64,000 nt of DNA from a bacterium 1xD42-67 (GTDB lineage: Bacteria; Bacillota; Clostridia; Oscillospirales; Oscillospiraceae). The stretch is from the NCBI GenBank assembly GCA_003612335.1, contig RAYO01000001.1, positions 1 through 64,000 of the forward strand, given 5' to 3'. This document shows, piece by piece, positions 1-64,000 of the stretch. The position numbers were made by a program, and so were the translations under genes. The notes beneath the pieces are model-generated. The model did not search any database. It had not been told where the DNA came from and was given only the letters and a program-made list of their open reading frames with translations. Each line of letters starts with the position of its first letter. The first letter of the stretch is position 1.

Positions 1-98
1 TCGTCGGCAGTAAAGCAGGTGTGTCCGCCCTTTCGCATATAGTCCGCGATGATGTCCTGCATGGCCTTTTCATCTTCAACAATCAGTACATTCGCCAT
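1..98 (-). CDS. Response regulator receiver domain, N-terminal fragment
   Basis: The reading frame starts at an ATG (98-96) and runs off the left edge, giving 32 residues that begin MANVLIVEDEKAMQDIIADY. This is the first strand and acidic loop (VEDE) of a CheY-like receiver domain; the acidic pair binds the metal needed for phosphorylation. The output domain lies outside the window, so the regulated process cannot be named. A GGGGTGA ribosome binding site precedes the start and a good promoter lies at 121-149. A partner histidine kinase would be expected beyond the left edge. Confidence 0.85.
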   Translation of the reverse strand, partial: MANVLIVEDEKAMQDIIADYMRKGGHTCFTAD

Positions 99-120
99 AA
101 AAATCACCCCTTTGACTATA

Positions 121-149
121 ATTGTACCGCAATTTCTTCTTGTTGTCAG
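121..149 (-). promoter_or_regulatory. Sigma-A type promoter of the response regulator
   Basis: On the minus strand CTGACA (149-144) is followed after 17 bases by TACAAT (126-121), about 23 bases before the start codon. Both boxes are close to consensus. Confidence 0.65.
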
Positions 150-233
150 TATTGATTTCGAATTTTTAACCTGAAATCCCAAATTCCCGCTTCCTCATAG
201 CGTTTTTGTGGAAATACTAACGTAGCAAGCATA

Positions 234-253
234 GGGAGTGTGGCCACACTCCC
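234..253. repeat. Perfect 20-base palindrome
   Basis: GGGAGTGTGGCCACACTCCC reads the same on both strands. It has no U-run, so it is more likely a protein-binding site or cruciform than a terminator. A second inverted repeat, CGGCCT with AGGCCG, lies about 10 bases further on. Confidence 0.6.
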
Positions 254-530
254 GAAAAACGGCCTAATCTGGCCCCAGCCAGGCCGTGTCCGTTTTGCTT
301 GTTGGGATAGTCCCAAACCCTTATACAGAACAGAGGCAATATCCGCAAGGGCATGGCAGCCACGGCAATATATTCTGTCAAACTGATTACCGAAAAATCT
401 GCTCCAACTCTTTCTACACAGCCCCGTTATCCGACACTTTGGCTGACATCCCTAAATCCGCCTACCAGTCTACGCATTTAGACCCTATCCAGCGGCCTGT
501 TTTCAGGACGTTCAAGAGGCGGTCGCACAA

Positions 531-745
531 GGGGTAATACGATTTGGCCCGCGCCCTCAAAAACGGGTCTCTAACTGCGTAGAAATGAATGATGAACCCC
601 TGCCGCCAAGATAGGGCTGATGTGTAACGCTTTAGAGGCAAAACGGCCCTGATATTTCAAGGCTTTCCGGCTGTGGTCGATAGGGGGGCAATACGATTTG
701 ACCTGCACCCGCCAAAATAGGCTTCTAACGGCGTACAGATGGACG
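531..745. repeat. Pair of diverged 61-base direct repeats
   Basis: Positions 531-591 and 685-745 align without gaps at roughly three of four bases. Shared blocks include AATACGATTTG, CAAAA and TCTAAC(T/G)GCGTA. The spacing is 154 bases. They lie beyond the end of the initiator-like pseudogene. They could be remains of an origin or a duplicated regulatory region; the sequence does not decide. Confidence 0.5.
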
Positions 746-898
746 CTAAAAGCCAGGGCGGGAGGCCAACACCCCGGCGCTCCTGTCCTGGCTTTTGCTG
801 GACTATGAAACTGTGCTATCACACAAGAGGGCCGCAGGCCCTCTTGTGACACCCGCAGAAACCGTACACCCGCTTCGCGTCTGTACGGTTTCTACGGG

Positions 899-1462
899 TC
901 AGATAATGTTCACGATAACCCTTGCTGCGATTTGACCTCTCTGCTTTTCGCTCCCGTTCCATTCCCTTCCGGCGGCTTTGCCGCTTGTCCTCCACGGGAG
1001 AGGGTAGGGGAACGGATAGAAAAGGAATGGGTAATTGATAAATCTTTACTTGATTTTTCTTTATTTACTTATATCTTTATTTTATTGCGTCGGATCTACC
1101 TACATAGGATTTTCCAACATCGGTTTTCCCGACGCAGGTTATTCCAACGCCGGTTGACTGGACGGCGGCTGGGGTTTTTCGTAGATGGTGTACTCCGCTC
1201 TCCGCAGCCGTCCCCGGTTGTCCCGTTCCCTCACCCGCACGATATACCCGGCCCGCTCCAGCTCATGGACGGCCTGACGGATGGCGTCGATCTGCTCCCG
1301 GTTGATGTAGGCCAGTCCTTGCAGGGTGTAGTCCCACTTTTCCGGGAGACTGAGCATCTGTGACAGCAGGCCCTTGGCTTTTAGGGACAGCTCCCGGTTC
1401 CGCAAATGATGGTTGGACATGACTGTGCAATTTGTGTTCTTCGCAACATGAAATACTGTCAT
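899..1462 (-). pseudogene. Replication-initiator-like HTH protein, broken by several stops
   Basis: From the ATG at 1462 (RBS GAAAGGAG) about 107 residues form a helix-turn-helix domain of the kind found at the N-terminus of RepA-like proteins of clostridial mobile elements (FHVAKNTNCTVMSNHHLR, then SLKAKGLLSQMLSLP). The same frame continues to a final TGA at 901-899 but is cut by stops at 1141-1139, 1102-1100, 1084-1082, 1063-1061 and 1048-1046. Between them the Pro-rich linker of this family is still visible (GKPMLENPM). The remaining N-terminal piece could still be made and bind DNA. I read it as a decayed gene. Confidence 0.7.
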
Positions 1463-1485
1463 CTCTGCTCCTTTCAGCACATAAA

Positions 1486-1528
1486 GCGGCGTTCCCAGCC
1501 AAAGCGAGGCGGAGAACACCGCTTTTTT
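1486..1528 (+). terminator. Hairpin followed by a T-run
   Basis: GCGGCGTTC (1486-1494) pairs with GAACACCGC (1514-1522) with one mismatch and is followed by six T residues on the plus strand. It lies just upstream of the initiator-like pseudogene, so it may also be part of that gene's leader. Confidence 0.4.
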
Positions 1529-1602
1529 GTTTCATACATACCATACTTACCTGTCGCCTATACCCATTGATTTTCTTGTGTTTTGGGAAGTATCGTTATC
1601 TA

Positions 1603-3141
1603 ACGCCGCCTTTCGACCGTCCCATGTTTAATCAGATGATTGCCGATGCCAGAGCGGGGAAAATCAATCTGATATTATGCAAAGACCTCAGTCGTCTCGG
1701 CAGAGATTATATCGAAACGGGCCGGTTTACAGACATCGTGTTCCCTTCGATGGGCTGCCGTTTTATCGCTCTGAATGACGGGGTGGACACCATCCACAAA
1801 AACAATGAAATGCTGGTGATTCTGAAAAATGTCATGAACGACCTCTACGCCAGGGACACCAGCAGCAAGATCAAAGCGGTCAAACGGTCCTCGTTTCAAG
1901 CTGGGAAGTATGTGGGCTGCTACGCCCCTATCGGCTATCTGAAAAGCCCGGAGGACAAGCACATCCTCATTCCCGACCCGGAGACCGCGCCAATCGTAAA
2001 GTGTATCTTCGACCTCCGCTGCCAGGGGTACAGCTACCGAAAAATTGCCACGACCCTGAACACAAAGCAAGTGCCGACGCCCAGCGGCTTCTACTATCTC
2101 CGCCAGGGCAAGCCCAACATCCGCAAGGAGGGCGGCTACTGGCAGGCGCAGACGGTGAAGGCCATCCTCCAGAACGAGGTCTATATCGGCCACATGGTGC
2201 AGAATAAAACGGGCATGGTATCCTACAAGGTTCACAAGCAGGTGGACAAGCCGGAGAGCGAGTGGATACGGGTGGAGGGGACCCATGAGCTGTTGATTTC
2301 CATGGAGGTTTGGGAGTTGGTACGGACGATAGAGCGGCAGAACACCCGGAGCCGGACACAGGCGAACGGGGAGACTGCCCTCTTTGCGGGGCTGCTCCGA
2401 TGTATGGACTGCGGCTCCTTGATGCGAAGCTACCATGACGGGCGGCGGCGCAAGGACGGGTCAAAGTCCACCTATCGCAGTTGCGCCTGTGGCCGTTGCG
2501 CCACGTGAGGGAAGTCCGTTTGCACAGCGCACATCATGAACCAGCGTGTTCTGATCGAGGTCGTGCTGACAGACATCCGGGCAAAAGCGGAGCTGGCGAA
2601 GCGTGACCTGGGCAGCCTGATAAAGCGGATACGGACCCAGCGCAGAGCCGCCACCGCCGGAGAGATCAAGCGGGCGCAAACCACTCTGACAGCCATTGAG
2701 AAGCGACTTGCGGAACTTTCCAAGCTGACCCAAGTCATCTATGAGGACAATGTATCGGGCAAGCTGACGGATGAACGCTTTATGAAAATGTCCCAGCGGT
2801 ACGACGAGGAACAGCAGCAGCTCAAAAAGGACATTGAGGAGTTGCAGCGCCAGTGTGACAGGGAGAACGACCGGGCTTTCTGCAAGGAGCAGTTTTTGAA
2901 AGCGGTGCGGAAGTTCATGGAGATGAAAACGCTGACGCCCACCATCCTGCATGAGCTTGTAGAGCGCATCGACGTGTATCAGACCTAGGGCAGAGGAAAG
3001 AACAGGACGCAGCGGATCGTGATCCACTATAACTTCATCGGCGTCCTGGACTTGCCGGAGGTAGAGGAGTACCTGGAGAACGTGGTGCTGGACAGCTGCC
3101 AGGGGGTGGCTATTGAGTATCTTGTCGGTAAGGCCGGGTAA
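1603..3141 (+). pseudogene. Large serine recombinase, 5'-truncated with two in-frame stops
   Basis: The frame starts abruptly at the TPPFDRPMF segment, so the first 60 or so residues with the catalytic serine are missing. What follows is a recombinase of the TnpX/Tn4451 type found in clostridial integrative elements: LSRLGRDYIETG and NDGVDT of the resolvase domain, a recombinase domain, a zinc ribbon (LLRCMDCGSLM) and a coiled coil. The frame is interrupted by TGA at 2506-2508 and TAG at 2986-2988 but stays open in the same phase to TAA at 3139-3141. Both lesions could be single C-to-T changes (CGA to TGA, CAG to TAG). It cannot be active. Confidence 0.85.
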
Positions 3142-3199
3142 AGGAAAGGGAGTGGCCCGAAAGCCGCTCCACCGGGGCACACCGCCCCACAGAAATAGC

Positions 3200-3227
3200 A
3201 AAGGAACAGCCTTTCGACTGTTCCTTT
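3200..3227. terminator. Hairpin after the recombinase remnant
   Basis: AAAGGAACAG (3200-3209) and CTGTTCCTTT (3218-3227) form a perfect 10-base-pair stem with an 8-base loop. Stem ends are A/T-rich, as in bidirectional terminators. It lies 59 bases after the stop of the recombinase pseudogene. Confidence 0.5.
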
Positions 3228-3293
3228 ACATACAAGTGTTCAGTTGCGTTATGAACACTCGACATGAAAAGTGCTGGTGATTTTGATACAACT

Positions 3294-3327
3294 GCACACC
3301 CTTGCCGCATAGGGGGTGCAAGTTTTT
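3294..3327 (+). terminator. Possible intrinsic terminator
   Basis: GCACACCC (3294-3301) pairs imperfectly with GGGGGTGC (3312-3319) and is followed by AAGTTTTT. It would end plus-strand transcription from the old recombinase. Confidence 0.4.
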
Positions 3328-3535
3328 CTGTTGTTTGGGTCAGAGTAACAAAGGGGGTGCAGATTGTAAGGAAAGGGTGTGCAACCTATTGAATATTTAC
3401 AGATCAAGCCGGAGCTGATTCACTTTACATGAGAACATCTTCCGTTCTGTAATTTTATCTTCCGGCCCGACTTCTCCAATCAAAAGCGGGGAGTCTGGGT
3501 TGTGCTTTCCACTGTTTGTTCCAACCGCTTTTTCA

Positions 3536-3661
3536 CTATAATTTGCATTCATCGCAATTTTGCACACAGAATTCAGCGTTATTGCAGCTTTGACCACATT
3601 TCCCTGCGTTTGAATGGTCAAATTCATGTTGACACCATTCGAGTAAAGATGCTTTCAGCAT
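3536..3661 (-). CDS. 41-residue Cys-rich peptide with own promoter
   Basis: An ATG at 3661 with RBS GAGGAGGG opens a 41-codon frame beginning MLKASLLEWCQHEF and ending in CDECKL. Cysteines are at 10, 22, 26, 32, 36 and 39 and histidines at 12 and 16, a spacing (C-x-H-x3-H-x5-C-x3-C-x5-C-x3-C-x2-C) that suggests metal binding or disulfides. A strong promoter (3701-3728) stands just upstream. There is no signal peptide. I do not recognise the family; it may be the N-terminal piece of a longer Cys-rich protein cut by TAG. It follows the recombinase pair, as a separate transcript. Confidence 0.55.
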   Translation of the reverse strand: MLKASLLEWCQHEFDHSNAGKCGQSCNNAEFCVQNCDECKL

Positions 3662-3700
3662 CGTGTTTCCCTCCTCTGCTCTCTTGAGATTCATGATTTA

Positions 3701-3728
3701 ATTATACCACAAAAACAGCATAAGGCAA
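3701..3728 (-). promoter_or_regulatory. Promoter of the Cys-rich peptide
   Basis: TTGCCT (3728-3723), 16 bases, TATAAT (3706-3701) on the minus strand, directly after the terminator of the recombinase operon and about 40 bases before the ATG. Confidence 0.65.
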
Positions 3729-3730
3729 GA

Positions 3731-3766
3731 CAAAAGGCCCGCCAGCCCCAAATGAGCCAGCGGGCC
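3731..3766 (-). terminator. Terminator of the serine-recombinase operon
   Basis: On the minus strand GGCCCGCTGGC and GCTGGCGGGCC-type arms (3766-3756 and 3746-3736, one mismatch) are followed by TTTTG. It begins about 20 bases after the stop codon of the second recombinase. Confidence 0.75.
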
Positions 3767-3784
3767 GTGTGCATCTGTATTCAG

Positions 3785-5368
3785 TTATCCCTCAATCTCC
3801 ATCCCATTCTGGAAGGTGAACACCAGCCGCCCATCGTGGTAGGCTGTGGCCTTCTGCACCACTGCCAGCCAGAGGGAGTTTTCAAACTCCGTAATACCAA
3901 CCTCCCGTTCATGCAAGGCGAACATAAAACCGCCGATGAGGTCGACCTTGGTCTGCCGCTGTTTCTTCTGCTCCTGGAGGGCATCCACCCTGGCCTTGGC
4001 CTTCTCATATCTCGCCACATAGCCGTTGTAGCGTTCTGCGTACTCCTCCTGGCTCTGGGCGCGACCGGCGTTTTCCTGGATGCACCGCTGGGTTAGTTCC
4101 GTCACCACCGCGATTTCCCGGAGCAGTTCGTCCAGTTCCGCATCAATGGCGGAGCAGTTGGTGAGGTGGTCCTGCATGACGCGGCGATCCTCCAGCAGAG
4201 CGTCCTTGCCATCCAGCAGTTGATTGAACGCTGCCAGAAATCGGGCCTTGATATCCTCCTCCAACAGATGCGGGGTGCGGCACTTTTCCTCGTTGCTGAA
4301 CTTCCCGTTACACTGCCAGACCACGCGGCGGTACTTGCTGTTGGAGTGCCAGACCTTGGGGCCGTAGTAGCTGCCGCAGTCGCCACAGACCAGCCGGGAG
4401 GAGAATACTCCGCCGCCGCTGTAGTGGAGGCCCATGCCTTTGCGCCGAGCAAACTCGGCCTGAACAACATCAAACTCATGGGGCTGGATGATGGGCTGGT
4501 GGCTCCGCTCAATCCAATACTGCTGGACTTCGCCCTCGTTTACCTTCCGCTTTTTGCTGAGAAAATCAACTGTATAACATTTTTGAAGGAGTGCTGCCCC
4601 CTTATATTTTTCATTCGTGAGGATGCTCTCCACTACGCTGGCTCCCCACTTCTTTTTGCCGGAGGGCGTGGGGATGCCGTCAGCGGTGAGGGCCTTAGCA
4701 ATAGCGTAGCTGGTCTTGCCCTCCATGAAAAGAGCATAGATGCGGCGGACGATCTTAGCATCGTCCTCCACCACCTCCGGGAATCCGTCCGGCCCCTTCC
4801 GGTAGCCGAGAAACTGCTTATAGGGAAGGTTGACCTTGCCGTCAGAAAACCGCTTGCGCTGGCCCCAGGTGATGTTTTCCGAAAGGGAGCGGCTCTCTTC
4901 CTGGGCCAGCGAGGACATGATGGTGATGAGCAGCTCACCCTTGGAATCGAAGGTCCAGATATTCTCCTTCTCGAAGTAGACCTCCACGCCATGCTCCTTC
5001 AGCTTGCGGATGGTGATCAGGCTGTCCACCGTGTTCCGGGCAAAGCGGCTCACCGACTTGGTGACGATGAGGTCGATTTTCCCGGCGAGGGCATCGGCGA
5101 TCATCTGATTGAAACCAGCCCTGCGCTTTGTGTTCGTGCCGGAAATGCCCTCATCCGTATAGACCGACACAAATTCCCACTCCTGGTTGCTCTTGATGTA
5201 CCGGGTGTAGTAGTCGATCTGCGCCTCGTAGCTGGTGAACTGCTCATCACTGTCGGTGGAGACGCGGGCATACCCTGCTGTCCTGCGTTTCTTCGCCGCC
5301 ACCGCCGGGGCATGGGTATGAAGATTGATGGTTGGGGGAATGACCGTTACTGCTCTTACTGCTGGCAT
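3785..5368 (-). CDS. Large serine recombinase (second of a tandem pair)
   Basis: A 527-residue site-specific recombinase expected to join or excise the element. The resolvase domain carries the catalytic serine in GYARVSTD and the conserved VTKSVSRFARNT; a recombinase domain follows (PTPSGKKKWGASVVESIL), then a zinc ribbon (CGDCG with later Cys pairs) and a C-terminal coiled coil. I chose the ATG at 5368 (MPAVRAVTV) because GGTGATGAGG lies before it and it overlaps the upstream recombinase by 13 bases, pointing to coupled translation. The length and all catalytic segments look complete. The pair recalls ccrA/ccrB-type arrangements in which two recombinases act together. Confidence 0.9.
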   Translation of the reverse strand: MPAVRAVTVIPPTINLHTHAPAVAAKKRRTAGYARVSTDSDEQFTSYEAQIDYYTRYIKSNQEWEFVSVYTDEGISGTNTKRRAGFNQMIADALAGKIDLIVTKSVSRFARNTVDSLITIRKLKEHGVEVYFEKENIWTFDSKGELLITIMSSLAQEESRSLSENITWGQRKRFSDGKVNLPYKQFLGYRKGPDGFPEVVEDDAKIVRRIYALFMEGKTSYAIAKALTADGIPTPSGKKKWGASVVESILTNEKYKGAALLQKCYTVDFLSKKRKVNEGEVQQYWIERSHQPIIQPHEFDVVQAEFARRKGMGLHYSGGGVFSSRLVCGDCGSYYGPKVWHSNSKYRRVVWQCNGKFSNEEKCRTPHLLEEDIKARFLAAFNQLLDGKDALLEDRRVMQDHLTNCSAIDAELDELLREIAVVTELTQRCIQENAGRAQSQEEYAERYNGYVARYEKAKARVDALQEQKKQRQTKVDLIGGFMFALHEREVGITEFENSLWLAVVQKATAYHDGRLVFTFQNGMEIEG

Positions 5369-6669
5369 GACCTCATCACCTGTCCTTTCCTCGCATATTC
5401 TCTGGCGGCGGCTCTCATCTCCGGGGTCCAGCTTTCCGCCCTGGAACGGTCTGCCCACCGTTTAACGATTTGTGTACCGTCCTTGAACAGAAATACCAGA
5501 GTGTTGTTCCCCTCGGCCCTGATAGCCGTTATTTTATCGTGGAGGGCTTTTGCGTCAAAGGTGTCCAACACCAGCACCTCTGCCGCCACTTTCTCCAGTG
5601 TCCCTTCTGGAATCTGCTTGGAGGAACAGGCGGCTTTGCCATAGATGTTGAAGGTGCTGCAAATCCACACCGGCCCGGTTCGGGTCACCTTTCGCCGGTA
5701 GCCCTTGCCGCAGGTGCCGCAGACGATCATCGAAGTGAAAGGATACCTGGCAGGTCCACGGGTGGTTCTGTTGTGCTTGGCAGACCGCCGCGCCATCTCC
5801 GCCTGTACCGCCTGGTAGTCCTCCATGCTGACAATGGCCTCATGTGTGTTCTCCGCATGGTACATGGGCAGCTCACCACGGTTGGGGAGCGTCTTTTTGG
5901 TGATGTGGTTCTCTCTGAATGTGGTTTGGAGAAGCAGATTGCCGGTGTAGGAGTAGTTCCCCAGCACCTTCCGAACGCTGGAACGGCACCAGGCATGGCC
6001 GTTGCGGGAGGTCTTGCCTTGGGCGTTCAGCTTTTTCATGATGGCCTCGACACCCATGCCGGAGAGGTAGTCGGCGAAAATACTCCGCACAATCTCGGCC
6101 TCCTCCGGCTTGACGATGTAAACACCGTTCACATACTTGTACCCCAGAACCTGACCGGACCAGGGCATCCCTTCCTCGAAATTCTTCTTGATGCGCCATT
6201 TCTGATTCTCACTGGCGGAGAGGCTCTCCTCTTGGGCGTAGGATGCCAGAATGGTGAGCATCAGTTCGCCGTCCGCACTCATGGAGTGAATGTTCTGTTC
6301 CTCAAAATAGACATCCACTCCCAGCGATTTCAAATCCCGGACGGTCTGGAGCAGCACCACAGTATTCCTGGCGAACCGGGAAATCGACTTCGTGATGATG
6401 AGGTCGATGTTCCCGGCGCGGCACTCGGCCAGCAGCCGCTGGAAATTCTCCCGGTTCTCCTTTGTGCCGGTCAGGGCCTCGTCTGCGTACACCCCGCAGT
6501 AGAGCCAGCCGGGGTGGTTCTGGATGAGGCTGCTGTAGTAGCTGACCTGGGCTGAGAGGGAGTGGAGCATGGCGTCCTTGCCGGAGGACACTCTGGCGTA
6601 GGCCGCGACCCGCTCCGCCTTGGGCTGTGTAGGAACTTTCAGCCCCATTTTCTGAATAACGCGTTCCAA
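5356..6669 (-). CDS. Large serine recombinase (first of a tandem pair)
   Basis: A 437-residue serine recombinase starting at TTG (6669) behind AAGGAGGTGATT. The catalytic serine is in AAYARVSSG, followed by ITKSISRFARNT and YAQEES, the recombinase domain and a zinc ribbon (CGTCGKGYRRK, later Cys). It is shorter than its partner and lacks the long C-terminal coiled coil. Promoter copy E (6693-6721), shared with accessory genes at 25-30 kb, lies directly upstream, so the recombinase operon seems tied to the phage regulon. With the next gene it is the likely integration/excision module. Confidence 0.9.
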   Translation of the reverse strand: MERVIQKMGLKVPTQPKAERVAAYARVSSGKDAMLHSLSAQVSYYSSLIQNHPGWLYCGVYADEALTGTKENRENFQRLLAECRAGNIDLIITKSISRFARNTVVLLQTVRDLKSLGVDVYFEEQNIHSMSADGELMLTILASYAQEESLSASENQKWRIKKNFEEGMPWSGQVLGYKYVNGVYIVKPEEAEIVRSIFADYLSGMGVEAIMKKLNAQGKTSRNGHAWCRSSVRKVLGNYSYTGNLLLQTTFRENHITKKTLPNRGELPMYHAENTHEAIVSMEDYQAVQAEMARRSAKHNRTTRGPARYPFTSMIVCGTCGKGYRRKVTRTGPVWICSTFNIYGKAACSSKQIPEGTLEKVAAEVLVLDTFDAKALHDKITAIRAEGNNTLVFLFKDGTQIVKRWADRSRAESWTPEMRAAAREYARKGQVMRSCQQ

Positions 6670-6692
6670 AAAATCACCTCCTTGGTGGTCAC

Positions 6693-6721
6693 ATATTCGC
6701 TCTAAAAGCCCGATTTATCAA
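6693..6721 (-). promoter_or_regulatory. Phage-specific promoter, copy E
   Basis: TTGATA (6721-6716), 17 bases, GAATAT (6698-6693). It shares TAGAGCGAATATG with four copies at 25-30 kb. It overlaps the stop of the SHOCT gene and lies 23 bases before the TTG of the first recombinase. Confidence 0.6.
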
Positions 6722-6888
6722 GCGATTGTGCGAAAAATACTATCCAAGGACAGGCCGTACTTTTTGGTCATAATTGTATCGATTTCAGCGTACTCGCTTT
6801 CGGAAATAATGCCCTGGTGGAGCATACCCTTGGCGAGACTCATCGCCGCTTTGTACGCAGCCAAATTGCGGAAGAACTCCTCGGACAC
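6718..6888 (-). CDS. Small SHOCT-domain protein
   Basis: 56 residues starting at GTG (6888), two bases after the upstream stop and behind GGGGGTG. The protein (VSEEFFRNLAAYKAAMSLAK, then GIISESEYAEIDTIMTKKYG) matches the short C-terminal-type helical SHOCT module common beside serine recombinases in clostridial elements. SHOCT segments are thought to aid oligomerisation. Its place in the recombinase operon suggests an accessory role in recombination; this is an inference. Confidence 0.7.
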   Translation of the reverse strand: MSEEFFRNLAAYKAAMSLAKGMLHQGIISESEYAEIDTIMTKKYGLSLDSIFRTIA

Positions 6889-6890
6889 GC

Positions 6891-7265
6891 CTACACCCCC
6901 TTTCTCCGGGCCTCGGCGTAACAAGCGCAGGAGCAGTATTTCCGGTGGTTGTTGCCGTAGCTGTCGAAAGGCTGGCCGCATTGGGCGCAGGTGAAGTGGT
7001 AGACGGCTTTACGGTTGACCGCCTCCGGGTGGCTGTTCCACCAGGCAATGCGGCAGATATCCGAGCAGAATTTTTTCTCCTTATAGTGAGGGGTGCGCAC
7101 CAGCTTGGCTCCACATTGGAGGCACAGCTTTTCCTCGCCGTTTGGATTTCTCCGGCAGACCGACTTGACCGTATTCAGCGAGTAGCCAGTGAGGGCGGCG
7201 ATCTTTTTATAGCCCAGCCCCTGCTCCCGATAATGTAAAATGTCCATTGATTTTTCAGTTGCCAT
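6891..7265 (-). CDS. HTH protein with two zinc-binding segments
   Basis: 124 residues from ATG 7265 (RBS GAGGGG). Residues 1-40 form a sigma-70 region 4-like helix-turn-helix (YREQGLGYKKIAALTGYSLN). Two Cys clusters follow: CLQCGAKL with KFCSDICR, and FTCAQCGQPF with KYCSCACY. This combination is seen in small proteins next to recombinases of clostridial elements and probably binds DNA. It heads the group leading to the two recombinases, so it may be an excision factor or regulator. Confidence 0.75.
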   Translation of the reverse strand: MATEKSMDILHYREQGLGYKKIAALTGYSLNTVKSVCRRNPNGEEKLCLQCGAKLVRTPHYKEKKFCSDICRIAWWNSHPEAVNRKAVYHFTCAQCGQPFDSYGNNHRKYCSCACYAEARRKGV

Positions 7266-7341
7266 AGAATGATGCCCCTCAAAAAAGTAATAGAAATTCA
7301 AGCCCACCAGGGAAAATCCCCGGTGGGCCATAGTGGTGCTA

Positions 7342-8674
7342 TCAGATTTTCTGTGCGAAGTCCAGTGCGATCCAGCCCGCGCCGGATTTCAGCCTGCCCC
7401 AACCCTTGGCAGAGCCAGGGCCGTTCTTGACCTCGGTGATGGTGAAGACCCCGGCTCCGGTGAACTTCCCGGTCTTGGAGTAGCTGGTGCCGGGGCCGGT
7501 GCGGATGCAGAGGTCGGTGGCGGTCACCCTCACTTTGAAGGGAACGGTAGCAGGAGCCGGAGCAGCTCCGCCAGCGGTGGCGAGGATGGACTTGAGGATG
7601 GTGATGATCTTCTCTCCATAGCCCGCGCCGGTGGCCCAGCCCTTGCCCTGGGGGTTTTCCTTCTGGCCCAGCCACTCCACCACCTCGGCACAGCATCTTG
7701 CCACATATTTGAACCGGGGGTCGATGCACTCGCCCTTCAGCGGCTCGGTGGAGGCATAGGCTTTGAGGTGCTGCACCTGCGCCCGGATGCCAAGCTGGGC
7801 CGTAGAGAAGGAGTTTCCCTTCATACCGTTGGCGGTGACACCCATGCCGCAGAAGTTGTTCTGCTCCAGCGTGACGGTGGAGCCAGCGAAGCCGAAGTTC
7901 CCGGTCTCCAGACAAGACTGCGCAAAAGCGATGTCTCCCCGCACACCCTCCGCCGCACCCTCGGACAGATAGAGCGGCACCATGTCCAGAACGCTCTGGG
8001 CCACCTTCGGATTCTTGGTCTTGATGTAGGTGCGCATCTGCTCCGCCGTAGCGACAGCCGCGCCCATGATCTTCGTGCCGGACACACCGCCGGGAGCAGC
8101 AGCCCCGCCGCCCATCGCGGCCTTGACCTCCTTGCGGAATGTGTCCATCGTGTAGGGCAGGCCGAGCTGCGTCCAGAGATGCTCCGGATCGCCGTGGTTG
8201 GAGGCGATGCCCCCGCTTGCAGCCCTCCTTGTGGCTGACGATCACCCCGTTGCCCAGCGGGTCGAGGGAGAACTTCTGGCAAAGCATGGCGAACAGCTCC
8301 ACCGCCGCCTGATAGGTGCGCTGGGCCACAGCCTTGGCGGTAGCGGTGTCGGAACAGGTGAAGGTGGCCCCGCCTGTGTACTTGATGCAGCCCGGTTCGC
8401 ACATCTCTACCCCGATGTGGGTGTTGTTGCCGCTGGCCCCGCAATGCCAGCCCCGGTGGTTCCAGGGAAGCGTCTGGTAGACGGTGCCATCGTTGCCGTC
8501 AATGAAGCCGTGGACGCAGGCCCGGTCGTAGGTGGCCTTGTTCCAGTTCTTGACGAACACCAAGGCGATGGGCTGGGGACAGCCTACGGAGTGAAGCACG
8601 AGGCCCTTGACTGTGATCTTCCGGCCTGCGGTGTAGCAGGGGTTTTTGGTGAGGATGGATTCAATCAGTTTCAT
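7342..8674 (-). pseudogene. Endolysin: amidase + glucosaminidase + SH3, frameshifted
   Basis: The gene starts at ATG 8674 and encodes an N-terminal N-acetylmuramoyl-L-alanine amidase (Amidase_2/PGRP fold; LVLHSVG, HCGASGNNTHIGVEM). About residue 155, after VSHKEGCKRG, the frame changes; the -GIASNHGDPEHLWTQ- continuation lies in the next frame, which carries a glucosaminidase/FlgJ-like domain (SCLETGNFGFAG, NNFCGMGVTANG) and a C-terminal SH3-like wall-binding domain (CIRTGPGTSYSKTG). Removing one C from the run of five at 8210-8214 restores one protein of about 443 residues. It may be real damage or a sequencing error. The start overlaps the holin stop (ATGA). Confidence 0.85.
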
Positions 8675-9090
8675 TTTCCGTCACCGCCCTTCTCCGCCCG
8701 GTCGTGGAGCTGCTCCAGCACAGCCTTCAGCTTCTCCGGCACAGGCAGGCCCAGGTGGGCGGCGTTCTCCACCAGGGACACGCCCTCGTTGGACAGGTAG
8801 AAGAAGATGATAGCCGTCCGCAGCACCGAGCCTGTGCCGATGACCTGCACATCGAGGATGTTCGCCACCCCCACCAGGAAGAAAATCAGCACCTTCCGGC
8901 AGATGCCGCGAAAGCCCACCTCGCTGGACAACTTCTTGTCGTTGATGGCGCACATAACTCCGGTGATGTAGTCCACCACGGTGAACACCACCAAGGCAAT
9001 GAGCAGGCCGTCACAGCCGCCCAGGAAGTAGCCCAGCCAGCCGCCCACGGCTGCGAACACCATCTGCATCGTGTTCCAGAATTCCTTCAT
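8671..9090 (-). CDS. Phage holin (toxin-secretion/phage lysis holin family)
   Basis: 139 residues with three or four membrane segments (about 10-30, 32-48, 66-80 and 88-102). It includes FTVVDYITGVMCAI and KKLSSEVGFRGICRK, typical of the Gram-positive phage holin 4 / Cph1 family. It makes the membrane hole that releases the endolysin encoded immediately downstream, with which it overlaps by four bases. It follows the tail-fibre gene, the normal position for a lysis cassette. Confidence 0.9.
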   Translation of the reverse strand: MKEFWNTMQMVFAAVGGWLGYFLGGCDGLLIALVVFTVVDYITGVMCAINDKKLSSEVGFRGICRKVLIFFLVGVANILDVQVIGTGSVLRTAIIFFYLSNEGVSLVENAAHLGLPVPEKLKAVLEQLHDRAEKGGDGK

Positions 9091-9163
9091 CGAGATTCAC
9101 GACCTTTCTGAAAATGTGTATAATAAAAGGCCATCCGTCAATCGGCGGACAGCCCTTCATCCG

Positions 9164-11341
9164 TTATTCGGTTGTCTTGGCCTTGATATAGGCCGGGAGG
9201 CCATCGCTGACGATCATGGGGAGCCATGCACCATCGGTGGCGTAGTCGAAGTTGGTGTTCAGTGTGATTCTCGCCAGCTTGACCCGATTGCTGGTGTCCT
9301 GCCCCAGAATGTACAGCGACTGTTCATCCTGAGAATAGCCCAGCCAGCCGAATTGAGTGATCGTCCCTAGCACCGAGGTCGTGTCGAGATAGCCGAAGGA
9401 CCCGGCCTCCAGAGTGCGGGAGAAGATGATGCCGGTGCCGACAAAAATGAGGAAGATGCCCTTGCCCCAAAGGTAGGCGGCGGCATCCACAAACACCTTT
9501 GCGCTGCTCGGCATGGGAAGATCAGGTTTGATACACCCCGTCTTGATTTCCGCAGTCGATGCCCACGGAAAATTGTTGACATCAAAAGTGGCAAGAACCT
9601 TGGTGTCGCCCACGACATTGAGGGGGCAAACGGAGCCTCTGGGAGTAACCGATAAGGTGGTATACCTGCTCTCTGTTGCAAAAATCCCGGATGGAGAAGA
9701 ATATACCGAGTAGTATCTGCTGCTGCCGCTTGAATAGGCATACAGAGAAACCAGTTCCCCCATGTTTTTTTCGCCATAGCAGAGCCGCTGGTTTTTGAAA
9801 TAGGTTTCATCGTTGGTAGTGATATTGGTGTTGATGAGCAGGGCTTCTTTGCTGCTGTCAACCCAGCAGAGTGCGCCAGGAGAGGAATTGCCATAGGAGT
9901 AGTATCGGTTTCCAATTGCACAATAGTAGGTTTCAACGCCACCGACCATTTTTGAAACGACGTAGGGAACATACATTGTCGGGATAAAGTTCGGTGCATA
10001 GTAATACTGTGTTTGTGTTCCAGTTTCCCTTTTGATGGTCGTAAAAGGCGGCTCGACCTTCAGCGAGTCCTCCTCGCCGGAGAACTCTGCCGAGAAAACC
10101 AGGAACTTATCGACCCACGAATACTCCTTGGGAATGGTGCTATCGGTGCCGCTGTTCAAAAACTGCGCCAGAAACAGTTTTGCTTTGATGCCGGAATGGT
10201 GAGGGACGATGGAAAGGACCAGCGGCTTTGCTGTGCTGGGAGCAATGAAGTCGGCGAAGTAAGTGCTGGTGCTGGAAACCGGAATGGCCTTGATCGGCCC
10301 GTTTCCTTCGAGGTCGATCCCGTACAGTTTTCGAGCGGAAAAGGAATACACCCACAGCCTGCCGTTATAGACCACGCCATTGCTGATTTGGAAAGGCACT
10401 TCTCCGCTGGAAAGCAAAGTGAATTTGTCACCGCTGGGCATCAGCTTTCCGAGGGCCTGCACCAGTTCCGGGTAGTCGGTCTCGTTGACAAGGCTGCCAT
10501 CACACTTGAGCCAATCCGCCCCGGCGTTGGCGCTGGGCATGAATTGGATAGTGCCGACAGGAACGGTCTGGCTCTCCGCCTGCTTGATGACCTCCTCCCG
10601 CAGCTTCTGGAGGCCGTCCTCCAGCCCTGCGATGCTGGTTTCGGTATCGGTAAACAGGTCTTTCAGAACATCGATCTCGCCCACAACATCGCGGGCGATG
10701 AATACGCAGGTACCGTCCTGCACCGTGTCGCCCACCTCGGCGATGCCAGCATACTCCACCGGCTCCGCAGCGGCAGTCACACCAGCCGTGGTGCAGTAGA
10801 GCGTCACCCAGCCGGGGGCGTTTTTGCAGGTCACGAAGTCGCCTTTGAAGTATTCGGTGGACCGCTGGAGAGTGCTGGCCCCGCCGCTGCCGGAGGCCCC
10901 GGTGATCTTCTCGAAGGTCTGCTCCAAATTGGTGATGCCCGTCCGGGTCACCCCGAAGGTCGCCAGTTCCAGGTCGTAGGAGGTGTTGTTGTAGTTCACA
11001 TCCTCGTCCCCGGTCAAGTCGGTCAGAACGGAGGCCGTCTCGGTTAGGAGCTGGATCGGCTCGTCCGCGTTGGACAGGTCCATGTGGATGTAGAGCCGCC
11101 CCTGGAGGGTGCCGGAGCCGGTGTTGAGGATAACACCCACCTCGCAGTCGTACACCTCGAAAAACCGCCCCTTAATCATGCCAAAGCCCTGGGACACATG
11201 GAGGACGTTGCCTCTGGCGTAGGTGACATTGCAACCCTTGAAAATGCCGTTGGTGGCGATGACCGTCTGCTGGATGATAGCATCGTCCAGCGGTGTCACG
11301 CTGCCGCCGCGATAGGTTTTCAAAACGATGTTATTAGCCAT
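9164..11341 (-). CDS. Tail fibre / receptor-binding-type protein
   Basis: 725 residues. The N-terminal 150 residues resemble the baseplate-attached part of siphovirus fibres. A short coiled coil lies near residues 220-250, then a tail-collar-like segment (VPVGTIQFMPSANAGADWLK, LVNETDYPELVQAL), and a C-terminal beta-rich half rich in Tyr, Ser and Gly that looks like a propeller or adhesin domain. The last gene of the tail module, just before the holin, is where host-recognition proteins lie. The exact ligand is unknown. The C-terminal third has a lower GC content than its neighbours, as is common for exchangeable receptor-binding tips. Confidence 0.7.
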   Translation of the reverse strand: MANNIVLKTYRGGSVTPLDDAIIQQTVIATNGIFKGCNVTYARGNVLHVSQGFGMIKGRFFEVYDCEVGVILNTGSGTLQGRLYIHMDLSNADEPIQLLTETASVLTDLTGDEDVNYNNTSYDLELATFGVTRTGITNLEQTFEKITGASGSGGASTLQRSTEYFKGDFVTCKNAPGWVTLYCTTAGVTAAAEPVEYAGIAEVGDTVQDGTCVFIARDVVGEIDVLKDLFTDTETSIAGLEDGLQKLREEVIKQAESQTVPVGTIQFMPSANAGADWLKCDGSLVNETDYPELVQALGKLMPSGDKFTLLSSGEVPFQISNGVVYNGRLWVYSFSARKLYGIDLEGNGPIKAIPVSSTSTYFADFIAPSTAKPLVLSIVPHHSGIKAKLFLAQFLNSGTDSTIPKEYSWVDKFLVFSAEFSGEEDSLKVEPPFTTIKRETGTQTQYYYAPNFIPTMYVPYVVSKMVGGVETYYCAIGNRYYSYGNSSPGALCWVDSSKEALLINTNITTNDETYFKNQRLCYGEKNMGELVSLYAYSSGSSRYYSVYSSPSGIFATESRYTTLSVTPRGSVCPLNVVGDTKVLATFDVNNFPWASTAEIKTGCIKPDLPMPSSAKVFVDAAAYLWGKGIFLIFVGTGIIFSRTLEAGSFGYLDTTSVLGTITQFGWLGYSQDEQSLYILGQDTSNRVKLARITLNTNFDYATDGAWLPMIVSDGLPAYIKAKTTE

Positions 11342-12413
11342 TGCCGCTCCTCCTTAGAATTTTAGTGAGGTCCAGCCGGACGGTGCCGAACACCAGCTTG
11401 GTGTTCTTCCCGCGCTCCCGCCCGGTGAGGATGCTCCGATAGGCCACCCCGTCTGAAATGATCTCCACCTCCTGCCCGAACTCCATCCGCTCCGGCTTCA
11501 CCAGCCCATCATCATTCGCCATCGTCAGTTCGATGAGGTTGGAGTAGGCCAGCCCGGAAAACTTGTCGTGGGCGGCGCGGATGGCGGCGGCATCAAAAGT
11601 GCTGCCATCCTCGTGCTGCACCGCTTGCAGTTCACAGACCACCGGGGTAATGCGATCCCGGTCGTAGGTGTCGTAGCCCAGGTCGGGGTGGAGGTAGTAG
11701 GTGCGTGTGGTAGCATAGTCGGCGCTGTCATACAGCACCAGCTTGTTCACATCGGCACTGACCTGCTTGATGGTGACGCTTTTCTTGATAATGTTCGGAA
11801 GGTCGGCCTCGATGGTGAGGATGCCATCTCCGGCTCGGCCCACCGTGAGGTGTATCTCCCGGTTCTGGATATCCAGCGCAGCCTTGACCAGAATGCCGTA
11901 TTTCTGCATGGCGGGGACGATGACCGAATCCATGAGGTTGACAATGTTGTAATGCCCGCCGCTCTCCGCCGGAGTGATGTGCAGGCTCCAGTCAGCGGTG
12001 GCGCTGGTGTGGGCCACGGACAGGCCGTGGATGTTCTGGAGCGTGTCCGGGTTTTCGATGAAGGTCTCCCGGATGCGGTCGCAAATGAACTCCTCCAGCG
12101 TCCCTTGGCCCTGGGTATTCACATCGAACAGAATGCCGGTGTTGAGCAGCTCCACCAGGGGCTTGTAGGAGATGGTCTGGAGCCGCTTGGAGCGGTCGGT
12201 GCCGTAGCCAATTTCGGTGACCACCCCGGCGTACTCCTCACTGCCCCGGCTGATGCGGATGAAGTCCTGCTTTTCAATGCCGGGGAGGGCCAGCACCGTG
12301 ATGGTGTTCTCGTCCGAGGTGAGGTAATCCTCTTTGTAGGTGACCTCGTTGACATTGGTGTTTCCGACCATCGTGAAGTCGGGCCGGAAAATCTCTACAC
12401 TATACGGTTTCAT
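11334..12413 (-). CDS. Siphovirus tail/baseplate protein (ReqiPepy6 Gp37-like)
   Basis: 359 residues beginning MKPYSVEIFRPDFTMVGN. The layout of N-terminal beta domain, helical middle and C-terminal GRERGKNTKLVFGTVRLDL fits the Gp37-like family of tail-associated proteins that sit between the distal tail protein and the fibre. It overlaps the distal tail gene by 14 bases and the fibre gene by 8, so the tail-tip genes are translationally packed. Confidence 0.7.
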   Translation of the reverse strand: MKPYSVEIFRPDFTMVGNTNVNEVTYKEDYLTSDENTITVLALPGIEKQDFIRISRGSEEYAGVVTEIGYGTDRSKRLQTISYKPLVELLNTGILFDVNTQGQGTLEEFICDRIRETFIENPDTLQNIHGLSVAHTSATADWSLHITPAESGGHYNIVNLMDSVIVPAMQKYGILVKAALDIQNREIHLTVGRAGDGILTIEADLPNIIKKSVTIKQVSADVNKLVLYDSADYATTRTYYLHPDLGYDTYDRDRITPVVCELQAVQHEDGSTFDAAAIRAAHDKFSGLAYSNLIELTMANDDGLVKPERMEFGQEVEIISDGVAYRSILTGRERGKNTKLVFGTVRLDLTKILRRSGNG

Positions 12414-13236
12414 ACGAAATCTTCCCCTCCACCATCATCTTGACCGTGTTCAGCCCATCGTGGGAAACAGAGATGCGGTTGCTCCCATGCTTGAGGTGGA
12501 AAAACCGCTCCGTGGTAAAATCGCAGAGCTGGTAGCGGTCGGCCACGATATCATCCGCCGCCCCGCGCTCGGTGATGCTGTACGGAATGCCGGTGGCATC
12601 CACCACCAGCTTGTGGTCCGCCATGATAAGCCCCTCGTAGCGGCCTGTCTCGAACAGTTCATTGTCCACATAGTGCTTCCAGACCGGGTTGAGGCAGGGG
12701 CCGAAGATGGTGACCTTGCAGGGGCTGTCCTCGTAGCTGTCGCTCTCGATGACCAGGGTGTTCTGGGACACCTCGGCGTAGGAGTAATTGTAGGTGTACG
12801 GATACACCTTGCCGCCGATGGAAAGGACGCCGCTCTGCCGAGTGACGCTCTTGTAGAACAGCCCGGTGGCGAGGAACGCCACATCGCAGACCAGCCCGCC
12901 GCCGCCCTCCATCATCTCCCCCTTGGAAAGCTCAGTGAGCCGGACCGGGACCCGGTAGGTCTCGTCCGTCTGGTAGATGAGGGTGAGCGGAACTGCCCGG
13001 ACGAAGCGGGAAAAGGCCCGGTAGGTCTGGTAGGCGGTGGAGCCGCCGAACAGGATGCGGCCCGACATCTCCCCCTGGGAGAACAGCTCCTCCAGGGGGA
13101 TGAAGTCTGTGCCGACCTGCTCGTATTAGGTGCCGTCCTTGAAGCCGAGGCCAGCAATGGAGTGGAAGAAGGAGGAACGGCTGTTCAGGTCCCAGCCGTC
13201 CCCCGCACTGTTGGTCAGTCTGAATTTTCGGATCAT
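12400..13236 (-). pseudogene. Distal tail protein with an in-frame stop
   Basis: The natural start is ATG 13236 (MIRKFRLTNSAGDGWDLN), overlapping the tape-measure stop as ATGA. After 36 codons the frame meets TAA at 13128-13126 (GT-stop-YEQVGTDF), then continues unbroken for 242 more codons to 12400. The N-terminal segment and the later beta-sandwich are typical of the phage distal tail (Dit) family, about 278 residues. TAA for CAA (Gln) needs only one change. Translation might restart at ATG 13068, but the N-terminal ring-forming part would be lost, so virion assembly should fail unless the stop is read through or the base is wrong. Confidence 0.8.
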
Positions 13237-16200
13237 AGCAGATTCCTCCCCAGCGTTCGGTTCATGCCATCGGACAGTTCGCCTACCAGAGTGCCGGAGT
13301 CCAGCACGATCTGGCGGCTGGCCAGCCGGGGCAGGTACTTGGTGACCACCTCGTACATGGCATCCATCCGCGCAGCCATCTCGGAATTGCCACTGGTAGC
13401 AGTGAGAGCATTGTCACTCTGGGCTATGCCGCCGTTGCGGAGGGCCTCCAGCCCGCTGGTGGTGGCGGTAATCGTGGGCGTGAGGGTCAGGTCGTCCGCC
13501 ACATTTCCAATGGCGGCGCGGACGGCTCCCCGGCTCTGCTCGATGCCCTTGGCAAGCCCTGCCATGAAGTCAGGCATCCAGCTCTCATAGTCGGTGAGCG
13601 GCCCCTCGTCTGGGACGGAAAAATGGAGGAAGGACTTGATTGTGCTTGCCACATTCCCCACGGCGTCTTTCACCGCGCCAATGGCCCCCTTGATGCCGTT
13701 GACGATGCCCATGATGAGGTCGCGGCCCCAGCCCACAGCCTGTTTGCCCAAGCCGAGGATGTGATCTTTTACGAAGTTGAAGCCGGACTTCACCGCATCC
13801 AGCACCTTGGTCATTGCCGTTCTCACACCATCGGCGAGGCCATTGAACACACCAGTCACCGCCTCCTTGATGCCGCCCAACACGTTGGTGACGGCCTCCT
13901 TCAGCGCGTTCCAGGCGTTGACCACGGTTTCCTTCAGCCGGTCCATGATGCCGGAAACGGTATCCTTGATGGCGTTCCAGACCTGGGTCACTGTGTCTTT
14001 GATAGCGTTGACCACCGTGGTGACAGCGGTCTTGATGGCCTCCCAAGCGGCGGTGATAGCGGTTTTTACCGCCTCCATGACCGTCAGCACAACAGTTTTG
14101 ATGGCTTCCCAGGCAGTGGTGATGGCAGTCTTGATAGCATCCATCGCTGTGGTGACAGCAGTTTTGATGGCCTCCCACGCTGTGGTGACTGCGGTTTTGA
14201 TAGCCTCCAGCGCCGTAGAGATGGCGCTCTTAATGGCCTCCCATGCGGTGCTGATTGCGGTTTGGAGCGCTTCCATCGCCGTGGTGACCACACTCTTGAT
14301 GGCCTCCCAAGCCCCGGTGACCACCGTCTGGATGGTTTCCAGAGCGGTGGTGACCACACCCTTGATGGCCTCCCAGATGCCGGAGAGGAAATCACGAATA
14401 CCGTTCCATGCGGCCTGGGCCGTGGTAGAGATGGCTGTCCAGAGGCCGGAGAGGAAGGTAGCGATGCCGTTCCAGATGGTCTGTGCCGCCGTTGAAATAG
14501 CTGTCCAGATTGTGGAGAGGAAGGTGCTGATGCCATTCCAGACCGCCTCGGCGGTGGCCCGGATGCCTTCCCACAGCCCGGAGAAGAATGTGGAGATACC
14601 GCTCCAGATGGTCTGGGCGGTGGTCACGATCCCTGTCCAGAGGCCGGAGAGAAAACCGCTGATTGCGTTCCAGACAGTCTCCGCCACAGAGCGGATGCCT
14701 TCCCACAGCCCGGAGAAGAACTCGGTGATACCACCCCAGATGGCTTGGGCGGTGCTGACGATGCCCGTCCACAGGCCGGAGAGGAACTCCCCGATGGCGC
14801 TCCACACCGCCTGGGCCGTGGAGGAAATAGCCTCCCACAACCCGGAGAAGAAGTCGCCGATGCCGCCCCAGATGGTCTGGGCCAGGTTGACGATGGCCTC
14901 CCATGCCCCCTGGAAGAAGGAGGACAGCGCCTCCCACACAGCCACCGCAGCGGCCTTGATGTTCTCCCAGAGGTTGATCCAGAACTCCCGGAAGCCCTCG
15001 CAGTTGTTCCAGAGGGTGACGAAGATGGCGATGAGGGCGGCGATGGCGGCGACCACCAGCCCGATGGGGTTTGCCGCTAAAACTGTGAAAAGCCCGGTGG
15101 TAGCGGTTTTGACCGCGCCAATGACCGGGCCGATCTTGGAAACCACCGAGAGGATGGTCCCCACCGCCGAGACCACCTTGCCGATAACGATGAGGACCGG
15201 CCCCACCGCCGCAACGATGAGACCAATGGTGACGATGGTCTGCTTGGTGCCTTCGTCCAGGCTGTTCAGCCAATCCACGAAGGACTGGATGCCAGCGACA
15301 ATATTCTTGATGACCGGCATCAGCAGCTCCCCGATGGAGATGGCAAGGCCCTCCAGAGCTGACTTCAGAATGGTGAGCTGACCTTGGAGGTTGTCCAGTT
15401 GTGTGTCCGCCATCTGCTGGGCCGCTCCGCCGCTCTCGGTGATGGACTGCTGGAGGGTGTCCCAGCTCTCGCCAGTATTGGCGAGAAGGGCGTTGACGGC
15501 GGCGAGGTCGGTCTTGTTGAAGATGGTGGCGATGATGTTGGACTTCTCGGCGGAGGTCATGCCGTCCATCGAAGTGTTGAGGTCGCCCAGCACATCGTTG
15601 AGGGAGCGCATATTGCCCTCGGAGTCGTACACATCCACGCCAAGCTGCTCCATGCAGGCCGCGGCCTTGTCGGTGGGATTTTGCAGGGACAGAATGACGT
15701 TGCGCAAATGTGTACCGCCCTCGGCTCCCTTGATGCCATTGTTGGCGAGGATGCCGAGGGCGGTGTTCAGTTCGGCGGTTCCGCCCTTGACAGATTTCGC
15801 CGTAGCGCCGATGGTCAGGATGGCATCGCCGAGCTGGGCCACCGATGTATTTGTGGTGGACGAGGTCTTTGCCATCTGATCCACCATGGTGATGGCCTCG
15901 TCTGTACCCATGCCCAGAGCGGACATGGCATCCGTCACCATGTCGGAGGCCGAGGCCAGGTCGATGCCGCCAGCCGCCGCCAGGTTGAGGACGGTGGGGA
16001 GGGTGTCGCACATCTCCTGGGTGTCATACCCGGCGAGGGCGAGGTAGTTCAATGCCTCGGCGCACTCGCTGGCGGAGAAAGCAGTCTCGCTGCCCATCTG
16101 TTTTGCCAGGGCGGAGAGGGTGTCCATGGTGTTCACGCTTTCACCGTTAACCATCGACATGGAGTCCTTGGTGATACCCATCGTGGCCTGCACCTGGGAC

Positions 16201-16724
16201 ATGGAGGACTCGAAGTTGGCGGCGGTGGCGACAGCGGCGGTGCCAAGGCCCACCACCGGGGCGGTGACCGACTTGGTGAGTGTCTCGCCCACCCCGGACA
16301 CTTTATCGCCCACGGCTTGGAGCTTGTCACCCACCTGCCCGATTTTTTGAAGAGCGACAGACGAATTTTCCGCCTGCCGCTCCAAATCCTTGAGTTTCTG
16401 TTCAGTTTCGATGATCTCCCGCTGGAGGGCGTCATACTGCGATTGGGTGATCTCCCCGCTGGCGAGGGCTTGGTTGGCCTGCTCCGCAGCCGTTTTCAGC
16501 GTGGCCAGCTTCTCCTTGGTCTCGGAGACGGCCTCGCCCAACAGTCTGTGTTTCTGTGCCAGCAGCTCCGTGTTGCCGGGGTCCAGCTTGAGCAGCTTGT
16601 TCACATCCCGGAGGCTGCTCTGGGTGGTGGAGAGGGCCTTGTCCACATCCTTGAGGGCGGTGGTCAGCTTTGTGGTATCGCCGCCGATCTCGACCGTGAT
16701 GCCCGCAATCCGTCTTGCACCCAT
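13233..16724 (-). CDS. Tail tape measure protein
   Basis: 1163 residues. The N-terminal 140 residues are coiled coil (LTTALKDVDKALSTTQSSLR), then comes the phage tape-measure core (SMSQVQATMGITKDSM, GSETAFSASECAEALNYLALAG), hydrophobic segments about residues 495-600, and a long run of 22-residue repeats (about 600-955). It sets tail length and is probably ejected into the host. It lies between the tail chaperone genes and the distal tail gene, as in HK97-like siphophages. By the usual rule of about 0.15 nm per residue, the tail would be near 170 nm; this is an estimate. Confidence 0.93.
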   Translation of the reverse strand: MGARRIAGITVEIGGDTTKLTTALKDVDKALSTTQSSLRDVNKLLKLDPGNTELLAQKHRLLGEAVSETKEKLATLKTAAEQANQALASGEITQSQYDALQREIIETEQKLKDLERQAENSSVALQKIGQVGDKLQAVGDKVSGVGETLTKSVTAPVVGLGTAAVATAANFESSMSQVQATMGITKDSMSMVNGESVNTMDTLSALAKQMGSETAFSASECAEALNYLALAGYDTQEMCDTLPTVLNLAAAGGIDLASASDMVTDAMSALGMGTDEAITMVDQMAKTSSTTNTSVAQLGDAILTIGATAKSVKGGTAELNTALGILANNGIKGAEGGTHLRNVILSLQNPTDKAAACMEQLGVDVYDSEGNMRSLNDVLGDLNTSMDGMTSAEKSNIIATIFNKTDLAAVNALLANTGESWDTLQQSITESGGAAQQMADTQLDNLQGQLTILKSALEGLAISIGELLMPVIKNIVAGIQSFVDWLNSLDEGTKQTIVTIGLIVAAVGPVLIVIGKVVSAVGTILSVVSKIGPVIGAVKTATTGLFTVLAANPIGLVVAAIAALIAIFVTLWNNCEGFREFWINLWENIKAAAVAVWEALSSFFQGAWEAIVNLAQTIWGGIGDFFSGLWEAISSTAQAVWSAIGEFLSGLWTGIVSTAQAIWGGITEFFSGLWEGIRSVAETVWNAISGFLSGLWTGIVTTAQTIWSGISTFFSGLWEGIRATAEAVWNGISTFLSTIWTAISTAAQTIWNGIATFLSGLWTAISTTAQAAWNGIRDFLSGIWEAIKGVVTTALETIQTVVTGAWEAIKSVVTTAMEALQTAISTAWEAIKSAISTALEAIKTAVTTAWEAIKTAVTTAMDAIKTAITTAWEAIKTVVLTVMEAVKTAITAAWEAIKTAVTTVVNAIKDTVTQVWNAIKDTVSGIMDRLKETVVNAWNALKEAVTNVLGGIKEAVTGVFNGLADGVRTAMTKVLDAVKSGFNFVKDHILGLGKQAVGWGRDLIMGIVNGIKGAIGAVKDAVGNVASTIKSFLHFSVPDEGPLTDYESWMPDFMAGLAKGIEQSRGAVRAAIGNVADDLTLTPTITATTSGLEALRNGGIAQSDNALTATSGNSEMAARMDAMYEVVTKYLPRLASRQIVLDSGTLVGELSDGMNRTLGRNLL
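13860..14930 (-). repeat. 22-residue (66-base) tandem repeats inside the tape measure gene
   Basis: About 15 units of 22 residues follow one another. The first half has the form FLSGLWTGIVSTAQAIWGGI and the second the form TAWEAIKTAVTTAMDAIK. Trp and hydrophobic residues recur at fixed positions, suggesting a continuous amphipathic helix. Units differ in DNA sequence, so the array is old enough to have diverged yet keeps its length in multiples of 66 bases. Confidence 0.8.
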
Positions 16725-16740
16725 AGGCCGTCACCTCCCA

Positions 16741-16956
16741 TCAGAAGCGGTCGAAATCTTCCTGCGTTGCCAGGGTCGCGTATTTGCAGTCATCGTTCAG
16801 ATGCTCCGCAAAAATGTCGTTGACCATGCCCACCGTCAGCAGGTCGAGGTCCCGGAGGGACAGCCCGACCTGCAAACAGCGGAGCAGGAACAACGGCGTG
16901 GTCATTTCCCGGTCAGTCGGGCGAAGTTTTTTTAGACTGAACATCTGTCTGCACAT
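16741..16956 (-). CDS. Tail assembly chaperone, frameshift-dependent C-terminal part
   Basis: The open frame encodes LRPTDREMTTPLFLLRCLQV and on to a stop at 16741. It overlaps the preceding chaperone gene and has no ribosome binding site of its own before ATG 16956. The shared run of seven A residues (minus strand; 16933-16927) is where ribosomes could move from the first frame (SKK) into this one (LRPTD). The shift needed is +1 or -2, not -1. This mirrors the G/GT arrangement of lambda-like tails. Confidence 0.6.
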   Translation of the reverse strand: MCRQMFSLKKLRPTDREMTTPLFLLRCLQVGLSLRDLDLLTVGMVNDIFAEHLNDDCKYATLATQEDFDRF

Positions 16957-17281
16957 TCAGCCCCCACAGTTCGATGAGCTGGGGCAGCACCTGGTAGATG
17001 GAGAAGGTGTTGAAGCTGTCCAGCCAATCCTCTGGGGAATCCGGGACGGCAGCGGGGTCGGCGTGTTTCGCCATGATGTAGGCGATGTTCTCGAACATCT
17101 CCAGAGAGAACATATCCAGCCCGGAGCTGCCCTCGCTGTTGTCGCCCACACTCTTTTCCAGAGCGGCGAGGTCCTTGTAGATGTCCCGGTGGAACTTCAA
17201 CCGGTAGATGCGGGGGATGGCGGCACTGGCCTTGAACGCCACCTGCTGGCCGTCAATTTCGATGGTGCGTTTGATACCCAT
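16913..17281 (-). CDS. Tail assembly chaperone
   Basis: 122 residues beginning MGIKRTIEIDGQQVAFKASA, rich in helices (IPRIYRLKFHRDIYKDL), with a Glu/Asp/Ser-rich middle. This size and place, between major tail protein and tape measure, identify the Gram-positive phage tail assembly chaperone, which coats the tape measure during tail assembly. The stop follows the AAAAAAA run, so a longer fused product through frameshifting is likely. Confidence 0.75.
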   Translation of the reverse strand: MGIKRTIEIDGQQVAFKASAAIPRIYRLKFHRDIYKDLAALEKSVGDNSEGSSGLDMFSLEMFENIAYIMAKHADPAAVPDSPEDWLDSFNTFSIYQVLPQLIELWGLNVQTDVQSKKTSPD

Positions 17282-17294
17282 GTGTCAGCCCTCC

Positions 17295-17912
17295 TTACCC
17301 TTCGCCGCCAGTGGTGTCAGCGTCCTCGTCCACAGCCGGAGTGTCCGCAGGCTGGTACACGCTCTTGTACCAGTTGTCGTAGACGCTGGCTTTGGTGGAA
17401 TCGCCGGTCTTAGCCTTCACATAGCCGGTGGAAAGGGGTCGGGCCTTCACCGTCAGGGTCTCGGTCTGCACCTCCCGGTTCTCCTCATTGGTCTTGGCGG
17501 AGATGGAGGGCCGTGAGGCGGAGCAGTTGTAAAGGACGTGGCGGATCTTCCGCACATCCCCATCGAACTCGAACAGGAGGGCAAACTTGCCTGTCTCGCT
17601 GGCGGCGTTCTCCAGCAGGACGCTGTTGGCGTCCGTGGTCTCCATGAGGATGTCCCGCCGGAAGGACTCCGGGATGAGGGCCACCTCCAGGTCGCCGTCA
17701 TAGCCCTGGTTGTTGTTGATGACGTAGTATTCGATACCGTCCGCATAGAAACTCTCCGGCTCACCCTGGGGGTCCAGGGAGAGGGACACCGCGCCGGGGA
17801 GAGCCACAGGCGCTGCCCAAGTGTACTTTCCGTCATTGTCCTGGGACAGCGGGGCGTAGTGGACGTTGCAGATATTAAACTTGACCTTGTTTCGCTTATT
17901 GGTGCTGCTCAT
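17295..17912 (-). CDS. Major tail (tube) protein, phi13 family
   Basis: 205 residues. MSSTNKRNKVKFNICNVHYA is the typical start of phi13-type tail tube proteins, with beta-strand segments such as SLSLDPQGEPESFYADGIEY and a ring-forming GYDGDLEVALIP. It polymerises as the tail tube. It begins four bases before the preceding gene ends (overlap 17909-17912). The C-terminal tail is acidic and probably disordered. Confidence 0.85.
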   Translation of the reverse strand: MSSTNKRNKVKFNICNVHYAPLSQDNDGKYTWAAPVALPGAVSLSLDPQGEPESFYADGIEYYVINNNQGYDGDLEVALIPESFRRDILMETTDANSVLLENAASETGKFALLFEFDGDVRKIRHVLYNCSASRPSISAKTNEENREVQTETLTVKARPLSTGYVKAKTGDSTKASVYDNWYKSVYQPADTPAVDEDADTTGGEG

Positions 17913-18232
17913 GCAGATACCTCCATTTCATAAAGGACCTCGTACAGCTTTTCGCTGTCGATCCACGTCTCGCCTTTGCCGTAAAAAAGGCCGCTCTCAT
18001 CCAGAGCGGCCTCGATCTGCTCCTCCAGCGCCGGGTCCTTCTTATCGGTGTAGACCTCGATGTGGAGGACATCCTGCTTGAAGTACACCACCCCATCGGC
18101 GGCGAAGTTGTCCGCATTGGGATAGCGGTACACCAGAAAGGGTGGGTCCGGCCCCTCGCCCTCGGCAAAGTGGTCATAGGCGAAGGGAAAGCCCAGCCGC
18201 TCCAGCAGGGCGGGAACATCTGATTTTTTCAT
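17909..18232 (-). CDS. Tail terminator/neck-type protein
   Basis: 107 residues (MKKSDVPALLERLGFPFAYD, then YTDKKDPALEEQIEAALDES). Size, fold pattern and position directly before the tail tube gene fit the tail completion protein that caps the tube and joins it to the head. The start overlaps the upstream stop by four bases. The family assignment is mostly by position. Confidence 0.65.
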   Translation of the reverse strand: MKKSDVPALLERLGFPFAYDHFAEGEGPDPPFLVYRYPNADNFAADGVVYFKQDVLHIEVYTDKKDPALEEQIEAALDESGLFYGKGETWIDSEKLYEVLYEMEVSA

Positions 18233-18609
18233 CGCAGTTTCCTTTCCGCGATCTCCAGCAGCTCCTTCTCCGCCAGGGCCTCGCCGGGGGCGATGTGGGG
18301 GAAGGCGCGGGTCCTGCCGCCGCCCCGCTTGGCGTGGCCGTTTTCCAGCAGATGGGTCAGCCGGTAGTGCTTCGCCGAGTGGACGGTGTTCACCAGGGAT
18401 TGGGCGGTTTCCTCCACCTTGGTAACCGTCCAGCTTGCTTTGTATTTGCCCGTCTTGACCGGGGCGCGGGACTGTATCTCGGCTTTCACATCCTCGCTGA
18501 CGATGCGGACAGCCTCTTTGACCTCGTCTGAGGCCATGGACACATATTCCTCCAGTTGGGCCATGACCACCTTGGGGAACTCGTCAATGGAAACGGTGTC
18601 TCTTGCCAT
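18229..18609 (-). CDS. HK97 gp10-family neck protein
   Basis: 126 residues. DEVKEAVRIVSEDVKAEIQ followed by SRAPVKTGKYKASW is the signature of the HK97 gp10 family, a head-tail joining component. The His/Lys/Arg-rich HLLENGHAKRGGGRTRAFPH is also typical. It overlaps the next gene by four bases. Confidence 0.85.
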   Translation of the reverse strand: MARDTVSIDEFPKVVMAQLEEYVSMASDEVKEAVRIVSEDVKAEIQSRAPVKTGKYKASWTVTKVEETAQSLVNTVHSAKHYRLTHLLENGHAKRGGGRTRAFPHIAPGEALAEKELLEIAERKLR

Positions 18610-18613
18610 GCCG

Positions 18614-18946
18614 TCACCGCCTTTCCCGCTGGGCGGTCAGCTTCAGCTTTTCATGCCGGAAATGCACATCGTCCACGCAGATGATGTTGTAGATATTGCC
18701 GCCGAACAGGATGCGGAACTTGGTGCCATCCAAATCCCGGAGCCGCTCACACCAGCGCACTTCAAATGCCAAAGTGTCGCTGCCCAATGTCTGCCCAGCG
18801 GCCCCGCACTCCTTGCCGGAGGCGAGGTTGGCGTAGGCGGCACAGGACCAGAAATCCACCCAGGCGTTGGTGTGGTTGCCGATGGCATCTTTCTGCACCA
18901 CGGCCTGCTGGATGGTGATGCGGGAGCGCAGCTTGGAAATGTCCAT
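18614..18946 (-). CDS. Phage head closure protein
   Basis: 110 residues starting MDISKLRSRITIQQAVVQKD, with NIYNIICVDDVHFRHEKLKL near the end, as in SPP1 gp16-like head closure proteins. It closes the portal channel after DNA packaging. It shares one base with the preceding connector gene's stop. Confidence 0.85.
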   Translation of the reverse strand: MDISKLRSRITIQQAVVQKDAIGNHTNAWVDFWSCAAYANLASGKECGAAGQTLGSDTLAFEVRWCERLRDLDGTKFRILFGGNIYNIICVDDVHFRHEKLKLTAQRERR

Positions 18947-19209
18947 CAGAAGGCCACCTCCCGCTCAGTGGCGAGGATATAGCGGAGCATCCGGGTCAGC
19001 TCGTCCATGTCGGCGCTTTCCCGATGCTCGTAGAGGTAGGCCACGGCGAACAGAGCCGCCACTTTGTTGATGGGAACTGGCTCCACCGCCTTCCGCAGCG
19101 TACCCTCGCACAGCGTTTCCGCCGCCCGGATGAACTTCCGAATGATGGTGTCATCATCGTCATGGTCAACCCGGAGATACTTCTTGGCCTCGTTCAGCGT
19201 GACGATCAA
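18946..19209 (-). CDS. Head-tail connector (gp6-like)
   Basis: 87 residues. I place the start at TTG 19209 because GGAGGTGAG stands five bases before it and the family begins here (VTLNEAKKYLRVDHDDDDT). The helices that follow match the HK97 gp6-like connector that binds the portal. An upstream in-frame extension lacks a ribosome binding site. Confidence 0.8.
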   Translation of the reverse strand: MIVTLNEAKKYLRVDHDDDDTIIRKFIRAAETLCEGTLRKAVEPVPINKVAALFAVAYLYEHRESADMDELTRMLRYILATEREVAF

Positions 19210-19270
19210 AATGCTCACCTCCAGAATGGGCAGGGGGTCCCGGCAGATACACCACCGGGACCCCAGCAGA

Positions 19271-20476
19271 TCACTTCGCGGCGGCGCTGGCCTTGATAGC
19301 CAGGAGCTGCACCGCCTCCGGCAGCACCAGCTTGCCGTCCACACGCTCCTTGGCGACAAAGCCCACCATGCCGTTCCCGGCGAACAGCTCCTTCAGCTCA
19401 GCGAAGGAACGGGTCCCCCGGTCGCCGATGTTGTAGTAGCTGAAATCGCCGAACGCGATGGCAGGCTTACCCGCAGTGATGGTGGGGAAGTAGGGAGAGG
19501 TGTGGATGGCGTAGCCGAACAGACGGTCCGGCTCCCCGGCCTGGTAGGAGGGCTGCCAGAGATACTGGCCGTTGTTGTCCTTCAGCTTGCGTAGCACCGC
19601 CAGTGTCTGGTCATTGGTGAGGAAGGCGGCGCTCTTGCGGTAGGGCCGCTTGAGGGCGTACACCAGGTCGATGACCTCATCCGCCGTGATGGAGGCCCCG
19701 GCAGTGGTGACGGCGGTCTGCGCCCCGCCGGTCGCCGCCAGCAGGCCCAGGGGCTTGCCGGTGCCGTCCCCGTTGAGGAAGGCGTCCTCCTCGGCGTTGC
19801 CCAGGGCCTTGGCGAACTGAGCGATGATGTAGTTTTCCAGACCGAAGGCGTTGTCGTAGAGCAGCTCCTCGGTGACCTTCACCGCCACATGGAGCTTGTG
19901 GGCGTCCAGGCTGATCTGGGCGAAAGTGGCGTCCCCGAAAGTGAGTGCGCCGCCCTCATCGATCCACGCGGCGGCGGGCTTGGTGGCGGCGATGTTGATC
20001 TTGTGTTCGCCGCTGGTGGTGATGCGGTGGCCCAGCCTGCGCATGATGTTCTCCTCGGTCAGCCCGTCGATGATCCGGGAGTCGTACTCCTCCGGCACCA
20101 GATAGCCGCCGTTGGCGTCGATGCCCTCCTGAAGAACGTTGCTCACCTGGCGGAAGTTGGTGCGCAGGGCGGTGAGCATGGCCTCCTTGTAGGCTTTGGA
20201 GGCCCGCCCGGTCTTGGGCTCGTCCGGGTCAGCGCCGCCCAGGGGCTTGCCGATCAGGGGGCTGGCGGTGGGCTTGGACAGCTCGGCGTCCAACGCCTCC
20301 TGCCGCTCCAGACGGGCGATCTCCTTGCCCAGGTCGGTGATATCCTGCTCCATGCGGGTGTAGGCAGCATCGTCCTCGGCGGACAGGACCCCCTTCTCGT
20401 TGCGGTGGCTGTCCAGGAAAGCCTTTGCAGCCGCCCACGCCTTGGCCCGCTTCTCTCTCAGTTCCAGAATGGTCAT
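19271..20476 (-). CDS. Major capsid protein, HK97 fold
   Basis: 401 residues. Residues 1-110 form a helical scaffolding-like delta domain (LRLKR/EKRAKAWAAAKAFL type, then MEQDITDLGKEIARLERQEA) that the protease should remove. The capsid domain follows (EGIDANGGYLVPEEYDSRII, FLNGDGTGKPLGLLA, AFLTNDQTLAVLRKLKDNNG). It builds the icosahedral head. Downstream of the prohead protease, as usual. Confidence 0.93.
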   Translation of the reverse strand: MTILELREKRAKAWAAAKAFLDSHRNEKGVLSAEDDAAYTRMEQDITDLGKEIARLERQEALDAELSKPTASPLIGKPLGGADPDEPKTGRASKAYKEAMLTALRTNFRQVSNVLQEGIDANGGYLVPEEYDSRIIDGLTEENIMRRLGHRITTSGEHKINIAATKPAAAWIDEGGALTFGDATFAQISLDAHKLHVAVKVTEELLYDNAFGLENYIIAQFAKALGNAEEDAFLNGDGTGKPLGLLAATGGAQTAVTTAGASITADEVIDLVYALKRPYRKSAAFLTNDQTLAVLRKLKDNNGQYLWQPSYQAGEPDRLFGYAIHTSPYFPTITAGKPAIAFGDFSYYNIGDRGTRSFAELKELFAGNGMVGFVAKERVDGKLVLPEAVQLLAIKASAAAK

Positions 20477-20490
20477 GATGTGTTCCTCCT

Positions 20491-21225
20491 TTAAAATTTC
20501 AAAAGTTCAAGCCGCTCCATCAGCGTGTCGATGGAACGGCCTGTGGGTGTAGGTTCGGGATTGGGCTTGCTGATATGGGTCTTGGCGGCGATCTTCCCCA
20601 TGAGGGAATTGACTACCGCCGCTGGGGAATACAGCATGGAGCCAGCGGGCGGGGCCTCGTCCCCGGCCTGGGCGCGGGGCAGGATGCCGTCCGCAAAGCC
20701 CAGCTCCACCGCTTTGTTCGCGTCCATCCAGGTCTCGCTGTCCATGAGGTGGGACAGCTTGGCGCGGGACAGGCCGCTCTTGATCTCATAGGCATTGATG
20801 ATGGAGTCTTTCACAGCGTCCAGCATAGCGATGGCCTTTTCCATCTCCCCGGCATCGCCCCAGGCGATGGTGGCGGGGTTGTGGATCATCATAGTGGACA
20901 CCGGGGACATGAGGACCTTGGTGCCAGCCATAGCGATGACCGAGGCGGCGCTGGCGGCGATACCGTCAATTTTCACGGTCACGTCATGGGGGTAGTCCAT
21001 GAGCATATTGTAGATTTGTGCCGCCGCCACGCAGTCACCACCGGGGCTGTTGATCCAGACGGTGATGTTGCCGTTGCCGGACATCAGCTCATCCTTGAAT
21101 ATCTGCGGGGTCACGTCATCGTCATACCAGCTATCCTCGGCGATGGTGCCATTGAGGAACAGCGTCCGTTCCTCCGGGGCCGTCTCCGCTGCCGACTTCA
21201 CTTTCCAGTTCCAGAATTTTTTCAT
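20491..21225 (-). CDS. ClpP-like prohead maturation protease
   Basis: 244 residues of the ClpP/S14 family. Visible are the oxyanion strand (NSPGGDC), the nucleophile region (DGIAASAASVIAMAG), the catalytic His (TMMIHNP) and a later Asp. It trims the capsid protein's delta domain during head maturation. The start lies inside the portal gene, 95 bases before that gene's end, behind GGAGAGGAGG; the overlap is in a different frame. Confidence 0.9.
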   Translation of the reverse strand: MKKFWNWKVKSAAETAPEERTLFLNGTIAEDSWYDDDVTPQIFKDELMSGNGNITVWINSPGGDCVAAAQIYNMLMDYPHDVTVKIDGIAASAASVIAMAGTKVLMSPVSTMMIHNPATIAWGDAGEMEKAIAMLDAVKDSIINAYEIKSGLSRAKLSHLMDSETWMDANKAVELGFADGILPRAQAGDEAPPAGSMLYSPAAVVNSLMGKIAAKTHISKPNPEPTPTGRSIDTLMERLELLKF

Positions 21226-22480
21226 CGGAATCCTCCTCTCCTGTCATAGTGGTATCTGCAAAAGCCCCAGCATCCTTCAGCGGGAGCATATTGCCATTGA
21301 TGAGGTACAGGTCGCCGCCCTCCTCGGCGGGGATGCGGTCGAGATTCTCCAGCTCCCGGATGTCGTTGGCAGACATCCAGCCGTTCTGCCGAGCGGTGGC
21401 GTAGCCATTCATCCGGCTCCAGTAGTCGCCACGGAGCAAGCCCTCCAAGTTGAACTTCACAAAATATTGAGACTTTTCTGCTTCGGTGAGCAAGGTGCGC
21501 TGGATGGACTGCTCCCAGCGGATTACCCAAGGCTCCAGCGTGTATTTCACGAACTCCAGCGACTGCTGCTCAATATTGGAAAAGCTCGACTTTTCCAGGT
21601 CGCCCACCATGTGGGGCGGCACTCGGAAAATTCGAGCGATCTCATTGATCTGAAATTTTCGTGTTTCGAGGAACTGCGCCTGCTCCGGCGAGATGCCGAT
21701 GGGCGTGTATTTCATGCCCTCCTCCAGAACGGCGATCTTATTGGCGTTGCCGCTGCCGCCGAAGGTGGACTGCCAGCTCTCCCGCACCCGCTGGGGGTCT
21801 TTGATGGTGCCGGGGTGTTCCAGGACACCGCCTGGAGCCGCGCCGTTGGCGAAGAACTTCGCGCCGTACTCCTCACAGGCGATGGCCATTCCGATGGCGT
21901 TCTTCGCCATAGCGATAGGGCTATATCCCACCAGCCCATCAAAGCCCAGGCCGGGGATGTGCAGCACGTCCGAGGGCCGGAGGATAACGGCCTGGTCCTT
22001 GGAGCGGACGGCCTCGTCATTGCTCCGCTGGTAGCTGTAGTAGAGCTGGCCCCGCTCGTCCCGGTCCACCGTCATTTTGTTGGGCATGAGGGGGTACAGC
22101 GCCATCACTTCGCCCTTGCCGTTGCGGATGACTTGGGCGTAGGCGTTGCCCCAGAGGAGCAAGTGGGTCATAAGGGTTTCCCGGAACACGAAGGAACTCA
22201 TTTCCGGGTTAGGCTCGTCATGGAGCAGGAGGTACAGCGGGTGGTCGATAGCCTTCTCCTTGCCGCCGTCCTCGGTGTAGCGGTAGAGGTTGAGGGGCAG
22301 GCCCGCCACGGCCTCCGCCAAGATACGGACGCAGGAGTACACCGCCGTCATCTGCATGGCGCTCCGCTCGGTGACGGCTTTGCCGGAGGTGGAACTGCCG
22401 AAGTAAAAGGTATAGCCGCTCCCTGCAGTACGGTCCTGGGGAGCATCCCGCGAACGGAACAGACTGCTGAAAAAGCCCAT
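21131..22480 (-). CDS. Portal protein, HK97 family
   Basis: 449 residues from ATG 22480 (MGFFSSLFRSRDAPQD), preferred over an upstream GTG because of AAGGAG spacing. Characteristic segments are AVYSCVRILAEAVAGLPLNL, LLLWGNAYAQVIRN, FQINEIARIFRVPPHMVGDL and SNIEQQSLEFVKYTL. It forms the dodecameric ring for DNA entry. The C-terminal end, encoded where the protease gene overlaps, is acidic. A plus-strand moron separates it from the large terminase. Confidence 0.92.
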   Translation of the reverse strand: MGFFSSLFRSRDAPQDRTAGSGYTFYFGSSTSGKAVTERSAMQMTAVYSCVRILAEAVAGLPLNLYRYTEDGGKEKAIDHPLYLLLHDEPNPEMSSFVFRETLMTHLLLWGNAYAQVIRNGKGEVMALYPLMPNKMTVDRDERGQLYYSYQRSNDEAVRSKDQAVILRPSDVLHIPGLGFDGLVGYSPIAMAKNAIGMAIACEEYGAKFFANGAAPGGVLEHPGTIKDPQRVRESWQSTFGGSGNANKIAVLEEGMKYTPIGISPEQAQFLETRKFQINEIARIFRVPPHMVGDLEKSSFSNIEQQSLEFVKYTLEPWVIRWEQSIQRTLLTEAEKSQYFVKFNLEGLLRGDYWSRMNGYATARQNGWMSANDIRELENLDRIPAEEGGDLYLINGNMLPLKDAGAFADTTMTGEEDSDEKILELESEVGSGDGPGGTDAVPQWHHRRG

Positions 22481-22532
22481 AGAGATCACACTCCTTCATT
22501 AAAAATGGGCATAAGAAAAGCACCACCCACTC

Positions 22533-22561
22533 TTGGAAAGCGGAAGATGCTGTGGTATAAT
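22533..22561 (+). promoter_or_regulatory. Promoter of the EcsC moron
   Basis: TTGGAA (22533-22538), exactly 17 bases, TATAAT (22556-22561), on the strand opposite to all phage structural genes. Confidence 0.75.
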
Positions 22562-22596
22562 TTAATAGTTAAAAATTTGGGGGAGGGCAAGGTGCC

Positions 22597-23325
22597 ATGT
22601 CTGAAAAGGTTCTTACAAAAAGCACATCCAAAAAAGCCATGCGAAAAAAGACAAGCCCTGATATCTTAGATGTGCTGTTTTCCGTGGCTCCGAGCTTAGA
22701 AAAATCTATAGCAGACATGGCTAATGACTATTTGGAGCATTATGGCACAAAAGAAAAAGCCGCCAAAAAACTGATAAATGATCATATTGTTAATGTAGCG
22801 ACAACGGGTACCCTCTCAGGAATATTGGGAACTGAATACTCAGCCGATTTGTCTGATGCACTCGAAGCATTGCTGAAACAACTTCACCTTCCCATAGCGA
22901 CATTTATACAGTTGCGAATGGTTGCAGGAATTGCTACGCTTGGTGGATTTGATTTACGAAATGAAGAAGTGAAGGGCAAGATATATCTCTGCCTCTTGAC
23001 AAGTACAATAGGGCATTTGTCCAAGAAACCTGGGAAGAAAATTACAGAAAAGATTATAATTCAAGCAATCAATGCATTTCCCGTAAAAGACATTCAGAGA
23101 ATAAACAAGGTGGCTGGTTTCCGCTTGGTTACTAAAAAGGGCAAGACAGGAGCAATAAACCTAATTGACCTGGTACCTGCAATCGTTATTCTGCTTTCGG
23201 TAGGAATAGATGCGGCATCTACAAAATTGATAGCATCAAATGCCTACACCGCTTTTATTTCAACCGAAACGGTTAATAACAATGACAAAGAAATTATTGT
23301 GATTGAAAAGTCAGTGCAAGATTAG
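22597..23325 (+). CDS. EcsC-family protein, independently expressed moron
   Basis: 242 residues, GC-poor compared with the flanking phage genes and on the opposite strand. RBS GGGGGAGGG precedes the ATG. Helical segments (GTLSGILGTEYSADLSDALE, QLRMVAGIATLGGFDLRN, VPAIVILLSVGIDAASTKLI) match the EcsC family, named from the Bacillus Ecs transporter locus but of unknown biochemical role. Hydrophobic stretches near 70-85, 105-120 and 190-208 suggest membrane contact. A single gene with its own promoter inside the late operon is the hallmark of a lysogenic-conversion gene; superinfection exclusion or host fitness are possible roles, not shown. Confidence 0.75.
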   Translation: MSEKVLTKSTSKKAMRKKTSPDILDVLFSVAPSLEKSIADMANDYLEHYGTKEKAAKKLINDHIVNVATTGTLSGILGTEYSADLSDALEALLKQLHLPIATFIQLRMVAGIATLGGFDLRNEEVKGKIYLCLLTSTIGHLSKKPGKKITEKIIIQAINAFPVKDIQRINKVAGFRLVTKKGKTGAINLIDLVPAIVILLSVGIDAASTKLIASNAYTAFISTETVNNNDKEIIVIEKSVQD

Positions 23326-23350
23326 CAATGATACAACAGATGTGGACTAT

Positions 23351-24952
23351 TCAAATAAAAAGTAGCCCCCGGCTGTCATACACACTCTCACTGATGTCGT
23401 TGCCGCAGCGGATAGCCCTGTCCAGGGCCATCACCGTGGCAACGGCACCATCGATTTTTTCGGTGGACTTTTCCTTGTCCGGCTTGATGTTGCCAGCCGG
23501 ATCGGTGCGGATGTAAATATTGTCCATCATCCACCGCAGCACCGGGTGACCACCGTGGGCCACCCGCTCCTCCAGCACCAGCTTCATCAGCTCCTTGGTG
23601 GGCGGGGACATATCCTTGAAGCCCTGCCCGAAGGGAACCACGGTAAAGCCCATGCCCTCCAAGTTCTGTACCATCTGAACGGCACCCCAGCGGTCAAAGG
23701 CAATCTCCCGGATGTTGAATCGTTCCCCCAACCGCTCGATGAACTTTTCGATGTAGCCATAGTGAACCACGTTGCCTTCGGTGGTCTGGAGGAACCCTTG
23801 CTTTTCCCACACATCGTAGGGAACATGGTCGCGCCTGACCCGGAGGTCGAGGTTGTCCTCTGGAATCCAGAAGTACGGGAGGATGCTGTATTTATCGTTC
23901 TCGTCCACGGGCGGGAACACCAGCACGAAGGCCGTGATGTCGGTGGTGGAGGAAAGGTCCAGCCCGCCGTAGCAGACCCGCCCCTCCAAGCTGTCCTCAT
24001 TGGCGGCAAAATCGCATTTGTCCCACCGCTCCATGGGCATCCAGCGCACCGCCTGTTTCACCCACTGATTCAAGCGGAGCTGCCGGAAGGAGTTCTCCTC
24101 GGCGGGATTCTGCTTGGCGGAGTCACACGCCGCCCGCACCTTGTCGATGCCCACCGTGATGCCCAGGGAGGGGTTAGCCTTTTTCCACACCTTGGGGTCC
24201 GTCCAATCGTCCCCCTCATCTGCACCGTAGATTACAGGGTAAAAGGTGGGGTCGATCTTCCGGCCCTCCAGAATATCCTTGGCCTTCTGGTGTGTCTCGT
24301 AGCAGATGGAGCGGGTGTCTGTGCCAGCCGTGGTGATGAAAAAGTAGAGCGGCTGCATCCGGGCGTCGCCGGAGCCTTTGGTCATGACATCGAACAGCTT
24401 TCTGTTCGGCTGGGTGTGTAGCTCGTCAAAGACCACCCCATGGATGTTGAATCCATGCTTGCTGTACGCCTCCGCCGAAAGCACCTGGTAGAAGGAGTTG
24501 GTGGGCTGGTAGATGATGCGTTTTTGGGAGGCCAGAATCTTCACCCGCTTGGAGAGAGCTGGACACATCTTCACCATATCGGCAGCGACCTCGAACACGA
24601 TAGACGCCTGCTGGCGGTCGGCGGCACAGCCATAAACCTCGGCCCGCTCCTCGCCATCGCCGCAGGTGAGCAGGAGGGCGACAGCGGCGGCAAGTTCGCT
24701 CTTGCCCATCTTCTTCGGGATTTCGATGTAGGCGGTGTTGAACTGGCGGTAGCCGTTAGGCTTGAGGGTGCCGAACACATCCCGGATGATCTGCTCCTGC
24801 CAGTCGATGAGTTCAAAGGGCTTTCCGGCCCAAGTCCCCTTAGTGTGACAAAGGCACTCGATGAACCCCACCGCATAGTCAGCGGCCTCCTTGCTGTAGG
24901 TGAAGTCCTTGGCCTTAAATGGGGTGGGCTTATATTTTTTCAGCTTGCGCAT
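23351..24952 (-). CDS. Terminase large subunit
   Basis: 533 residues. ATPase motor: Walker A-like IEIPKKMGKSELAAAVAL, Walker B GVVFDELHTQ, coupling motif FITTAGTD. Nuclease half: CYGGLDLSSTTDITAFVL, then IREIAFDRWGA and KIDGAVATVMALDRA. It cuts and packages phage DNA. The small subunit lies 8 kb upstream at 32.8-33.4 kb; the space between is filled by methyltransferase and accessory genes. Confidence 0.93.
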   Translation of the reverse strand: MRKLKKYKPTPFKAKDFTYSKEAADYAVGFIECLCHTKGTWAGKPFELIDWQEQIIRDVFGTLKPNGYRQFNTAYIEIPKKMGKSELAAAVALLLTCGDGEERAEVYGCAADRQQASIVFEVAADMVKMCPALSKRVKILASQKRIIYQPTNSFYQVLSAEAYSKHGFNIHGVVFDELHTQPNRKLFDVMTKGSGDARMQPLYFFITTAGTDTRSICYETHQKAKDILEGRKIDPTFYPVIYGADEGDDWTDPKVWKKANPSLGITVGIDKVRAACDSAKQNPAEENSFRQLRLNQWVKQAVRWMPMERWDKCDFAANEDSLEGRVCYGGLDLSSTTDITAFVLVFPPVDENDKYSILPYFWIPEDNLDLRVRRDHVPYDVWEKQGFLQTTEGNVVHYGYIEKFIERLGERFNIREIAFDRWGAVQMVQNLEGMGFTVVPFGQGFKDMSPPTKELMKLVLEERVAHGGHPVLRWMMDNIYIRTDPAGNIKPDKEKSTEKIDGAVATVMALDRAIRCGNDISESVYDSRGLLFI

Positions 24953-25006
24953 GGTGTGTCACCTCCAAAGGATATAAAAAATGACCTGCCCAGCGGCAAG
25001 CCAGTA

Positions 25007-25036
25007 ACGAGCAGCAGCCCCGAAGGGCTGGTGCTG
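25007..25036 (-). terminator. Hairpin shared with 26306-26329
   Basis: AGCCC-TTCG-GGGCT flanked by GCAGCA/TGCTGC forms a stable hairpin 25 bases after the stop at 25061. Twenty-four bases (25007-25030) are identical to 26306-26329. No clear U-run follows; it probably ends or processes the cassette transcript. Confidence 0.5.
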
Positions 25037-25060
25037 CGGTGTATTCGGTTTTGGTTCAAC

Positions 25061-25288
25061 TCACCAGGGGCATCCGCTGTTCTCGCAGCCCCGCGTGTCG
25101 TAGAGCATATCCTCCAAGGTGGTGTAGTGCTGGAGGTGGGCCAGTTCCTCTTGGAGCTGGTAGATTTCCTGGTACATCCCATCGTAGGCCCCGGCTGGGG
25201 CGAATCCGCAGCCAAGTTCCTCATCAGCCGCGATCCACTGCTCCAGATCGTCAATCTTCTTAATGATCTCCTTTTTCTGCCTCGTCAT
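25061..25288 (-). CDS. Small phage protein, function unknown
   Basis: 75 residues starting MTRQKKEIIKKIDDLEQWIA, mostly helical with heptad-like spacing, and ending in CENSGCPW. It lies 12 bases after the upstream gene and ends before a hairpin, as part of the same cassette. I do not recognise a family. Codon use fits the phage block. Confidence 0.6.
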   Translation of the reverse strand: MTRQKKEIIKKIDDLEQWIAADEELGCGFAPAGAYDGMYQEIYQLQEELAHLQHYTTLEDMLYDTRGCENSGCPW

Positions 25289-25300
25289 GTCTGGCCCCCC

Positions 25301-25603
25301 TCAGTTAGCCATCGCCCAGGCAATGGCGTGGCCGTTGTCCTCGAAGGTTTCCTCGGAAATGCTGACCAGTTCCACCCAGCCCTCGCAGGTGTGGTCGGCG
25401 GTGGTGAAGCGGTAGGTGGCCCCGTAGTAGCACCGCCCGTTGGGGTTGTAGAAGTACCCCGCGACCAGGATGCGGTCGCTGAAGGTGAGGATGGCGCCGC
25501 CATTGTGCATCATCTTCAGTTCGAGGTCCTCCGGGGTGGTGACCTTCTGGAGCCGATAGGTGTCGGCCTTCGCTGCGGTCTTGCTGTTCATCTTGATTTT
25601 CAT
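25301..25603 (-). CDS. Small phage protein, function unknown
   Basis: 100 residues from ATG 25603 (MKIKMNSKTAAKADTYRLQK), chosen because GGAGGG lies 7 bases upstream. Beta-rich (GGAILTFSDRILVAGYFYNP, YYGATYRFTTADHTCEGWVE). The start is preceded by promoter copy A 48 bases away. No catalytic motif is visible. Confidence 0.65.
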   Translation of the reverse strand: MKIKMNSKTAAKADTYRLQKVTTPEDLELKMMHNGGAILTFSDRILVAGYFYNPNGRCYYGATYRFTTADHTCEGWVELVSISEETFEDNGHAIAWAMAN

Positions 25604-25651
25604 GGTGTTGCCCTCCGTTTTCAAAGTGTGGTTTTCCCTTTCGGTATACCC

Positions 25652-25729
25652 ATATTCGCTCTAAACGGAGATAATAGCAAGTCAATTCGGAGCATAATCT
25701 ACACAAACATCCGGGGTAGAAACTGTGTA
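25652..25729 (-). promoter_or_regulatory. Phage-specific promoter, copy A, with upstream palindrome
   Basis: On the minus strand a TACACAG/TTGTGTA inverted repeat (25729-25700) is followed by TTGCTA (25680-25675), 17 bases and GAATAT (25657-25652). Confidence 0.65.
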
Positions 25730-25790
25730 TATTATGCCGCCGTATAACGAGGAGCAGGCCCTTCCGGGCCGTCCCCCTTGGGGCGATGGG

Positions 25791-26165
25791 TCAAAGCTGG
25801 ATTTCCTCGCCAGTGATAACATCCACCACCTTGGTGCCTGCGCCGAACGCAGCCCGCATCTCGGCGATTTCCTCGGTGCTGGGGGCCTTTCTGTTGGCCC
25901 GGTAGGATTCCAGGTCGGCCTGCACCTCGGCCTCTCGTGCGGCCCGTGTGGCGGCACTGTCGGCCCTGTCGGTGACTAGGAGGAGCTTCTCCAGCAGGTC
26001 ATCCATCAAGGCCCGTCCGATGCAGTTCCGGGCGACCCCGGCTTCGTCAATGGTGATCTCGCCGCTGTCCAGGTCGGTCTTGACCTTCGCCAGCTCCGCC
26101 TCGGCCTGTCGCTGCCAGTAGGCACCCAATTCGCCGCTCAGTTCCCGCTGAAATCTCGTTGTCAT
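25791..26165 (-). CDS. Small phage protein, function unknown
   Basis: 124 residues from ATG 26165 (MTTRFQRELSGELGAYWQRQ); GGAGGG lies 7 bases before it. A longer frame starting at 26216 begins inside the -10 box of promoter copy B and is rejected. The protein is helical and acidic (AELAKVKTDLDSGEITIDEA) and ends KVVDVITGEEIQL. No family recognised. Confidence 0.65.
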   Translation of the reverse strand: MTTRFQRELSGELGAYWQRQAEAELAKVKTDLDSGEITIDEAGVARNCIGRALMDDLLEKLLLVTDRADSAATRAAREAEVQADLESYRANRKAPSTEEIAEMRAAFGAGTKVVDVITGEEIQL

Positions 26166-26214
26166 GTTCATGCCCTCCGCTTTCAAAATGTGGTTTTCCC
26201 TTTCGGGTGTACCC

Positions 26215-26293
26215 ATATTCGCTCTAAATCAGGATAATAGCAAGCTAATTCAGAGGGCTAAAGTACACAAATATCCGTGATGGAGATCGTGTA
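26215..26293 (-). promoter_or_regulatory. Phage-specific promoter, copy B, with upstream palindrome
   Basis: TTGCTA (26243-26238), 17 bases, GAATAT (26220-26215). A TACAC...GTGTA inverted repeat (26293-26264) precedes it. Confidence 0.65.
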
Positions 26294-26305
26294 TATTTCC
26301 GCAGT

Positions 26306-26329
26306 ACGAGCAGCAGCCCCGAAGGGCTG
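26306..26329 (-). terminator. Hairpin shared with 25007-25030
   Basis: The same 24 bases as at 25007-25030, including AGCCCTTCGGGGCT. It lies 16 bases after the stop at 26345 and directly before promoter copy B, so it marks a cassette border. Confidence 0.5.
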
Positions 26330-26344
26330 TGCCGCCGCTGATGG

Positions 26345-26548
26345 TCAGCGGATGGGCTTGTACTTAGGGGCGGGAACCTTTCCAGTGGTGAGCCAGGCCA
26401 ACCAGCAGTCTTTGCAATCAACCAGGTCGCACTGTACATCGCCCTCCTCGAAGGGTGGATGGCCCGTCTCCAGCAGGGCGGCGATCTCGCCAGCCGTGGT
26501 GCCGGGGGCTTTCAGAATTTCCAACCCGGTCCTCGGTTTAGTGTTCAT
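26345..26548 (-). CDS. Small phage protein with Cys pair
   Basis: 67 residues from ATG 26548 (MNTKPRTGLEILKAPGTTAG; RBS GAGGGGGTG). CDLVDCKDCWLAWL holds three closely spaced cysteines. It overlaps the upstream zinc-ribbon gene by 11 bases. Function unknown. Confidence 0.6.
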   Translation of the reverse strand: MNTKPRTGLEILKAPGTTAGEIAALLETGHPPFEEGDVQCDLVDCKDCWLAWLTTGKVPAPKYKPIR

Positions 26549-26750
26549 ACCCACACCCCCTCTGGCAGCGGTGGATAGTATCGATGATCTTGTCCTGCTC
26601 GGCGGTGTCCACCCCGATGCTCTCCAGGGCCTCCCTGGTGCCGCAGTCTGGGCAGATGGGGCCGGAGCCGTCTCTGGCCGTGGCCGGGGGCGCGGTGTAG
26701 GTTTGGCCGCACCTGGGGCAGACCGAAATCCGAAAAATGTTGTTTTTCAT
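26538..26750 (-). CDS. Small zinc-ribbon protein
   Basis: 70 residues with CPRCGQTY and CPDCG spaced as a zinc ribbon and a third Cys pair near the end (CQRGCGYEH). It overlaps the gamma-glutamylcyclotransferase gene by four bases. Probably binds nucleic acid or protein; role unknown. Confidence 0.65.
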   Translation of the reverse strand: MKNNIFRISVCPRCGQTYTAPPATARDGSGPICPDCGTREALESIGVDTAEQDKIIDTIHRCQRGCGYEH

Positions 26751-27211
26751 TTCATCCCCTCCATGCTCCGCTGGATGGCGTCGGTCAAGTACCGCTGGCC
26801 GAATCCGAAGGAATCGTACCCTTCCCGGCAGACGGCCACATAGTGGGCAGAGGGCAGGCCGAGACTCCGTTCCTCGTGCATAATGTAGACGAACACCCTG
26901 CGGTGGCGAACCTTCCCTGTGCGGATGCCCTTGATGGGCAGCACCATCTCGGCCTTGTAGTAAAAGGTGGGGAACCCCTCATAGTGGTCCAGGGCCAACT
27001 CGTCATCCTCGCTGACCTCCCATGCCGCCACCGGGACGCTGGCCCCGGCCTTCGGTTCGATAGTGAGGTAGGAGCCGGTCTTGCTCCCCTTGAACAGCAG
27101 CTCGTAGTCGGGGATGACCGAGGTGCCGATAATCCGCGCCCCAGGGCAGCGCACCCGCATCTGCGGGATATTGAGGTTGCTGCCGTAGGCGATGTAATAG
27201 CGTTTTGCCAT
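26747..27211 (-). CDS. Gamma-glutamylcyclotransferase-like (AIG2/GGCT fold) protein
   Basis: 154 residues. YYIAYGSNLNIPQMRVRCPG contains the YGSN substrate loop of the GGCT-like fold, and the catalytic glutamate is expected in LDHYEGFPTFYYK. Such enzymes release gamma-glutamyl groups as 5-oxoproline or cleave related amide links. The next gene upstream is an amidoligase, which makes such links; this pairing is known from comparative studies of amidoligases, so the two may form and remove a peptide modification. Substrate unknown. Confidence 0.8.
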   Translation of the reverse strand: MAKRYYIAYGSNLNIPQMRVRCPGARIIGTSVIPDYELLFKGSKTGSYLTIEPKAGASVPVAAWEVSEDDELALDHYEGFPTFYYKAEMVLPIKGIRTGKVRHRRVFVYIMHEERSLGLPSAHYVAVCREGYDSFGFGQRYLTDAIQRSMEGMK

Positions 27212-27301
27212 GTTCTGTACCTTCCTTTCCGTTGGGCGCTTGCCCTTCTACCACCTAAAGCCCGCTCGGTGGCGGGTTTAGAGGGCCTGCGGCTAATGCC
27301 T

Positions 27302-28249
27302 TCAAGCGGCGCGTCCGTTGCGGAAGGCGGCGTCCCCGGCGAGGCGGCGGGTCAGCAGGTCGCGGGCGGTGGCGAACTCCTCGCCGATGAAACCCAGGCG
27401 GAGGAGCCATGTGCGCATGGTGTACTTGGGGTTGTCGTTCTGCTGGGGCTTGGGGCTGGCGGTCTTGACCGACTTCGCCATCTGGCTGAGCGCGAGGCAA
27501 AGCTGGATGTAGCTCTTGAGCTGCCCGGCGTGTAGGCCGTTCTTACGGTCGGCGGTGGGGGCGTCGAACTGGAAAAGCCGGAACTCAATCGTACCCTTGG
27601 TGAAGGTGGCGTGGAGGTTGAGCATATGGTAGCGGCTGTCGTTGTAGTGCTGGTTTCTGCCGTAGGTGGCGTTGTTGGCGCTGTACCAAATGTCTGCCAG
27701 GTCGCTCATGGTGCTGGGCTTGCGCTGGTTGACCGTCTCAATGAACCGGGGGTTGACCGTCCGGCAATACCGGCTCATGCGATAGTGGTCAAGGGCCAGA
27801 GCATCCGCCAGGAGGCTCTCGTGGCTGGCCATGATGTTCGCCAGATTGCGGAGGGTCTGGGCGGTGTGGCCCTTGGCCCCAATGTGGATGTGGACCCCGC
27901 AACCGCGTGTGTAGTCGCTCTTGGCCCCGGCCTTGCGCAGCCGCCGCACCAGCTCCTGGAGGGTGTCCATGTCGGCGTAGGTGAGGATCGGCGTGACCAT
28001 CTCGCACTTCTCGCTGTCCGGCCCCTCGATGCTGACGTCCCGCTGGAACTTCCACTCGCGGCCCTGGGCATCCCAAGCCGACCAGGTGTAGTAGCCGTTG
28101 CGGCAGGCGGTGTCCTCGCAGCGCCCGGTGCCGAAGAACTCGGCGGCGAGCTTGGCGGCGGCGTGGCGGGTGATGCTGTTCATCTCCACCTCGACCCCGA
28201 TGGTCTGCTTTTTCATTTCGGCGACCTGTTTTTTCATTTTCTCGTTCAT
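27302..28249 (-). CDS. Amidoligase-family enzyme
   Basis: 315 residues. GVEVEMNSITR (metal-binding Glu), CGVHIHIGAKG (His pair) and GTIEFRLFQFD (later Glu/Arg) are the hallmarks of the glutamine-synthetase-like amidoligase family, which uses ATP to join an amine to a carboxyl group. Residues about 272-315 form a separate module (YTMRTWLLRLGFIGEEF) also found at the C-terminus of the protein at 28915-29763. Promoter copy C stands 57 bases upstream. Likely partners are the GGCT-like gene and the shared-module protein. Its role in the phage is unknown. Confidence 0.8.
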   Translation of the reverse strand: MNEKMKKQVAEMKKQTIGVEVEMNSITRHAAAKLAAEFFGTGRCEDTACRNGYYTWSAWDAQGREWKFQRDVSIEGPDSEKCEMVTPILTYADMDTLQELVRRLRKAGAKSDYTRGCGVHIHIGAKGHTAQTLRNLANIMASHESLLADALALDHYRMSRYCRTVNPRFIETVNQRKPSTMSDLADIWYSANNATYGRNQHYNDSRYHMLNLHATFTKGTIEFRLFQFDAPTADRKNGLHAGQLKSYIQLCLALSQMAKSVKTASPKPQQNDNPKYTMRTWLLRLGFIGEEFATARDLLTRRLAGDAAFRNGRAA

Positions 28250-28306
28250 GGTGCTGACCTCCGTTTTTTGTGTGTCCGGCGGGGTGTTTTCCCTTTCGGT
28301 AGTGAC

Positions 28307-28384
28307 ATATTCGCTCTAAAACGGAGATATAGCAAGTTAATTCGATTCGTAAAGTACACAAGGATTCTGGGCCGGAATTGTGTA
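28307..28384 (-). promoter_or_regulatory. Phage-specific promoter, copy C, with perfect palindrome
   Basis: TACACAA...TTGTGTA (28384-28355; perfect 7-base arms), then TTGCTA (28335-28330), 17 bases and GAATAT (28312-28307). Confidence 0.7.
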
Positions 28385-28386
28385 GT

Positions 28387-28692
28387 TTATGCCTCGGTCT
28401 GCACCAGCGGGGCCAGGTTTTCACTCTCGCCGGTCAGGATGTCCAGCATGAATTTGGCCCCGGTGCGGAACCCGTCCATGTAGCGTTCCTGGGCCGTGGT
28501 GGTGCTGGTGGTGAGCTGGGCATCGACCAGCCGCTCCAGTGCGGCGAGACATTCGCCGTCCAAGTTTTCCCGGAGGAAGGACTCAGCATCGGCCATTTCC
28601 TTCACCGCCTTTTGCAGCTCGGAGGTCCGCTTGATGACGGTCACGTCCGGGGTGATGTTGCCAAGGTAGAACTCACCGATAATGCTGCGCAT
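28387..28692 (-). CDS. DUF6809-like small phage protein
   Basis: 101 residues from ATG 28692 (MRSIIGEFYLGNITPDVTVI). The all-helical body and the end YMDGFRTGAKFMLDIL match small proteins found repeatedly in clostridial phages and integrative elements. It starts one base after the upstream stop. Function unknown. Confidence 0.65.
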   Translation of the reverse strand: MRSIIGEFYLGNITPDVTVIKRTSELQKAVKEMADAESFLRENLDGECLAALERLVDAQLTTSTTTAQERYMDGFRTGAKFMLDILTGESENLAPLVQTEA

Positions 28693-28693
28693 T

Positions 28694-28918
28694 TCACTCG
28701 CCCACCTTTCTGCATTCGTCCACTCCGAACAGCACATGGAGGGAGCCGACGCCGTCCCAGGCCACCATAATGGAGCCGGAATCATCCACGCCCCTCACGG
28801 TTCCCCTGGTGCCGATGGGCGGGGCCTGGGGATCGTCCATGCGGAGCAGCTCCACCCGCGTCCCCTGCGGGAACCGCTCCCGCAGGCTGGCGAGGATTTC
28901 CGGGGTCATGCCTCTCAT
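28694..28918 (-). CDS. DUF4314-like protein
   Basis: 74 residues starting at ATG 28918, which overlaps the upstream stop as ATGA. The sequence FPQGTRVELLRMDDPQAPP and GTRGTVRGVDDSGSIMVAWD is typical of DUF4314, a small SH3-like barrel common in clostridial mobile elements. It probably binds a protein or nucleic acid. Confidence 0.75.
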   Translation of the reverse strand: MRGMTPEILASLRERFPQGTRVELLRMDDPQAPPIGTRGTVRGVDDSGSIMVAWDGVGSLHVLFGVDECRKVGE

Positions 28919-29763
28919 GACGCCGCCTCCTCTCCAAAGGAGGCGTTGACCTGCTGGATCAGCAGCTCGTCCGCCAGGGCCTCGGCCAGCTCCGGGTCGC
29001 CCTGGGCCTCCACCGCAGCGGTGAAGGCGGGAGGCTCTGGCTGAAGAGCCTCGGCGGTGCGCTTGCCGGACTTGAATGCGCTGTTGCCGGAGAGGTTGCG
29101 GAGGAGGATTTTCCGCTCGTCCTTGTACTCGGCTCCGATGAAGCCCAGCCGGAGCAGGAAACACCGGAAGGCGTACTTGTCGTTGTCGGTGGCCTTTTCC
29201 TTGGCGGTGATGCGTTTCTGGTTCCGGGCCATGTCACAGAGGGCGGCGATCAGGTGGGTGTAGGCTTTGACCTCATCGGCATCAAGCTCCCGGCCCTCGA
29301 ACCAGGGGAAGGAAACCGTATCGGCCTCCACCTGCACCGGCAGGAGGTCGATGCCCAGGGCCTTGCGGATGAGCCGTCCCTTGGCGGCGAGGATGCTGGT
29401 GAGGTTGGCCAGCGTCTCGGAGGGCAGGCTGGCGGCGGGGAGGGTGACCGTCAGGCCGAAGCCGTGGGGCTGGGTGACGCCCTCCTCTGCGGGAGCGGCC
29501 TCCGCCTCGGCGGTGTTGGCCTTGGCGATGGTGTCCTCAGTGTGGAACCCCTGGCCCTCCAGCTCTGCCATCAGAGCGTCGATGTCGCTGTTGTAGCCCC
29601 GGTCCTCGAAGCTGACCGCGCCGTCCTTGCTGACGGTGAGGTAACCAATCTGGTAGGCGAAGGTCGGCGCACCCAGGTACTTTTTCTCCGTACCCATGAA
29701 GCCGGAAATGTAGTCGGCGAGGCGCTTGCGCTCGGTGCCGGTCACGTTGTAGTTGATCGTCAT
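28915..29763 (-). CDS. Accessory protein sharing a C-terminal module with the amidoligase
   Basis: 282 residues. Residues 1-75 resemble an anti-restriction/virulence-type N-terminus (YISGFMGTEKKYLGAPTFAY); the middle (GFGLTVTLPAASL) is beta-rich with DLLPVQVEADTVSFPWFEGR; residues about 195-235 (YAFRCFLLRLGFIGAEY) align with the end of the neighbouring amidoligase. Sharing that module suggests both are brought to the same partner. Promoter copy D lies 31 bases upstream. Enzymatic function cannot be named. Confidence 0.65.
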   Translation of the reverse strand: MTINYNVTGTERKRLADYISGFMGTEKKYLGAPTFAYQIGYLTVSKDGAVSFEDRGYNSDIDALMAELEGQGFHTEDTIAKANTAEAEAAPAEEGVTQPHGFGLTVTLPAASLPSETLANLTSILAAKGRLIRKALGIDLLPVQVEADTVSFPWFEGRELDADEVKAYTHLIAALCDMARNQKRITAKEKATDNDKYAFRCFLLRLGFIGAEYKDERKILLRNLSGNSAFKSGKRTAEALQPEPPAFTAAVEAQGDPELAEALADELLIQQVNASFGEEAAS

Positions 29764-29794
29764 GGTGGAAACCCCCTTGTTTTTTGGTAGTCAC

Positions 29795-29872
29795 ATATTC
29801 GCTCTACCCGGCGGATATAGCAAGTTGTTTCTCGCCCTGACCTCGACAAATTACTGGCTGGATAATTGTGTA
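29795..29872 (-). promoter_or_regulatory. Phage-specific promoter, copy D
   Basis: TTGCTA (29823-29818), 17 bases, GAATAT (29800-29795). The palindrome is less perfect here (TACACAATTA with TAATTTGT) and overlaps the last codons of the cytosine methyltransferase gene. Confidence 0.6.
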
Positions 29873-31572
29873 GACCACACAATGCCTGCCAGCACGAAAA
29901 ACACATTTGGCAAGGCCACGCCATTCCCCCACATTTTATATTCAGCGGCATCCGAATGAGGGTGTTGCAGCCACTTGATGATCTGGTTCCGGCTCTTGGC
30001 CTTGGCGGAGCCGCCCATCACCCGGCGGTGCGTTTCCCAGACCTCCGTCCAGAAAGCGATATCCTCCTCGGTAGGCTCCGGTGTGTCAAGACCAGCACAC
30101 CAAAAATCCGGGAACCCTTGTAACCTGGCGCATTCGGTGGGGGTGAGCCTCCGCACACTGTAGCCCCGATTGACTGCGGTGGGGTCTTTGAAATCCCGCG
30201 CCATCAGGGTGGGAGCCTGCTCCGCGCTGACCTGCGTGTATTTTCCTGTTGTCACAGCATAGGTCGGCCCCTCCACCACGGCGATGCCGCCCTGGTTGCA
30301 GGAGGGGTTGCCGCCGCTCTGATCCAGCGTCCGGGAGGAGTCCGCCTCGTAGATTCCGCTGTGGGGGTTGTCCGAGAGCATTCCCTCGCTGAAAGCCGCG
30401 CCGATGCTGTAGCACTTCGGCACGAATAGCGTCTGGTCGTTGTTGCAGGAGAGGGTGGCGGACACATCCTCCTGGATGAGCGCCCCCTTGCCGCCGCCCT
30501 CGCAGCCGGAGCGGATCTTCAGCGTTTTGGGCGTGTCGGCCTCCACCACGAAGGGCTGGTTGTTGCCGCCGGTGCCATAGGTGGAGCTGACCGTGGGGGC
30601 CGTGTCCAACGGCCCGGTGTATCTGGTGTCCTGACTATGGTTCTCATAGACGGCGGTGGGGATGGCCCCAGCCCGGAGGGTGGGAGCGCGTTCCTCCTCA
30701 TAGCCAATGCCCCGGCTCTGGGCGGAACACTCCTTGCAGAAACCCGCCGCCAGCACACAGGGCGGATGCACATGCTCTTGGGCGCGGAGGGTGGCGGTCA
30801 CTTCCTCAGAAATGTCCATCCGCCCGCCGCCTTGGTCGTTCAGGCAGATGCCGCCTGCCGCTCCAAGGCCAGCCGCAGGATTTCTGGCAGCTCTTTGCCA
30901 CGAGCGGAAGCCCTCCGCAGAATACCCAGACAAGCCTTCGGACTCAAATAATACTTGTCCGGCACACTGGCCTGCAAGATCGCCGACAAGGTAGACGCGG
31001 CGTCTCCGCTGGGGGACTCCCCAATGTTGCGCATCAAAAGTGCGGTACGCAACGCTCCATCGCTCTCCCATGTAAAGGTCGGCGTAGGGCCAGCGGTCTT
31101 TCTCAGGCATAGGCACCTCGGCCCCCGGCTCGATGATCCTGATGACCGCTTCGAGGACCGCTTTGAAGTCGAGGCCCCGGTTTGAACTGAATGCGCCGAC
31201 AACGTTCTCCCAGCATATCCACCGTGGGTATCTTCCATTGGTGGCACACCTCATTTCTTTGATGATGCGGATGGCCTGATAGAACAGCGAGGACTGAGCG
31301 CCATCCAGACCAGCCCTTTTCCCGGCGATGCTCATATCGGTGCAGGGGGAGCCGAAGGTGATAATGTCCACCGGCTCGATCTTCCCGCCATCCATCCGGG
31401 AGATGTCACCGTAGTGTTTCATGTTGGGGAACCGCCTGGTGGTCACCCGGATGGGGAACGGCTCGATCTCCGAGGCCCAGACCGGGGTGACGCCAGCCAG
31501 CAGCCCGCCCAAAGGAAATCCCCCGGAGCCGTCAAACAGGCTGCCGAGGGTCAGTGTGTTTTTCTGTTCCAT
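29851..31572 (-). CDS. DNA (cytosine-5) methyltransferase
   Basis: 573 residues. Motif I LGSLFDGSGGFPLGGLL, motif IV GSPCTDMSIAGKR with the catalytic Cys, motif VI ICWENVVGAF, motif VIII QRRRRVYLVGD and motif X MWGNGVALPNV are all present. Between VIII and X lies an unusually long target-recognition region (about residues 240-470) with several similar short units (ATLRAQ, PTLRAG, PTVSSTYGTGGNNQP, ATLSCNNDQTLFVP, PTLMARDF). It probably protects phage DNA from restriction. No cognate nuclease adjoins it. It overlaps the upstream gene by 41 bases. Confidence 0.9.
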   Translation of the reverse strand: MEQKNTLTLGSLFDGSGGFPLGGLLAGVTPVWASEIEPFPIRVTTRRFPNMKHYGDISRMDGGKIEPVDIITFGSPCTDMSIAGKRAGLDGAQSSLFYQAIRIIKEMRCATNGRYPRWICWENVVGAFSSNRGLDFKAVLEAVIRIIEPGAEVPMPEKDRWPYADLYMGERWSVAYRTFDAQHWGVPQRRRRVYLVGDLAGQCAGQVLFESEGLSGYSAEGFRSWQRAARNPAAGLGAAGGICLNDQGGGRMDISEEVTATLRAQEHVHPPCVLAAGFCKECSAQSRGIGYEEERAPTLRAGAIPTAVYENHSQDTRYTGPLDTAPTVSSTYGTGGNNQPFVVEADTPKTLKIRSGCEGGGKGALIQEDVSATLSCNNDQTLFVPKCYSIGAAFSEGMLSDNPHSGIYEADSSRTLDQSGGNPSCNQGGIAVVEGPTYAVTTGKYTQVSAEQAPTLMARDFKDPTAVNRGYSVRRLTPTECARLQGFPDFWCAGLDTPEPTEEDIAFWTEVWETHRRVMGGSAKAKSRNQIIKWLQHPHSDAAEYKMWGNGVALPNVFFVLAGIVWSTQLSSQ

Positions 31573-32794
31573 CGCAGACCTCCGAATACTGATAGGTCAG
31601 CCCATCCCGCTGGACGGAAACACCATCGGCTGAACCGACCTGCTCGATGTACCGCTTGACGATCACATCGCAGAACTTCTCATCCAACTCAATGGTGCAG
31701 CAGGAGCGGTCGGTCTGCTCACAGGCGATCAGCGTGGAGCCGGAGCCGCCGAAGGGGTCCAGCACCAGGGTGTTGCTCATGCTGGAGTTCATAATGGGGT
31801 AGGCCAGCAGCGGGATCGGCTTCATGGTGGGGTGGTCGCCGTTCTTTTTTGGTTTGTCGAACTCCCAGATGGTGGATTCCTTCCGCCCGGTGTACCACTG
31901 GTGCTTACCCTTCTTCTTCCAGCCGAACAGGATTGGCTCGTGCTGCCACTGGTAGGGAGAGCGGCCCAGCACCAGGGACTGTTTCTTCCAGATACACGTC
32001 CCGGAGAGCCGGAATCCGGCATCCGCAAAGGCGCGGCGGAAGTTCAGCCCCTCGGTGTCGGCGTGGAACACATAAATGCTGGCGTCATCCGCCATCACCG
32101 TCTCGGTGTTCTGGAACGCCGCCAGGAGGAACTGGTAGAAGGCATCGTCCGCCATGTTGTCGTTCTTGATCTTCCCGGCACTGCCCTCGTAGTTCACATT
32201 GTAAGGCGGGTCCGTGATGACCAGATTGGCCTTGCGGTCGCCCATGAGCAGGGCGAAAGTTTCAGCCTTGGTGCTGTCGCCGCAGACCAGCCGGTGCCGA
32301 CCCAGCGTCCACACATCCCCGGCCTTGGTGATGACCGGGGCCTTCAACTCGGCCTCCACATCGAAATCATCATCCTTGACCTTGCTCTGCTGGGCATCCT
32401 TGAACAGCGAATCGATCTCCGCAGGCTCGAAGCCGGTGAGAGACACATCAAAGTCGGCTCCCTGGAGGTCGGCGATGAGCAGGGCCAGCTTGTCCTTGTC
32501 CCACTCGCCGGAGATTTTGTTGAGGGCGATGTTGAGCGCCTTTTCCTTCTCGGCGTCCATTTCCACCACCACGCACTCCACCTCGGTGATGCCCATGTCC
32601 AGCAGCACCTTCAGCCGCTGGTGTCCGCCCACGACAAAGCCGGTGGTCTTGTTCCAAATCACCGGCTCCACATAGCCGAACTGCTCGACGGAGCGTTTCA
32701 GCTTCTCATATTCAGCGTCCCCCGGCTTGAGGTCCTTCCGGGGGTTGTAGTCGGCGGGGATAAGCTCCGCCGTGTGTTTTCTCTCGATTACCAT
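31532..32794 (-). CDS. ParB-like / adenine (N6) DNA methyltransferase fusion
   Basis: 420 residues from ATG 32794. Residues 1-110 form a ParB/sulfiredoxin-like domain (IPADYNPRKDLKPG, VVGGHQRLKVLLDMGI). The methyltransferase part has DPPYNVNYEG (motif IV) before DPFGGSGSTLIACEQTDR (motif I), the beta-class order. It modifies adenine or N4-cytosine in phage or host DNA. Typical of phages with terminase next door; together with the downstream cytosine enzyme the phage carries two different DNA modifications. Confidence 0.9.
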   Translation of the reverse strand: MVIERKHTAELIPADYNPRKDLKPGDAEYEKLKRSVEQFGYVEPVIWNKTTGFVVGGHQRLKVLLDMGITEVECVVVEMDAEKEKALNIALNKISGEWDKDKLALLIADLQGADFDVSLTGFEPAEIDSLFKDAQQSKVKDDDFDVEAELKAPVITKAGDVWTLGRHRLVCGDSTKAETFALLMGDRKANLVITDPPYNVNYEGSAGKIKNDNMADDAFYQFLLAAFQNTETVMADDASIYVFHADTEGLNFRRAFADAGFRLSGTCIWKKQSLVLGRSPYQWQHEPILFGWKKKGKHQWYTGRKESTIWEFDKPKKNGDHPTMKPIPLLAYPIMNSSMSNTLVLDPFGGSGSTLIACEQTDRSCCTIELDEKFCDVIVKRYIEQVGSADGVSVQRDGLTYQYSEVCDGTEKHTDPRQPV

Positions 32795-32808
32795 GCTGGA
32801 CTCCCTTC

Positions 32809-33363
32809 TCAAATCTTGCCCTTCCGGGCCTGGAGCAGCCGCTCCATGACATCATCCTGGGGCGTGGCCCCGCCGTACTCCCCGGCGCAGTTTTCCTTGA
32901 CGATCTGATAAATCTCCATCCACAGCCGGTTGGTCTGGGACATGAAATTCTGGCTCATGGCCACATAGGGGCTTTGGATGGCGTTGCCGGTGGTGGGGTG
33001 CTTGGCGAGGAAGCCGTACTCGGTGATGGCCTCCTCGCACTGAATCCACCGGGCCACGCTCATGGCGTACCGCTCCAGGAGCTGCGGGGACACCAGCGAG
33101 GCACACTTGCGCTGGGCCAGCCAGTTCCAGGTGGCCTCGTAGATTTCGGCGGCGATGAGCGGCTTGCCGTCCTTCTGGGTAGCGGAGAGCATGGCGGAGG
33201 GCTTGGGCATGGGCTGGCCCTCCAGATCGGCGGTGGTGTCGAAGTCGGTGACGGTCAACCGCCGCCTACCGGGGTTGCCCTCGGCGATCTTATCCGCCAG
33301 GGGCTTTTTCTTGGCCCCAGCGCCCACACGAGCGCCGCCCCGGTTGGTGCCGTCCTTCGCCAT
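32809..33363 (-). CDS. Terminase small subunit, P27 family
   Basis: 184 residues from ATG 33363 (MAKDGTNRGGARVGAGAKKK; RBS GGAGGTGG). NPGRRRLTVTDFD and the helical AAEIYEATWNWLAQRKCASL fit the P27 family, which recognises the packaging start site. Unlike most phages the large subunit is 8 kb downstream. Confidence 0.88.
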   Translation of the reverse strand: MAKDGTNRGGARVGAGAKKKPLADKIAEGNPGRRRLTVTDFDTTADLEGQPMPKPSAMLSATQKDGKPLIAAEIYEATWNWLAQRKCASLVSPQLLERYAMSVARWIQCEEAITEYGFLAKHPTTGNAIQSPYVAMSQNFMSQTNRLWMEIYQIVKENCAGEYGGATPQDDVMERLLQARKGKI

Positions 33364-33482
33364 GAAAACCACCTCCGTTATGGCGTGGGGTATATACCCC
33401 GTTTGAAACCGCGATTTTGCGCAAATGACCCCGCGCCGTTCCCCACGGGGCAGGGCTGTAGAGATTTGACCCGCCCCTGGGG
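33364..33482. promoter_or_regulatory. Possible cos/packaging region
   Basis: The gap between HNH nuclease and small terminase holds a perfect palindrome GGGGTATATACCCC (33387-33400) and GC-rich inverted segments (GACCCCGCG, CCCCACGGGG, CTGGGGTC). In cos-type siphophages with an HNH gene the cohesive-end site lies here. No cohesive end can be proven from sequence alone. Confidence 0.35.
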
Positions 33483-33857
33483 TCAGTAGGTGTACTCCTT
33501 GTTCTGCGGCCAGCGGTCACCCATCTCCACCGTGATGCGGGAGTGGCATGGCTTACACAGCGCCATGAGATTATCCTCCGCATGAGTGCCGCCGTGGGAC
33601 AGCGGAACGATGTGGTGGATCTCCTCGGTAGGGGTGAGGACGCCGCGTTTGTAGCACTCCTCGCAGAAGGGGTGGGCGGCGGCGTATCGGTCACGGATGA
33701 GTTGCCACGCTCTGCCGTAGCGCCGCTTGGTGGCGGGGTCCCGCTGGTAGCGTTCGTAGCGGCGGTTCTCCTGTTTGGCGTGTTCCTCGCAGAACCGTCC
33801 ATCGGTCAGGTTGGGACAGCCGGGGAAACCGCAGGGGCGGCGGGGCTGTTTCGGCAT
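33483..33857 (-). CDS. HNH endonuclease
   Basis: 124 residues from ATG 33857 (MPKQPRRPCGFPGCPN; RBS GGAGGTG). A zinc-binding N-terminus (CGFPGC, FCEEH) precedes the HNH motif: CEECYKRG, IHHIVPLSHGGTHAEDNLMA and CKPCHSRIT. In cos phages this protein works with terminase to cut DNA during packaging. It begins 22 bases after a leader terminator. Confidence 0.9.
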   Translation of the reverse strand: MPKQPRRPCGFPGCPNLTDGRFCEEHAKQENRRYERYQRDPATKRRYGRAWQLIRDRYAAAHPFCEECYKRGVLTPTEEIHHIVPLSHGGTHAEDNLMALCKPCHSRITVEMGDRWPQNKEYTY

Positions 33858-33878
33858 GGTGTTCACCTCCATCTGCGC

Positions 33879-33917
33879 AAAAGAAAAGCCACCGCAGGAT
33901 GGTGGTCCCATGGTGGC
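33879..33917 (-). terminator. Leader terminator before HNH/terminase genes
   Basis: On the minus strand GCCACC (33917-33912) pairs with GGTGGC (33893-33888), followed by TTTTCTTTT. It lies about 25-60 bases after the promoter's expected start and before the HNH gene, with no promoter in between. Confidence 0.6.
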
Positions 33918-33945
33918 AGTTCTCTATGCTGTTTTGCTAATTCTA

Positions 33946-33975
33946 ATCATACCAGATGGAGGGAGTGGCTTTCAA
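33946..33975 (-). promoter_or_regulatory. Candidate late promoter before HNH/terminase
   Basis: TTGAAA (33975-33970), 18 bases, TATGAT (33951-33946), preceded by TGG. Confidence 0.55.
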
Positions 33976-33996
33976 TGGTTTTTAGTGGTCAGTTTC

Positions 33997-35379
33997 TCAT
34001 TTGGCCTTGATTGCGAGAGAAACATCCCCATCATCGTCAATGACAAGCTGGATGGTCTTGAGGTATCTGCTGTAGAACCGCTGCCGCTCCGCAGCGGTCA
34101 TGTCAATGCGTGTGGCCCGGAGAGCCTCGTCAAACATGGCATTCAGATTGAGACGGACGGCCCGCTCCATGTAAAGGCGCATTTCACGAAAAAGAGCCTG
34201 TGTTTTCAGCTCCTCCGAATTGCCGGAATAAAAGTCATCCAGGTAGCAATAGAAAATCCCATGCTCTGCCAGAGCCGCTTTGAGGTCAGGGCCGCACTTG
34301 TCGTGTTCCACCATCACCAGGAACTGGGCTTTCGGGAGGGAGGAGATCAAAGCCCAATAGTCGGAATCGCTGGAAACGAGGACGAAGGAATCTACTGTGT
34401 TCTCATAGAACTCCTGTCCGACCCGCATAGCCAGCCGCATATCCACCAGGGACTTGTCCTGCTTGACCCGCTCAATTTCGATATGCTCCACTGGGATCGT
34501 TGTAAAACGTTCCAGCAAGTCCCAGCCGGAGGAGGTGTGGATATCATCGAAAAGAATGATGGAGGCAATTTTGTCCGTATAGTTGTGGCTCAGGCCCCGG
34601 AGTGTGGCGCTCAGTTTGTAGGGGTCCACATTCTCGCAATCCACGACAATGACAACTTTCTCCCCCTCGTCAATGAAGTCGTATATGTTGCCCTTGATAA
34701 AACTCCCGGCATCGGATACTTTGCCGAGGTCGGTAAACTCGTCCAGGTGCCATTGATAGAGCAGAGTCACAAATTTTTTATCGCTGTAGAGGATATTTCC
34801 CTCGTCCTGGGGAATCCAGTTGATGTACATTTGGTAAGGATAAAACGAAAGTCCATTGTAGTAAACCGCCGCAGCGTCCTTTGTGGATTCTTCTCGGAGG
34901 CCGTCAGGCATAATAAACAATTCCCGAACATACTGCCAATTCAGCCAAAGGGGAAAAAGATTTTTACAATTATTGATTCGATCGGAAATAATTCTGTTGA
35001 TTTCAACAATGTGGCCCGAAAGCTGTGTGCTGGATTTCTTTACAAAATTGATGCCGTCTGCGGATAGCTGGCTGATAGATTCCGCTGGCACGAATTGCGG
35101 CAGGCTCAGAATGGATTTGAACTCTGTCCGCATTTTATCATTGATGTATTTGAAATTTCGTTCTATGGACGTTCGTACAATGCATAAATGGCGGATAATT
35201 CTGGCGTTTTTATCTAAATCAAGTTGTCGGTACACACCGATCTGCGGCGGTTCATGCTCATTTTCAAATATGCGTTTTGGGACGCCTATCAAGTAGGCCA
35301 CTTTTGATACAATTTCATAGGTGCTGTCTTTGTAGGTGATTCGCTCTGTACGATTCTGTTCATGGGCCATTTCAGTCAT
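33997..35379 (-). CDS. NYN-domain (PIN-like) protein
   Basis: 460 residues from ATG 35379 (MTEMAHEQNRTERITYKDST; RBS AGGAG). The first 220 residues are of unknown fold. Residues about 230-380 form a NYN domain, with acidic residues in VVIVVDCENVDP, KSLVDMRLAMRV and VSSDSDYWAL placed as in PIN-like ribonucleases. It may cut RNA. GC content is lower than that of neighbouring phage genes and it stands alone between two leader-terminator units, so it is probably a recent insertion. Defence or regulation are possible; no partner antitoxin is visible. Confidence 0.75.
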   Translation of the reverse strand: MTEMAHEQNRTERITYKDSTYEIVSKVAYLIGVPKRIFENEHEPPQIGVYRQLDLDKNARIIRHLCIVRTSIERNFKYINDKMRTEFKSILSLPQFVPAESISQLSADGINFVKKSSTQLSGHIVEINRIISDRINNCKNLFPLWLNWQYVRELFIMPDGLREESTKDAAAVYYNGLSFYPYQMYINWIPQDEGNILYSDKKFVTLLYQWHLDEFTDLGKVSDAGSFIKGNIYDFIDEGEKVVIVVDCENVDPYKLSATLRGLSHNYTDKIASIILFDDIHTSSGWDLLERFTTIPVEHIEIERVKQDKSLVDMRLAMRVGQEFYENTVDSFVLVSSDSDYWALISSLPKAQFLVMVEHDKCGPDLKAALAEHGIFYCYLDDFYSGNSEELKTQALFREMRLYMERAVRLNLNAMFDEALRATRIDMTAAERQRFYSRYLKTIQLVIDDDGDVSLAIKAK

Positions 35380-35426
35380 TTTGGACGCTCCTTTTTTACA
35401 GATTTGGCCTTTTGCCGCCGGGTAGC

Positions 35427-35461
35427 AAAAAGCCCACCAAGCACTCTGCCATTTGGTGGGC
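35427..35461 (-). terminator. Leader terminator before the NYN gene
   Basis: GCCCACCAA and TTGGTGGGC (35461-35453 and 35440-35432) form a perfect 9-base-pair stem followed by TTTTT. It lies about 20 bases after the predicted transcription start and 48 bases before the NYN start codon. Confidence 0.7.
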
Positions 35462-35487
35462 CTTCTGGGGCGCGGCTGCCGAAGTTT

Positions 35488-35517
35488 AGTATACCATACC
35501 GCCCCCGGCGTTATCAA
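35488..35517 (-). promoter_or_regulatory. Promoter after the late-regulator gene
   Basis: TTGATA (35517-35512), 18 bases, TATACT (35493-35488), preceded by TGG as in the second leader unit. Confidence 0.6.
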
Positions 35518-35542
35518 GTTCTATTGAACGGCAAATGCCGCT

Positions 35543-35974
35543 TTATTCAATGCCAAGGATGGCCTTGACCTCCTCCAGCGCCTTGCCGTGGATTCGATAC
35601 AGCCAGCGCAGATCGTAGCCCATCTCTACCGCAATCTGCTCCCAGCTTTGGAAACACAGATACCGCTTTTCCAGGACGGTTTGGTATTCGGGACTGTCCA
35701 CCGCTTTGATGGTCTTGGAGAGGCTGCGCTTCAAATCGACCAGTGTGTCGATGTCATTGTTGATTTCCGCCTGGAGGTCGATGATCTTGGCAATGACATC
35801 CTCCATGGACGAGGTGGCATGGTTGGGATTCCGGGGCATCCCGGTCAACGTAGAGGTGGCCTTGGTCGCCAGATCGTTCAGAGCGGCCACCTGCTGGATT
35901 TTGCTGTTGATGCGCTGGTCCAGGAACTTGGCCTGGGAGAGATATTCTTTTACCGTCATTTCTTTCGTTTCCAT
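35543..35974 (-). CDS. DUF1492/RinA-like late transcription regulator
   Basis: 143 residues. N-terminal coiled coil (MTVKEYLSQAKFLDQRINSK) and a C-terminal sigma region 4-like HTH (YLCFQSWEQIAVEMGYDLRW, LYRIHGKALEEVKAIL) match the DUF1492/ArpU/RinA group that switches on phage late genes. It is the last gene before the first leader-terminator promoter, a position that recalls lambda Q upstream of its late promoter. Confidence 0.8.
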   Translation of the reverse strand: METKEMTVKEYLSQAKFLDQRINSKIQQVAALNDLATKATSTLTGMPRNPNHATSSMEDVIAKIIDLQAEINNDIDTLVDLKRSLSKTIKAVDSPEYQTVLEKRYLCFQSWEQIAVEMGYDLRWLYRIHGKALEEVKAILGIE

Positions 35975-35976
35975 TG

Positions 35977-37338
35977 CTACACCTCCAGATTCGCTTTCAC
36001 CGCATCGATCAATGCGGACTGTGTTTTCTCTTTCTTGCTCAGAGCAGACATGATCTGCTCATCTATCGTGTCGGCGGTGATGATGTGGTGGATGACCACT
36101 GTGTCCGTCTGGCCCTGCCGCCACAGGCGGGCGTTGGCCTGCTGGTACAGTTCCAGCGACCAAGTCAGTCCGAACCAGACCAGGGTGGAGCCTCCAGCTT
36201 GGAGATTCAATCCATGTCCGGCAGAGGCGGGATGAATGAGTGCCACAGGCAGCTCCCCGCGATTCCACCGTTCGATGCTCTCCGATGTGTCCAGCCGAGA
36301 GAACGGGACATGAAGTTTGTGGAGTCTATTTTCGATTCGCTCACGGTCGTGTTGGAACCAGTAGGCCACCAGCACAGGCTTTCCGTTCGCCGCTTCGATA
36401 AGGTCCTCCAGTGCGTCCAGTTTGCGGTCGTGGAGGGGGAATACGCGCTTGCCTTCACCGTAGACGGCCCCGTTCGCCATCTGGGAGAGTTTGTTGCCGA
36501 GAGCCGCAGCGTTCCCGGCATCCACCTCCTCGCCGCCCAGGGAAACCACCAGCTCGGTCCGCATGGTATCATAAATTTGCCGCTCCTGCTCCGACATCTC
36601 CACCCGCACCTCGTTCATGACACACTCCGGCACCTGGAGGTGGTCGGTGGCCCGCATGGAGATGGTGATGTCGGAAATCTTCTCATAGATGGCCTCCTCC
36701 GCTCCGGGGAGGGGCTTGTAGGAGAACACCACCTGTCCGTTCCGCTTGTCCGGCTGGAAGTATCGGGCGCGGTAGTGGGTGATGTAGCGTCCCAGCCGCT
36801 GGCCCATATCCAGGAGCCGGAACTCCGCCCAGAGGTCCATCAGACCGTTGCTGGAGGGGGTGCCAGTCAGACCCACGATACGTTTGACGCGGGGGCGGAC
36901 TTTCAGCAGGGAGCGGAACCGTTTTGCCTGGTAGGACTTGAAGGAGGACAGCTCGTCCACCACCACCATGTCGTAGTCGAAGGGGAGGCCGCTGTCCTCG
37001 ATGAGCCACTGGACATTCTCCCGGTTGATGATGTACACGAAGGCCCGCTGATGCAGAGCTGCCTTCCGCTCGATCTCGCTCCCCACCGCCAGCGACCAGG
37101 ACAGGCCCCGGAGATGGTCCCACTTCTTGATTTCGGTGGGCCAGGTGTCCCGCGCTACCCGAAGCGGGGCAATGACCAGCACCTTCCGAATCAGAAAGCT
37201 GTCCAGGCACAGGTCGAAAAGGGCGGTGAGGGTGATGACGCTCTTCCCAAGACCACAGTCAAGGAAGATGGCGGAGACGGGGTGCATCAGGAGGAAATTG
37301 GTCGCATAGGTCTGGTATTCATGAGGACTGTATTTCAT
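35977..37338 (-). CDS. SNF2-type DEAD-box helicase
   Basis: 453 residues. Motif I FLDCGLGKSVITLTAL, motif II VVVDELSSFK, motif III VGLTGTPSSNGL, motif V GHGLNLQAGG and motif VI QANARLWRQGQTD are all clear. This small SNF2-like helicase is standard in the replication module of clostridial siphophages, next to a VRR nuclease and the primase. It starts 20 bases before the VRR gene ends. Confidence 0.9.
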   Translation of the reverse strand: MKYSPHEYQTYATNFLLMHPVSAIFLDCGLGKSVITLTALFDLCLDSFLIRKVLVIAPLRVARDTWPTEIKKWDHLRGLSWSLAVGSEIERKAALHQRAFVYIINRENVQWLIEDSGLPFDYDMVVVDELSSFKSYQAKRFRSLLKVRPRVKRIVGLTGTPSSNGLMDLWAEFRLLDMGQRLGRYITHYRARYFQPDKRNGQVVFSYKPLPGAEEAIYEKISDITISMRATDHLQVPECVMNEVRVEMSEQERQIYDTMRTELVVSLGGEEVDAGNAAALGNKLSQMANGAVYGEGKRVFPLHDRKLDALEDLIEAANGKPVLVAYWFQHDRERIENRLHKLHVPFSRLDTSESIERWNRGELPVALIHPASAGHGLNLQAGGSTLVWFGLTWSLELYQQANARLWRQGQTDTVVIHHIITADTIDEQIMSALSKKEKTQSALIDAVKANLEV

Positions 37339-37603
37339 TGAGAACGCCTCCGATCTGTTCCGGCCTGTCGATGCAGTACACCGAAAAGCCCATAGCCTCG
37401 ATTTGATTTTTCCGCCTTACCTGCAGCGGACGCATTTTCTTTCCAGGGGCTTTCAATTCCACAAAAGCCGCCTTTCCGCCAGGGAGCAACACAACTCGGT
37501 CGGGGACCCCGTCCAGCCCCGGACTTACGAACTTTAAAGCCAGCCCGCCCATCAGGTGAACTGCCTGCACGAGCTTGCGCTCGATTGTTTTTTCTGCTGC
37601 CAT
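37319..37603 (-). CDS. VRR-NUC domain nuclease
   Basis: 94 residues from ATG 37603 (MAAEKTIERKLVQAV; RBS GGAGGA). SPGLDGVPDRVVLLPGGKAA and FVELKAPGKKMRPLQ give the PD-(E)xK active site of the VRR-NUC family. It probably cuts branched DNA during phage replication or recombination. Confidence 0.88.
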   Translation of the reverse strand: MAAEKTIERKLVQAVHLMGGLALKFVSPGLDGVPDRVVLLPGGKAAFVELKAPGKKMRPLQVRRKNQIEAMGFSVYCIDRPEQIGGVLNEIQSS

Positions 37604-37627
37604 AGGTCCTCCAGAAGTATTTTTTGT

Positions 37628-37726
37628 GGTGTGGAGGTCATGGAGGTCTTTCACTTTACTTTTCTATAGGCTGAAAAAATAAGCCTATAAGTATTTTAGA
37701 GAATTGACTGCCACGACCTCCACACC
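37628..37726. repeat. Nested inverted repeats between VRR nuclease and primase genes
   Basis: Outer arms GGTGTGGAGGTC (37628-37639) and GACCTCCACACC (37715-37726) are perfect 12-base complements; inner arms TATAGGCT (37665-37672) and AGCCTATA (37682-37689) flank an A-rich loop. A further TGGAGGTC lies at 37641-37648. The AT-rich centre and nested symmetry would suit an origin, a cruciform or a terminator/attenuator. Confidence 0.6.
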
Positions 37727-37739
37727 CGCCCGGTTTGTG

Positions 37740-40028
37740 CTATTGCAGAAAATCGTCAAACTGCTCCTGCGCAGAGGAGAACTCACGGGTGCGCAGCCGC
37801 AGGCCAGTGATAAGGTTGGCATCGCGGGTGCGCTTGCGCCCATACCCCGCCATTTCCAGTGCGGCATAGAACTCCGCCGTACTGCGGAAAAACTCCCCGG
37901 TGTCGGCGCAGTAGGAGCGATATGCTTGGTACACCGCTCCAGAACGCGCAGTGTAGCCGACACCAACCTCACAGTTGTCGGTCACAAAGTGGGTGAGCCA
38001 GTCGTTCTCCTCCCGATACTTGGCGATAGCCGCCTCTACCACCGGGGGTAGGGCGATATGGAACCCCATGTCGATGACCCGCTTGGCTCCCTCGATCATC
38101 CAGGCGAGAATGGCGGGGCCGGCGTTCTCATAAAGGTACTCTGCATAGTTCTTGATGTCGCCGCTCCCGGTGATTCGGGCGTTGAACGGCACCACAATGA
38201 GCCGCCGCCAGGTACCGGCGTCAATAGCCCCCACCTTGGGCAGATGGTTGGTGTACAGCACCAGGGTATGGCTGGGGACAAAGCTGAAAGGGTCCTTGTA
38301 CTTCTTCTCAGCGTAGACCTCATCGGTGGAACACATCTGCTTTACCGTTGCGGTGTTCAGCCGGGTGCCTTCCTCCAACTCGGCGGCGATGACCAGCCGC
38401 TTGCCCTTCAGTTCCGCCATCTCCGGTTTGATGTTGCGGCGGTTGCCCACGGTCAGAGCGTCCGAGGACACATTGCCGCTGTAGGTCCCCAGCACACGGG
38501 CCAGCGTGTTCCAGAAGGTGGATTTACCGTTGGCCCCACAGCCGTAGGCGATGATCATCTGCTCGATGAACACCTTCCCGATGCAGGCGGTCCCGGCCAC
38601 GAGCTGCACATAGTCCATCAGCTCCCGGTCGCCGCAGAACAGGAGGTCAAGCTGTTTCTCCCACAGGTCGACACCCTTATCCCCAGGGGCCACAGAGGTC
38701 ACCTTGGTCATGAAGTCATCGGGACGATGCTCCCGGCCACCGGCCATTCCCAGACGCAAATCATAGGTGGCCTCCGGGGTGCAAAGGAGATAGCAGTCGG
38801 CATCCAGCTCCTGTGGCGTGATAGCCAGCATGGGCCGGGCCTCCTTCAGCGTGTTGGTGATGTTCCGGGAGCCGCGCCGGTCCAGAGCAAAGGCTTTGTA
38901 CTCCGCCGCCTTCTTGTATTTGACATAGGCGGCGGTCTGCTCCCTGGTGAGCATGGACTCCGCCTTCTTCTTGCTCATGGCAGCGAGGATTTCCGCCGCG
39001 CCGTTTTTGGTCAGCACAGCCCAGGCGTCCTCGGCGGCAGTGGTGGCCTCCTCCAGTTGATTGGCAGTGAGCCGCTGGGCCACGGCCTGTGCCCCATGCT
39101 TGGATTCCTCCCAATAGGCGCCGTTGTAGCAGATGTAGTCGGTGGCGGGAGAGTACCGCAGTTCCCCGCCAGACACACGGGTGAGGACTTCGGCCTGCCC
39201 CACATCGGTGTAATCCTCCGGACAGCAGCGGAAGTCCACGTTGTACTCCTCCGGGGGAATGTAGCCCTCCTGCTGCTGGACGCGGCGGTTGAACCGAAGG
39301 GCGCTGCGCCAGATGGAGGTCAGCTCCGTGTCCTCCAGCGGCGGGTCGCACTTGGCGGCTTCCGAGAGGAAGGCATCGTGGGCCTCCTGGGTATCGCCCA
39401 GCCGCTTGAGGACCCGACCGGCGAAGTGGGACAGATGGGAGTTGCGGTGGCCCTCCGGGATAGTGGCCCCCACTGGCATCTCCAAATCCTCGAAGGAGCG
39501 GTCGTCCAGGAAGTCGGCGATGGTGAGGTCGCCATCAAAGAACTCTACCTCCGGGGGATTGGTGCCAAAGAAGAACCGGGCGGCGTCCAGGGCGTTGGAG
39601 TCGAAGAAGGGAAACTCGGCCTGGAGTCGTTTTTTCATATCACTGTAGGCGGCGGGATCGGTCTGCTCCGGGATGGGAAAAAATACATGGAACTTGGGAC
39701 GGGCCGCTTTGCCGTTCTTGGCCTTTCCGTTGTTCCGGCTGTAGTGGACGGCAAAGGCCACACCCAACAAGGAATCCGCCAGCACCTGCGGAGTGATCCA
39801 CGCGGCGGGGTCCTCGGAGTGGTCGTTGTCGCAGTCCAGCATCAGGCAGTTGGTCTTGATGAAGTTGGCGTTGTTGCGGTAGCCGTTTTTGTACTCCACC
39901 GCCACATAGTCAAAGCTGACGGCGGCGGCGAGAGAGGCGGAATCCGTTACCTCCACGGCATGGGGGTACATACAGTTGGACGCGCGGCCCAGGCTGTCCG
40001 AGCGGTAAAGGGTGAACGGCTGGCTCAT
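37740..40028 (-). CDS. Phage/plasmid primase-helicase, P4 type
   Basis: 762 residues. The N-terminal part contains an archaeo-eukaryotic-primase-like domain (TNCLMLDCDNDHSEDP, RPKFHVFFPIP, DAARFFFGTNP). The C-terminal D5/P4 helicase has Walker A AYGCGANGKSTFWN and the following strands (LKGKRLVIAAELEEGTRL, LVLYTNHLPKVGAID). It opens the origin, unwinds DNA and makes primers. It overlaps the next upstream gene by four bases. Confidence 0.9.
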   Translation of the reverse strand: MSQPFTLYRSDSLGRASNCMYPHAVEVTDSASLAAAVSFDYVAVEYKNGYRNNANFIKTNCLMLDCDNDHSEDPAAWITPQVLADSLLGVAFAVHYSRNNGKAKNGKAARPKFHVFFPIPEQTDPAAYSDMKKRLQAEFPFFDSNALDAARFFFGTNPPEVEFFDGDLTIADFLDDRSFEDLEMPVGATIPEGHRNSHLSHFAGRVLKRLGDTQEAHDAFLSEAAKCDPPLEDTELTSIWRSALRFNRRVQQQEGYIPPEEYNVDFRCCPEDYTDVGQAEVLTRVSGGELRYSPATDYICYNGAYWEESKHGAQAVAQRLTANQLEEATTAAEDAWAVLTKNGAAEILAAMSKKKAESMLTREQTAAYVKYKKAAEYKAFALDRRGSRNITNTLKEARPMLAITPQELDADCYLLCTPEATYDLRLGMAGGREHRPDDFMTKVTSVAPGDKGVDLWEKQLDLLFCGDRELMDYVQLVAGTACIGKVFIEQMIIAYGCGANGKSTFWNTLARVLGTYSGNVSSDALTVGNRRNIKPEMAELKGKRLVIAAELEEGTRLNTATVKQMCSTDEVYAEKKYKDPFSFVPSHTLVLYTNHLPKVGAIDAGTWRRLIVVPFNARITGSGDIKNYAEYLYENAGPAILAWMIEGAKRVIDMGFHIALPPVVEAAIAKYREENDWLTHFVTDNCEVGVGYTARSGAVYQAYRSYCADTGEFFRSTAEFYAALEMAGYGRKRTRDANLITGLRLRTREFSSAQEQFDDFLQ

Positions 40029-40447
40029 TGGAATACCTCCTTACAGTTGGAATCGAACCAGCGGATGGGCTGGCCCTTTCGCTTGGCCTTCTCGATCTCC
40101 ATGCTCATGCCCTTGGAGATCCGCTCCCCGAACACCCACAGCTCGGCGCACTTGGTGAGCAGGACGATGTCCATGAACAGGCACAGATCCCGCTCCGTCT
40201 CATCGCCGTCATCCATGAACTGCGGGAAATACAGGTGTGGGGCCAGGGGAATGCCGCCCCGCTCCACCACGGAGCGGCAGTAGCGGCGGGCGTTCTTCTG
40301 GTTGGCGGCGATGTCGCCGGAGAGCGGGGAGCAGACATAGACCAGCGGGCGGTAGGTGCGGGTCCGCTTCGCCTCCCGCTCGATTTTGACGAGGGCCTCA
40401 TATGCGGTGAGGTCGTAGTAACCCTCGGAATTGCGCTTACTGGCCAT
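40025..40447 (-). CDS. DUF4406-like (nucleoside deoxyribosyltransferase fold) protein
   Basis: 140 residues. VYVCSPLSGDIAANQKNARR, with the GIPLAPHLYFPQFMDDGDET segment and ISKGMSMEIEKAKRKGQPI, matches DUF4406, a family with the nucleoside 2-deoxyribosyltransferase-like fold. It may act on nucleotides during phage replication. It overlaps both neighbours slightly. Confidence 0.75.
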   Translation of the reverse strand: MASKRNSEGYYDLTAYEALVKIEREAKRTRTYRPLVYVCSPLSGDIAANQKNARRYCRSVVERGGIPLAPHLYFPQFMDDGDETERDLCLFMDIVLLTKCAELWVFGERISKGMSMEIEKAKRKGQPIRWFDSNCKEVFQ

Positions 40448-40640
40448 TCCGGGCCTCCTTGCTGCACTCGGTGCAGTAAACCGCCGTGCCGAACAGGTCG
40501 CTCACACCATCGGACAGGATTTTCGCCAGATCGACCGGCACCTCACAGCCGCACTTGGGGCAGCGGCAGAACACATTCTCATCGTGGATTTCGATATTGA
40601 TTTCAGCGGAATCGCTGAGTTTTTCTTTCACATAGAACAT
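40437..40640 (-). CDS. Small zinc-ribbon protein
   Basis: 67 residues with CRCPKCGCEVPVD and VYCTECSKEA, four cysteines in zinc-ribbon spacing. RBS GGAGGG. It overlaps the next gene by 11 bases in the replication operon. Function unknown. Confidence 0.7.
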   Translation of the reverse strand: MFYVKEKLSDSAEINIEIHDENVFCRCPKCGCEVPVDLAKILSDGVSDLFGTAVYCTECSKEARNGQ

Positions 40641-40652
40641 TCCAAAACCCTC

Positions 40653-42587
40653 CTAATCCTTTTTGTAAAAATCGCACTCATAGCCGTCCGCCCGCAGGAG
40701 CAGGCCCTTCGCCCAAGGCGGCGTCCGGCCCATCTGCTCACACACGGCGGCAAGGGAAACCCTGCGGTCGCACTCGATGATAAGCTCATCATGGACATGG
40801 GCCACGATGGAGCAGCACCGCAGTGTCTGCATGGCATACATGAGGATGTCTCTGGCGGTGGCCTGGACAACATTCTCCACGAACTTGGGGCCGTAGCTTT
40901 CAAGCCGCTCCCACTTCTTCGTACCACCCACGCCCTCATAGGTGACGGACTCGCCGCCAAAGCGGTTCTCGCCGATCTTTGGCTTCACATAGGCCAGCCG
41001 TCTGCCGGAGGGAAGGGTGATGATCAGGAATCCGCTCTGGTAGGTAAAGCGAAGGCCGTGTGTCTCTGTAGCGCACCGTTCCTTTACGCACCGCTTGACT
41101 TCCCGATCCACGTCCCACCAGAATTGAACGATATGGGGATTGGAGGCCCGCCAAGCGTCCACCAGCGGTTTCAGTTCCTCCTCCGGCACGCCCATTTCAA
41201 GTGCGCCCATCGCTTTCAACGCCCCCACGCTGCCGCCATAGCCCAAGGCCAGCTCCGCAATCTTACCCTTCTGCCGCAGATGGGCGTTCCGGCCATGCTT
41301 TTCCACCGGCACATGGAACATCTGGGAGGCGGATGCGCAGTAGATGTCGCCGCCCTTGGCGAACACCTCCTGCCGCCACTGCTCCCCGGCGAACCAGGCA
41401 ATGACCCTGGCCTCGATTGCTGAGAAGTCAGACACGATGAATTTCCTGCCGTCCTGCGGCACAAAGGCGGTGCGGATAAGCTGGGACAGGGTGTCCGGCA
41501 CATCCTCATAGAGCATCTCCACGGCGGCGAGGTCGCCGGAGCGCACCACCGAGCGGGCCTCAGCCAGATCGGGCAGATGGTTCTGGGGCAGATTTTGAAG
41601 TTGGATGATGCGTCCAGCCCACCGCCCGGTGCGGTTGGCACCGTAGAACTGGAACATCCCCCTGGCCCGTCCGTCCGGGCAGACCGCCGTTTCCATCGCC
41701 GTGTATTTCTTCACGCTGGATTTGGCTACCTGCTGCCGCAGGAGCAGAACGTCAGCCAGCGGAGCGGGGGCGGTTTTCAGCAGGGCGGCGACCTCCTTTT
41801 TGCCGAGGCTGTCCATCTCCAGCCCGTGGTCTGCCAGCCACTGTTTCATCTGCTGGACGGAGTTGGGGTTTGCCAGAGAGGTCAGCCGCCGCATCTGGGC
41901 GGTCAGTTTCTCGTTGGACCGGGCGTCCATGCCGATAGCCTGACGCACCAGTTCCATGTCCACACCGATGCCCCGGTCGTTGATCTCCTGGTCGAGATGG
42001 TACTCGTCCCAGATATTCTCCGGCACCGGGAGCCTGGACAGCTTCTGCTGGATGGACATCTCAGTTTCTACATCCCGGAGGTTGTAGGCTTTGAACCGCT
42101 CCCACTTTTCCGGAGCATCCTTCGGGTGGTGGCGGTATGGATTGCCGTCCCGGTCCTTGGCGGGTGTGCAGAAGTAGCGGATGAGGTCTTTGCCCTCCTT
42201 CAGCTTTTGCTTCTCCAGACCGAGGACGGCCCCCACACCCTCCAGCGAGAGGGGGAGTCCCAAGGTCGCCGACCACACCATTGTGCAGCGCCAGGAGGTC
42301 GGGTCCAAATACTCGCCAACAGGCATCCCCAACCAGCGGGACAGGCACACACGCTCGAATTGGGCGTTGAAGGCCCACTTGGTCACGGCGGGGTCGGTGA
42401 GCGCCGACAGCACATCAGGGGGGAGCTGCCCCCCGGCGGTAAAGTCCACCACCTGGACAGGCCCGCCGTCTGCCGAGTAACCGAACAGCAGGATTTCAAA
42501 ACTGCTATCCTCACAGTAGCGGTACACACCGCACTTTTTCAGCGGAGCGTCGGAGTAGGTCTCAATGTCAATGGATAAAGTTTTCAT
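40653..42587 (-). CDS. Phage DNA polymerase, family A with 3'-5' exonuclease
   Basis: 644 residues. Exonuclease: SIDIETYSDAPLKKCG and KWAFNAQFERVCL, then YNLRDVETEMSIQQKL. Polymerase: GANRTGRWAGRIIQLQNLPQ, motif A VSDFSAIEARVIAW, O-helix-like RQKGKIAELALGYGGSVGAL and motif C VAHVHDELIIE. It copies the phage genome. Length and motifs are complete. Confidence 0.93.
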   Translation of the reverse strand: MKTLSIDIETYSDAPLKKCGVYRYCEDSSFEILLFGYSADGGPVQVVDFTAGGQLPPDVLSALTDPAVTKWAFNAQFERVCLSRWLGMPVGEYLDPTSWRCTMVWSATLGLPLSLEGVGAVLGLEKQKLKEGKDLIRYFCTPAKDRDGNPYRHHPKDAPEKWERFKAYNLRDVETEMSIQQKLSRLPVPENIWDEYHLDQEINDRGIGVDMELVRQAIGMDARSNEKLTAQMRRLTSLANPNSVQQMKQWLADHGLEMDSLGKKEVAALLKTAPAPLADVLLLRQQVAKSSVKKYTAMETAVCPDGRARGMFQFYGANRTGRWAGRIIQLQNLPQNHLPDLAEARSVVRSGDLAAVEMLYEDVPDTLSQLIRTAFVPQDGRKFIVSDFSAIEARVIAWFAGEQWRQEVFAKGGDIYCASASQMFHVPVEKHGRNAHLRQKGKIAELALGYGGSVGALKAMGALEMGVPEEELKPLVDAWRASNPHIVQFWWDVDREVKRCVKERCATETHGLRFTYQSGFLIITLPSGRRLAYVKPKIGENRFGGESVTYEGVGGTKKWERLESYGPKFVENVVQATARDILMYAMQTLRCCSIVAHVHDELIIECDRRVSLAAVCEQMGRTPPWAKGLLLRADGYECDFYKKD

Positions 42588-42614
42588 GCAGCCTCCTTCC
42601 TACGCCAAGGGGCA

Positions 42615-42632
42615 GCGGAGCCGAAGCTCCGC
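42615..42632 (-). terminator. Tetraloop hairpin between genes
   Basis: GCGGAGC-CGAA-GCTCCGC (plus strand; TTCG loop on the minus strand) forms a very stable hairpin between the small membrane protein and the polymerase gene. No U-run follows, so it may stabilise or attenuate the operon mRNA. Confidence 0.45.
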
Positions 42633-42653
42633 CACCCATAGCGCATGGCCGCT

Positions 42654-42836
42654 TTAGTCATTGGATTTAGAGGCAGCTTTCCTATTTTCCTTGTATACCT
42701 TCCACTTTTTCCCGCACCAGCGGATGAAACTAACGATGGCAGAGGAGATCATGCTCACGGTAAGGCCGTAGATGAGAAAGAAAACCACCAGCACGTTCAC
42801 CTGCTTGGCAAATTCGTAGAGTGAAGTCATTGTCAT
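42654..42836 (-). CDS. Small membrane protein
   Basis: 60 residues with one clear membrane span (VLVVFFLIYGLTVSMISSAI, about 15-37) and a basic C-terminus (WCGKKWKVYKENRKAASKS), so the tail should face the cytoplasm. The start may be ATG 42836 or ATG 42830; GAGG spacing favours the latter. Function unknown. Confidence 0.6.
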   Translation of the reverse strand: MTMTSLYEFAKQVNVLVVFFLIYGLTVSMISSAIVSFIRWCGKKWKVYKENRKAASKSND

Positions 42837-42849
42837 CTACCTCGCTTTC

Positions 42850-43398
42850 TCAGGACAGGAAGTCATCGTCCAGATCGGTGGCAAAATCGTCAGCGGCGGA
42901 GGTGCGGCCACTGAGCGGCTCCCCGTCCCGTACCTTCTGGATGTTGCCCAGGCCGCAGGCGATGCCCTTGTTGCCATTGGTGTTGAAGGCGTAGAAGTTG
43001 ATGGACACGCGGGCGTAGCAGCCAGAGTAGACCTCGGCCCGGTCCAGAATGGGCTGGACGGCCCGGTCTACGATCTGGGGCGCGGTGGTGCTGTTGGCGT
43101 TGACGAAGTAGGCCCCCTTGTGCGCCTCGTCATCCCGCTCGGCATCGCCGTCCCGGAGGGGCAGCTTCAGAGCGCCCTTGGGCGGCACCTTCCCGCCGAA
43201 CTTTGCCACACCGTCCTTGATGGCGGCATCCACGGCGGCATTGATGGCGGCGATGGTCTTGGTGTCGCTCTTGGGGATGATGAGGCTGACGGAATACTTG
43301 GGGTTGCTGCCGTTGATGGAGGCAGGCTCCCAGACGTGTTCGTAGGACAGCCGGACGATGCCGGTGACCACCTTGGTGTTGGATTTCTGAGTAGACAT
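42850..43398 (-). CDS. DUF2815 single-strand DNA-binding-like protein
   Basis: 182 residues. VVTGIVRLSYEHVWEPASIN, YSVSLIIPKSDTKTIAAINA and YSGCYARVSINFYAFNTNGN are typical of DUF2815, an OB-fold family thought to bind single-stranded DNA in phage replication. The acidic C-terminal tail (DLDDDFLS) resembles SSB tips that recruit partners. It follows the DUF2800 nuclease by three bases. Confidence 0.85.
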   Translation of the reverse strand: MSTQKSNTKVVTGIVRLSYEHVWEPASINGSNPKYSVSLIIPKSDTKTIAAINAAVDAAIKDGVAKFGGKVPPKGALKLPLRDGDAERDDEAHKGAYFVNANSTTAPQIVDRAVQPILDRAEVYSGCYARVSINFYAFNTNGNKGIACGLGNIQKVRDGEPLSGRTSAADDFATDLDDDFLS

Positions 43399-43401
43399 AG
43401 A

Positions 43402-44544
43402 TTAGTCCTCCTTAAATTCAGTGAAATCATCGCCCGCGCCGGTGTTGGTCAGGGCGGGGCGTTTGTCGGTGACAGAAACGAGGGTGGGTCGGCCCTGGGG
43501 CTTTTCCACCAGGGAGCCGAGGATGCGATTGAACTCCTTCTTGGACATCAACTTCTCCATCTCGGTGATGGGGATAAGGGATTTCTTGAAAATGTCGGTG
43601 TACCCAGCGTCCTTCGCCGCCTGGATCACCGCCTCCTCATCTGTGTAGCGTCGGTTGGTGCGGGTGGCCACCAGCTTGAAGCCCTGCCACACTTTCCCAT
43701 GGTTGATGGCGGCATCCTGGGCATAGGCTTGAATCTCGTTGGCCCACTTGGTGAGGTCATCCAGCTTGGCAAGGATGTCCTCAATCTCCTCATCCGAGAG
43801 GAGCGGCGGCGGGGCGAACTCGAACCGGGCAAGCTGGAGCTTCTCCTCGGCGCGGGCGCGGCACTTCACCGCCGCCTTGCAGAACTGGCACCAGGGGCCG
43901 GGGAGATAGTCCCCCTCGCCCTTGTGGGCCAGCTCCGCCTTGGGCTTGAGAACGTTTTCCGCCCATGCGTTCAGCTCGTCCACCGAGATCGTCCAGGTGG
44001 ACACATTCTCCCGGCGGGGCTGGTAGATGCTCATGCTCACCTCGGAGATGTCGTAGAGGGAGTCGAACAGCCGGAGTGCGCCCAGGGCGTACAGCATCAT
44101 CTGGGGATTCTCCTCGGCCTCCACCAGCACACCCTGGCCGTACTTGAAGTCGATAATGTGGAGCAGCTTGTCCGCCACGATGAGGCAGTCCCCGGTGCCG
44201 AAACCCTCCGGGACCCAGCAGGAGAAGTCCAGCCGATGTTCGATAAGGACCAGCGGGTCGGCGCACTCCAGCTTGGCCTGGGCAAGCTGCTCCAGCACGA
44301 ACTCCACATAGCCGTCCGTGTATGCGTCCATCTCGTCACAGTCGTACTTGGACGCAGGCTTGCGGGAGCGCATCTTCAGAGCGCGGCGGAGCTTGTGTTC
44401 GCAGAGGGCGTGGGCGGCGGTGCCTTCCGCAGCGGCCTCGGTCTCCCGGTCGGCGAACTCCCGCTCCAGACGGGCGGAGGGGGTACAGTTCATCCAGCGG
44501 TGGGAGCTGGAGGCGGAGAGGATGGCGTGGCTGTTAGGTGGCAT
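43402..44544 (-). CDS. DUF2800 (Cas4/RecB-like PD-(D/E)XK) nuclease
   Basis: 380 residues from ATG 44544 (MPPNSHAILSASSSHRWMNC; RBS GGAGGTG). HIIDFKYGQGVLVEAEENPQ supplies the nuclease Asp/Lys, and Cys residues (CTPSARLE near the start; WCQFCKAAVKCRARAE later) suit an iron-sulfur cluster as in Cas4/AddB. Found with DUF2815 in most clostridial siphophages; a role in recombination-dependent replication is likely. Confidence 0.88.
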   Translation of the reverse strand: MPPNSHAILSASSSHRWMNCTPSARLEREFADRETEAAAEGTAAHALCEHKLRRALKMRSRKPASKYDCDEMDAYTDGYVEFVLEQLAQAKLECADPLVLIEHRLDFSCWVPEGFGTGDCLIVADKLLHIIDFKYGQGVLVEAEENPQMMLYALGALRLFDSLYDISEVSMSIYQPRRENVSTWTISVDELNAWAENVLKPKAELAHKGEGDYLPGPWCQFCKAAVKCRARAEEKLQLARFEFAPPPLLSDEEIEDILAKLDDLTKWANEIQAYAQDAAINHGKVWQGFKLVATRTNRRYTDEEAVIQAAKDAGYTDIFKKSLIPITEMEKLMSKKEFNRILGSLVEKPQGRPTLVSVTDKRPALTNTGAGDDFTEFKED

Positions 44545-44878
44545 GGCCCAGCACCTCCGCATCCTTCAGCAGTGCGGCGTAGTGCTTGGGGTCCACGCCG
44601 CTGAGTTTCTCGGCCCCGTACTTCTGGAGCAGCCCCCGCACCTGGTCGGTGTACCCATCGTGGCTTTTCTCAGCCAGCACCGCCCGGACCTCCTCCAGCG
44701 TGATGGCCTTGGTCGGCGAGTCGGCGGGAGCCGGGGCAGGGGGCGCTGCCGGGGCCGGATCGGGAGCGGCGGCGGTTTCCTGGTCACTCTGGCCCAGGGC
44801 GGTGGCCACGGCCTGGAGGCTGTCGGCCAGGGAGCGGATGTCCTCGATCACATCCAGGAGCAGCTTGATCCTACTCAC
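44534..44878 (-). CDS. Small Pro/Ala-rich phage protein
   Basis: 114 residues from GTG 44878 (VSRIKLLLDVIEDIRSLADS), chosen by GGAGGGG spacing. A helical N-terminus is joined by a Pro/Ala linker (about 40-57) to a helical C-terminal domain (ITLEEVRAVLAEKSHDGYTD, LLQKYGAEKLSGVDPKHYAA) that resembles SAP/rrp5-like domains in other phages. It overlaps the DUF2800 gene by 11 bases. Confidence 0.65.
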   Translation of the reverse strand: MSRIKLLLDVIEDIRSLADSLQAVATALGQSDQETAAAPDPAPAAPPAPAPADSPTKAITLEEVRAVLAEKSHDGYTDQVRGLLQKYGAEKLSGVDPKHYAALLKDAEVLGHAT

Positions 44879-45077
44879 AGGCCGCACCCCCCTCCGGCAC
44901 CTCGGTGATGCACACCGACTCCACGCTGTTGCCAGGGACCAAGATCATCACCTTCTCCTGCCGCCCCAGCAGCCGGGTGAGCAGCTTTTCCCGCAGGGAC
45001 ACATTCCGGCACTGCATGATGCCGCCGCTCTGGGGTTCCTTGGACACGCTGATTTTGAGTTTATGCGTCACGGTCAT
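44871..45077 (-). CDS. Small phage protein, function unknown
   Basis: 68 residues from ATG 45077 (MTVTHKLKISVSKEPQSGGI; RBS GGAAAGG). The sequence CRNVSLREKLLTRLLGRQEK suggests a small basic beta-helix protein. It overlaps the next gene by 8 bases and is common at this place in related phages. No function known. Confidence 0.6.
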   Translation of the reverse strand: MTVTHKLKISVSKEPQSGGIMQCRNVSLREKLLTRLLGRQEKVMILVPGNSVESVCITEVPEGGAACE

Positions 45078-45145
45078 TCCGTCCTTTCCGAAGGGCGAGT
45101 TGGTAGAGCAGCCCTTCAAAATACGGCCACGGGAGGGGGAGCGAA

Positions 45146-45544
45146 TTAACCAGTCTGAAAAACCTTTTTCATCTTTTTCAGTGCGGCGGTTTTCATCTTG
45201 GACACCGCCGCGTCAGAGATGCCCCGCTGCTTGGCATAGACTTTCGGCGGAACGCATTCAAAATACAGAGCATGGATAAGGTGGCGCTGGGCTTCAGTCA
45301 GCCGGGGCAGCGCCGCCGCCACCAGCTTCTTGGCTTCGTCCTGCTCTAACACCGCATCGAAGCCAAAGTCCTCTGCGGCAAAGGTGGCTCCCTCATATTG
45401 GCAGGCATCCAGGCTGATGTGCCTGCGGGTTTCCTTGTGGTTGACGTTGTACTCCTGCCTGTTCAGATCGACCAGGACGATCCCCCATTCATCGGGGACG
45501 TCCACCTCAACAGCGCCGGTGACAAACTCATACTTGATTTTCAT
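45146..45544 (-). CDS. Sigma-70 region 4-like regulator
   Basis: 132 residues from ATG 45544 (MKIKYEFVTGAVEVDVPDEW). The C-terminal half (LPRLTEAQRHLIHALYFECV, VYAKQRGISDAAVSKMKTAA) is a sigma region 4-type HTH. It opens the replication block and could direct RNA polymerase to the TTGCTA/GAATAT promoters seen elsewhere; that link is speculation. Confidence 0.7.
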   Translation of the reverse strand: MKIKYEFVTGAVEVDVPDEWGIVLVDLNRQEYNVNHKETRRHISLDACQYEGATFAAEDFGFDAVLEQDEAKKLVAAALPRLTEAQRHLIHALYFECVPPKVYAKQRGISDAAVSKMKTAALKKMKKVFQTG

Positions 45545-45882
45545 TTTTGTGTCCTTTCCGCCTGGGGGCGGCAGGGCGGGGACACAAAAATGGCCGGAGC
45601 GTATCAGCCCCGAACCATGCACAGCCAAAAAGGGCGCACAGGATCAAGGGTGCTGATAACGCCTCTCCCAGCAGGGAGGGTCGGCGATTATAGCATCCTC
45701 GCCCATGTGCGCACACAGGCTACGATATTGTTATCTCAACGGCCAGAGCCGCTTTGACCTACTGCTATATATAAAAGGTTTTTGCAAAAAGGAAAAAGCC
45801 GGGGTATAGCAATCCAGTAGCAGTTGAATACTGCCTTGGATTGCCATACCCCGGCTCGGTGGTGGTCTACTCTTTGAACCCC
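45545..45882. other. Intergenic region with a large terminator
   Basis: No gene is supported in these 338 bases. It contains the leader of the sigma-like gene, an AT-rich segment (TATATATAAAAGG near 45765) and the structured terminator at 45797-45856. Confidence 0.5.
45785..45856 (-). terminator. Long terminator with an inner hairpin
   Basis: Twenty-base arms (45797-45816 and 45837-45856) pair with one mismatch; GCAGT and ACTGC inside form a second small hairpin. On the minus strand TTTTTCCTTTTT follows. It ends the transcript of the zinc protein at 45883-46113 and separates the regulatory from the replication region. Confidence 0.75.
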
Positions 45883-46113
45883 TTATGGCTCGGTCGATAC
45901 TGGCTGATTCACTTTGAACTTATGTGCTGCTCCCCGTAGAGCGGGTGCGTGATATGCCGTCATCTGATCAAAGTCGAAAATGGCAAACTCTCCACATCGG
46001 GGACATTTGTTTGAAGAACGCCCGCTTGAACTTTCAAAGGCCATAACTTTCTCGGTTTTACAGCAGGGGAAAGGAATCATACCTTTAAGTTTTTCTGCAC
46101 TTGTATTAACCAT
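45883..46113 (-). CDS. Small zinc-binding protein
   Basis: 76 residues from ATG 46113 (MVNTSAEKLKGMIPFPCCKT; RBS GGAGGTT). PCC and CPRCGEFAIFD form a zinc ribbon; the end RGAAHKFKVNQ is conserved in similar proteins of clostridial mobile elements. Function unknown. Confidence 0.65.
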   Translation of the reverse strand: MVNTSAEKLKGMIPFPCCKTEKVMAFESSSGRSSNKCPRCGEFAIFDFDQMTAYHAPALRGAAHKFKVNQPVSTEP

Positions 46114-46157
46114 CTGAACCTCCATTTCATCCGATGACCATATATGGCCTTTGTGTA

Positions 46158-47267
46158 TTATGCTAACTCAAATTCGAGCCACTCGAACATTGGCTCACCG
46201 AAGCGGGCTTGGAACATACACTCCAAAATAGTTTCTTCACCCTCAGACAGTGTTGAAATAGGTTCTTCAAGGCGTTTGTTGACAAGACTAATGAAGAACC
46301 TGATTGCCTCGTGGAGAAGATGTTCGGCTTCTTTGATACTATGATAGAGTTTGTCAGGTTCTTTTTGCGCGGTCTCAGTTTTGGCAGCACTAGGTTTAGC
46401 AGGGACGAGGTATTGTGCAGCAACACGATCCATCTCTGAAAGAACCGTCTCGGCCAGCTTTTTTCTTCTTTTGTTGTCCTGGAGTTTTCCCTGCCCACTT
46501 TCTACGCGGTACCACTCGTCCAAAGCATCTTGGTATATCGAATCTTTTTCCAATGCTTCATCAAAATGCATACGGCTCAAAAGGTTTTCTTTGAACTCTG
46601 AAACTCCTGTTTCGTCTAACTTCTGGAGATTTCGCACCTCGGCCATGAAATCCTGCATATAGCGCTTCTCGGCCTCATTACAGAAACACCAGTAAATCGC
46701 TCGAAGTTCTTCCCGCTTGATATGGGGATGTTGTTCCATATAGTACAAGAAGACATACTTATCCGCATCTTCCAGATGATCATCTTGGTCAGAGTATTCT
46801 TCATTGGGTGCAAAAAACCGTTTATCGATGTCATCGGTAAACTGTGGAGACGTTTTTTCAATCCTCGCAATCATGGATACAAACTCCGCCTTGATTTGCA
46901 TCGCTATCCGCTCCAGATTACATCTGCCCTCGGTGCAACCTGCCGCCATGAAGAGGTGACAGAACCCCTCAATGAAAAAGTCAATACACTCTGCTCCCGC
47001 TCCGCGATAATCTCTGCAGCGTAGACGTTTTCCGTCAGGTTTCTTTGCCCGGTCCAGCATCTTGCAGATGTGGTCCAAATCCGATTCGTAAATGATATAC
47101 CTCTGGTTGGAGACCTGGCCTTCCTTCATGAGACTCAAGTCGGCCCCTATTGCGGCAGCTACCTCATTGAACAGGTCAGCAGCCTGGTTTTTGTTTGTTG
47201 CAATTTTCTGTTTGGACTTTTCGTAATATTTTCGGTTGACAAACTCCATATCGATCAAGTTGTCCAT
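46158..47267 (-). CDS. Unknown 369-residue protein under likely repressor control
   Basis: Starts at ATG 47267 (MDNLIDMEFVNRKYYEKSKQ; RBS GGAGGCG). It is mostly helical and acidic, with RCRDYRGAGAECIDFFIEGF, MAAGCTEGRCNLERIAMQIK and a C-terminal FFISLVNKRLEEPISTLSEG. No family or catalytic motif is recognised. Upstream lies a sequence (47403-47442) that repeats elements of the XRE-gene promoter region, so the same repressor may control it. Candidate effector of the XRE/ImmA pair. Confidence 0.6.
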   Translation of the reverse strand: MDNLIDMEFVNRKYYEKSKQKIATNKNQAADLFNEVAAAIGADLSLMKEGQVSNQRYIIYESDLDHICKMLDRAKKPDGKRLRCRDYRGAGAECIDFFIEGFCHLFMAAGCTEGRCNLERIAMQIKAEFVSMIARIEKTSPQFTDDIDKRFFAPNEEYSDQDDHLEDADKYVFLYYMEQHPHIKREELRAIYWCFCNEAEKRYMQDFMAEVRNLQKLDETGVSEFKENLLSRMHFDEALEKDSIYQDALDEWYRVESGQGKLQDNKRRKKLAETVLSEMDRVAAQYLVPAKPSAAKTETAQKEPDKLYHSIKEAEHLLHEAIRFFISLVNKRLEEPISTLSEGEETILECMFQARFGEPMFEWLEFELA

Positions 47268-47402
47268 TTCTGAGCGCCTCCATGTTTTGTTGATGAATTC
47301 ATGATACCCCCCAGAGTGGCAGAAATCAAGAAAAGCCGTCCCCCAAAAAATCACCAGGCTACTTGCAATGTTATCGATGGCAATACAGTAATTCGCTTAT
47401 AC

Positions 47403-47442
47403 ACACTCGGTATGCTGTTCGCATGAACGCTAAGTTGCGAAC
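47403..47442 (-). promoter_or_regulatory. Operator-like region upstream of the unknown protein
   Basis: GTTCGCA (47417-47423) and TGCGAAC (47436-47442) form an inverted repeat. ACACTCGGT (47403-47411) and CGCTAAGTTGCGAA (47428-47441) recur, with one change, at 48817-48825 and 48848-48861. Confidence 0.55.
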
Positions 47443-47451
47443 GATTTGGGT

Positions 47452-47486
47452 AAAATTATAAGCGGGGAAGTCATCCCCGCTTATAA
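47452..47486 (-). terminator. Terminator of the XRE-ImmA operon
   Basis: TTATAAGCGGGG and CCCCGCTTATAA form a perfect 12-base-pair stem (47456-47467 with 47475-47486), followed on the minus strand by TTTTA. Confidence 0.85.
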
Positions 47487-47491
47487 CAGGG

Positions 47492-48298
47492 TCAAAACCC
47501 AAAGGCTGATGCATCGTTGACTCTCTCCAGTTCGTCCGCATAGACCTCGATAAAGTCCATTCCAGCATAGGGGACAGAGAAGTCTTTACCTACGATTCCC
47601 AATTCCTTCAGCCGGTAAGTCGCCGCCTCCATGGAAACGTCAAAGGTCTCGACCACGTCATGTACGATGGCGATGCTGCGGATAAGGCTCCGTTCCTTCC
47701 TGTGCCGCTGCGCCACTAACTCTACGGCGGACTTTGGCATGAGAATGGCCGATGAGAACCGATTGGCCTGGAACTCCATGCGGTCGTGGTCGTTCCAGCT
47801 CCTGGAATTCGTCTTGCCCATCTTCGTGTTGTCCCGGCGGCACTGGATCATGGGAGCCATCGTTGAGCCAAAGAACGACATCTGGTTTGGATCATATCGG
47901 AAAAAGGCCGAGTGGAAGATGTCGTGTCCTCCTTCATGCCCAAGGGTAAACCGATACCGATGTTTCTGGCTCTCTTCCAAGAGGCTGTTGTCCACAATGA
48001 CAGTTCGGGCCTTTGCACTGATATACTCAGCCCGGTTAGTCTCAGGCGACCACACGATCACCCTGTCCGTATCATTGAACACCGTCATACCCAGATAGAT
48101 GCCGTTGTGGGAAAGATACTGGTAGTCCGTAGTCATTCCAAGGTAGCACTCGATAAAGCCCTCTATGTCTACGGGCGCTGGGTTTTTCAGAACTTCCGGC
48201 TGGAAATCCCGTACATACTCTTCTCCGATTGTGTCGATTTCTTCCTTCTTCAGAACGGGGACCCCGTTCTTCTGGGTTCTGTACGAGGGCGTGTACAT
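47492..48298 (-). CDS. ImmA/IrrE-family metallopeptidase
   Basis: 268 residues. FTLGHEGGHDIFHS has the HExxH zinc motif and EFQANRFSSAILMPKSAV the third ligand and conserved helix. ImmA peptidases cleave XRE repressors such as ImmR to induce mobile elements. It follows the XRE gene by nine bases in one operon, so it probably inactivates that repressor on a host signal. Confidence 0.88.
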   Translation of the reverse strand: MYTPSYRTQKNGVPVLKKEEIDTIGEEYVRDFQPEVLKNPAPVDIEGFIECYLGMTTDYQYLSHNGIYLGMTVFNDTDRVIVWSPETNRAEYISAKARTVIVDNSLLEESQKHRYRFTLGHEGGHDIFHSAFFRYDPNQMSFFGSTMAPMIQCRRDNTKMGKTNSRSWNDHDRMEFQANRFSSAILMPKSAVELVAQRHRKERSLIRSIAIVHDVVETFDVSMEAATYRLKELGIVGKDFSVPYAGMDFIEVYADELERVNDASAFGF

Positions 48299-48307
48299 AA
48301 ATCGCTT

Positions 48308-48682
48308 TTACCCCTTCCGCTTCTTCAGCTCGGCAACAAACTTCATCCACTCCTCCTCTCCCGCATCCAGGTCACGGGCGGTGCGGAGAGCGGCGGACAC
48401 ATACTCCCGCTCCATGATGTAGCCAGGGAGGTCCGGCGCCACGGAATTACGCTTTCTGCCTGCCAAGTCAAGCATAGTAGATTTTTCGTCTTCCGACAGG
48501 AGGAGAACCTGGGAGATGAGTTCCAGCTTGTCCATTTCGGGCGGGTTGCGCCGATCTTTCTCGATGTCGCTCAAATAGGGCGCAGAGATGCCGATGCGCT
48601 CCGCCATCTTGCGGAGGGGGATTTGCTTTTCCACACGTTTCCGCTGGATAAACTCTCCGAAATTCTGATACTGTGCGTTCAT
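48308..48682 (-). CDS. XRE-family repressor
   Basis: 124 residues from ATG 48682 (MNAQYQNFGEFIQRKRVEKQ). HTH: IPLRKMAERIGISAPYLSDI, EKDRRNPPEMDKLELIS. The C-terminal half is helical and may be the peptidase target. A strong promoter with an overlapping operator-like motif lies upstream, which suggests autoregulation. With the ImmA gene it forms an induction switch. Confidence 0.85.
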   Translation of the reverse strand: MNAQYQNFGEFIQRKRVEKQIPLRKMAERIGISAPYLSDIEKDRRNPPEMDKLELISQVLLLSEDEKSTMLDLAGRKRNSVAPDLPGYIMEREYVSAALRTARDLDAGEEEWMKFVAELKKRKG

Positions 48683-48973
48683 AATGGTTTCACCTTTTCT
48701 TTTCAATTAGGCCATCCTTCGTCATATCTTGTCATTCTTTAGACTGCACTTTCGCCTCATAGCGGTTTGCGTCTCTCATTTGACTGCTCTCGACTGTACT
48801 AAGCCCTTCATTTTCAACACTCGGTGAATACGGCAAGAAAGCGTGTGCGCTAACTTGCGAATAAAAGTATAGCACAGACCATGCAACCTTGTCAAGAGTG
48901 GGAATATGTCTTTTTTTCGATGCTTCGGGTGAGAATGTAAAAGTTGGGAAGTCTCACAGGCTTCCCAGCTTGA
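48683..48973. other. Regulatory intergenic region
   Basis: This 291-base AT-rich stretch has no gene. It holds the XRE promoter and operator-like motif (48817-48895) and ends at the stop of the next XRE gene. Confidence 0.5.
48817..48895 (-). promoter_or_regulatory. Promoter and operator-like motif of the XRE-ImmA operon
   Basis: TTGACA (48895-48890), 18 bases, TATACT (48871-48866). Just downstream, overlapping the expected start, CGCTAACTTGCGAA (48848-48861) and ACACTCGGT (48817-48825) match the region at 47403-47441. Confidence 0.65.
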
Positions 48974-49282
48974 TTATTTTGCATTCATTGCCCGAACCAT
49001 CTGCAGCGCCGCCTGTTTCTGCTTCGGGGTAAGCGACACCCAATTGTCAAACAGTTCCTTCAGTTCCGGGGTCAATTCCACCATCTCGCTCTCAGCGAAG
49101 AACTGAGCCAGGGAGATGCCAAAGGCGGAACAAACGGACTCCAGAGTTGAGATGGAGGGAACGGTGTTCCGCTTAAAAATGTTCGCCAGCGTGGACTCGG
49201 AAAGGCCGCTCTCTTTCGCCAGCCGATAAGCAGTCCAACCACGCTCCGCCATTAACTGTCGCAGCTTGGAATGTGTGTCCAT
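48974..49282 (-). CDS. XRE-family regulator
   Basis: 102 residues. MDTHSKLRQLMAERGWTAYR with LAKESGLSESTLANIFKRNT is a Cro/cI-type HTH; a helical tail follows. RBS GAGGGAGG. It is divergent from the SLOG gene, and the palindromic promoter region between them is a likely target. Confidence 0.88.
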   Translation of the reverse strand: MDTHSKLRQLMAERGWTAYRLAKESGLSESTLANIFKRNTVPSISTLESVCSAFGISLAQFFAESEMVELTPELKELFDNWVSLTPKQKQAALQMVRAMNAK

Positions 49283-49331
49283 AATGCCACCTCCCTCTGG
49301 TCAATATTTTACCGTTCACTTAAATGGTTTT

Positions 49332-49375
49332 ATACAGTTGACTTGTACGGAATATACCGTTATATTAAACTGTAT
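49332..49375 (+). promoter_or_regulatory. Promoter of the SLOG gene framed by an inverted repeat
   Basis: TTGACT (49338-49343), 17 bases, TATATT (49361-49366). ATACAGTT (49332-49339) and AACTGTAT (49368-49375) are perfect complements enclosing the promoter; a repressor dimer bound there would block it. Confidence 0.7.
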
Positions 49376-49399
49376 CAGCCATCACAGGAGGACGGTAAA

Positions 49400-49882
49400 A
49401 TGACGGAACGAGAACTGCGGCAGCATCGGTGCTGTTTTACTGGACACAGGCCGGAAAAGCTGGAACGGCCGGAGACAGTAGTCGTAGAGGCACTAAAAAA
49501 AGAAATCTGCACAGCGATTGCCGACGGATTTCAAACATTTATTTCAGGAATGGCAAGAGGTGTGGACCTTTGGGCAGCGGAAGAAGTGCTGTCTCTCCGA
49601 GATGAGGGCGCGGTAATCCGGCTGATCTGCGCCAGCCCTTATCGAGGGTTTGAGAACCGCTGGAGCCGGGATTGGCAGGAGAAGTATCGGTGGGTTGTGG
49701 CGCGGGCCGATTTGGTGCGGTTCATTTGCCCCAGCTACAGCCGGGGCTGCTTTCAGCGGCGCAACGAGTGGATGATAGATCATTCGGCGCGGGTCATTGC
49801 CGTTTACAGCGGAGGGTATGGGGGGACGAGGAACACGGTGGAGTACGCCAGAGGGCATGGGGTGCCAGTTAAAATTTTGTAG
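49400..49882 (+). CDS. SLOG-family protein (DUF1273/YpsA-like)
   Basis: 160 residues from ATG 49400 (RBS AGGAGG). CCFTGHRPEKLERPE, FISGMARGVDLWAAEEVLSL and VIAVYSGGYGGTRNTVEYAR are the glycine-rich nucleotide-binding loops of the SLOG superfamily, which includes DprA- and LOG-like proteins. SLOG domains are thought to sense or process nucleotide derivatives and are often found in conflict systems. It lies next to the defence operon on the same strand but 142 bases before it. Confidence 0.85.
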   Translation: MTERELRQHRCCFTGHRPEKLERPETVVVEALKKEICTAIADGFQTFISGMARGVDLWAAEEVLSLRDEGAVIRLICASPYRGFENRWSRDWQEKYRWVVARADLVRFICPSYSRGCFQRRNEWMIDHSARVIAVYSGGYGGTRNTVEYARGHGVPVKIL

Positions 49883-50024
49883 CAGCAGTGGATTTTTTAA
49901 GTCTACGCTATATGTCAGCGGCAAATAAGTGACTTTTATTCCCGGCGGTATCTGGAATTTTGGCGAAATTTGTGGTAGAATTTAATACTGGTGAGGTGTG
50001 TCTACAAGAAATGGAGGGATGTCT

Positions 50025-53000
50025 ATGGCAATCCTTGAAGATGTCACCGTAGGCGCAAGCGTATCTGGAATAGCTGGTAACAGTTCAGCGGTTCAGATTG
50101 TTGCAGTCAAATGGCATGGATCAAACGCTTTGACTGTTACATATAGAACCACTGATGGTAATGTTGCAGAGCAGGTCCTTTTCCGGGAAGACGAGGTTGG
50201 ACTCAGTGTGGTTGAGGGGAGCCTCCCCTGGAGCTTCGATGCGGATGCCGGTTTGCTGCGTCTGGCCTCCGAAGCCTATCGAATTAACCTGGCTCACATT
50301 TTCGACCCCTATCTTGCGGTACATACTTCAGCGGTCGAACCGCTCCCACATCAGATTTCTGCCGTCTACCAGGAAATGCTGCCTCGTCTGCCGCTTCGGT
50401 ACATTTTAGCGGATGACCCCGGTGCAGGAAAAACCATCATGACGGGTTTGTTCATCAAAGAACTGATGATTCGCGGTGCGCTGAAGCGGTGCCTCATCGT
50501 GTCGCCAGGAAATCTGGCCGAGCAGTGGCAGGATGAGCTTTACCGGAAATTCGGCCTTCGTTTTGAAATACTGACCAATGATCGTTTCGAGTCAGCGGTT
50601 TCCGGCAACGTGTTCTTGGAGAGCAATCTTTGTATCATGCGTTTGGATAAACTGGCCCGCAACGAGGATATCCAGGCAAAGCTGAAAATCACATCGTGGG
50701 ACCTGATTGTCTGCGATGAGGCCCACAAGATGTCTGCCACTGTATGGGGTGGAGAAGTAAAGTATACGAAGCGTTTTCAGGTTGGACGCTTGCTGTCATC
50801 TATTACAAATCATTTCCTGCTTCTGACCGCAACACCTCACAACGGCAAGGAAGAGGACTTCCAGCTTTTCATGTCCCTAATCGATCAGGACCGTTTCGAG
50901 GGAGTAGCCCGCAGCGGAACACAGGCCGTAGATGTAACAGATGTGATGCGCCGCCTGGTCAAAGAGGACCTACTGAAGTTTGACGGGACTCCACTGTTCC
51001 CGGAGCGGCGGGCATACACGGTTAACTACGATTTATCTGACCGTGAGGCCGCTCTGTATAATGCTGTGACGGATTATGTCCAGGAAGAGTTTAACCGAGC
51101 GGACAACCTGGAAAAGGATCGCAAAAATACAGTGGGCTTTGCCTTGACCATTTTGCAACGGCGATTGGCATCCTCGCCAGAGGCAATTTACCAATCGTTG
51201 AAACGGCGCAGAGAGCGGTTGGAGGGTCGTCTTGCCGAAGAGCGGCTGGGTCGCCGAGGCGCGGAGTATTCCTCCGTGTACTATGATGACTTTGATGATG
51301 ACGATCTTCCTTCGGCTGAGTTGGAGGACGAGGAGGAGAAGGTCGTTGACCAGGCCACCGCAGCACGAACGATTACAGAGCTGGAGGCCGAAATCACCAC
51401 TCTGAAAAGATTAGAGCGCATGGCGAACGATGTGCGTCAGAGCGGCGAGGATCGTAAGTGGAGCGAGTTGTCCAAGCTGCTCCAGGATAATGATAGTATG
51501 TTCGGAGCCGAGGGCGAACGGGAAAAGCTGATTATCTTTACTGAACACAGAGATACACTCCGCTATCTTCAGAGTAAAATCTCATCCCTATTGGGCAGTG
51601 AAGATGCTGTGGTCACGATCCACGGCGGTCTGCTCCGGGATGAGCGGCGCAAGGTCGAGGAGCGCTTCAAGCAGGACAAGGAAGTCCGCATTCTCATCGC
51701 CACCGATGCCGCAGGCGAAGGTATCAACCTACAGCGGGCGCACCTCATGGTCAACTACGATCTGCCTTGGAATCCCAATCGGCTGGAGCAGCGGTTTGGG
51801 CGGATTCATCGTATCGGCCAGACAGAAGTCTGCCATCTGTGGAATTTGGTATCCAAAGAAACCCGCGAGGGCATGGTGTATGGGCGCTTACTGGAAAAGC
51901 TGGAACAGGAGCGGGAGGCGTTGAAGGGCAAGGTTTTTGATGTCCTTGGCAAGCTGTCCTTTGACAATAAGTCGCTCCGGGAGCTGCTGATTGAGGCGGT
52001 TCGGTACAACAATCAAGAGGATGTTCGGCGGCGGCTCTTTGAGGTGGTAGATCATTCCTTGGGTCGGGATGCTCTACAGAAACTCCTGGATGAACAGGCC
52101 CTGACCCCGGACGCGATGGATGTCCGGCAGGTCATGGCCATTCGAGAGGATATGGAGCGCATGGAGGCCCATCGGCTCCAGCCCTACTTCATCGAATCCT
52201 TTTTCCTGGAGGCGTTTCAAAACGTGGGCGGCAGAATCCGTCAGCGGGAAAAGGGCCGTTATGAGATTACCTCCGTACCGTTTGCCGTCCGTAGCCGGGA
52301 TATGCAGATCGGTACCGGCACGCCGGTTCTGGATCGCTATGAGCGCATCTGTTTCGACAAGTCCTTCTGCAATGTGCAAGGGAAACCCCAGGCCGATTTG
52401 ATTGCTCCGGGCCACCCGCTTTTGGAGGCAACCATTGACCTCGTCCGGGAGCGGAACATGGATGTGCTGAAACGCGGTGCGGTATTTGTAGATGATAACG
52501 ACTATTCTTCTGAGGCCAGGCTCTTGTTCTATGTGGAGGACTCTGTACAGGATGGGATCATCCTCCCCAGCGGCAGTAAACGTGTGGTTTCAAAAAACCT
52601 CCATTTTGTAGAGTTGAAGGAGGACGGCTCCGCCGCCAATGCGGGGTACGCGCCTTATCTGGATTATCGTGCGGCAACGGAGGAGGAACAACCGGTGATC
52701 CGCTCTTTCCTGGAGAGCCAGAAATGGCTCACGGAAAATGTGGAGGACACCGCCACCAGCTACGCCATTTCTGAGATCGTCCCGGCCCATGTGTCTGAGG
52801 TGCGCCAGCGTACCACGAAGCGGGTGGACAAGACCGCCAAGGCTGTCAAGGACCGTCTGACCGCTGAAATTCAGTATTGGGACTTCCGGGCGGGCGAGTT
52901 GAAAACAAAGGAGGCGGCAGGCAAGGTCAACGCCAAGCTGAACTCTGACATGGCAACCCGCCGCGCGGATGAACTGCAAGCCCGGATGCAGAAGCGGCTG

Positions 53001-53537
53001 GCCGAACTGGAGCAGGAGAAACACATTTCCGCCCTGCCTCCTGTGATTGTAGGCGGCGCGGTGGTTATCCCGCGAGGTCTGCTGGACAAGCTGATGGGCC
53101 GTCCGGCGCTGTTCGGTGCGGACGCGGCGGCGCGGCGCAGGATCGAACTTGCCGCCATGAAAGCGGTGATGGACATTGAGAAATCCCTCGATTTCGATCC
53201 CGCTGACGTGAGCGCGCAGAACAAAGGCTATGACATTGAATCCAAAATCCCCGTTGAACTGCGGGATGCGGACGGGACCACGCTCCGCTTTATCGAGGTC
53301 AAAGGACGGGCCAAGGGCGCGGTCAGTGTAACGGTCACAAAGAATGAGATTCTGACCGCGCTGAACGAGCCGGAGCAATTTATTCTTGCCATTGTGGAAG
53401 TGGACGGGGACAGCACGCACACGCTCTACCTCAAGCAGCCCTTCCACAAGCAGCCGGATTTTGCCGCCACCAGTGTGAATTATGATATCGCGGAACTCAT
53501 CCAAAATGCAGAAATTGTATGGGAAGGCTCGATTTGA
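50025..53537 (+). CDS. SNF2-family helicase with C-terminal DUF3883
   Basis: 1170 residues from ATG 50025 (GGAGGG six bases upstream). Motif I DDPGAGKT at 130-137, DEAH at 231-234, TATPHNGKEED, then the C-terminal helicase half (ATDAAGEGINLQ, QRFGRIHRIGQTE). Near the end, GYDIESKIPVELRDADGT with FIEVKGRA is the DUF3883 nuclease-like domain (PD-(D/E)XK fold). First gene of a helicase-methylase-ATPase operon (Hma type) that resembles DISARM in its use of a SNF2 helicase. Its upstream region has only a weak TAGAAT box (49976-49981). It should act on phage DNA. Confidence 0.9.
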   Translation: MAILEDVTVGASVSGIAGNSSAVQIVAVKWHGSNALTVTYRTTDGNVAEQVLFREDEVGLSVVEGSLPWSFDADAGLLRLASEAYRINLAHIFDPYLAVHTSAVEPLPHQISAVYQEMLPRLPLRYILADDPGAGKTIMTGLFIKELMIRGALKRCLIVSPGNLAEQWQDELYRKFGLRFEILTNDRFESAVSGNVFLESNLCIMRLDKLARNEDIQAKLKITSWDLIVCDEAHKMSATVWGGEVKYTKRFQVGRLLSSITNHFLLLTATPHNGKEEDFQLFMSLIDQDRFEGVARSGTQAVDVTDVMRRLVKEDLLKFDGTPLFPERRAYTVNYDLSDREAALYNAVTDYVQEEFNRADNLEKDRKNTVGFALTILQRRLASSPEAIYQSLKRRRERLEGRLAEERLGRRGAEYSSVYYDDFDDDDLPSAELEDEEEKVVDQATAARTITELEAEITTLKRLERMANDVRQSGEDRKWSELSKLLQDNDSMFGAEGEREKLIIFTEHRDTLRYLQSKISSLLGSEDAVVTIHGGLLRDERRKVEERFKQDKEVRILIATDAAGEGINLQRAHLMVNYDLPWNPNRLEQRFGRIHRIGQTEVCHLWNLVSKETREGMVYGRLLEKLEQEREALKGKVFDVLGKLSFDNKSLRELLIEAVRYNNQEDVRRRLFEVVDHSLGRDALQKLLDEQALTPDAMDVRQVMAIREDMERMEAHRLQPYFIESFFLEAFQNVGGRIRQREKGRYEITSVPFAVRSRDMQIGTGTPVLDRYERICFDKSFCNVQGKPQADLIAPGHPLLEATIDLVRERNMDVLKRGAVFVDDNDYSSEARLLFYVEDSVQDGIILPSGSKRVVSKNLHFVELKEDGSAANAGYAPYLDYRAATEEEQPVIRSFLESQKWLTENVEDTATSYAISEIVPAHVSEVRQRTTKRVDKTAKAVKDRLTAEIQYWDFRAGELKTKEAAGKVNAKLNSDMATRRADELQARMQKRLAELEQEKHISALPPVIVGGAVVIPRGLLDKLMGRPALFGADAAARRRIELAAMKAVMDIEKSLDFDPADVSAQNKGYDIESKIPVELRDADGTTLRFIEVKGRAKGAVSVTVTKNEILTALNEPEQFILAIVEVDGDSTHTLYLKQPFHKQPDFAATSVNYDIAELIQNAEIVWEGSI

Positions 53538-53560
53538 ATTGTAACAAAGAGGTGTAGCTT

Positions 53561-54088
53561 TTGATTATTTGGTTGGATGGGACTCATGGGGTTGGAAAAA
53601 CGTCTGTTGCAGAGGCAATAAAAGAAAGATGTCCGCAATCAGAAAGTCTGGATTCTGATGTTTACTGGAATGATTTCTTAGAAAAGAATTGTCTCATAGG
53701 AGGTGGATGCTTTCCTCAAAATAATAAACCGTTTATAGAAAGATTTAAGCATTTAATTGAGGAAAAGATGCAAAGTGGATGTGCGTTCTTAATCGTGCAA
53801 ATGGCGCTGACAGAAAAAGAATGTAAAGAACGGCTTTTTGATTGCCTGAAGGAAGCCTATGAAAATACATTCCACATTATTTTGACGGCAGAAATAGAAA
53901 CATTGATCTCACGCATTAAAAGTGATTCTGATAGAGATCAACAATTTGCGCTTAGTCGTCTCAAATGGAATACAAAATTTTTAGGCCAACATTATTCGGA
54001 TGCAGCACGGATTGTTACTGATAACAAGTCAATTTCGGATATTGTTGATGAAATTTTTGCTAATTGTAATCTGAAAACTGATTTTTAA
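53561..54088 (+). CDS. P-loop kinase-like protein inside the defence operon
   Basis: 175 residues, starting at TTG 53561 behind AAAGAGGTG. MIIWLDGTHGVGKTSVAEAI has a Walker A loop, SLDSDVYWNDF a substrate-binding type acidic loop, and ISRIKSDSDRDQQFALSRLK a lid-like region, as in AAA_33/nucleotide or polynucleotide kinases. It is much richer in A and T than the genes on both sides, so it was probably inserted later. It sits 23 bases after the helicase and 16 before the methylase. Known Hma operons are described with three genes; this fourth gene may be an accessory. Confidence 0.75.
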   Translation: MIIWLDGTHGVGKTSVAEAIKERCPQSESLDSDVYWNDFLEKNCLIGGGCFPQNNKPFIERFKHLIEEKMQSGCAFLIVQMALTEKECKERLFDCLKEAYENTFHIILTAEIETLISRIKSDSDRDQQFALSRLKWNTKFLGQHYSDAARIVTDNKSISDIVDEIFANCNLKTDF

Positions 54089-54104
54089 TGTACAGGTGAA
54101 ATAA

Positions 54105-56846
54105 ATGGCTATAAAGAAACTAATCGAGGTGGCACTCCCTTTGGAGGCCATTAATAAAGAGGCGGCATATGAAAAAATGCCGGGTATAGGGCCACATCCA
54201 AGAGGGTTGCATTTGTGGTGGGCAAGGCGACCATTCACTGCGGCCCGCGCAGTAATTTGGGCATCGTTGGTAGATGATCCCTCCAGCCATCCAGATCAGT
54301 TCCCTACAGAGGAAGATCAGAATACTGAACGGGAGCGTCTGTTTAAGATTCTCAGCAATCTTGTAGCATGGAAGAACTCTAACAATGCAGACATATTGGA
54401 AGAAGCAAAAGCCGAGATTATGAAATCCACGAACGGCAATCCGCCCGCCTTGCTGGACCCGTTCGCCGGAGGCGGAGCCATTCCACTGGAAGCGCAGCGG
54501 CTTGGCTTAGAGGCACACGCCCACGACCTGAACCCTGTGGCGGTGATGATTAACAAGGCCATGATTGAGATTCCGCCCAAATTCGCTGGGCAGCCGCCCA
54601 TTCATCCGGGAAAGTCTGACCTGGACGATGGTCGCGGCTGGAGCGGAGCGGCGGGCCTTGCGGAAGATGTGCGCTACTACGGCGAGTGGATGAAGCAGGA
54701 GGCGTATAAGCGCATCGGGCATCTATACCCCAAGGTGAAGGACGAGCGGGGAAAAGAGTATACCGTTGTTACTTGGCTTTGGGCGCGGACAATAAAATGC
54801 CCCAATCCAGCCTGCGAATGTGAAATGCCACTTGTTAAAAGTTTTATTTTGGCTAAAAAGAAAGGAAAACAAGTTTGGGTCAACCCGCTTTTTGAAAATG
54901 GAAAAGCTACATATACAATACACAGCGATAACGACTTAAATGTTCAGAATGGAACTATAGGCCGCAAAGGAGCAGTCTGTCCTTGTTGTGGAACTCCTGT
55001 TGAATTTTCATACATAAGAGAAGAGGGCCGATTAGGACTTATTTCTGCACGGCTAATTGCAATTGTTGCCGAGGGAGAAAGAGGACGTTTATATCTCTCA
55101 CCCACAATCGAACAAGAGCAAACAGCAAACATGGAAATGCCTAAAATGGCTCCAGATGGAGAAATGCCTACACAGGCACTCGGCTTTCGCACGCAAGCAT
55201 ATGGAATAAATGAATACAAAAAGTTGTTTACAAATCGACAGTTGACCGCTCTTACTACATTTAGTGATTTAGTGGTTGAGGCACAATCGAAGGTGATTTC
55301 AGATGGCGGTTCAGAAGAATATGGGCAAATGGTGGGAGTATATTTAGCATTTGCTGTTGACCGTCTTGCTGATTTCTCAACTTCAGTATCGAGATGGTCT
55401 CCGACAAATGAAAAACCCATGAATTGTTTCAATAAGCAAACTATTTCTATGACATGGGATTATCCGGAAGCAAATCCTATGAGCAATTCTGTCGGAAGTT
55501 TTTCGACAATTATAGACTACATAGCACAATGTATAGTGCAACTTCCTACAGTGAAAGAGTGTGGGTATTCACGCCAATTTGATGCCCAAAGCGATTGCGA
55601 GTTGCGCAATGTTATGGTTTCTACTGATCCTCCCTATTATGACAATATCAGTTATGCTGATTTGTCGGATTTTTTCTACATATGGATGCGGCAGTCTTTG
55701 AAAGGAACATATCCCGATTTGTTTCGGACTATGCTTGTACCAAAAGCCGAGGAACTGATTGCAACACCGTATCGTTTTGACGGTAGTATTGAAAAAGCCA
55801 GAGAGTTTTTTGAACACGGAATGTTGCAGGCTTGTAAGCAAATTTACCAGTATGCCCATGAAGATATACCAGTTACAATTTACTATGCTTATAAGCAAAG
55901 TGAGGCGGATGGAAGTGATAGTCAGATAGCATCTACTGGTTGGGAAACAATGCTCTCCGCAATCATTCAGGCTGGTTTTTCCATTACTGGAACGTGGCCG
56001 ATGCGCACAGAACAAATTAGTCGTAGTAGAGGGATGGACTCAAATGCTCTGGCCTCCTCCATCGTTCTGGTATGCCGCAAGCGTCCAATTGATGCCCCCA
56101 TGTGTACCCGCCGGGACTTCATCAACACCCTGAAACGGGAGTTGAAACCCGCCCTGGCAAAGCTCCAAGCCAGCAACATCGCCCCGGTGGACTTGGCACA
56201 GTCCGCCATCGGCCCCGGCATGGGGGTCTACTCTCGCTACTCCAAGGTTCTGGAGGCGGACGGCACCCCCATGAGCGTCCGCTCTGCCTTGCAAATCATC
56301 AACCAGGAACTGGACCTTTACTTCAACGAACAGGACGGCGAACTGGACAAAGAGAGCCGTTTCTGCGTGGAGCTGTACACCCAGTGCGCCTTCAACGACA
56401 TCAAGTTTGGAGAAGCGGACGTGCTGGCACGAGCAAAAAACACCAGCGTGGACAAGCTCCGGGCAGACGGTGTGCTGTATTCCGAAAAAGGTGTAGTGCA
56501 TCTGCTGACCCGCGAAGATCTGCCAGTTGAGGTGAACAAAGATAAGGGCATCTGGCTGTTGACCCAGCAGCTTACCCATGCGATGGAGACGGACGGTGTG
56601 GATGGCGCGGCGAAGATCGTGAAGGAGTTTTTCACCTCTGAGCCGGAGCGGGCCAAGGCGCTGGCCTACCGGTTATTCACCCTGGCCGAGCGGCGGGGCT
56701 GGGCGAACGAGGCGTTTGCCTATAACTCCCTCATCGTGGCCTGGCCGGACGTACAGAGCCGGGCAGCGGATTTGTCTGCGGCGTGGAACAACGCAGAACA
56801 AACTGAGATTTGGACCAGCGGAGAATTATTTAGCGGGGAGGGTTAA
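54105..56846 (+). CDS. DUF1156 DNA methylase with zinc ribbon
   Basis: 913 residues. DUF1156 domain at the N-terminus (IEVALPLEAINKEAAYEKMP, GLHLWWARRP). SAM motif DPFAGGG at 118-124 and catalytic STDPPYYDNISY near 508. Cys pairs (CPNPACEC about 232, CPCC about 291) make a zinc ribbon. It should mark self DNA for the helicase/ATPase partners. Base composition changes sharply inside the gene: about 54790-56040 is AT-rich while the flanks are GC-rich, pointing to exchange of the central part. The ATPase gene follows after two bases. Confidence 0.9.
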   Translation: MAIKKLIEVALPLEAINKEAAYEKMPGIGPHPRGLHLWWARRPFTAARAVIWASLVDDPSSHPDQFPTEEDQNTERERLFKILSNLVAWKNSNNADILEEAKAEIMKSTNGNPPALLDPFAGGGAIPLEAQRLGLEAHAHDLNPVAVMINKAMIEIPPKFAGQPPIHPGKSDLDDGRGWSGAAGLAEDVRYYGEWMKQEAYKRIGHLYPKVKDERGKEYTVVTWLWARTIKCPNPACECEMPLVKSFILAKKKGKQVWVNPLFENGKATYTIHSDNDLNVQNGTIGRKGAVCPCCGTPVEFSYIREEGRLGLISARLIAIVAEGERGRLYLSPTIEQEQTANMEMPKMAPDGEMPTQALGFRTQAYGINEYKKLFTNRQLTALTTFSDLVVEAQSKVISDGGSEEYGQMVGVYLAFAVDRLADFSTSVSRWSPTNEKPMNCFNKQTISMTWDYPEANPMSNSVGSFSTIIDYIAQCIVQLPTVKECGYSRQFDAQSDCELRNVMVSTDPPYYDNISYADLSDFFYIWMRQSLKGTYPDLFRTMLVPKAEELIATPYRFDGSIEKAREFFEHGMLQACKQIYQYAHEDIPVTIYYAYKQSEADGSDSQIASTGWETMLSAIIQAGFSITGTWPMRTEQISRSRGMDSNALASSIVLVCRKRPIDAPMCTRRDFINTLKRELKPALAKLQASNIAPVDLAQSAIGPGMGVYSRYSKVLEADGTPMSVRSALQIINQELDLYFNEQDGELDKESRFCVELYTQCAFNDIKFGEADVLARAKNTSVDKLRADGVLYSEKGVVHLLTREDLPVEVNKDKGIWLLTQQLTHAMETDGVDGAAKIVKEFFTSEPERAKALAYRLFTLAERRGWANEAFAYNSLIVAWPDVQSRAADLSAAWNNAEQTEIWTSGELFSGEG

Positions 56847-56848
56847 TA

Positions 56849-59800
56849 ATGGCTGATAATTCGTCAAAAGTACAGCAAGCATTTCGCATCCTGCATCCCT
56901 TCTTAGCCGGTTATGTGGCAAAAGAACTCCGGCAGGAATACCGGGACGCTTGGTGGCAGGAAGTATTGACCACACTGAGCGACCAGACGCGGGACCTGCC
57001 GGATAACGGTGACTACGCTGTTTTGGTGGATTCCTTGGATATCGCCAACTGCCTGCGGCTATTTGACCGCAAGTGGAACGACCTGTTTCGGAAAAAGCTG
57101 TCGCTGGATTACCGAACCTGGGGAAAAGAGTTGATGGGTGTTCGGAATAAACTGGCACACCTTGGGGGACAGGATTTCAACGATGATGACACCTGGCGGG
57201 CGCTGGACACGATGTCCCGGCTGTGTGAGGCGTTTGATGCGGAGGCCACAGAGGAGATTCGCAAATTGCTGCGGGAGGCGCGCTACGGTTCGGCAAGCGG
57301 TTCCACCGCTGTGACAGAGACACCAATGGCAGCTCCCGTGACCGCAAAGAAAAAGGCTGGTATTCTGGATTCCACACCCATCAGCGGACTTCCTTGCTGG
57401 CGGGATGTGATTCAGCCCCACCCGGACGTGGCCCAGGGCCGGTATAAGAACGCTGAGTTTGCCGCCGACATTGCCCAAGTTGCACGGGGCGAGGGTGCCT
57501 ACGAATACCGGGACCCGGTGGAGTTTTTTGCCCGCACCTATGTGACCGAGGGCATGACCGGCTTGCTGGAGCAGGCCCTCCGGCGTGTGTCTGGCAAGGA
57601 CGGAGAGCCGGTCATCCAGTTAAAGACGGCCTTCGGCGGCGGCAAAACTCACAGTATGCTGGCGCTTTACCATATGCTCCGGGGCCGGACTCCTATCGGA
57701 AAAATTCCGAACATCAAGCCCGTTCTGGATAGGGCCGGAGTAGCCTCCATCCCCAAGGCTAATGTGGCCGTCCTGGTAGGCACAGCGCTGGACCCCACCA
57801 AGACCAAAAGGCCGCAGAATTTCCCCGGTATTACGATTAGCACATTGTGGGGTGAGATGGCGGCGCAGCTTGCCGAATCAGCAGGTGAGCCGAAACTCTA
57901 TGACTATGTAAAAGAGGCCGATAAGAAGGGCGTGTCTCCCGGCTCCGAGGCGCTGAAGAACCTATTTGACGCCTGCGGCCCCTGCTTGGTGCTGATGGAC
58001 GAGCTGGTGGCCTATGCAAAGAAACTGTATGGTGCAAACGGACTGCCTGCCGGAACCTTTGACAACTTCATCTCCTTCATCCAGGAGGTGACCGAAGCGG
58101 CGAGGGCCAGCCAGAACAGTCTTGTGGTGGCCTCTATCCCGGAGTCCGATATCGAAATCGGCGGCGATGCGGGAAAAATTGCCCTGGAAGCCATTGAGCA
58201 TACCTTTGGTCGCATGGAGTCCATCTGGAAGCCGGTGGCGGCAAACGAGGGCTTTGAAGTAGTTCGCCGCAGACTGTTCCTGGACTGCAAGGACCCGGAG
58301 GCCCGCGATGCGGTCTGCGCGAAGTTCAGTCAGATGTATAACGAGAACCAGGGAGATTTCCCGATGGAATCCCGCGAGGTGGAGTATCGGGAACGAATGA
58401 TTTCCTGCTACCCGATCCACCCGGAGGTGTTTGACCGTCTGTATGAGGATTGGGCCACGCTGGAGCGATTCCAGAGGACCCGTGGTGTCCTGCGTCTGAT
58501 GGCAGCGGTCATCCATGAACTTTGGATGGGCAGTGATGCCGGACTGCTGATCATGCCCGGTTCCATCCCGATGGATGTGCCAACAGTGCGCGATGAACTG
58601 ACCCGGCATCTGTCCGAGGGCTGGAATGCGCTCGTTGACCGGGAGGTGGATGGCCGGAACTCCATCCCCTATCAAAAAGACCAAGCTAATCAGCGATATG
58701 GTGGAAAGCTGGCCTCGCGGCGCGTGGCTCGTACTGTTATGCTGGGGTCAGCACCTACTTCCCGCGACCAAAATGTGCGTGGTATAGAATCTTCTCGTAT
58801 TCGTTTGGGCGTGGTTCAGCCCGGTGAGAACATCTCCGTTTTTAATGACGCGCTGAGTACGCTGACAACATCTCTGGCATATCTATACACAAATCCCTCC
58901 GGCGACCGCTTTTGGTATGATACACGGCCCACTCTCCGCAAGACGGTAGAGGATCGTGCCACTCAGGTTGCGGCCTCCGATGTGGACTATGAGATCGAAA
59001 CCAGGCTCCGCGCCGTAAAAAAGGAGCAGCCGTTCGCCGGTATCCATGTTTGCCCGTCTTCCTCACTGGATGTGCCAGATGACCAAGCTGTCCGCCTTGT
59101 CGTTCTTCGGCCTACAGATGTTTACAGGGCTTCTAATCCGAATAATTCGGCGATGACCGCTGTTGCTGATATTCTGAATAATCGAGGCACTACTCCCAGA
59201 ATCTATCGGAACATGGTCGCATTTGTAGCGCCGGAGCAGGATTTGATGCTTTCACTCAAGCAGACAGTACGGCGCTATCTTGCTTGGAAATCTATCAAAG
59301 AGGACAGTGAAGATCTCAATCTGGATGCTGCCCAGAACCGAGAGACGGACAACAATCTGGCTCGGTTCAATAGGGCCGTGGATGACCAAATTAAGGAGGC
59401 ATACTGCTGGCTGCTCATTCCCTACATCGATAAGGCCACAGACCTAAAGACCATTGTCTGGGACACGATTCGCATCAGCGGTGGCAGTGAAACAATTATT
59501 GGTCGAGCGGCAAATAAAATGCAGCAGAACGAGCAGATCATTACCCAATGGGCACCAGCTCTGCTCAAGATGGAGCTTGACAATGTGCTTTGGAGTAATT
59601 CAAACCATATCCAAATCAAGGCTCTGTGGGATTACCTCTGTACATACTGTTATCTGCCGCGATTGGCAAATGAGGATGTGCTGTTAAATGCCATCAGCTC
59701 CGGCCTCGGTTCCTATGAATATTTTGCGTATGCATCCGGATTTGATGGAACCCGCTATCTGGATTTGAAGTACGGTCAGAGCGTAGGAATGGTGGAGCGG

Positions 59801-60253
59801 TCTGCCTATTTAGTGAAGGTTTCAGCCGCAAAAGACCAGCTTGCGGCTGATGAAGCAAAACGGCAGGCAGAAGAGGATGAGGCAAGGGCCAGAGCAGCAC
59901 AACAAGGACAAGGCTCTGGCGGCGATGTGATTGTTGCCCCTCCTCAGCCAATTGACGGTGGTGCCCATATCACCGATGTTCCTCCGCAGCCGACTCCGGC
60001 TCCAGCGATTGATCAGCCGAAAAATAAGCGGTTCTACATGAGCGTACCATTGGACACCACTCGTATCGGTCGAGATGTGCAGCGGCTCGTTGAAGAAGTC
60101 ATAACCCACCTCACCACAGCAGATGGGACACGAGTAGAAGTTTCCCTGGAGGTCAACGTGCAAGCCCCCGATGGACTTTCTCAGCAGATTGTCCGCACAG
60201 TATCTGAAAACTGCCGGACGCTCCACGTTGAGGACTTCGGATTTGAAGAGTAA
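56849..60253 (+). CDS. DUF499 ATPase with N-terminal HEPN domain
   Basis: 1134 residues. Residues 1-135 form a Swt1-like HEPN domain with RNKLAH (99-104), which fits the R-x4-H ribonuclease motif. The DUF499 AAA-type ATPase follows: Walker A AFGGGKTHS (261-269), Walker B CLVLMDEL (379-386). A Gln/Pro/Ala-rich linker (about 1020-1065) leads to a small C-terminal domain. Last gene of the operon and the presumed sensor/motor. The HEPN may cut RNA in infected cells; this is inferred from the motif. A terminator at 60378-60428 ends the operon. Confidence 0.9.
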   Translation: MADNSSKVQQAFRILHPFLAGYVAKELRQEYRDAWWQEVLTTLSDQTRDLPDNGDYAVLVDSLDIANCLRLFDRKWNDLFRKKLSLDYRTWGKELMGVRNKLAHLGGQDFNDDDTWRALDTMSRLCEAFDAEATEEIRKLLREARYGSASGSTAVTETPMAAPVTAKKKAGILDSTPISGLPCWRDVIQPHPDVAQGRYKNAEFAADIAQVARGEGAYEYRDPVEFFARTYVTEGMTGLLEQALRRVSGKDGEPVIQLKTAFGGGKTHSMLALYHMLRGRTPIGKIPNIKPVLDRAGVASIPKANVAVLVGTALDPTKTKRPQNFPGITISTLWGEMAAQLAESAGEPKLYDYVKEADKKGVSPGSEALKNLFDACGPCLVLMDELVAYAKKLYGANGLPAGTFDNFISFIQEVTEAARASQNSLVVASIPESDIEIGGDAGKIALEAIEHTFGRMESIWKPVAANEGFEVVRRRLFLDCKDPEARDAVCAKFSQMYNENQGDFPMESREVEYRERMISCYPIHPEVFDRLYEDWATLERFQRTRGVLRLMAAVIHELWMGSDAGLLIMPGSIPMDVPTVRDELTRHLSEGWNALVDREVDGRNSIPYQKDQANQRYGGKLASRRVARTVMLGSAPTSRDQNVRGIESSRIRLGVVQPGENISVFNDALSTLTTSLAYLYTNPSGDRFWYDTRPTLRKTVEDRATQVAASDVDYEIETRLRAVKKEQPFAGIHVCPSSSLDVPDDQAVRLVVLRPTDVYRASNPNNSAMTAVADILNNRGTTPRIYRNMVAFVAPEQDLMLSLKQTVRRYLAWKSIKEDSEDLNLDAAQNRETDNNLARFNRAVDDQIKEAYCWLLIPYIDKATDLKTIVWDTIRISGGSETIIGRAANKMQQNEQIITQWAPALLKMELDNVLWSNSNHIQIKALWDYLCTYCYLPRLANEDVLLNAISSGLGSYEYFAYASGFDGTRYLDLKYGQSVGMVERSAYLVKVSAAKDQLAADEAKRQAEEDEARARAAQQGQGSGGDVIVAPPQPIDGGAHITDVPPQPTPAPAIDQPKNKRFYMSVPLDTTRIGRDVQRLVEEVITHLTTADGTRVEVSLEVNVQAPDGLSQQIVRTVSENCRTLHVEDFGFEE

Positions 60254-60377
60254 CATTAAACGCTTTTTTACAATTTTAACGGCTGTTTTAGATAGCCCAC
60301 GTTCAATCCCAAAAGTTTAACGCTTTACACAAAATTTCAACGCATCCAAGCGTCAAAAAGCAAGAGAAAAGCAAAAA

Positions 60378-60428
60378 AGCACCGCCACAGGCCGTGAATT
60401 ACTTTGGCTTGCAGCGGTGCTTTCTCTT
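60378..60428 (+). terminator. Terminator of the defence operon
   Basis: AGCACCGC (60378-60385) and GCGGTGCT (60414-60421) form a perfect stem, preceded by A residues and followed by TTTCTCTT. The 120 bases before it contain three TTTAACGC-like repeats but no gene. Confidence 0.75.
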
Positions 60429-60472
60429 GAAATATTCAAAATTACGCCAAAAACAGCGGTTTTTGCAAAGAA

Positions 60473-60521
60473 GTAGGGACGGAAATCTTGATACCCATTG
60501 TATCAAAATCTCCGTCCCTAC
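60473..60521 (-). terminator. Terminator of the tRNA operon
   Basis: GTAGGGACGGA and TCCGTCCCTAC (outer arms at 60473 and 60521) plus GATAC/GTATC inside form a long stem directly after tRNA-fMet on the minus strand, followed by TTCTTTGC. Confidence 0.7.
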
Positions 60522-60522
60522 A

Positions 60523-60598
<76 letters not shown>

Positions 60599-60601
60599 AT
60601 A

Positions 60602-60688
60602 TGGTGCCGGAGACCGGGGTCGAACCGGCACGGGATCGCTCCCACGGGATTTTAAGTCCCGGGCGTCTGCCAATTCCGCCACTCCGGC
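60602..60688 (-). tRNA. tRNA-Leu (TAA)
   Basis: 87 bases with encoded CCA, acceptor GCCGGAG with CTCCGGC, a long variable arm (GTGGGAGCGATCCCGT), T-loop GGTTCGACCCC and anticodon TAA in ACTTAAAAT. It is transcribed first, three bases before tRNA-fMet. Confidence 0.95.
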
Positions 60689-60719
60689 ATGGGTGGCTCC
60701 CGGCCCTGAGTGCTTAGAC

Positions 60720-60748
60720 AGGATATCACAGATCCGGCTTTCTGTCAA
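60720..60748 (-). promoter_or_regulatory. Promoter of the tRNA operon
   Basis: TTGACA (60748-60743), 17 bases, TATCCT (60725-60720), about 30 bases before tRNA-Leu. Confidence 0.75.
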
Positions 60749-60819
60749 GAAAAATATTTCGCCGGCTTTCGTCTCCGGTCCGATATCTGTAAAAAGTACG
60801 ATCCTGGCAGGATCTTATC

Positions 60820-60849
60820 TTGAAATCCCACATATCTCTATGCTATAAT
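60820..60849 (+). promoter_or_regulatory. Promoter of recJ
   Basis: TTGAAA (60820-60825), 18 bases, TATAAT (60844-60849), 53 bases before the recJ start codon. Confidence 0.65.
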
Positions 60850-60901
60850 AAAAAAGTTCAAGCATGAGACGGGCCGGGCTCGGCGGGGAGGTGACCACCA
60901 G

Positions 60902-62971
60902 ATGAAATACAAGCAGTGGAGGGTGTCGTCTCCCTGTCCGGAGGGGCAGGCATCGCTGGAGCGGGCGGGACTTCCCCCGCTGCTGGCCGGGCTGCTGTCG
61001 GCCCGGGGGGTGGTCCATCCGGAGGCGGCCCGCCGTCTGCTCTCTCCCGGCAGCGAGCCGATCCCCGACCCGATGCTCCTGAAGGACATGGACCGGGCAG
61101 TGGACAGGGTGCGGCTGGCCCTGGAGCGGGGAGAGCTGATCGCGGTCTATGGAGACTACGACGTGGATGGGATCACGGCCACCTGCCTGCTCACCCAGTT
61201 CCTGTCCGCCCGTGGAGGAAGGGCGATCCCCTATATCCCCAGCCGCTTGGGGGAGGGCTACGGTCTGAATCCCGAGGCGGTGGTCCACCTGTCGGAGCGG
61301 GGAGCGGCCCTGATCGTCACCGTGGACTGCGGGATCACTGCGGTAGAGGAGACGAAGCTGGCCAACAGCCTGGGGATCGATGTGGTGATCACCGATCACC
61401 ACGCCTGCAAGGAGGAGCTGCCTCCCGCCGCCGCAGTGGTAGACCCCCACCGGCCCGACTGTCCCTATCCTTTCAAGGGGCTGGCCGGCGTGGGCGTGGC
61501 TCTGATGCTGGCCCTGGCGGTGGCTGGAGAGGAGGAGGCCCGGGAGGTCTTCGACCAGTTCTGCGACCTGGCCGCCGTGGGCACGGTGGCCGATGTGATG
61601 CCCATGACGGGGGAGAACCGGGCCATCGTGAGCCTGGGGCTGAAGAAACTGGACCCGCCCCGGCGGTTGGGTTTGGCCAGTCTGATCCGATACGCTGGTC
61701 TGGAGGACAAGCCGGTCACCTCTGTGTCCGTGGGGTACACTCTGGCGCCACGGATCAACGCCTCCGGCCGGATGGGCATGGCAGAGGTGGCGGTGGAGCT
61801 GCTCCTGACCCAGGACCCGGCCAGGGCAGAGGAGCTGGCCGCCCAGCTGTGTGAGCTCAACCGGGAGCGCCAGGAGATCGAGGGGGACATCTTCCAGCAG
61901 TGCGTCCAGCGTCTGGACACCGCCCCCCAGCGGGGGGCCATCATCTTGGCCAGCGGCCAGTGGCACCAGGGGGTGGTGGGCATCGTGGCCTCCCGCCTGG
62001 CAGAGCGGTACGCCTGTCCCTGCTTCATGATCTGTCTGGAGGGCGGGATGGGCAAGGGCTCCTGCCGCTCCTGGGGCGGTATCGACCTCTTCGAGCTGCT
62101 CTCCTCCTGCGCCCATCTGCTGGAGAATTTCGGGGGCCACACACTGGCCGCCGGCTTCACGGTGAAGGAGGAGAACATCCCCGCCCTGGCCCAAGCCCTG
62201 CGCCTGCAGGTGGAGACCGCCTGTCAGGGAGAGGCCCTGCCCTCGGTGCTGGAGGTAGACATGGCCGTATCCGCCCAGCACCTGACGGTGGAGGCGGTGG
62301 AGGCCCTGGATCTGCTGGAGCCCTGCGGCACCGGCAATCCCCGGCCGGTCTTCCTCCTTCAGGGGGCCCAGGTCCACACCATGACTCAGGTGGGCCGGGG
62401 ACGGCATCTGAAGCTGCGGCTTGAGAGCCGGGGGGCCTATCTGGACGCCATCTACTTCTCCAGCCAGGGGGCTGAGCTGGGGCTCTACCCCGGCTGCCGG
62501 ACCGATGTGGTCTTTTATCCCCAGATCAACGATTTTCGGGGGCGGCGGGACCTCCAGCTCCAAGTGGTGGATCTGCGGCTGGTCCCCTCTCTGGCCCAGC
62601 TGGAGCGGACCGTCTATGACAAATACCGCCAAGGGGCGGACCTGACCCAGGAGGAGGCCCGCCTCCTCCTCCCCTCCCGGGGGGACTTCGTGGGGCTGTG
62701 GCGCTGGCTGGAGCGCCAGTCCACCGCCTGCACTGTGGTGGAGGACACCCCCGCCCGGATCGCCCGGGCAGTGTCCCGGGTCACCCGGAAACGGGAGGCC
62801 CCCGCCCGGACCCTGCTGTGCCTGGAGGTCATGGAGGAGCGGGGCCTCATCGATGTGAACCGCCGCACCGACCGGATCCAGATCACCCTGCGCCAGGTGG
62901 AGCACAAGGTGGACCTGGAGGCGTCTGAGATCATAAAGCGTCTGCGGAAGATCCTGGGGGAGGGGCTATGA
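60902..62971 (+). CDS. recJ: Single-stranded-DNA-specific exonuclease RecJ
   Basis: 689 residues. Metal-binding DHH-family motifs: VYGDYDVDGITATCLL, VTVDCGITA, VITDHHACKEELPP; DHHA1 motif with FGGHTLAAGF (about 420) and the C-terminal OB domain. It degrades 5' single-stranded ends in recombination and mismatch repair. GC content is very high, as expected for host core genes. The stop overlaps the next start (ATGA). Confidence 0.95.
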   Translation: MKYKQWRVSSPCPEGQASLERAGLPPLLAGLLSARGVVHPEAARRLLSPGSEPIPDPMLLKDMDRAVDRVRLALERGELIAVYGDYDVDGITATCLLTQFLSARGGRAIPYIPSRLGEGYGLNPEAVVHLSERGAALIVTVDCGITAVEETKLANSLGIDVVITDHHACKEELPPAAAVVDPHRPDCPYPFKGLAGVGVALMLALAVAGEEEAREVFDQFCDLAAVGTVADVMPMTGENRAIVSLGLKKLDPPRRLGLASLIRYAGLEDKPVTSVSVGYTLAPRINASGRMGMAEVAVELLLTQDPARAEELAAQLCELNRERQEIEGDIFQQCVQRLDTAPQRGAIILASGQWHQGVVGIVASRLAERYACPCFMICLEGGMGKGSCRSWGGIDLFELLSSCAHLLENFGGHTLAAGFTVKEENIPALAQALRLQVETACQGEALPSVLEVDMAVSAQHLTVEAVEALDLLEPCGTGNPRPVFLLQGAQVHTMTQVGRGRHLKLRLESRGAYLDAIYFSSQGAELGLYPGCRTDVVFYPQINDFRGRRDLQLQVVDLRLVPSLAQLERTVYDKYRQGADLTQEEARLLLPSRGDFVGLWRWLERQSTACTVVEDTPARIARAVSRVTRKREAPARTLLCLEVMEERGLIDVNRRTDRIQITLRQVEHKVDLEASEIIKRLRKILGEGL

Positions 62972-63435
62972 AACGATCGGTGAGGCCAGCGGAAACGATC
63001 TTGGAGGACCTGCTGTCTCGGGATCCCCAAAGGATATGGTCTGCCTCCTGTGAGGTCATCCATCTGGGCCAGGAGCGGACGCGGATACTTCCCCTTGTGC
63101 CCTATCTGACGGAGATCGGGCGGGCGGCAGAGCATACTGTGCTGGGAGGCGGACTGGCTCCCAACCGGCGGTTTGTCGATATGGCCCTGCGGACCATCCG
63201 ATTTCACAGGGACAGCGAGGACTGTCCCTGCTGCCTATACCCTCTCCCGGGAGATGACGGGATCTTTGACCCCCAGGAGGAGATGGAACAGGGCTATGTG
63301 CGCATCCTGGATCGTATGCTGGACGAACATCATACCGGAGACTATCTGGTGCAGTGTACCAGGTGCGGCAGAACATTTCAGATCATACAGGAGTGGGGGC
63401 ACTTCGTCTGGTGGCGGTGGACCCCGATCTCTTGA
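62968..63435 (+). CDS. Conserved hypothetical protein with Cys pairs
   Basis: 155 residues, coupled to recJ by a four-base overlap. EDCPCCLYPL (about 88-97) and VQCTRCGRTFQIIQEWG (about 128-144) can form a zinc site. The N-terminal part is helical. No family recognised; the operon position before relA/spoT suggests a housekeeping gene of this lineage. Confidence 0.75.
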   Translation: MKRSVRPAETILEDLLSRDPQRIWSASCEVIHLGQERTRILPLVPYLTEIGRAAEHTVLGGGLAPNRRFVDMALRTIRFHRDSEDCPCCLYPLPGDDGIFDPQEEMEQGYVRILDRMLDEHHTGDYLVQCTRCGRTFQIIQEWGHFVWWRWTPIS

Positions 63436-63461
63436 ATCTCAACTCACACCGAGGTGATTCT

Positions 63462-64000
63462 ATGGACCCCATTTTGGAACGCTATCACGACCTGGAGAAG
63501 AAGGTCGTGGCGTACATGCCGAATCTGGACACCCAGCGGCTGTTCGACGCCTTCACCTACGCGGATTCCGCCCACCACGGCCAGCTGCGCAAGAGCGGCG
63601 AGCCCTATATCATCCACCCCATCGCTGTGGCGGAGATCGTGGCGGACCTGGAGCTGGACATCGACAGCGTGGTGGCCGCCCTGCTCCACGACTGTATCGA
63701 AGACACCGCCTCCACCCATGAGGAGATCGCCAAGCGCTTCGACCCCACGGTGGCGGAGCTGGTGGAGGGGGTCACCAAGCTGACCAAGATGCAGTTCGTC
63801 ACCAAGGAAGAGGAGCAGATGGAGAATCTGCGCAAGATGCTCATGGCCATGAGCCGGGACATCCGGGTGATCCTCATCAAGGTCTGCGACCGGCTGCACA
63901 ACATGCGCACCATGGAGTATCAGTCTCCCCGGAAACAGCGGGAGAAGAGCCTGGAGACCATGGAGATCTACGCCCCCATCGCCCACCGTCTGGGGATGCA
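63462..64000 (+). CDS. RelA/SpoT (p)ppGpp synthetase/hydrolase, N-terminal part
   Basis: The frame starts at ATG 63462 (RBS GAGGTGA) and runs off the right edge after 179 codons. HD-type hydrolase residues are seen in HHGQLRKSGEPYIIHPIAVA and ALLHDCIEDT, followed by KVCDRLHNMRTM and YAPIAHRLGM. Bifunctional Rel/SpoT enzymes make and degrade the stringent-response alarmone. The synthetase and regulatory domains lie outside the window. Confidence 0.93.
   Translation, partial: MDPILERYHDLEKKVVAYMPNLDTQRLFDAFTYADSAHHGQLRKSGEPYIIHPIAVAEIVADLELDIDSVVAALLHDCIEDTASTHEEIAKRFDPTVAELVEGVTKLTKMQFVTKEEEQMENLRKMLMAMSRDIRVILIKVCDRLHNMRTMEYQSPRKQREKSLETMEIYAPIAHRLGM

Follow-up and report, generated by a model that had tools for sequence, protein, structure and literature searches.

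We found that a repeated two-box element in the window, a 64,000-nucleotide stretch of bacterial DNA, stands ahead of accessory, packaging and recombinase genes of a probable 'Ca. Heliusviridae'-type prophage, that its spacing is unchanged at all 132 distinct sites compared in related loci, and that it matches the sigma-A consensus poorly. We consider it moderately probable that the copies are activator-dependent late promoters of Ca. Heliusviridae-type phages, read with an Ltr/ArpU-type activator (phrog_36) encoded at 35543-35974.

A first-pass annotation of the DNA had described TTG(C/A)TA and GAATAT, separated by 17 bases, on the minus strand at 25652, 26215, 28307, 29795 and 6693, 23-57 nt ahead of a gene start. 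All five copies proved exact, each with TAGAGCGAATATG, and the distances to the gene start were 23 nt (E), 48 nt (A), 43 nt (B, counted from its first ATG), 57 nt (C) and 31 nt (D). The sites and their upstream elements are:

29835..29883, minus strand: upstream element of D, weak box TTTGTCGA and left arm TACACAA
29795..29823, minus strand: site D, TTGCTA-N17-GAATAT, before the 282-aa gene 28915-29763
28343..28396, minus strand: upstream element of C, a mirrored pair of boxes, arms 16 nt apart
28307..28335, minus strand: site C, TTGCTA-N17-GAATAT, before the amidoligase gene 27302-28249
26255..26303, minus strand: upstream element of B, with box TTTGTGTA and TACACGA as an imperfect left arm
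26215..26243, minus strand: site B, TTGCTA-N17-GAATAT, before gene 25791-26171, which matched neither Pfam nor PHROG families at 0.001
25692..25737, minus strand: upstream element of A, a mirrored pair of boxes whose 14-nt arms are 93% complementary
25652..25680, minus strand: site A, TTGCTA-N17-GAATAT, before the Nmad4 gene 25301-25603
6733..6749, minus strand: upstream box of E, weak, CCTTGGATAGTATTTTT, without a left arm
6693..6721, minus strand: site E, TTGATA-N17-GAATAT, before the large serine recombinase genes

The TACACAA/TTGTGTA palindrome that had been noted at four copies is there only in a loose sense, because it is exact at C alone and imperfect at A (TACACAG), B (TACACGA) and D (right arm TTTGTCGA); of these four sites, only A (14 nt, 93%) and C (19 nt, 79%) have extended arms according to a repeat finder. 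With up to one mismatch, the two-box pattern matched six times in the window against a shuffled mean of 0.35, and 0 of 100 shuffles reached six. The lower box alone, with up to three mismatches, gave 11 matches in the window against 9.15 expected, no excess over chance, so the signal lies in the two-box form. The host assembly as a whole contains nine two-box matches, with TAGAGC in the five window sites only. A plasmid search with 25500-29950 gave no match, and an Rfam search returned tRNAs only. An 87-aa ORF (6718-6981) terminates within site E.

From 5' to 3', the element consists of an upstream box, TTTGTGTAnnTTATGC, with a second, mirrored copy further upstream at about half of the sites, AT-rich steps ~10 bp apart followed by CTTGCTAT, and TTTAGAG, GAATAT and (C)TACC with a purine-rich leader. 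The spacing of the AT steps upstream of TTGCTA makes them resemble an UP element. Of the 332 nonredundant sites, 164 have palindrome arms, compared with a mean of 6.5 after shuffling, and the position of the upstream box is fixed within each gene class. In 97 loci retrieved by means other than the fixed-gap pattern, the spacing was 17 bp at 132 of 132 distinct sites and the upper box lay at the set distance from 72 of 73 lower boxes, which bears out the earlier suggestion that the spacing is under selection. TACC at the start distance is loosely conserved, and 79% of sites have the T expected at -7 in a sigma-A -10; the A at -11 was demanded by the site search itself and is therefore not counted as conservation.

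The window probably carries a 'Ca. Heliusviridae'-type prophage. Nine genes are shared in this group, two of them being the Clp protease and capsid genes. Eight of the nine have a Pfam match at the expected places in the window (PF10991 presumably being DUF2815), and the VRR-NUC candidate at 37319-37654 (111 aa) has none. The remaining shared genes are DUF2800, DUF2815, PolI, VRR-NUC, SNF2 helicase, TerL and portal (PMC9226167). As had been anticipated for related elements, the motif was found again in the related phages examined; its carriers are phages of Clostridia, Streptococcus, Erysipelothrix and Gardnerella and contigs filed under Succinimonas and Ruminobacter. When 150 genomes from the host family were sampled, the only one with the strict pattern was the window's own.

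Scored against the sigma-A consensus, 320 of the 332 nonredundant sites reach 7-8 of 12, six reach 9-10 and six reach 6: the 17-bp spacing of housekeeping promoters is present, and TTGACA/TATAAT-like hexamers are not. All of sites A-D were absent from the list returned by a consensus promoter scan of 23000-31600. Early regions contain a 12/12 sigma-A promoter in four cases and, in the window, an 11/12 match:

48866..48895, minus strand: ordinary sigma-A-type promoter candidate, early region, 11/12

Matches of 10/12 are equally dense on the late side (1.01 per 10 kb) and the early side (1.13 per 10 kb). The 11-12/12 class leans early (7 vs 2), which, judged by sequence, lends modest support to the early genes being read by sigma-A.

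The sites are placed on one side of the phrog_36 gene. In 44 loci, strict matches downstream of it on the same strand numbered 77 (61 distinct; 2 chance-like), against one upstream (chance-like) and none on the opposite strand. A strict downstream site is missing in 14 of the 44 loci, many of which are short; L343 and L344 extend 10 kb downstream of phrog_36, yet contain divergent site forms only. From the last accessory site to terL, the distance in the window and 16 phages was a median of 809 nt and at most 5145 nt (terL in L001, L004 and L328, recorded as hypothetical, being assigned by place and length). Site A is the final copy ahead of the terminase, 700 nt from terL. Elsewhere, too, sites precede accessory genes, the terminase operon and serine recombinases, with the start codon of related sites at a median of 43 nt past the element, and the proteins behind them form 38 BLAST clusters, some singletons perhaps being spurious ORFs. 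In six loci, a recombinase cassette with its site lies behind a probable DNA polymerase, where the sequence should be early. The annotated genes behind the window's sites are:

28915..29763, minus strand: 282-aa protein, phrog_2443 (amidoligase family), behind site D
27302..28249, minus strand: Amidoligase_2 enzyme, behind site C
26747..27211, minus strand: gamma-glutamyl cyclotransferase (GGACT)
25301..25603, minus strand: Nmad4 protein, behind site A
23351..24952, minus strand: terminase large subunit, preceded by site A and by a 75-aa ORF
5356..6669, minus strand: large serine recombinase, immediately behind site E
3785..5458, minus strand: second large serine recombinase

Accessory genes and recombinases had been proposed to form one regulon; a common element does precede both, but the regulon appears larger and takes in the terminase side, because the last copy lies near terL and the sites lie on the regulator's late side.

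Two sigma-like proteins had been put forward as readers of the element, and the recombinase cassette encodes a third candidate:

45146..45628, minus strand: sigma-like protein of phrog_11138, with weaker matches to RNA polymerase sigma factors
35543..35974, minus strand: Ltr/ArpU-type regulator (phrog_36, DUF1492-like), coiled coil and sigma-region-4-like HTH, candidate reader
6891..7331, minus strand: phrog_2308 protein, third candidate reader

All 17 relatives and the window match the phrog_36 profile, the only universal one of the three candidates; in the annotation tables its gene lies between a gene of helicase size and the packaging side. The profile also matches 12 of 14 control genomes, so presence by itself says little, and six of 16 further site-bearing records are without a full-length phrog_36 nearby. 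The families of the 45146 protein are not universal: phrog_11138 was matched in 10 of the 17 relatives and phrog_1740 in 13, including W01 and W03, in which it matches only the phrog_36 gene. An early sigma-like family as the only reader was rejected because phrog_1740 is unmatched in four of the 17 motif-bearing phages, and phrog_2308 in that role was rejected at 13 of 17; the 6891-7331 protein has HNH-type PHROG matches and, by eye, an HTH and cysteine knuckles. The structural model of the 35543-35974 protein (mean pLDDT 89.9) has a sigma-region-4-like head on a coiled coil and is not a full sigma factor. Foldseek aligns the C-terminal portion of the model to sigma region 4, among others to that of sigma-E on -35 DNA, at weak E-values (best 0.049).

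Universal as it is, phrog_36 was not singled out by a co-variation test over 28 loci (partial r with the core 0.18 vs 0.52 for the adjacent gene). Without four loci with a probably wrong neighbour gene, the core correlated weakly with both (r 0.20 for the neighbour, 0.19 for phrog_36), and the upstream box leaned slightly to phrog_36 (0.30 vs 0.16 for the neighbour). Eleven loci whose phrog_36 is just 16-21% identical to the window's retain AGAGCGAATATG, and L343 and L344, with 55-56% identity, do not keep it. A link between TGGATA and a long phrog_36 looked suggestive and was dropped, both forms being found within single genomes.

We propose that ordinary sigma-A promoters drive the early genes, the last gene of the early operon being that of the Ltr/ArpU-type activator, which would, on its own or jointly with a partner, bind the often palindromic double upstream box and help host RNA polymerase with sigma-A to open a weak promoter, its -35 being CTTGCTAT and its -10, after exactly 17 bp, GAATAT or a variant. 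RNA would start near (C)TACC, ~7 bp past the -10, and every copy would open one late unit: accessory cassettes, the packaging/structural operon or a serine recombinase cassette. This reading rests on the fixed 17-bp geometry, the UP-like AT steps and the upstream box fixed per gene class; on the position of the sites on the late side and strand of phrog_36 and close before terL; on their poor sigma-A match next to 11-12/12 early promoters; and on the universality and sigma-region-4-like model of phrog_36 and the rarity of the strict pattern in the host family. Against it we count the co-variation result, the mismatch between AGAGCGAATATG and phrog_36 identity, the weak Foldseek E-values, the missing four Ltr repeats (see below), the six early-looking recombinase cassettes, the 14 of 44 loci without a downstream site and the 6 of 16 records without full-length phrog_36.

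Some of these points would also fit late promoters read by another phage factor or by successive sigma-like proteins, the Ltr-like protein acting elsewhere: identical cores stand alongside very different phrog_36 proteins, and the core tracks phrog_36 no better than the adjacent gene. We regard this as rather unlikely, since none of the other sigma-like or HTH families tested (phrog_1740, phrog_11138, phrog_2308) is universal. The score of just 7-8/12 at 320 of 332 sites, the restriction to the regulator gene's late side and strand, and the use of the same element as the last site before the terminase make it distinctly unlikely that the copies are weak constitutive host sigma-A promoters of the prophage (moron-like, lysogeny) with the palindrome as an operator for a repressor or host activator, although the frequent T at -7 and the occurrence in phages and contigs of several phyla would suit such promoters, and integrase and accessory genes are of kinds typical of lysogeny or of morons.

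Many copies of TTGCTATTAT read TG-n-TATTAT, and the true promoter could be this extended -10 (TGnTATTAT), with AGAGCGAATATG as a conserved 5' leader or operator. The hexamer's final T is conserved in just 49%, however, the distance to the lower box is without exception in 132 sites, and TATTAT is lost at sites such as C where the 17 bp are kept; we set this reading aside as very improbable on account of the weak final T and the fixed spacing. Least probable of all, and hardly to be expected, is a non-transcriptional role, as recombination sites for swapping accessory cassettes or as a repeat carried with serine recombinases. One element ahead of 38 protein clusters (allowing for spurious singletons) and its travelling with recombinase cassettes speak for such a role, but in mapped loci it is always on the gene strand, and the short distance to the start codon and the -35/-10/leader layout argue against it. 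The element may serve both transcription and recombination.

The late promoters proposed here resemble known systems in part. ArpU, RinA and LtrC are further Ltr-type regulators besides that of phage phi13. In phi13, the Ltr regulator controls the late promoter P23, described with a canonical SigA motif, unlike the poorly scoring element here, and, as here, the regulator ends the early module and the target promoter precedes the packaging genes (PMC13123087). Unlike Ltr systems, the window's phage type has several dispersed copies per phage, one also before a recombinase, and a fixed two-box core common to all copies. The four imperfect direct repeats of Ltr promoters had no counterpart in five of six regions, in which no direct-repeat family was found; the sixth, L247, has a single 2-copy 12-nt direct match. 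Class I activator promoters have a box upstream of the -35, UP elements and weak -35/-10 hexamers, and the element likewise has an upstream box, phased AT steps and a weak -35/-10; it differs in that the activator is a candidate and the box is known here by sequence comparison alone. The SAS/ESAS of cluster K mycobacteriophages, start-associated repeats at the ribosome-binding site, are likewise repeated elements with an upstream inverted repeat ahead of many phage genes, whereas the element here lies 23-57 nt off with promoter geometry. The phage sigma-factor regulons of T4 gp55 and SPO1 gp28 share non-consensus hexamers at fixed spacing and are used late; unlike there, no family of full sigma factors turned up in every carrier, the tested families (phrog_1740, phrog_11138) being matched in only some.

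No description of a regulatory element for Ca. Heliusviridae was found, the word 'promoter' being absent from the main text of PMC9226167, and a literature search for two 12-letter motif strings did not find them among the matches listed, all apparently unrelated. Tentatively, the two-box core and upstream box may constitute a late-transcription unit transferable across host phyla, whose phage reader would differ both from a full sigma factor and from the classical Ltr proteins that bind repeats; the unit would place the integrase under common control with late lytic genes. Ca. Heliusviridae have been reported in >90% of participants (PMC9226167). A readable late-promoter code would allow transcription units, accessory cassettes and integrases to be predicted in these phages and would offer a way to ask how one phage group retains its late switch in very different hosts, and an integrase behind the same element would make the timing of integration and excision directly testable.

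The first-pass annotation had noted a repeated sequence, TTG(C/A)TA-N17-GAATAT, in five copies with constant spacing, and proposed it as a phage promoter. The repeat is confirmed: the copies (sites A–E) lie on the minus strand, each contains TAGAGCGAATATG, and a start codon follows 23–57 nt past each of them. The window holds six matches to the two-box pattern with ≤1 mismatch vs 0.35 expected, and among the matches to this pattern in the host assembly, TAGAGC is carried by these five copies only. The sites and the genes behind them are listed here.

25652, minus strand: site A, ahead of Nmad4 and then terminase
26215, minus strand: site B, ahead of an ORF without a family
28307, minus strand: site C, ahead of an amidoligase and, at a greater distance, a gamma-glutamyl cyclotransferase
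29795, minus strand: site D, ahead of a phrog_2443 protein
6693, minus strand: site E, ahead of two large serine recombinases

Three serine recombinase genes lie near the prophage end, at 1432–2508 (+) and 3785–6669 (−), two of them in tandem behind E. A small ORF (6718–6981, −) has its 3’ end inside the promoter ahead of the recombinase, and a short ORF likewise terminates ≤5 nt from the site in many other recombinase loci.

Because retrieval by the pattern had fixed the gap between the boxes, the gap was tested on 97 loci fetched by other routes (the window, amidoligase-homology loci, and phage records retrieved in BLAST searches with the window DNA or a consensus). The gap to AGAG was 12, equal to 17 bp to GAATAT, in all 132 distinct sites, with zero sites at gaps of 4–11 and 13–23; the upper box (the TTGCTA-like −35) stood at the set distance for 72 of 73 lower boxes (the −10 side), and three shuffles gave zero. 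Between A and C, the 17 bp are preserved through compensating one-base changes. In the flanks of 400 sites, whose core columns were search requirements, AT-rich steps recur near −27, −16 and −6 as counted from TTGCTA, and TACC lies ~7 bp past the −10, followed by a purine-rich leader. Further upstream, the box TTTGTGTAnnTTATGC occurs at −28 to −26 in every gene class, including the recombinases, scoring 9.0–10.6 of 14 by class vs 4.7–5.6 shuffled. Its mirrored left arm is found at 164 of 332 sites, about half (shuffled mean 6.5), with a loop of 16 in 103 of the 164, and the palindrome includes the TTAT part at A and C. Divergent forms, CATGGCCTAATG and GACGGTAATATG, occur in three loci (L343 15819–18699, L344 16539, L340 15858) with TTGC or TGGATA/TTGATA and unchanged spacing, adjoining phrog_36 proteins fairly similar to the window’s.

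A scan with a stricter two-box pattern returned at least 120 viral-contig stretches and at least 116 genome-contig stretches; in the genome contigs about one chance match is expected by our own arithmetic, and a few, such as L166, are chance-like. At least 248 distinct sites lie in loci L001–L242, 234 of them with an ORF behind at a median distance of 43 nt. Among the matches listed, single-linkage BLAST clustering sorts these genes into at least 38 clusters, although a few of the one-member clusters may be spurious. The biggest, with 94 members, is amidoligase-linked and has a representative without a Pfam match; it is followed by DUF7698 (24), Nmad4 (23) and serine recombinases (23). AGAGTGATATAT is the predominant form in Streptococcus, Erysipelothrix and Gardnerella phages. 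In gammaproteobacterial genomes, far from the usual hosts, two contigs filed under Ruminobacter and Succinimonas (L133, L194) carry the element together with a gene of the DUF7698 cluster. Among 150 sampled genomes of the host’s family, the strict pattern occurred in none save the window’s own, a result that speaks against a promoter class of the host.

The gene for phrog_36 (an Ltr/ArpU-type regulator and candidate reader) was located in 44 loci, which include the window’s phage again as L333. Of the strict matches in these loci, 77 (61 distinct contexts) lie downstream of this gene on the same strand, one lies upstream and none is on the opposite strand; the match at window 28445 and its copy, both among the 77, are chance-like, as is the single upstream match. 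A strict site downstream was absent in 14 of the 44, many of them short. A looser rescan of 12 of these (all but L337 and L342) turned up sites in L005, L331 and L340, while those in L343 and L344 were of divergent form. The last accessory site precedes terL by a median of 809 nt in the window and 16 phages, with terL assigned by place in L001, L004 and L328. The opposite end of the late region also has a site: by annotation, the gene behind it is a recombinase or invertase in L004, L330 and L244, whereas in L001, L327 and L243 it is hypothetical or cut. In six loci (L044, L055, L082, L114, L165, L191), a recombinase cassette with its own site directly follows a DNA-polymerase-like gene, recognized by eye, as though the cassette could move on its own.

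The sites match the sigma-A consensus at 7–8 of 12 positions in 320 of 332 nonredundant cases, and a sigma-A consensus scanner listed none of A–D. Four phages have sigma-A promoters matching at 12 of 12, placed 10–12 kb upstream of phrog_36, and the window has one of 11 of 12 at 48895–48866; a single 12 of 12 promoter is on the late side, in L329. This pattern fits ordinary early promoters combined with activator-dependent late ones, although 10 of 12 matches have the same density on early and late sides.

The phrog_36 profile matched in 17 of 17 motif-bearing relatives; since sigma region 4 is common, 12 of 14 control genomes gave a match as well. The profiles of phrog_1740, phrog_11138 and phrog_2308 matched in 13, 10 and 13 of the 17. 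In 10 of 16 further records, a site is preceded on its own contig and strand by a full-length phrog_36 match (G009 and G013 through the GATAT form only); such a match was absent in G001, G003, G004, G006, G007 and G012, where some sites are near contig ends. The predicted structure of the window’s protein (35543–35974; pLDDT 89.9) has a long coiled coil and an HTH; it gave short alignments to sigma region 4 (TM 0.70–0.80 by target length, E-values ≥0.05), and a PDB profile search ranked sigma factors first, weakly (E 0.024). Co-variation of the core does not decide for phrog_36 or against it: over 28 loci it favored the neighboring gene, 0.52 vs 0.18 for phrog_36, and over the 24 left after dropping four doubtful controls it favored neither, 0.20 and 0.19; for the upstream box, these 24 gave 0.16 and 0.30. 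AGAGCGAATATG is retained in eleven loci whose phrog_36 shares only 16–21% identity with the window’s.

A set of common genes is described for Ca. Heliusviridae (PMC9226167). The window DNA at 25500–29950 matched 42 phage records, with 53% coverage at the best-matching place; 18 of the 20 matches listed are NatCom gut phages, and the NatCom records examined are filed as Ca. Heliusvirales. Two last genes bring the common set to nine, and Pfam matches lie at the expected places in the window for eight of the nine. Elsewhere in the window, 33- and 66-nt periodic repeats (13966–14883) lie within a 1163-aa ORF, the probable tape measure gene. An NYN-domain protein (33997–35517, −), flanked by the late regulator and an HNH gene, had zero matches to PADLOC profiles at 1e-5. 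Three genes at 49271–60253 (+) match the PADLOC profiles of the HmaA, HmaB and HmaC defence system, with a SLOG-family gene ahead of them and tRNA-Leu and tRNA-Met adjoining.

The last of the early genes in phage phi13 is described as Ltr, which acts via four direct repeats to switch on P23, a late promoter (PMC13123087). The likeness to our element is in the layout, whereas the site itself differs, and by analogy we file the element as one that acts the way an Ltr-type late switch does, rather than as a proven member of that class. Its reach goes far past the five copies of the first-pass annotation, and it is a real, group-wide element with a common core, probably a late promoter.
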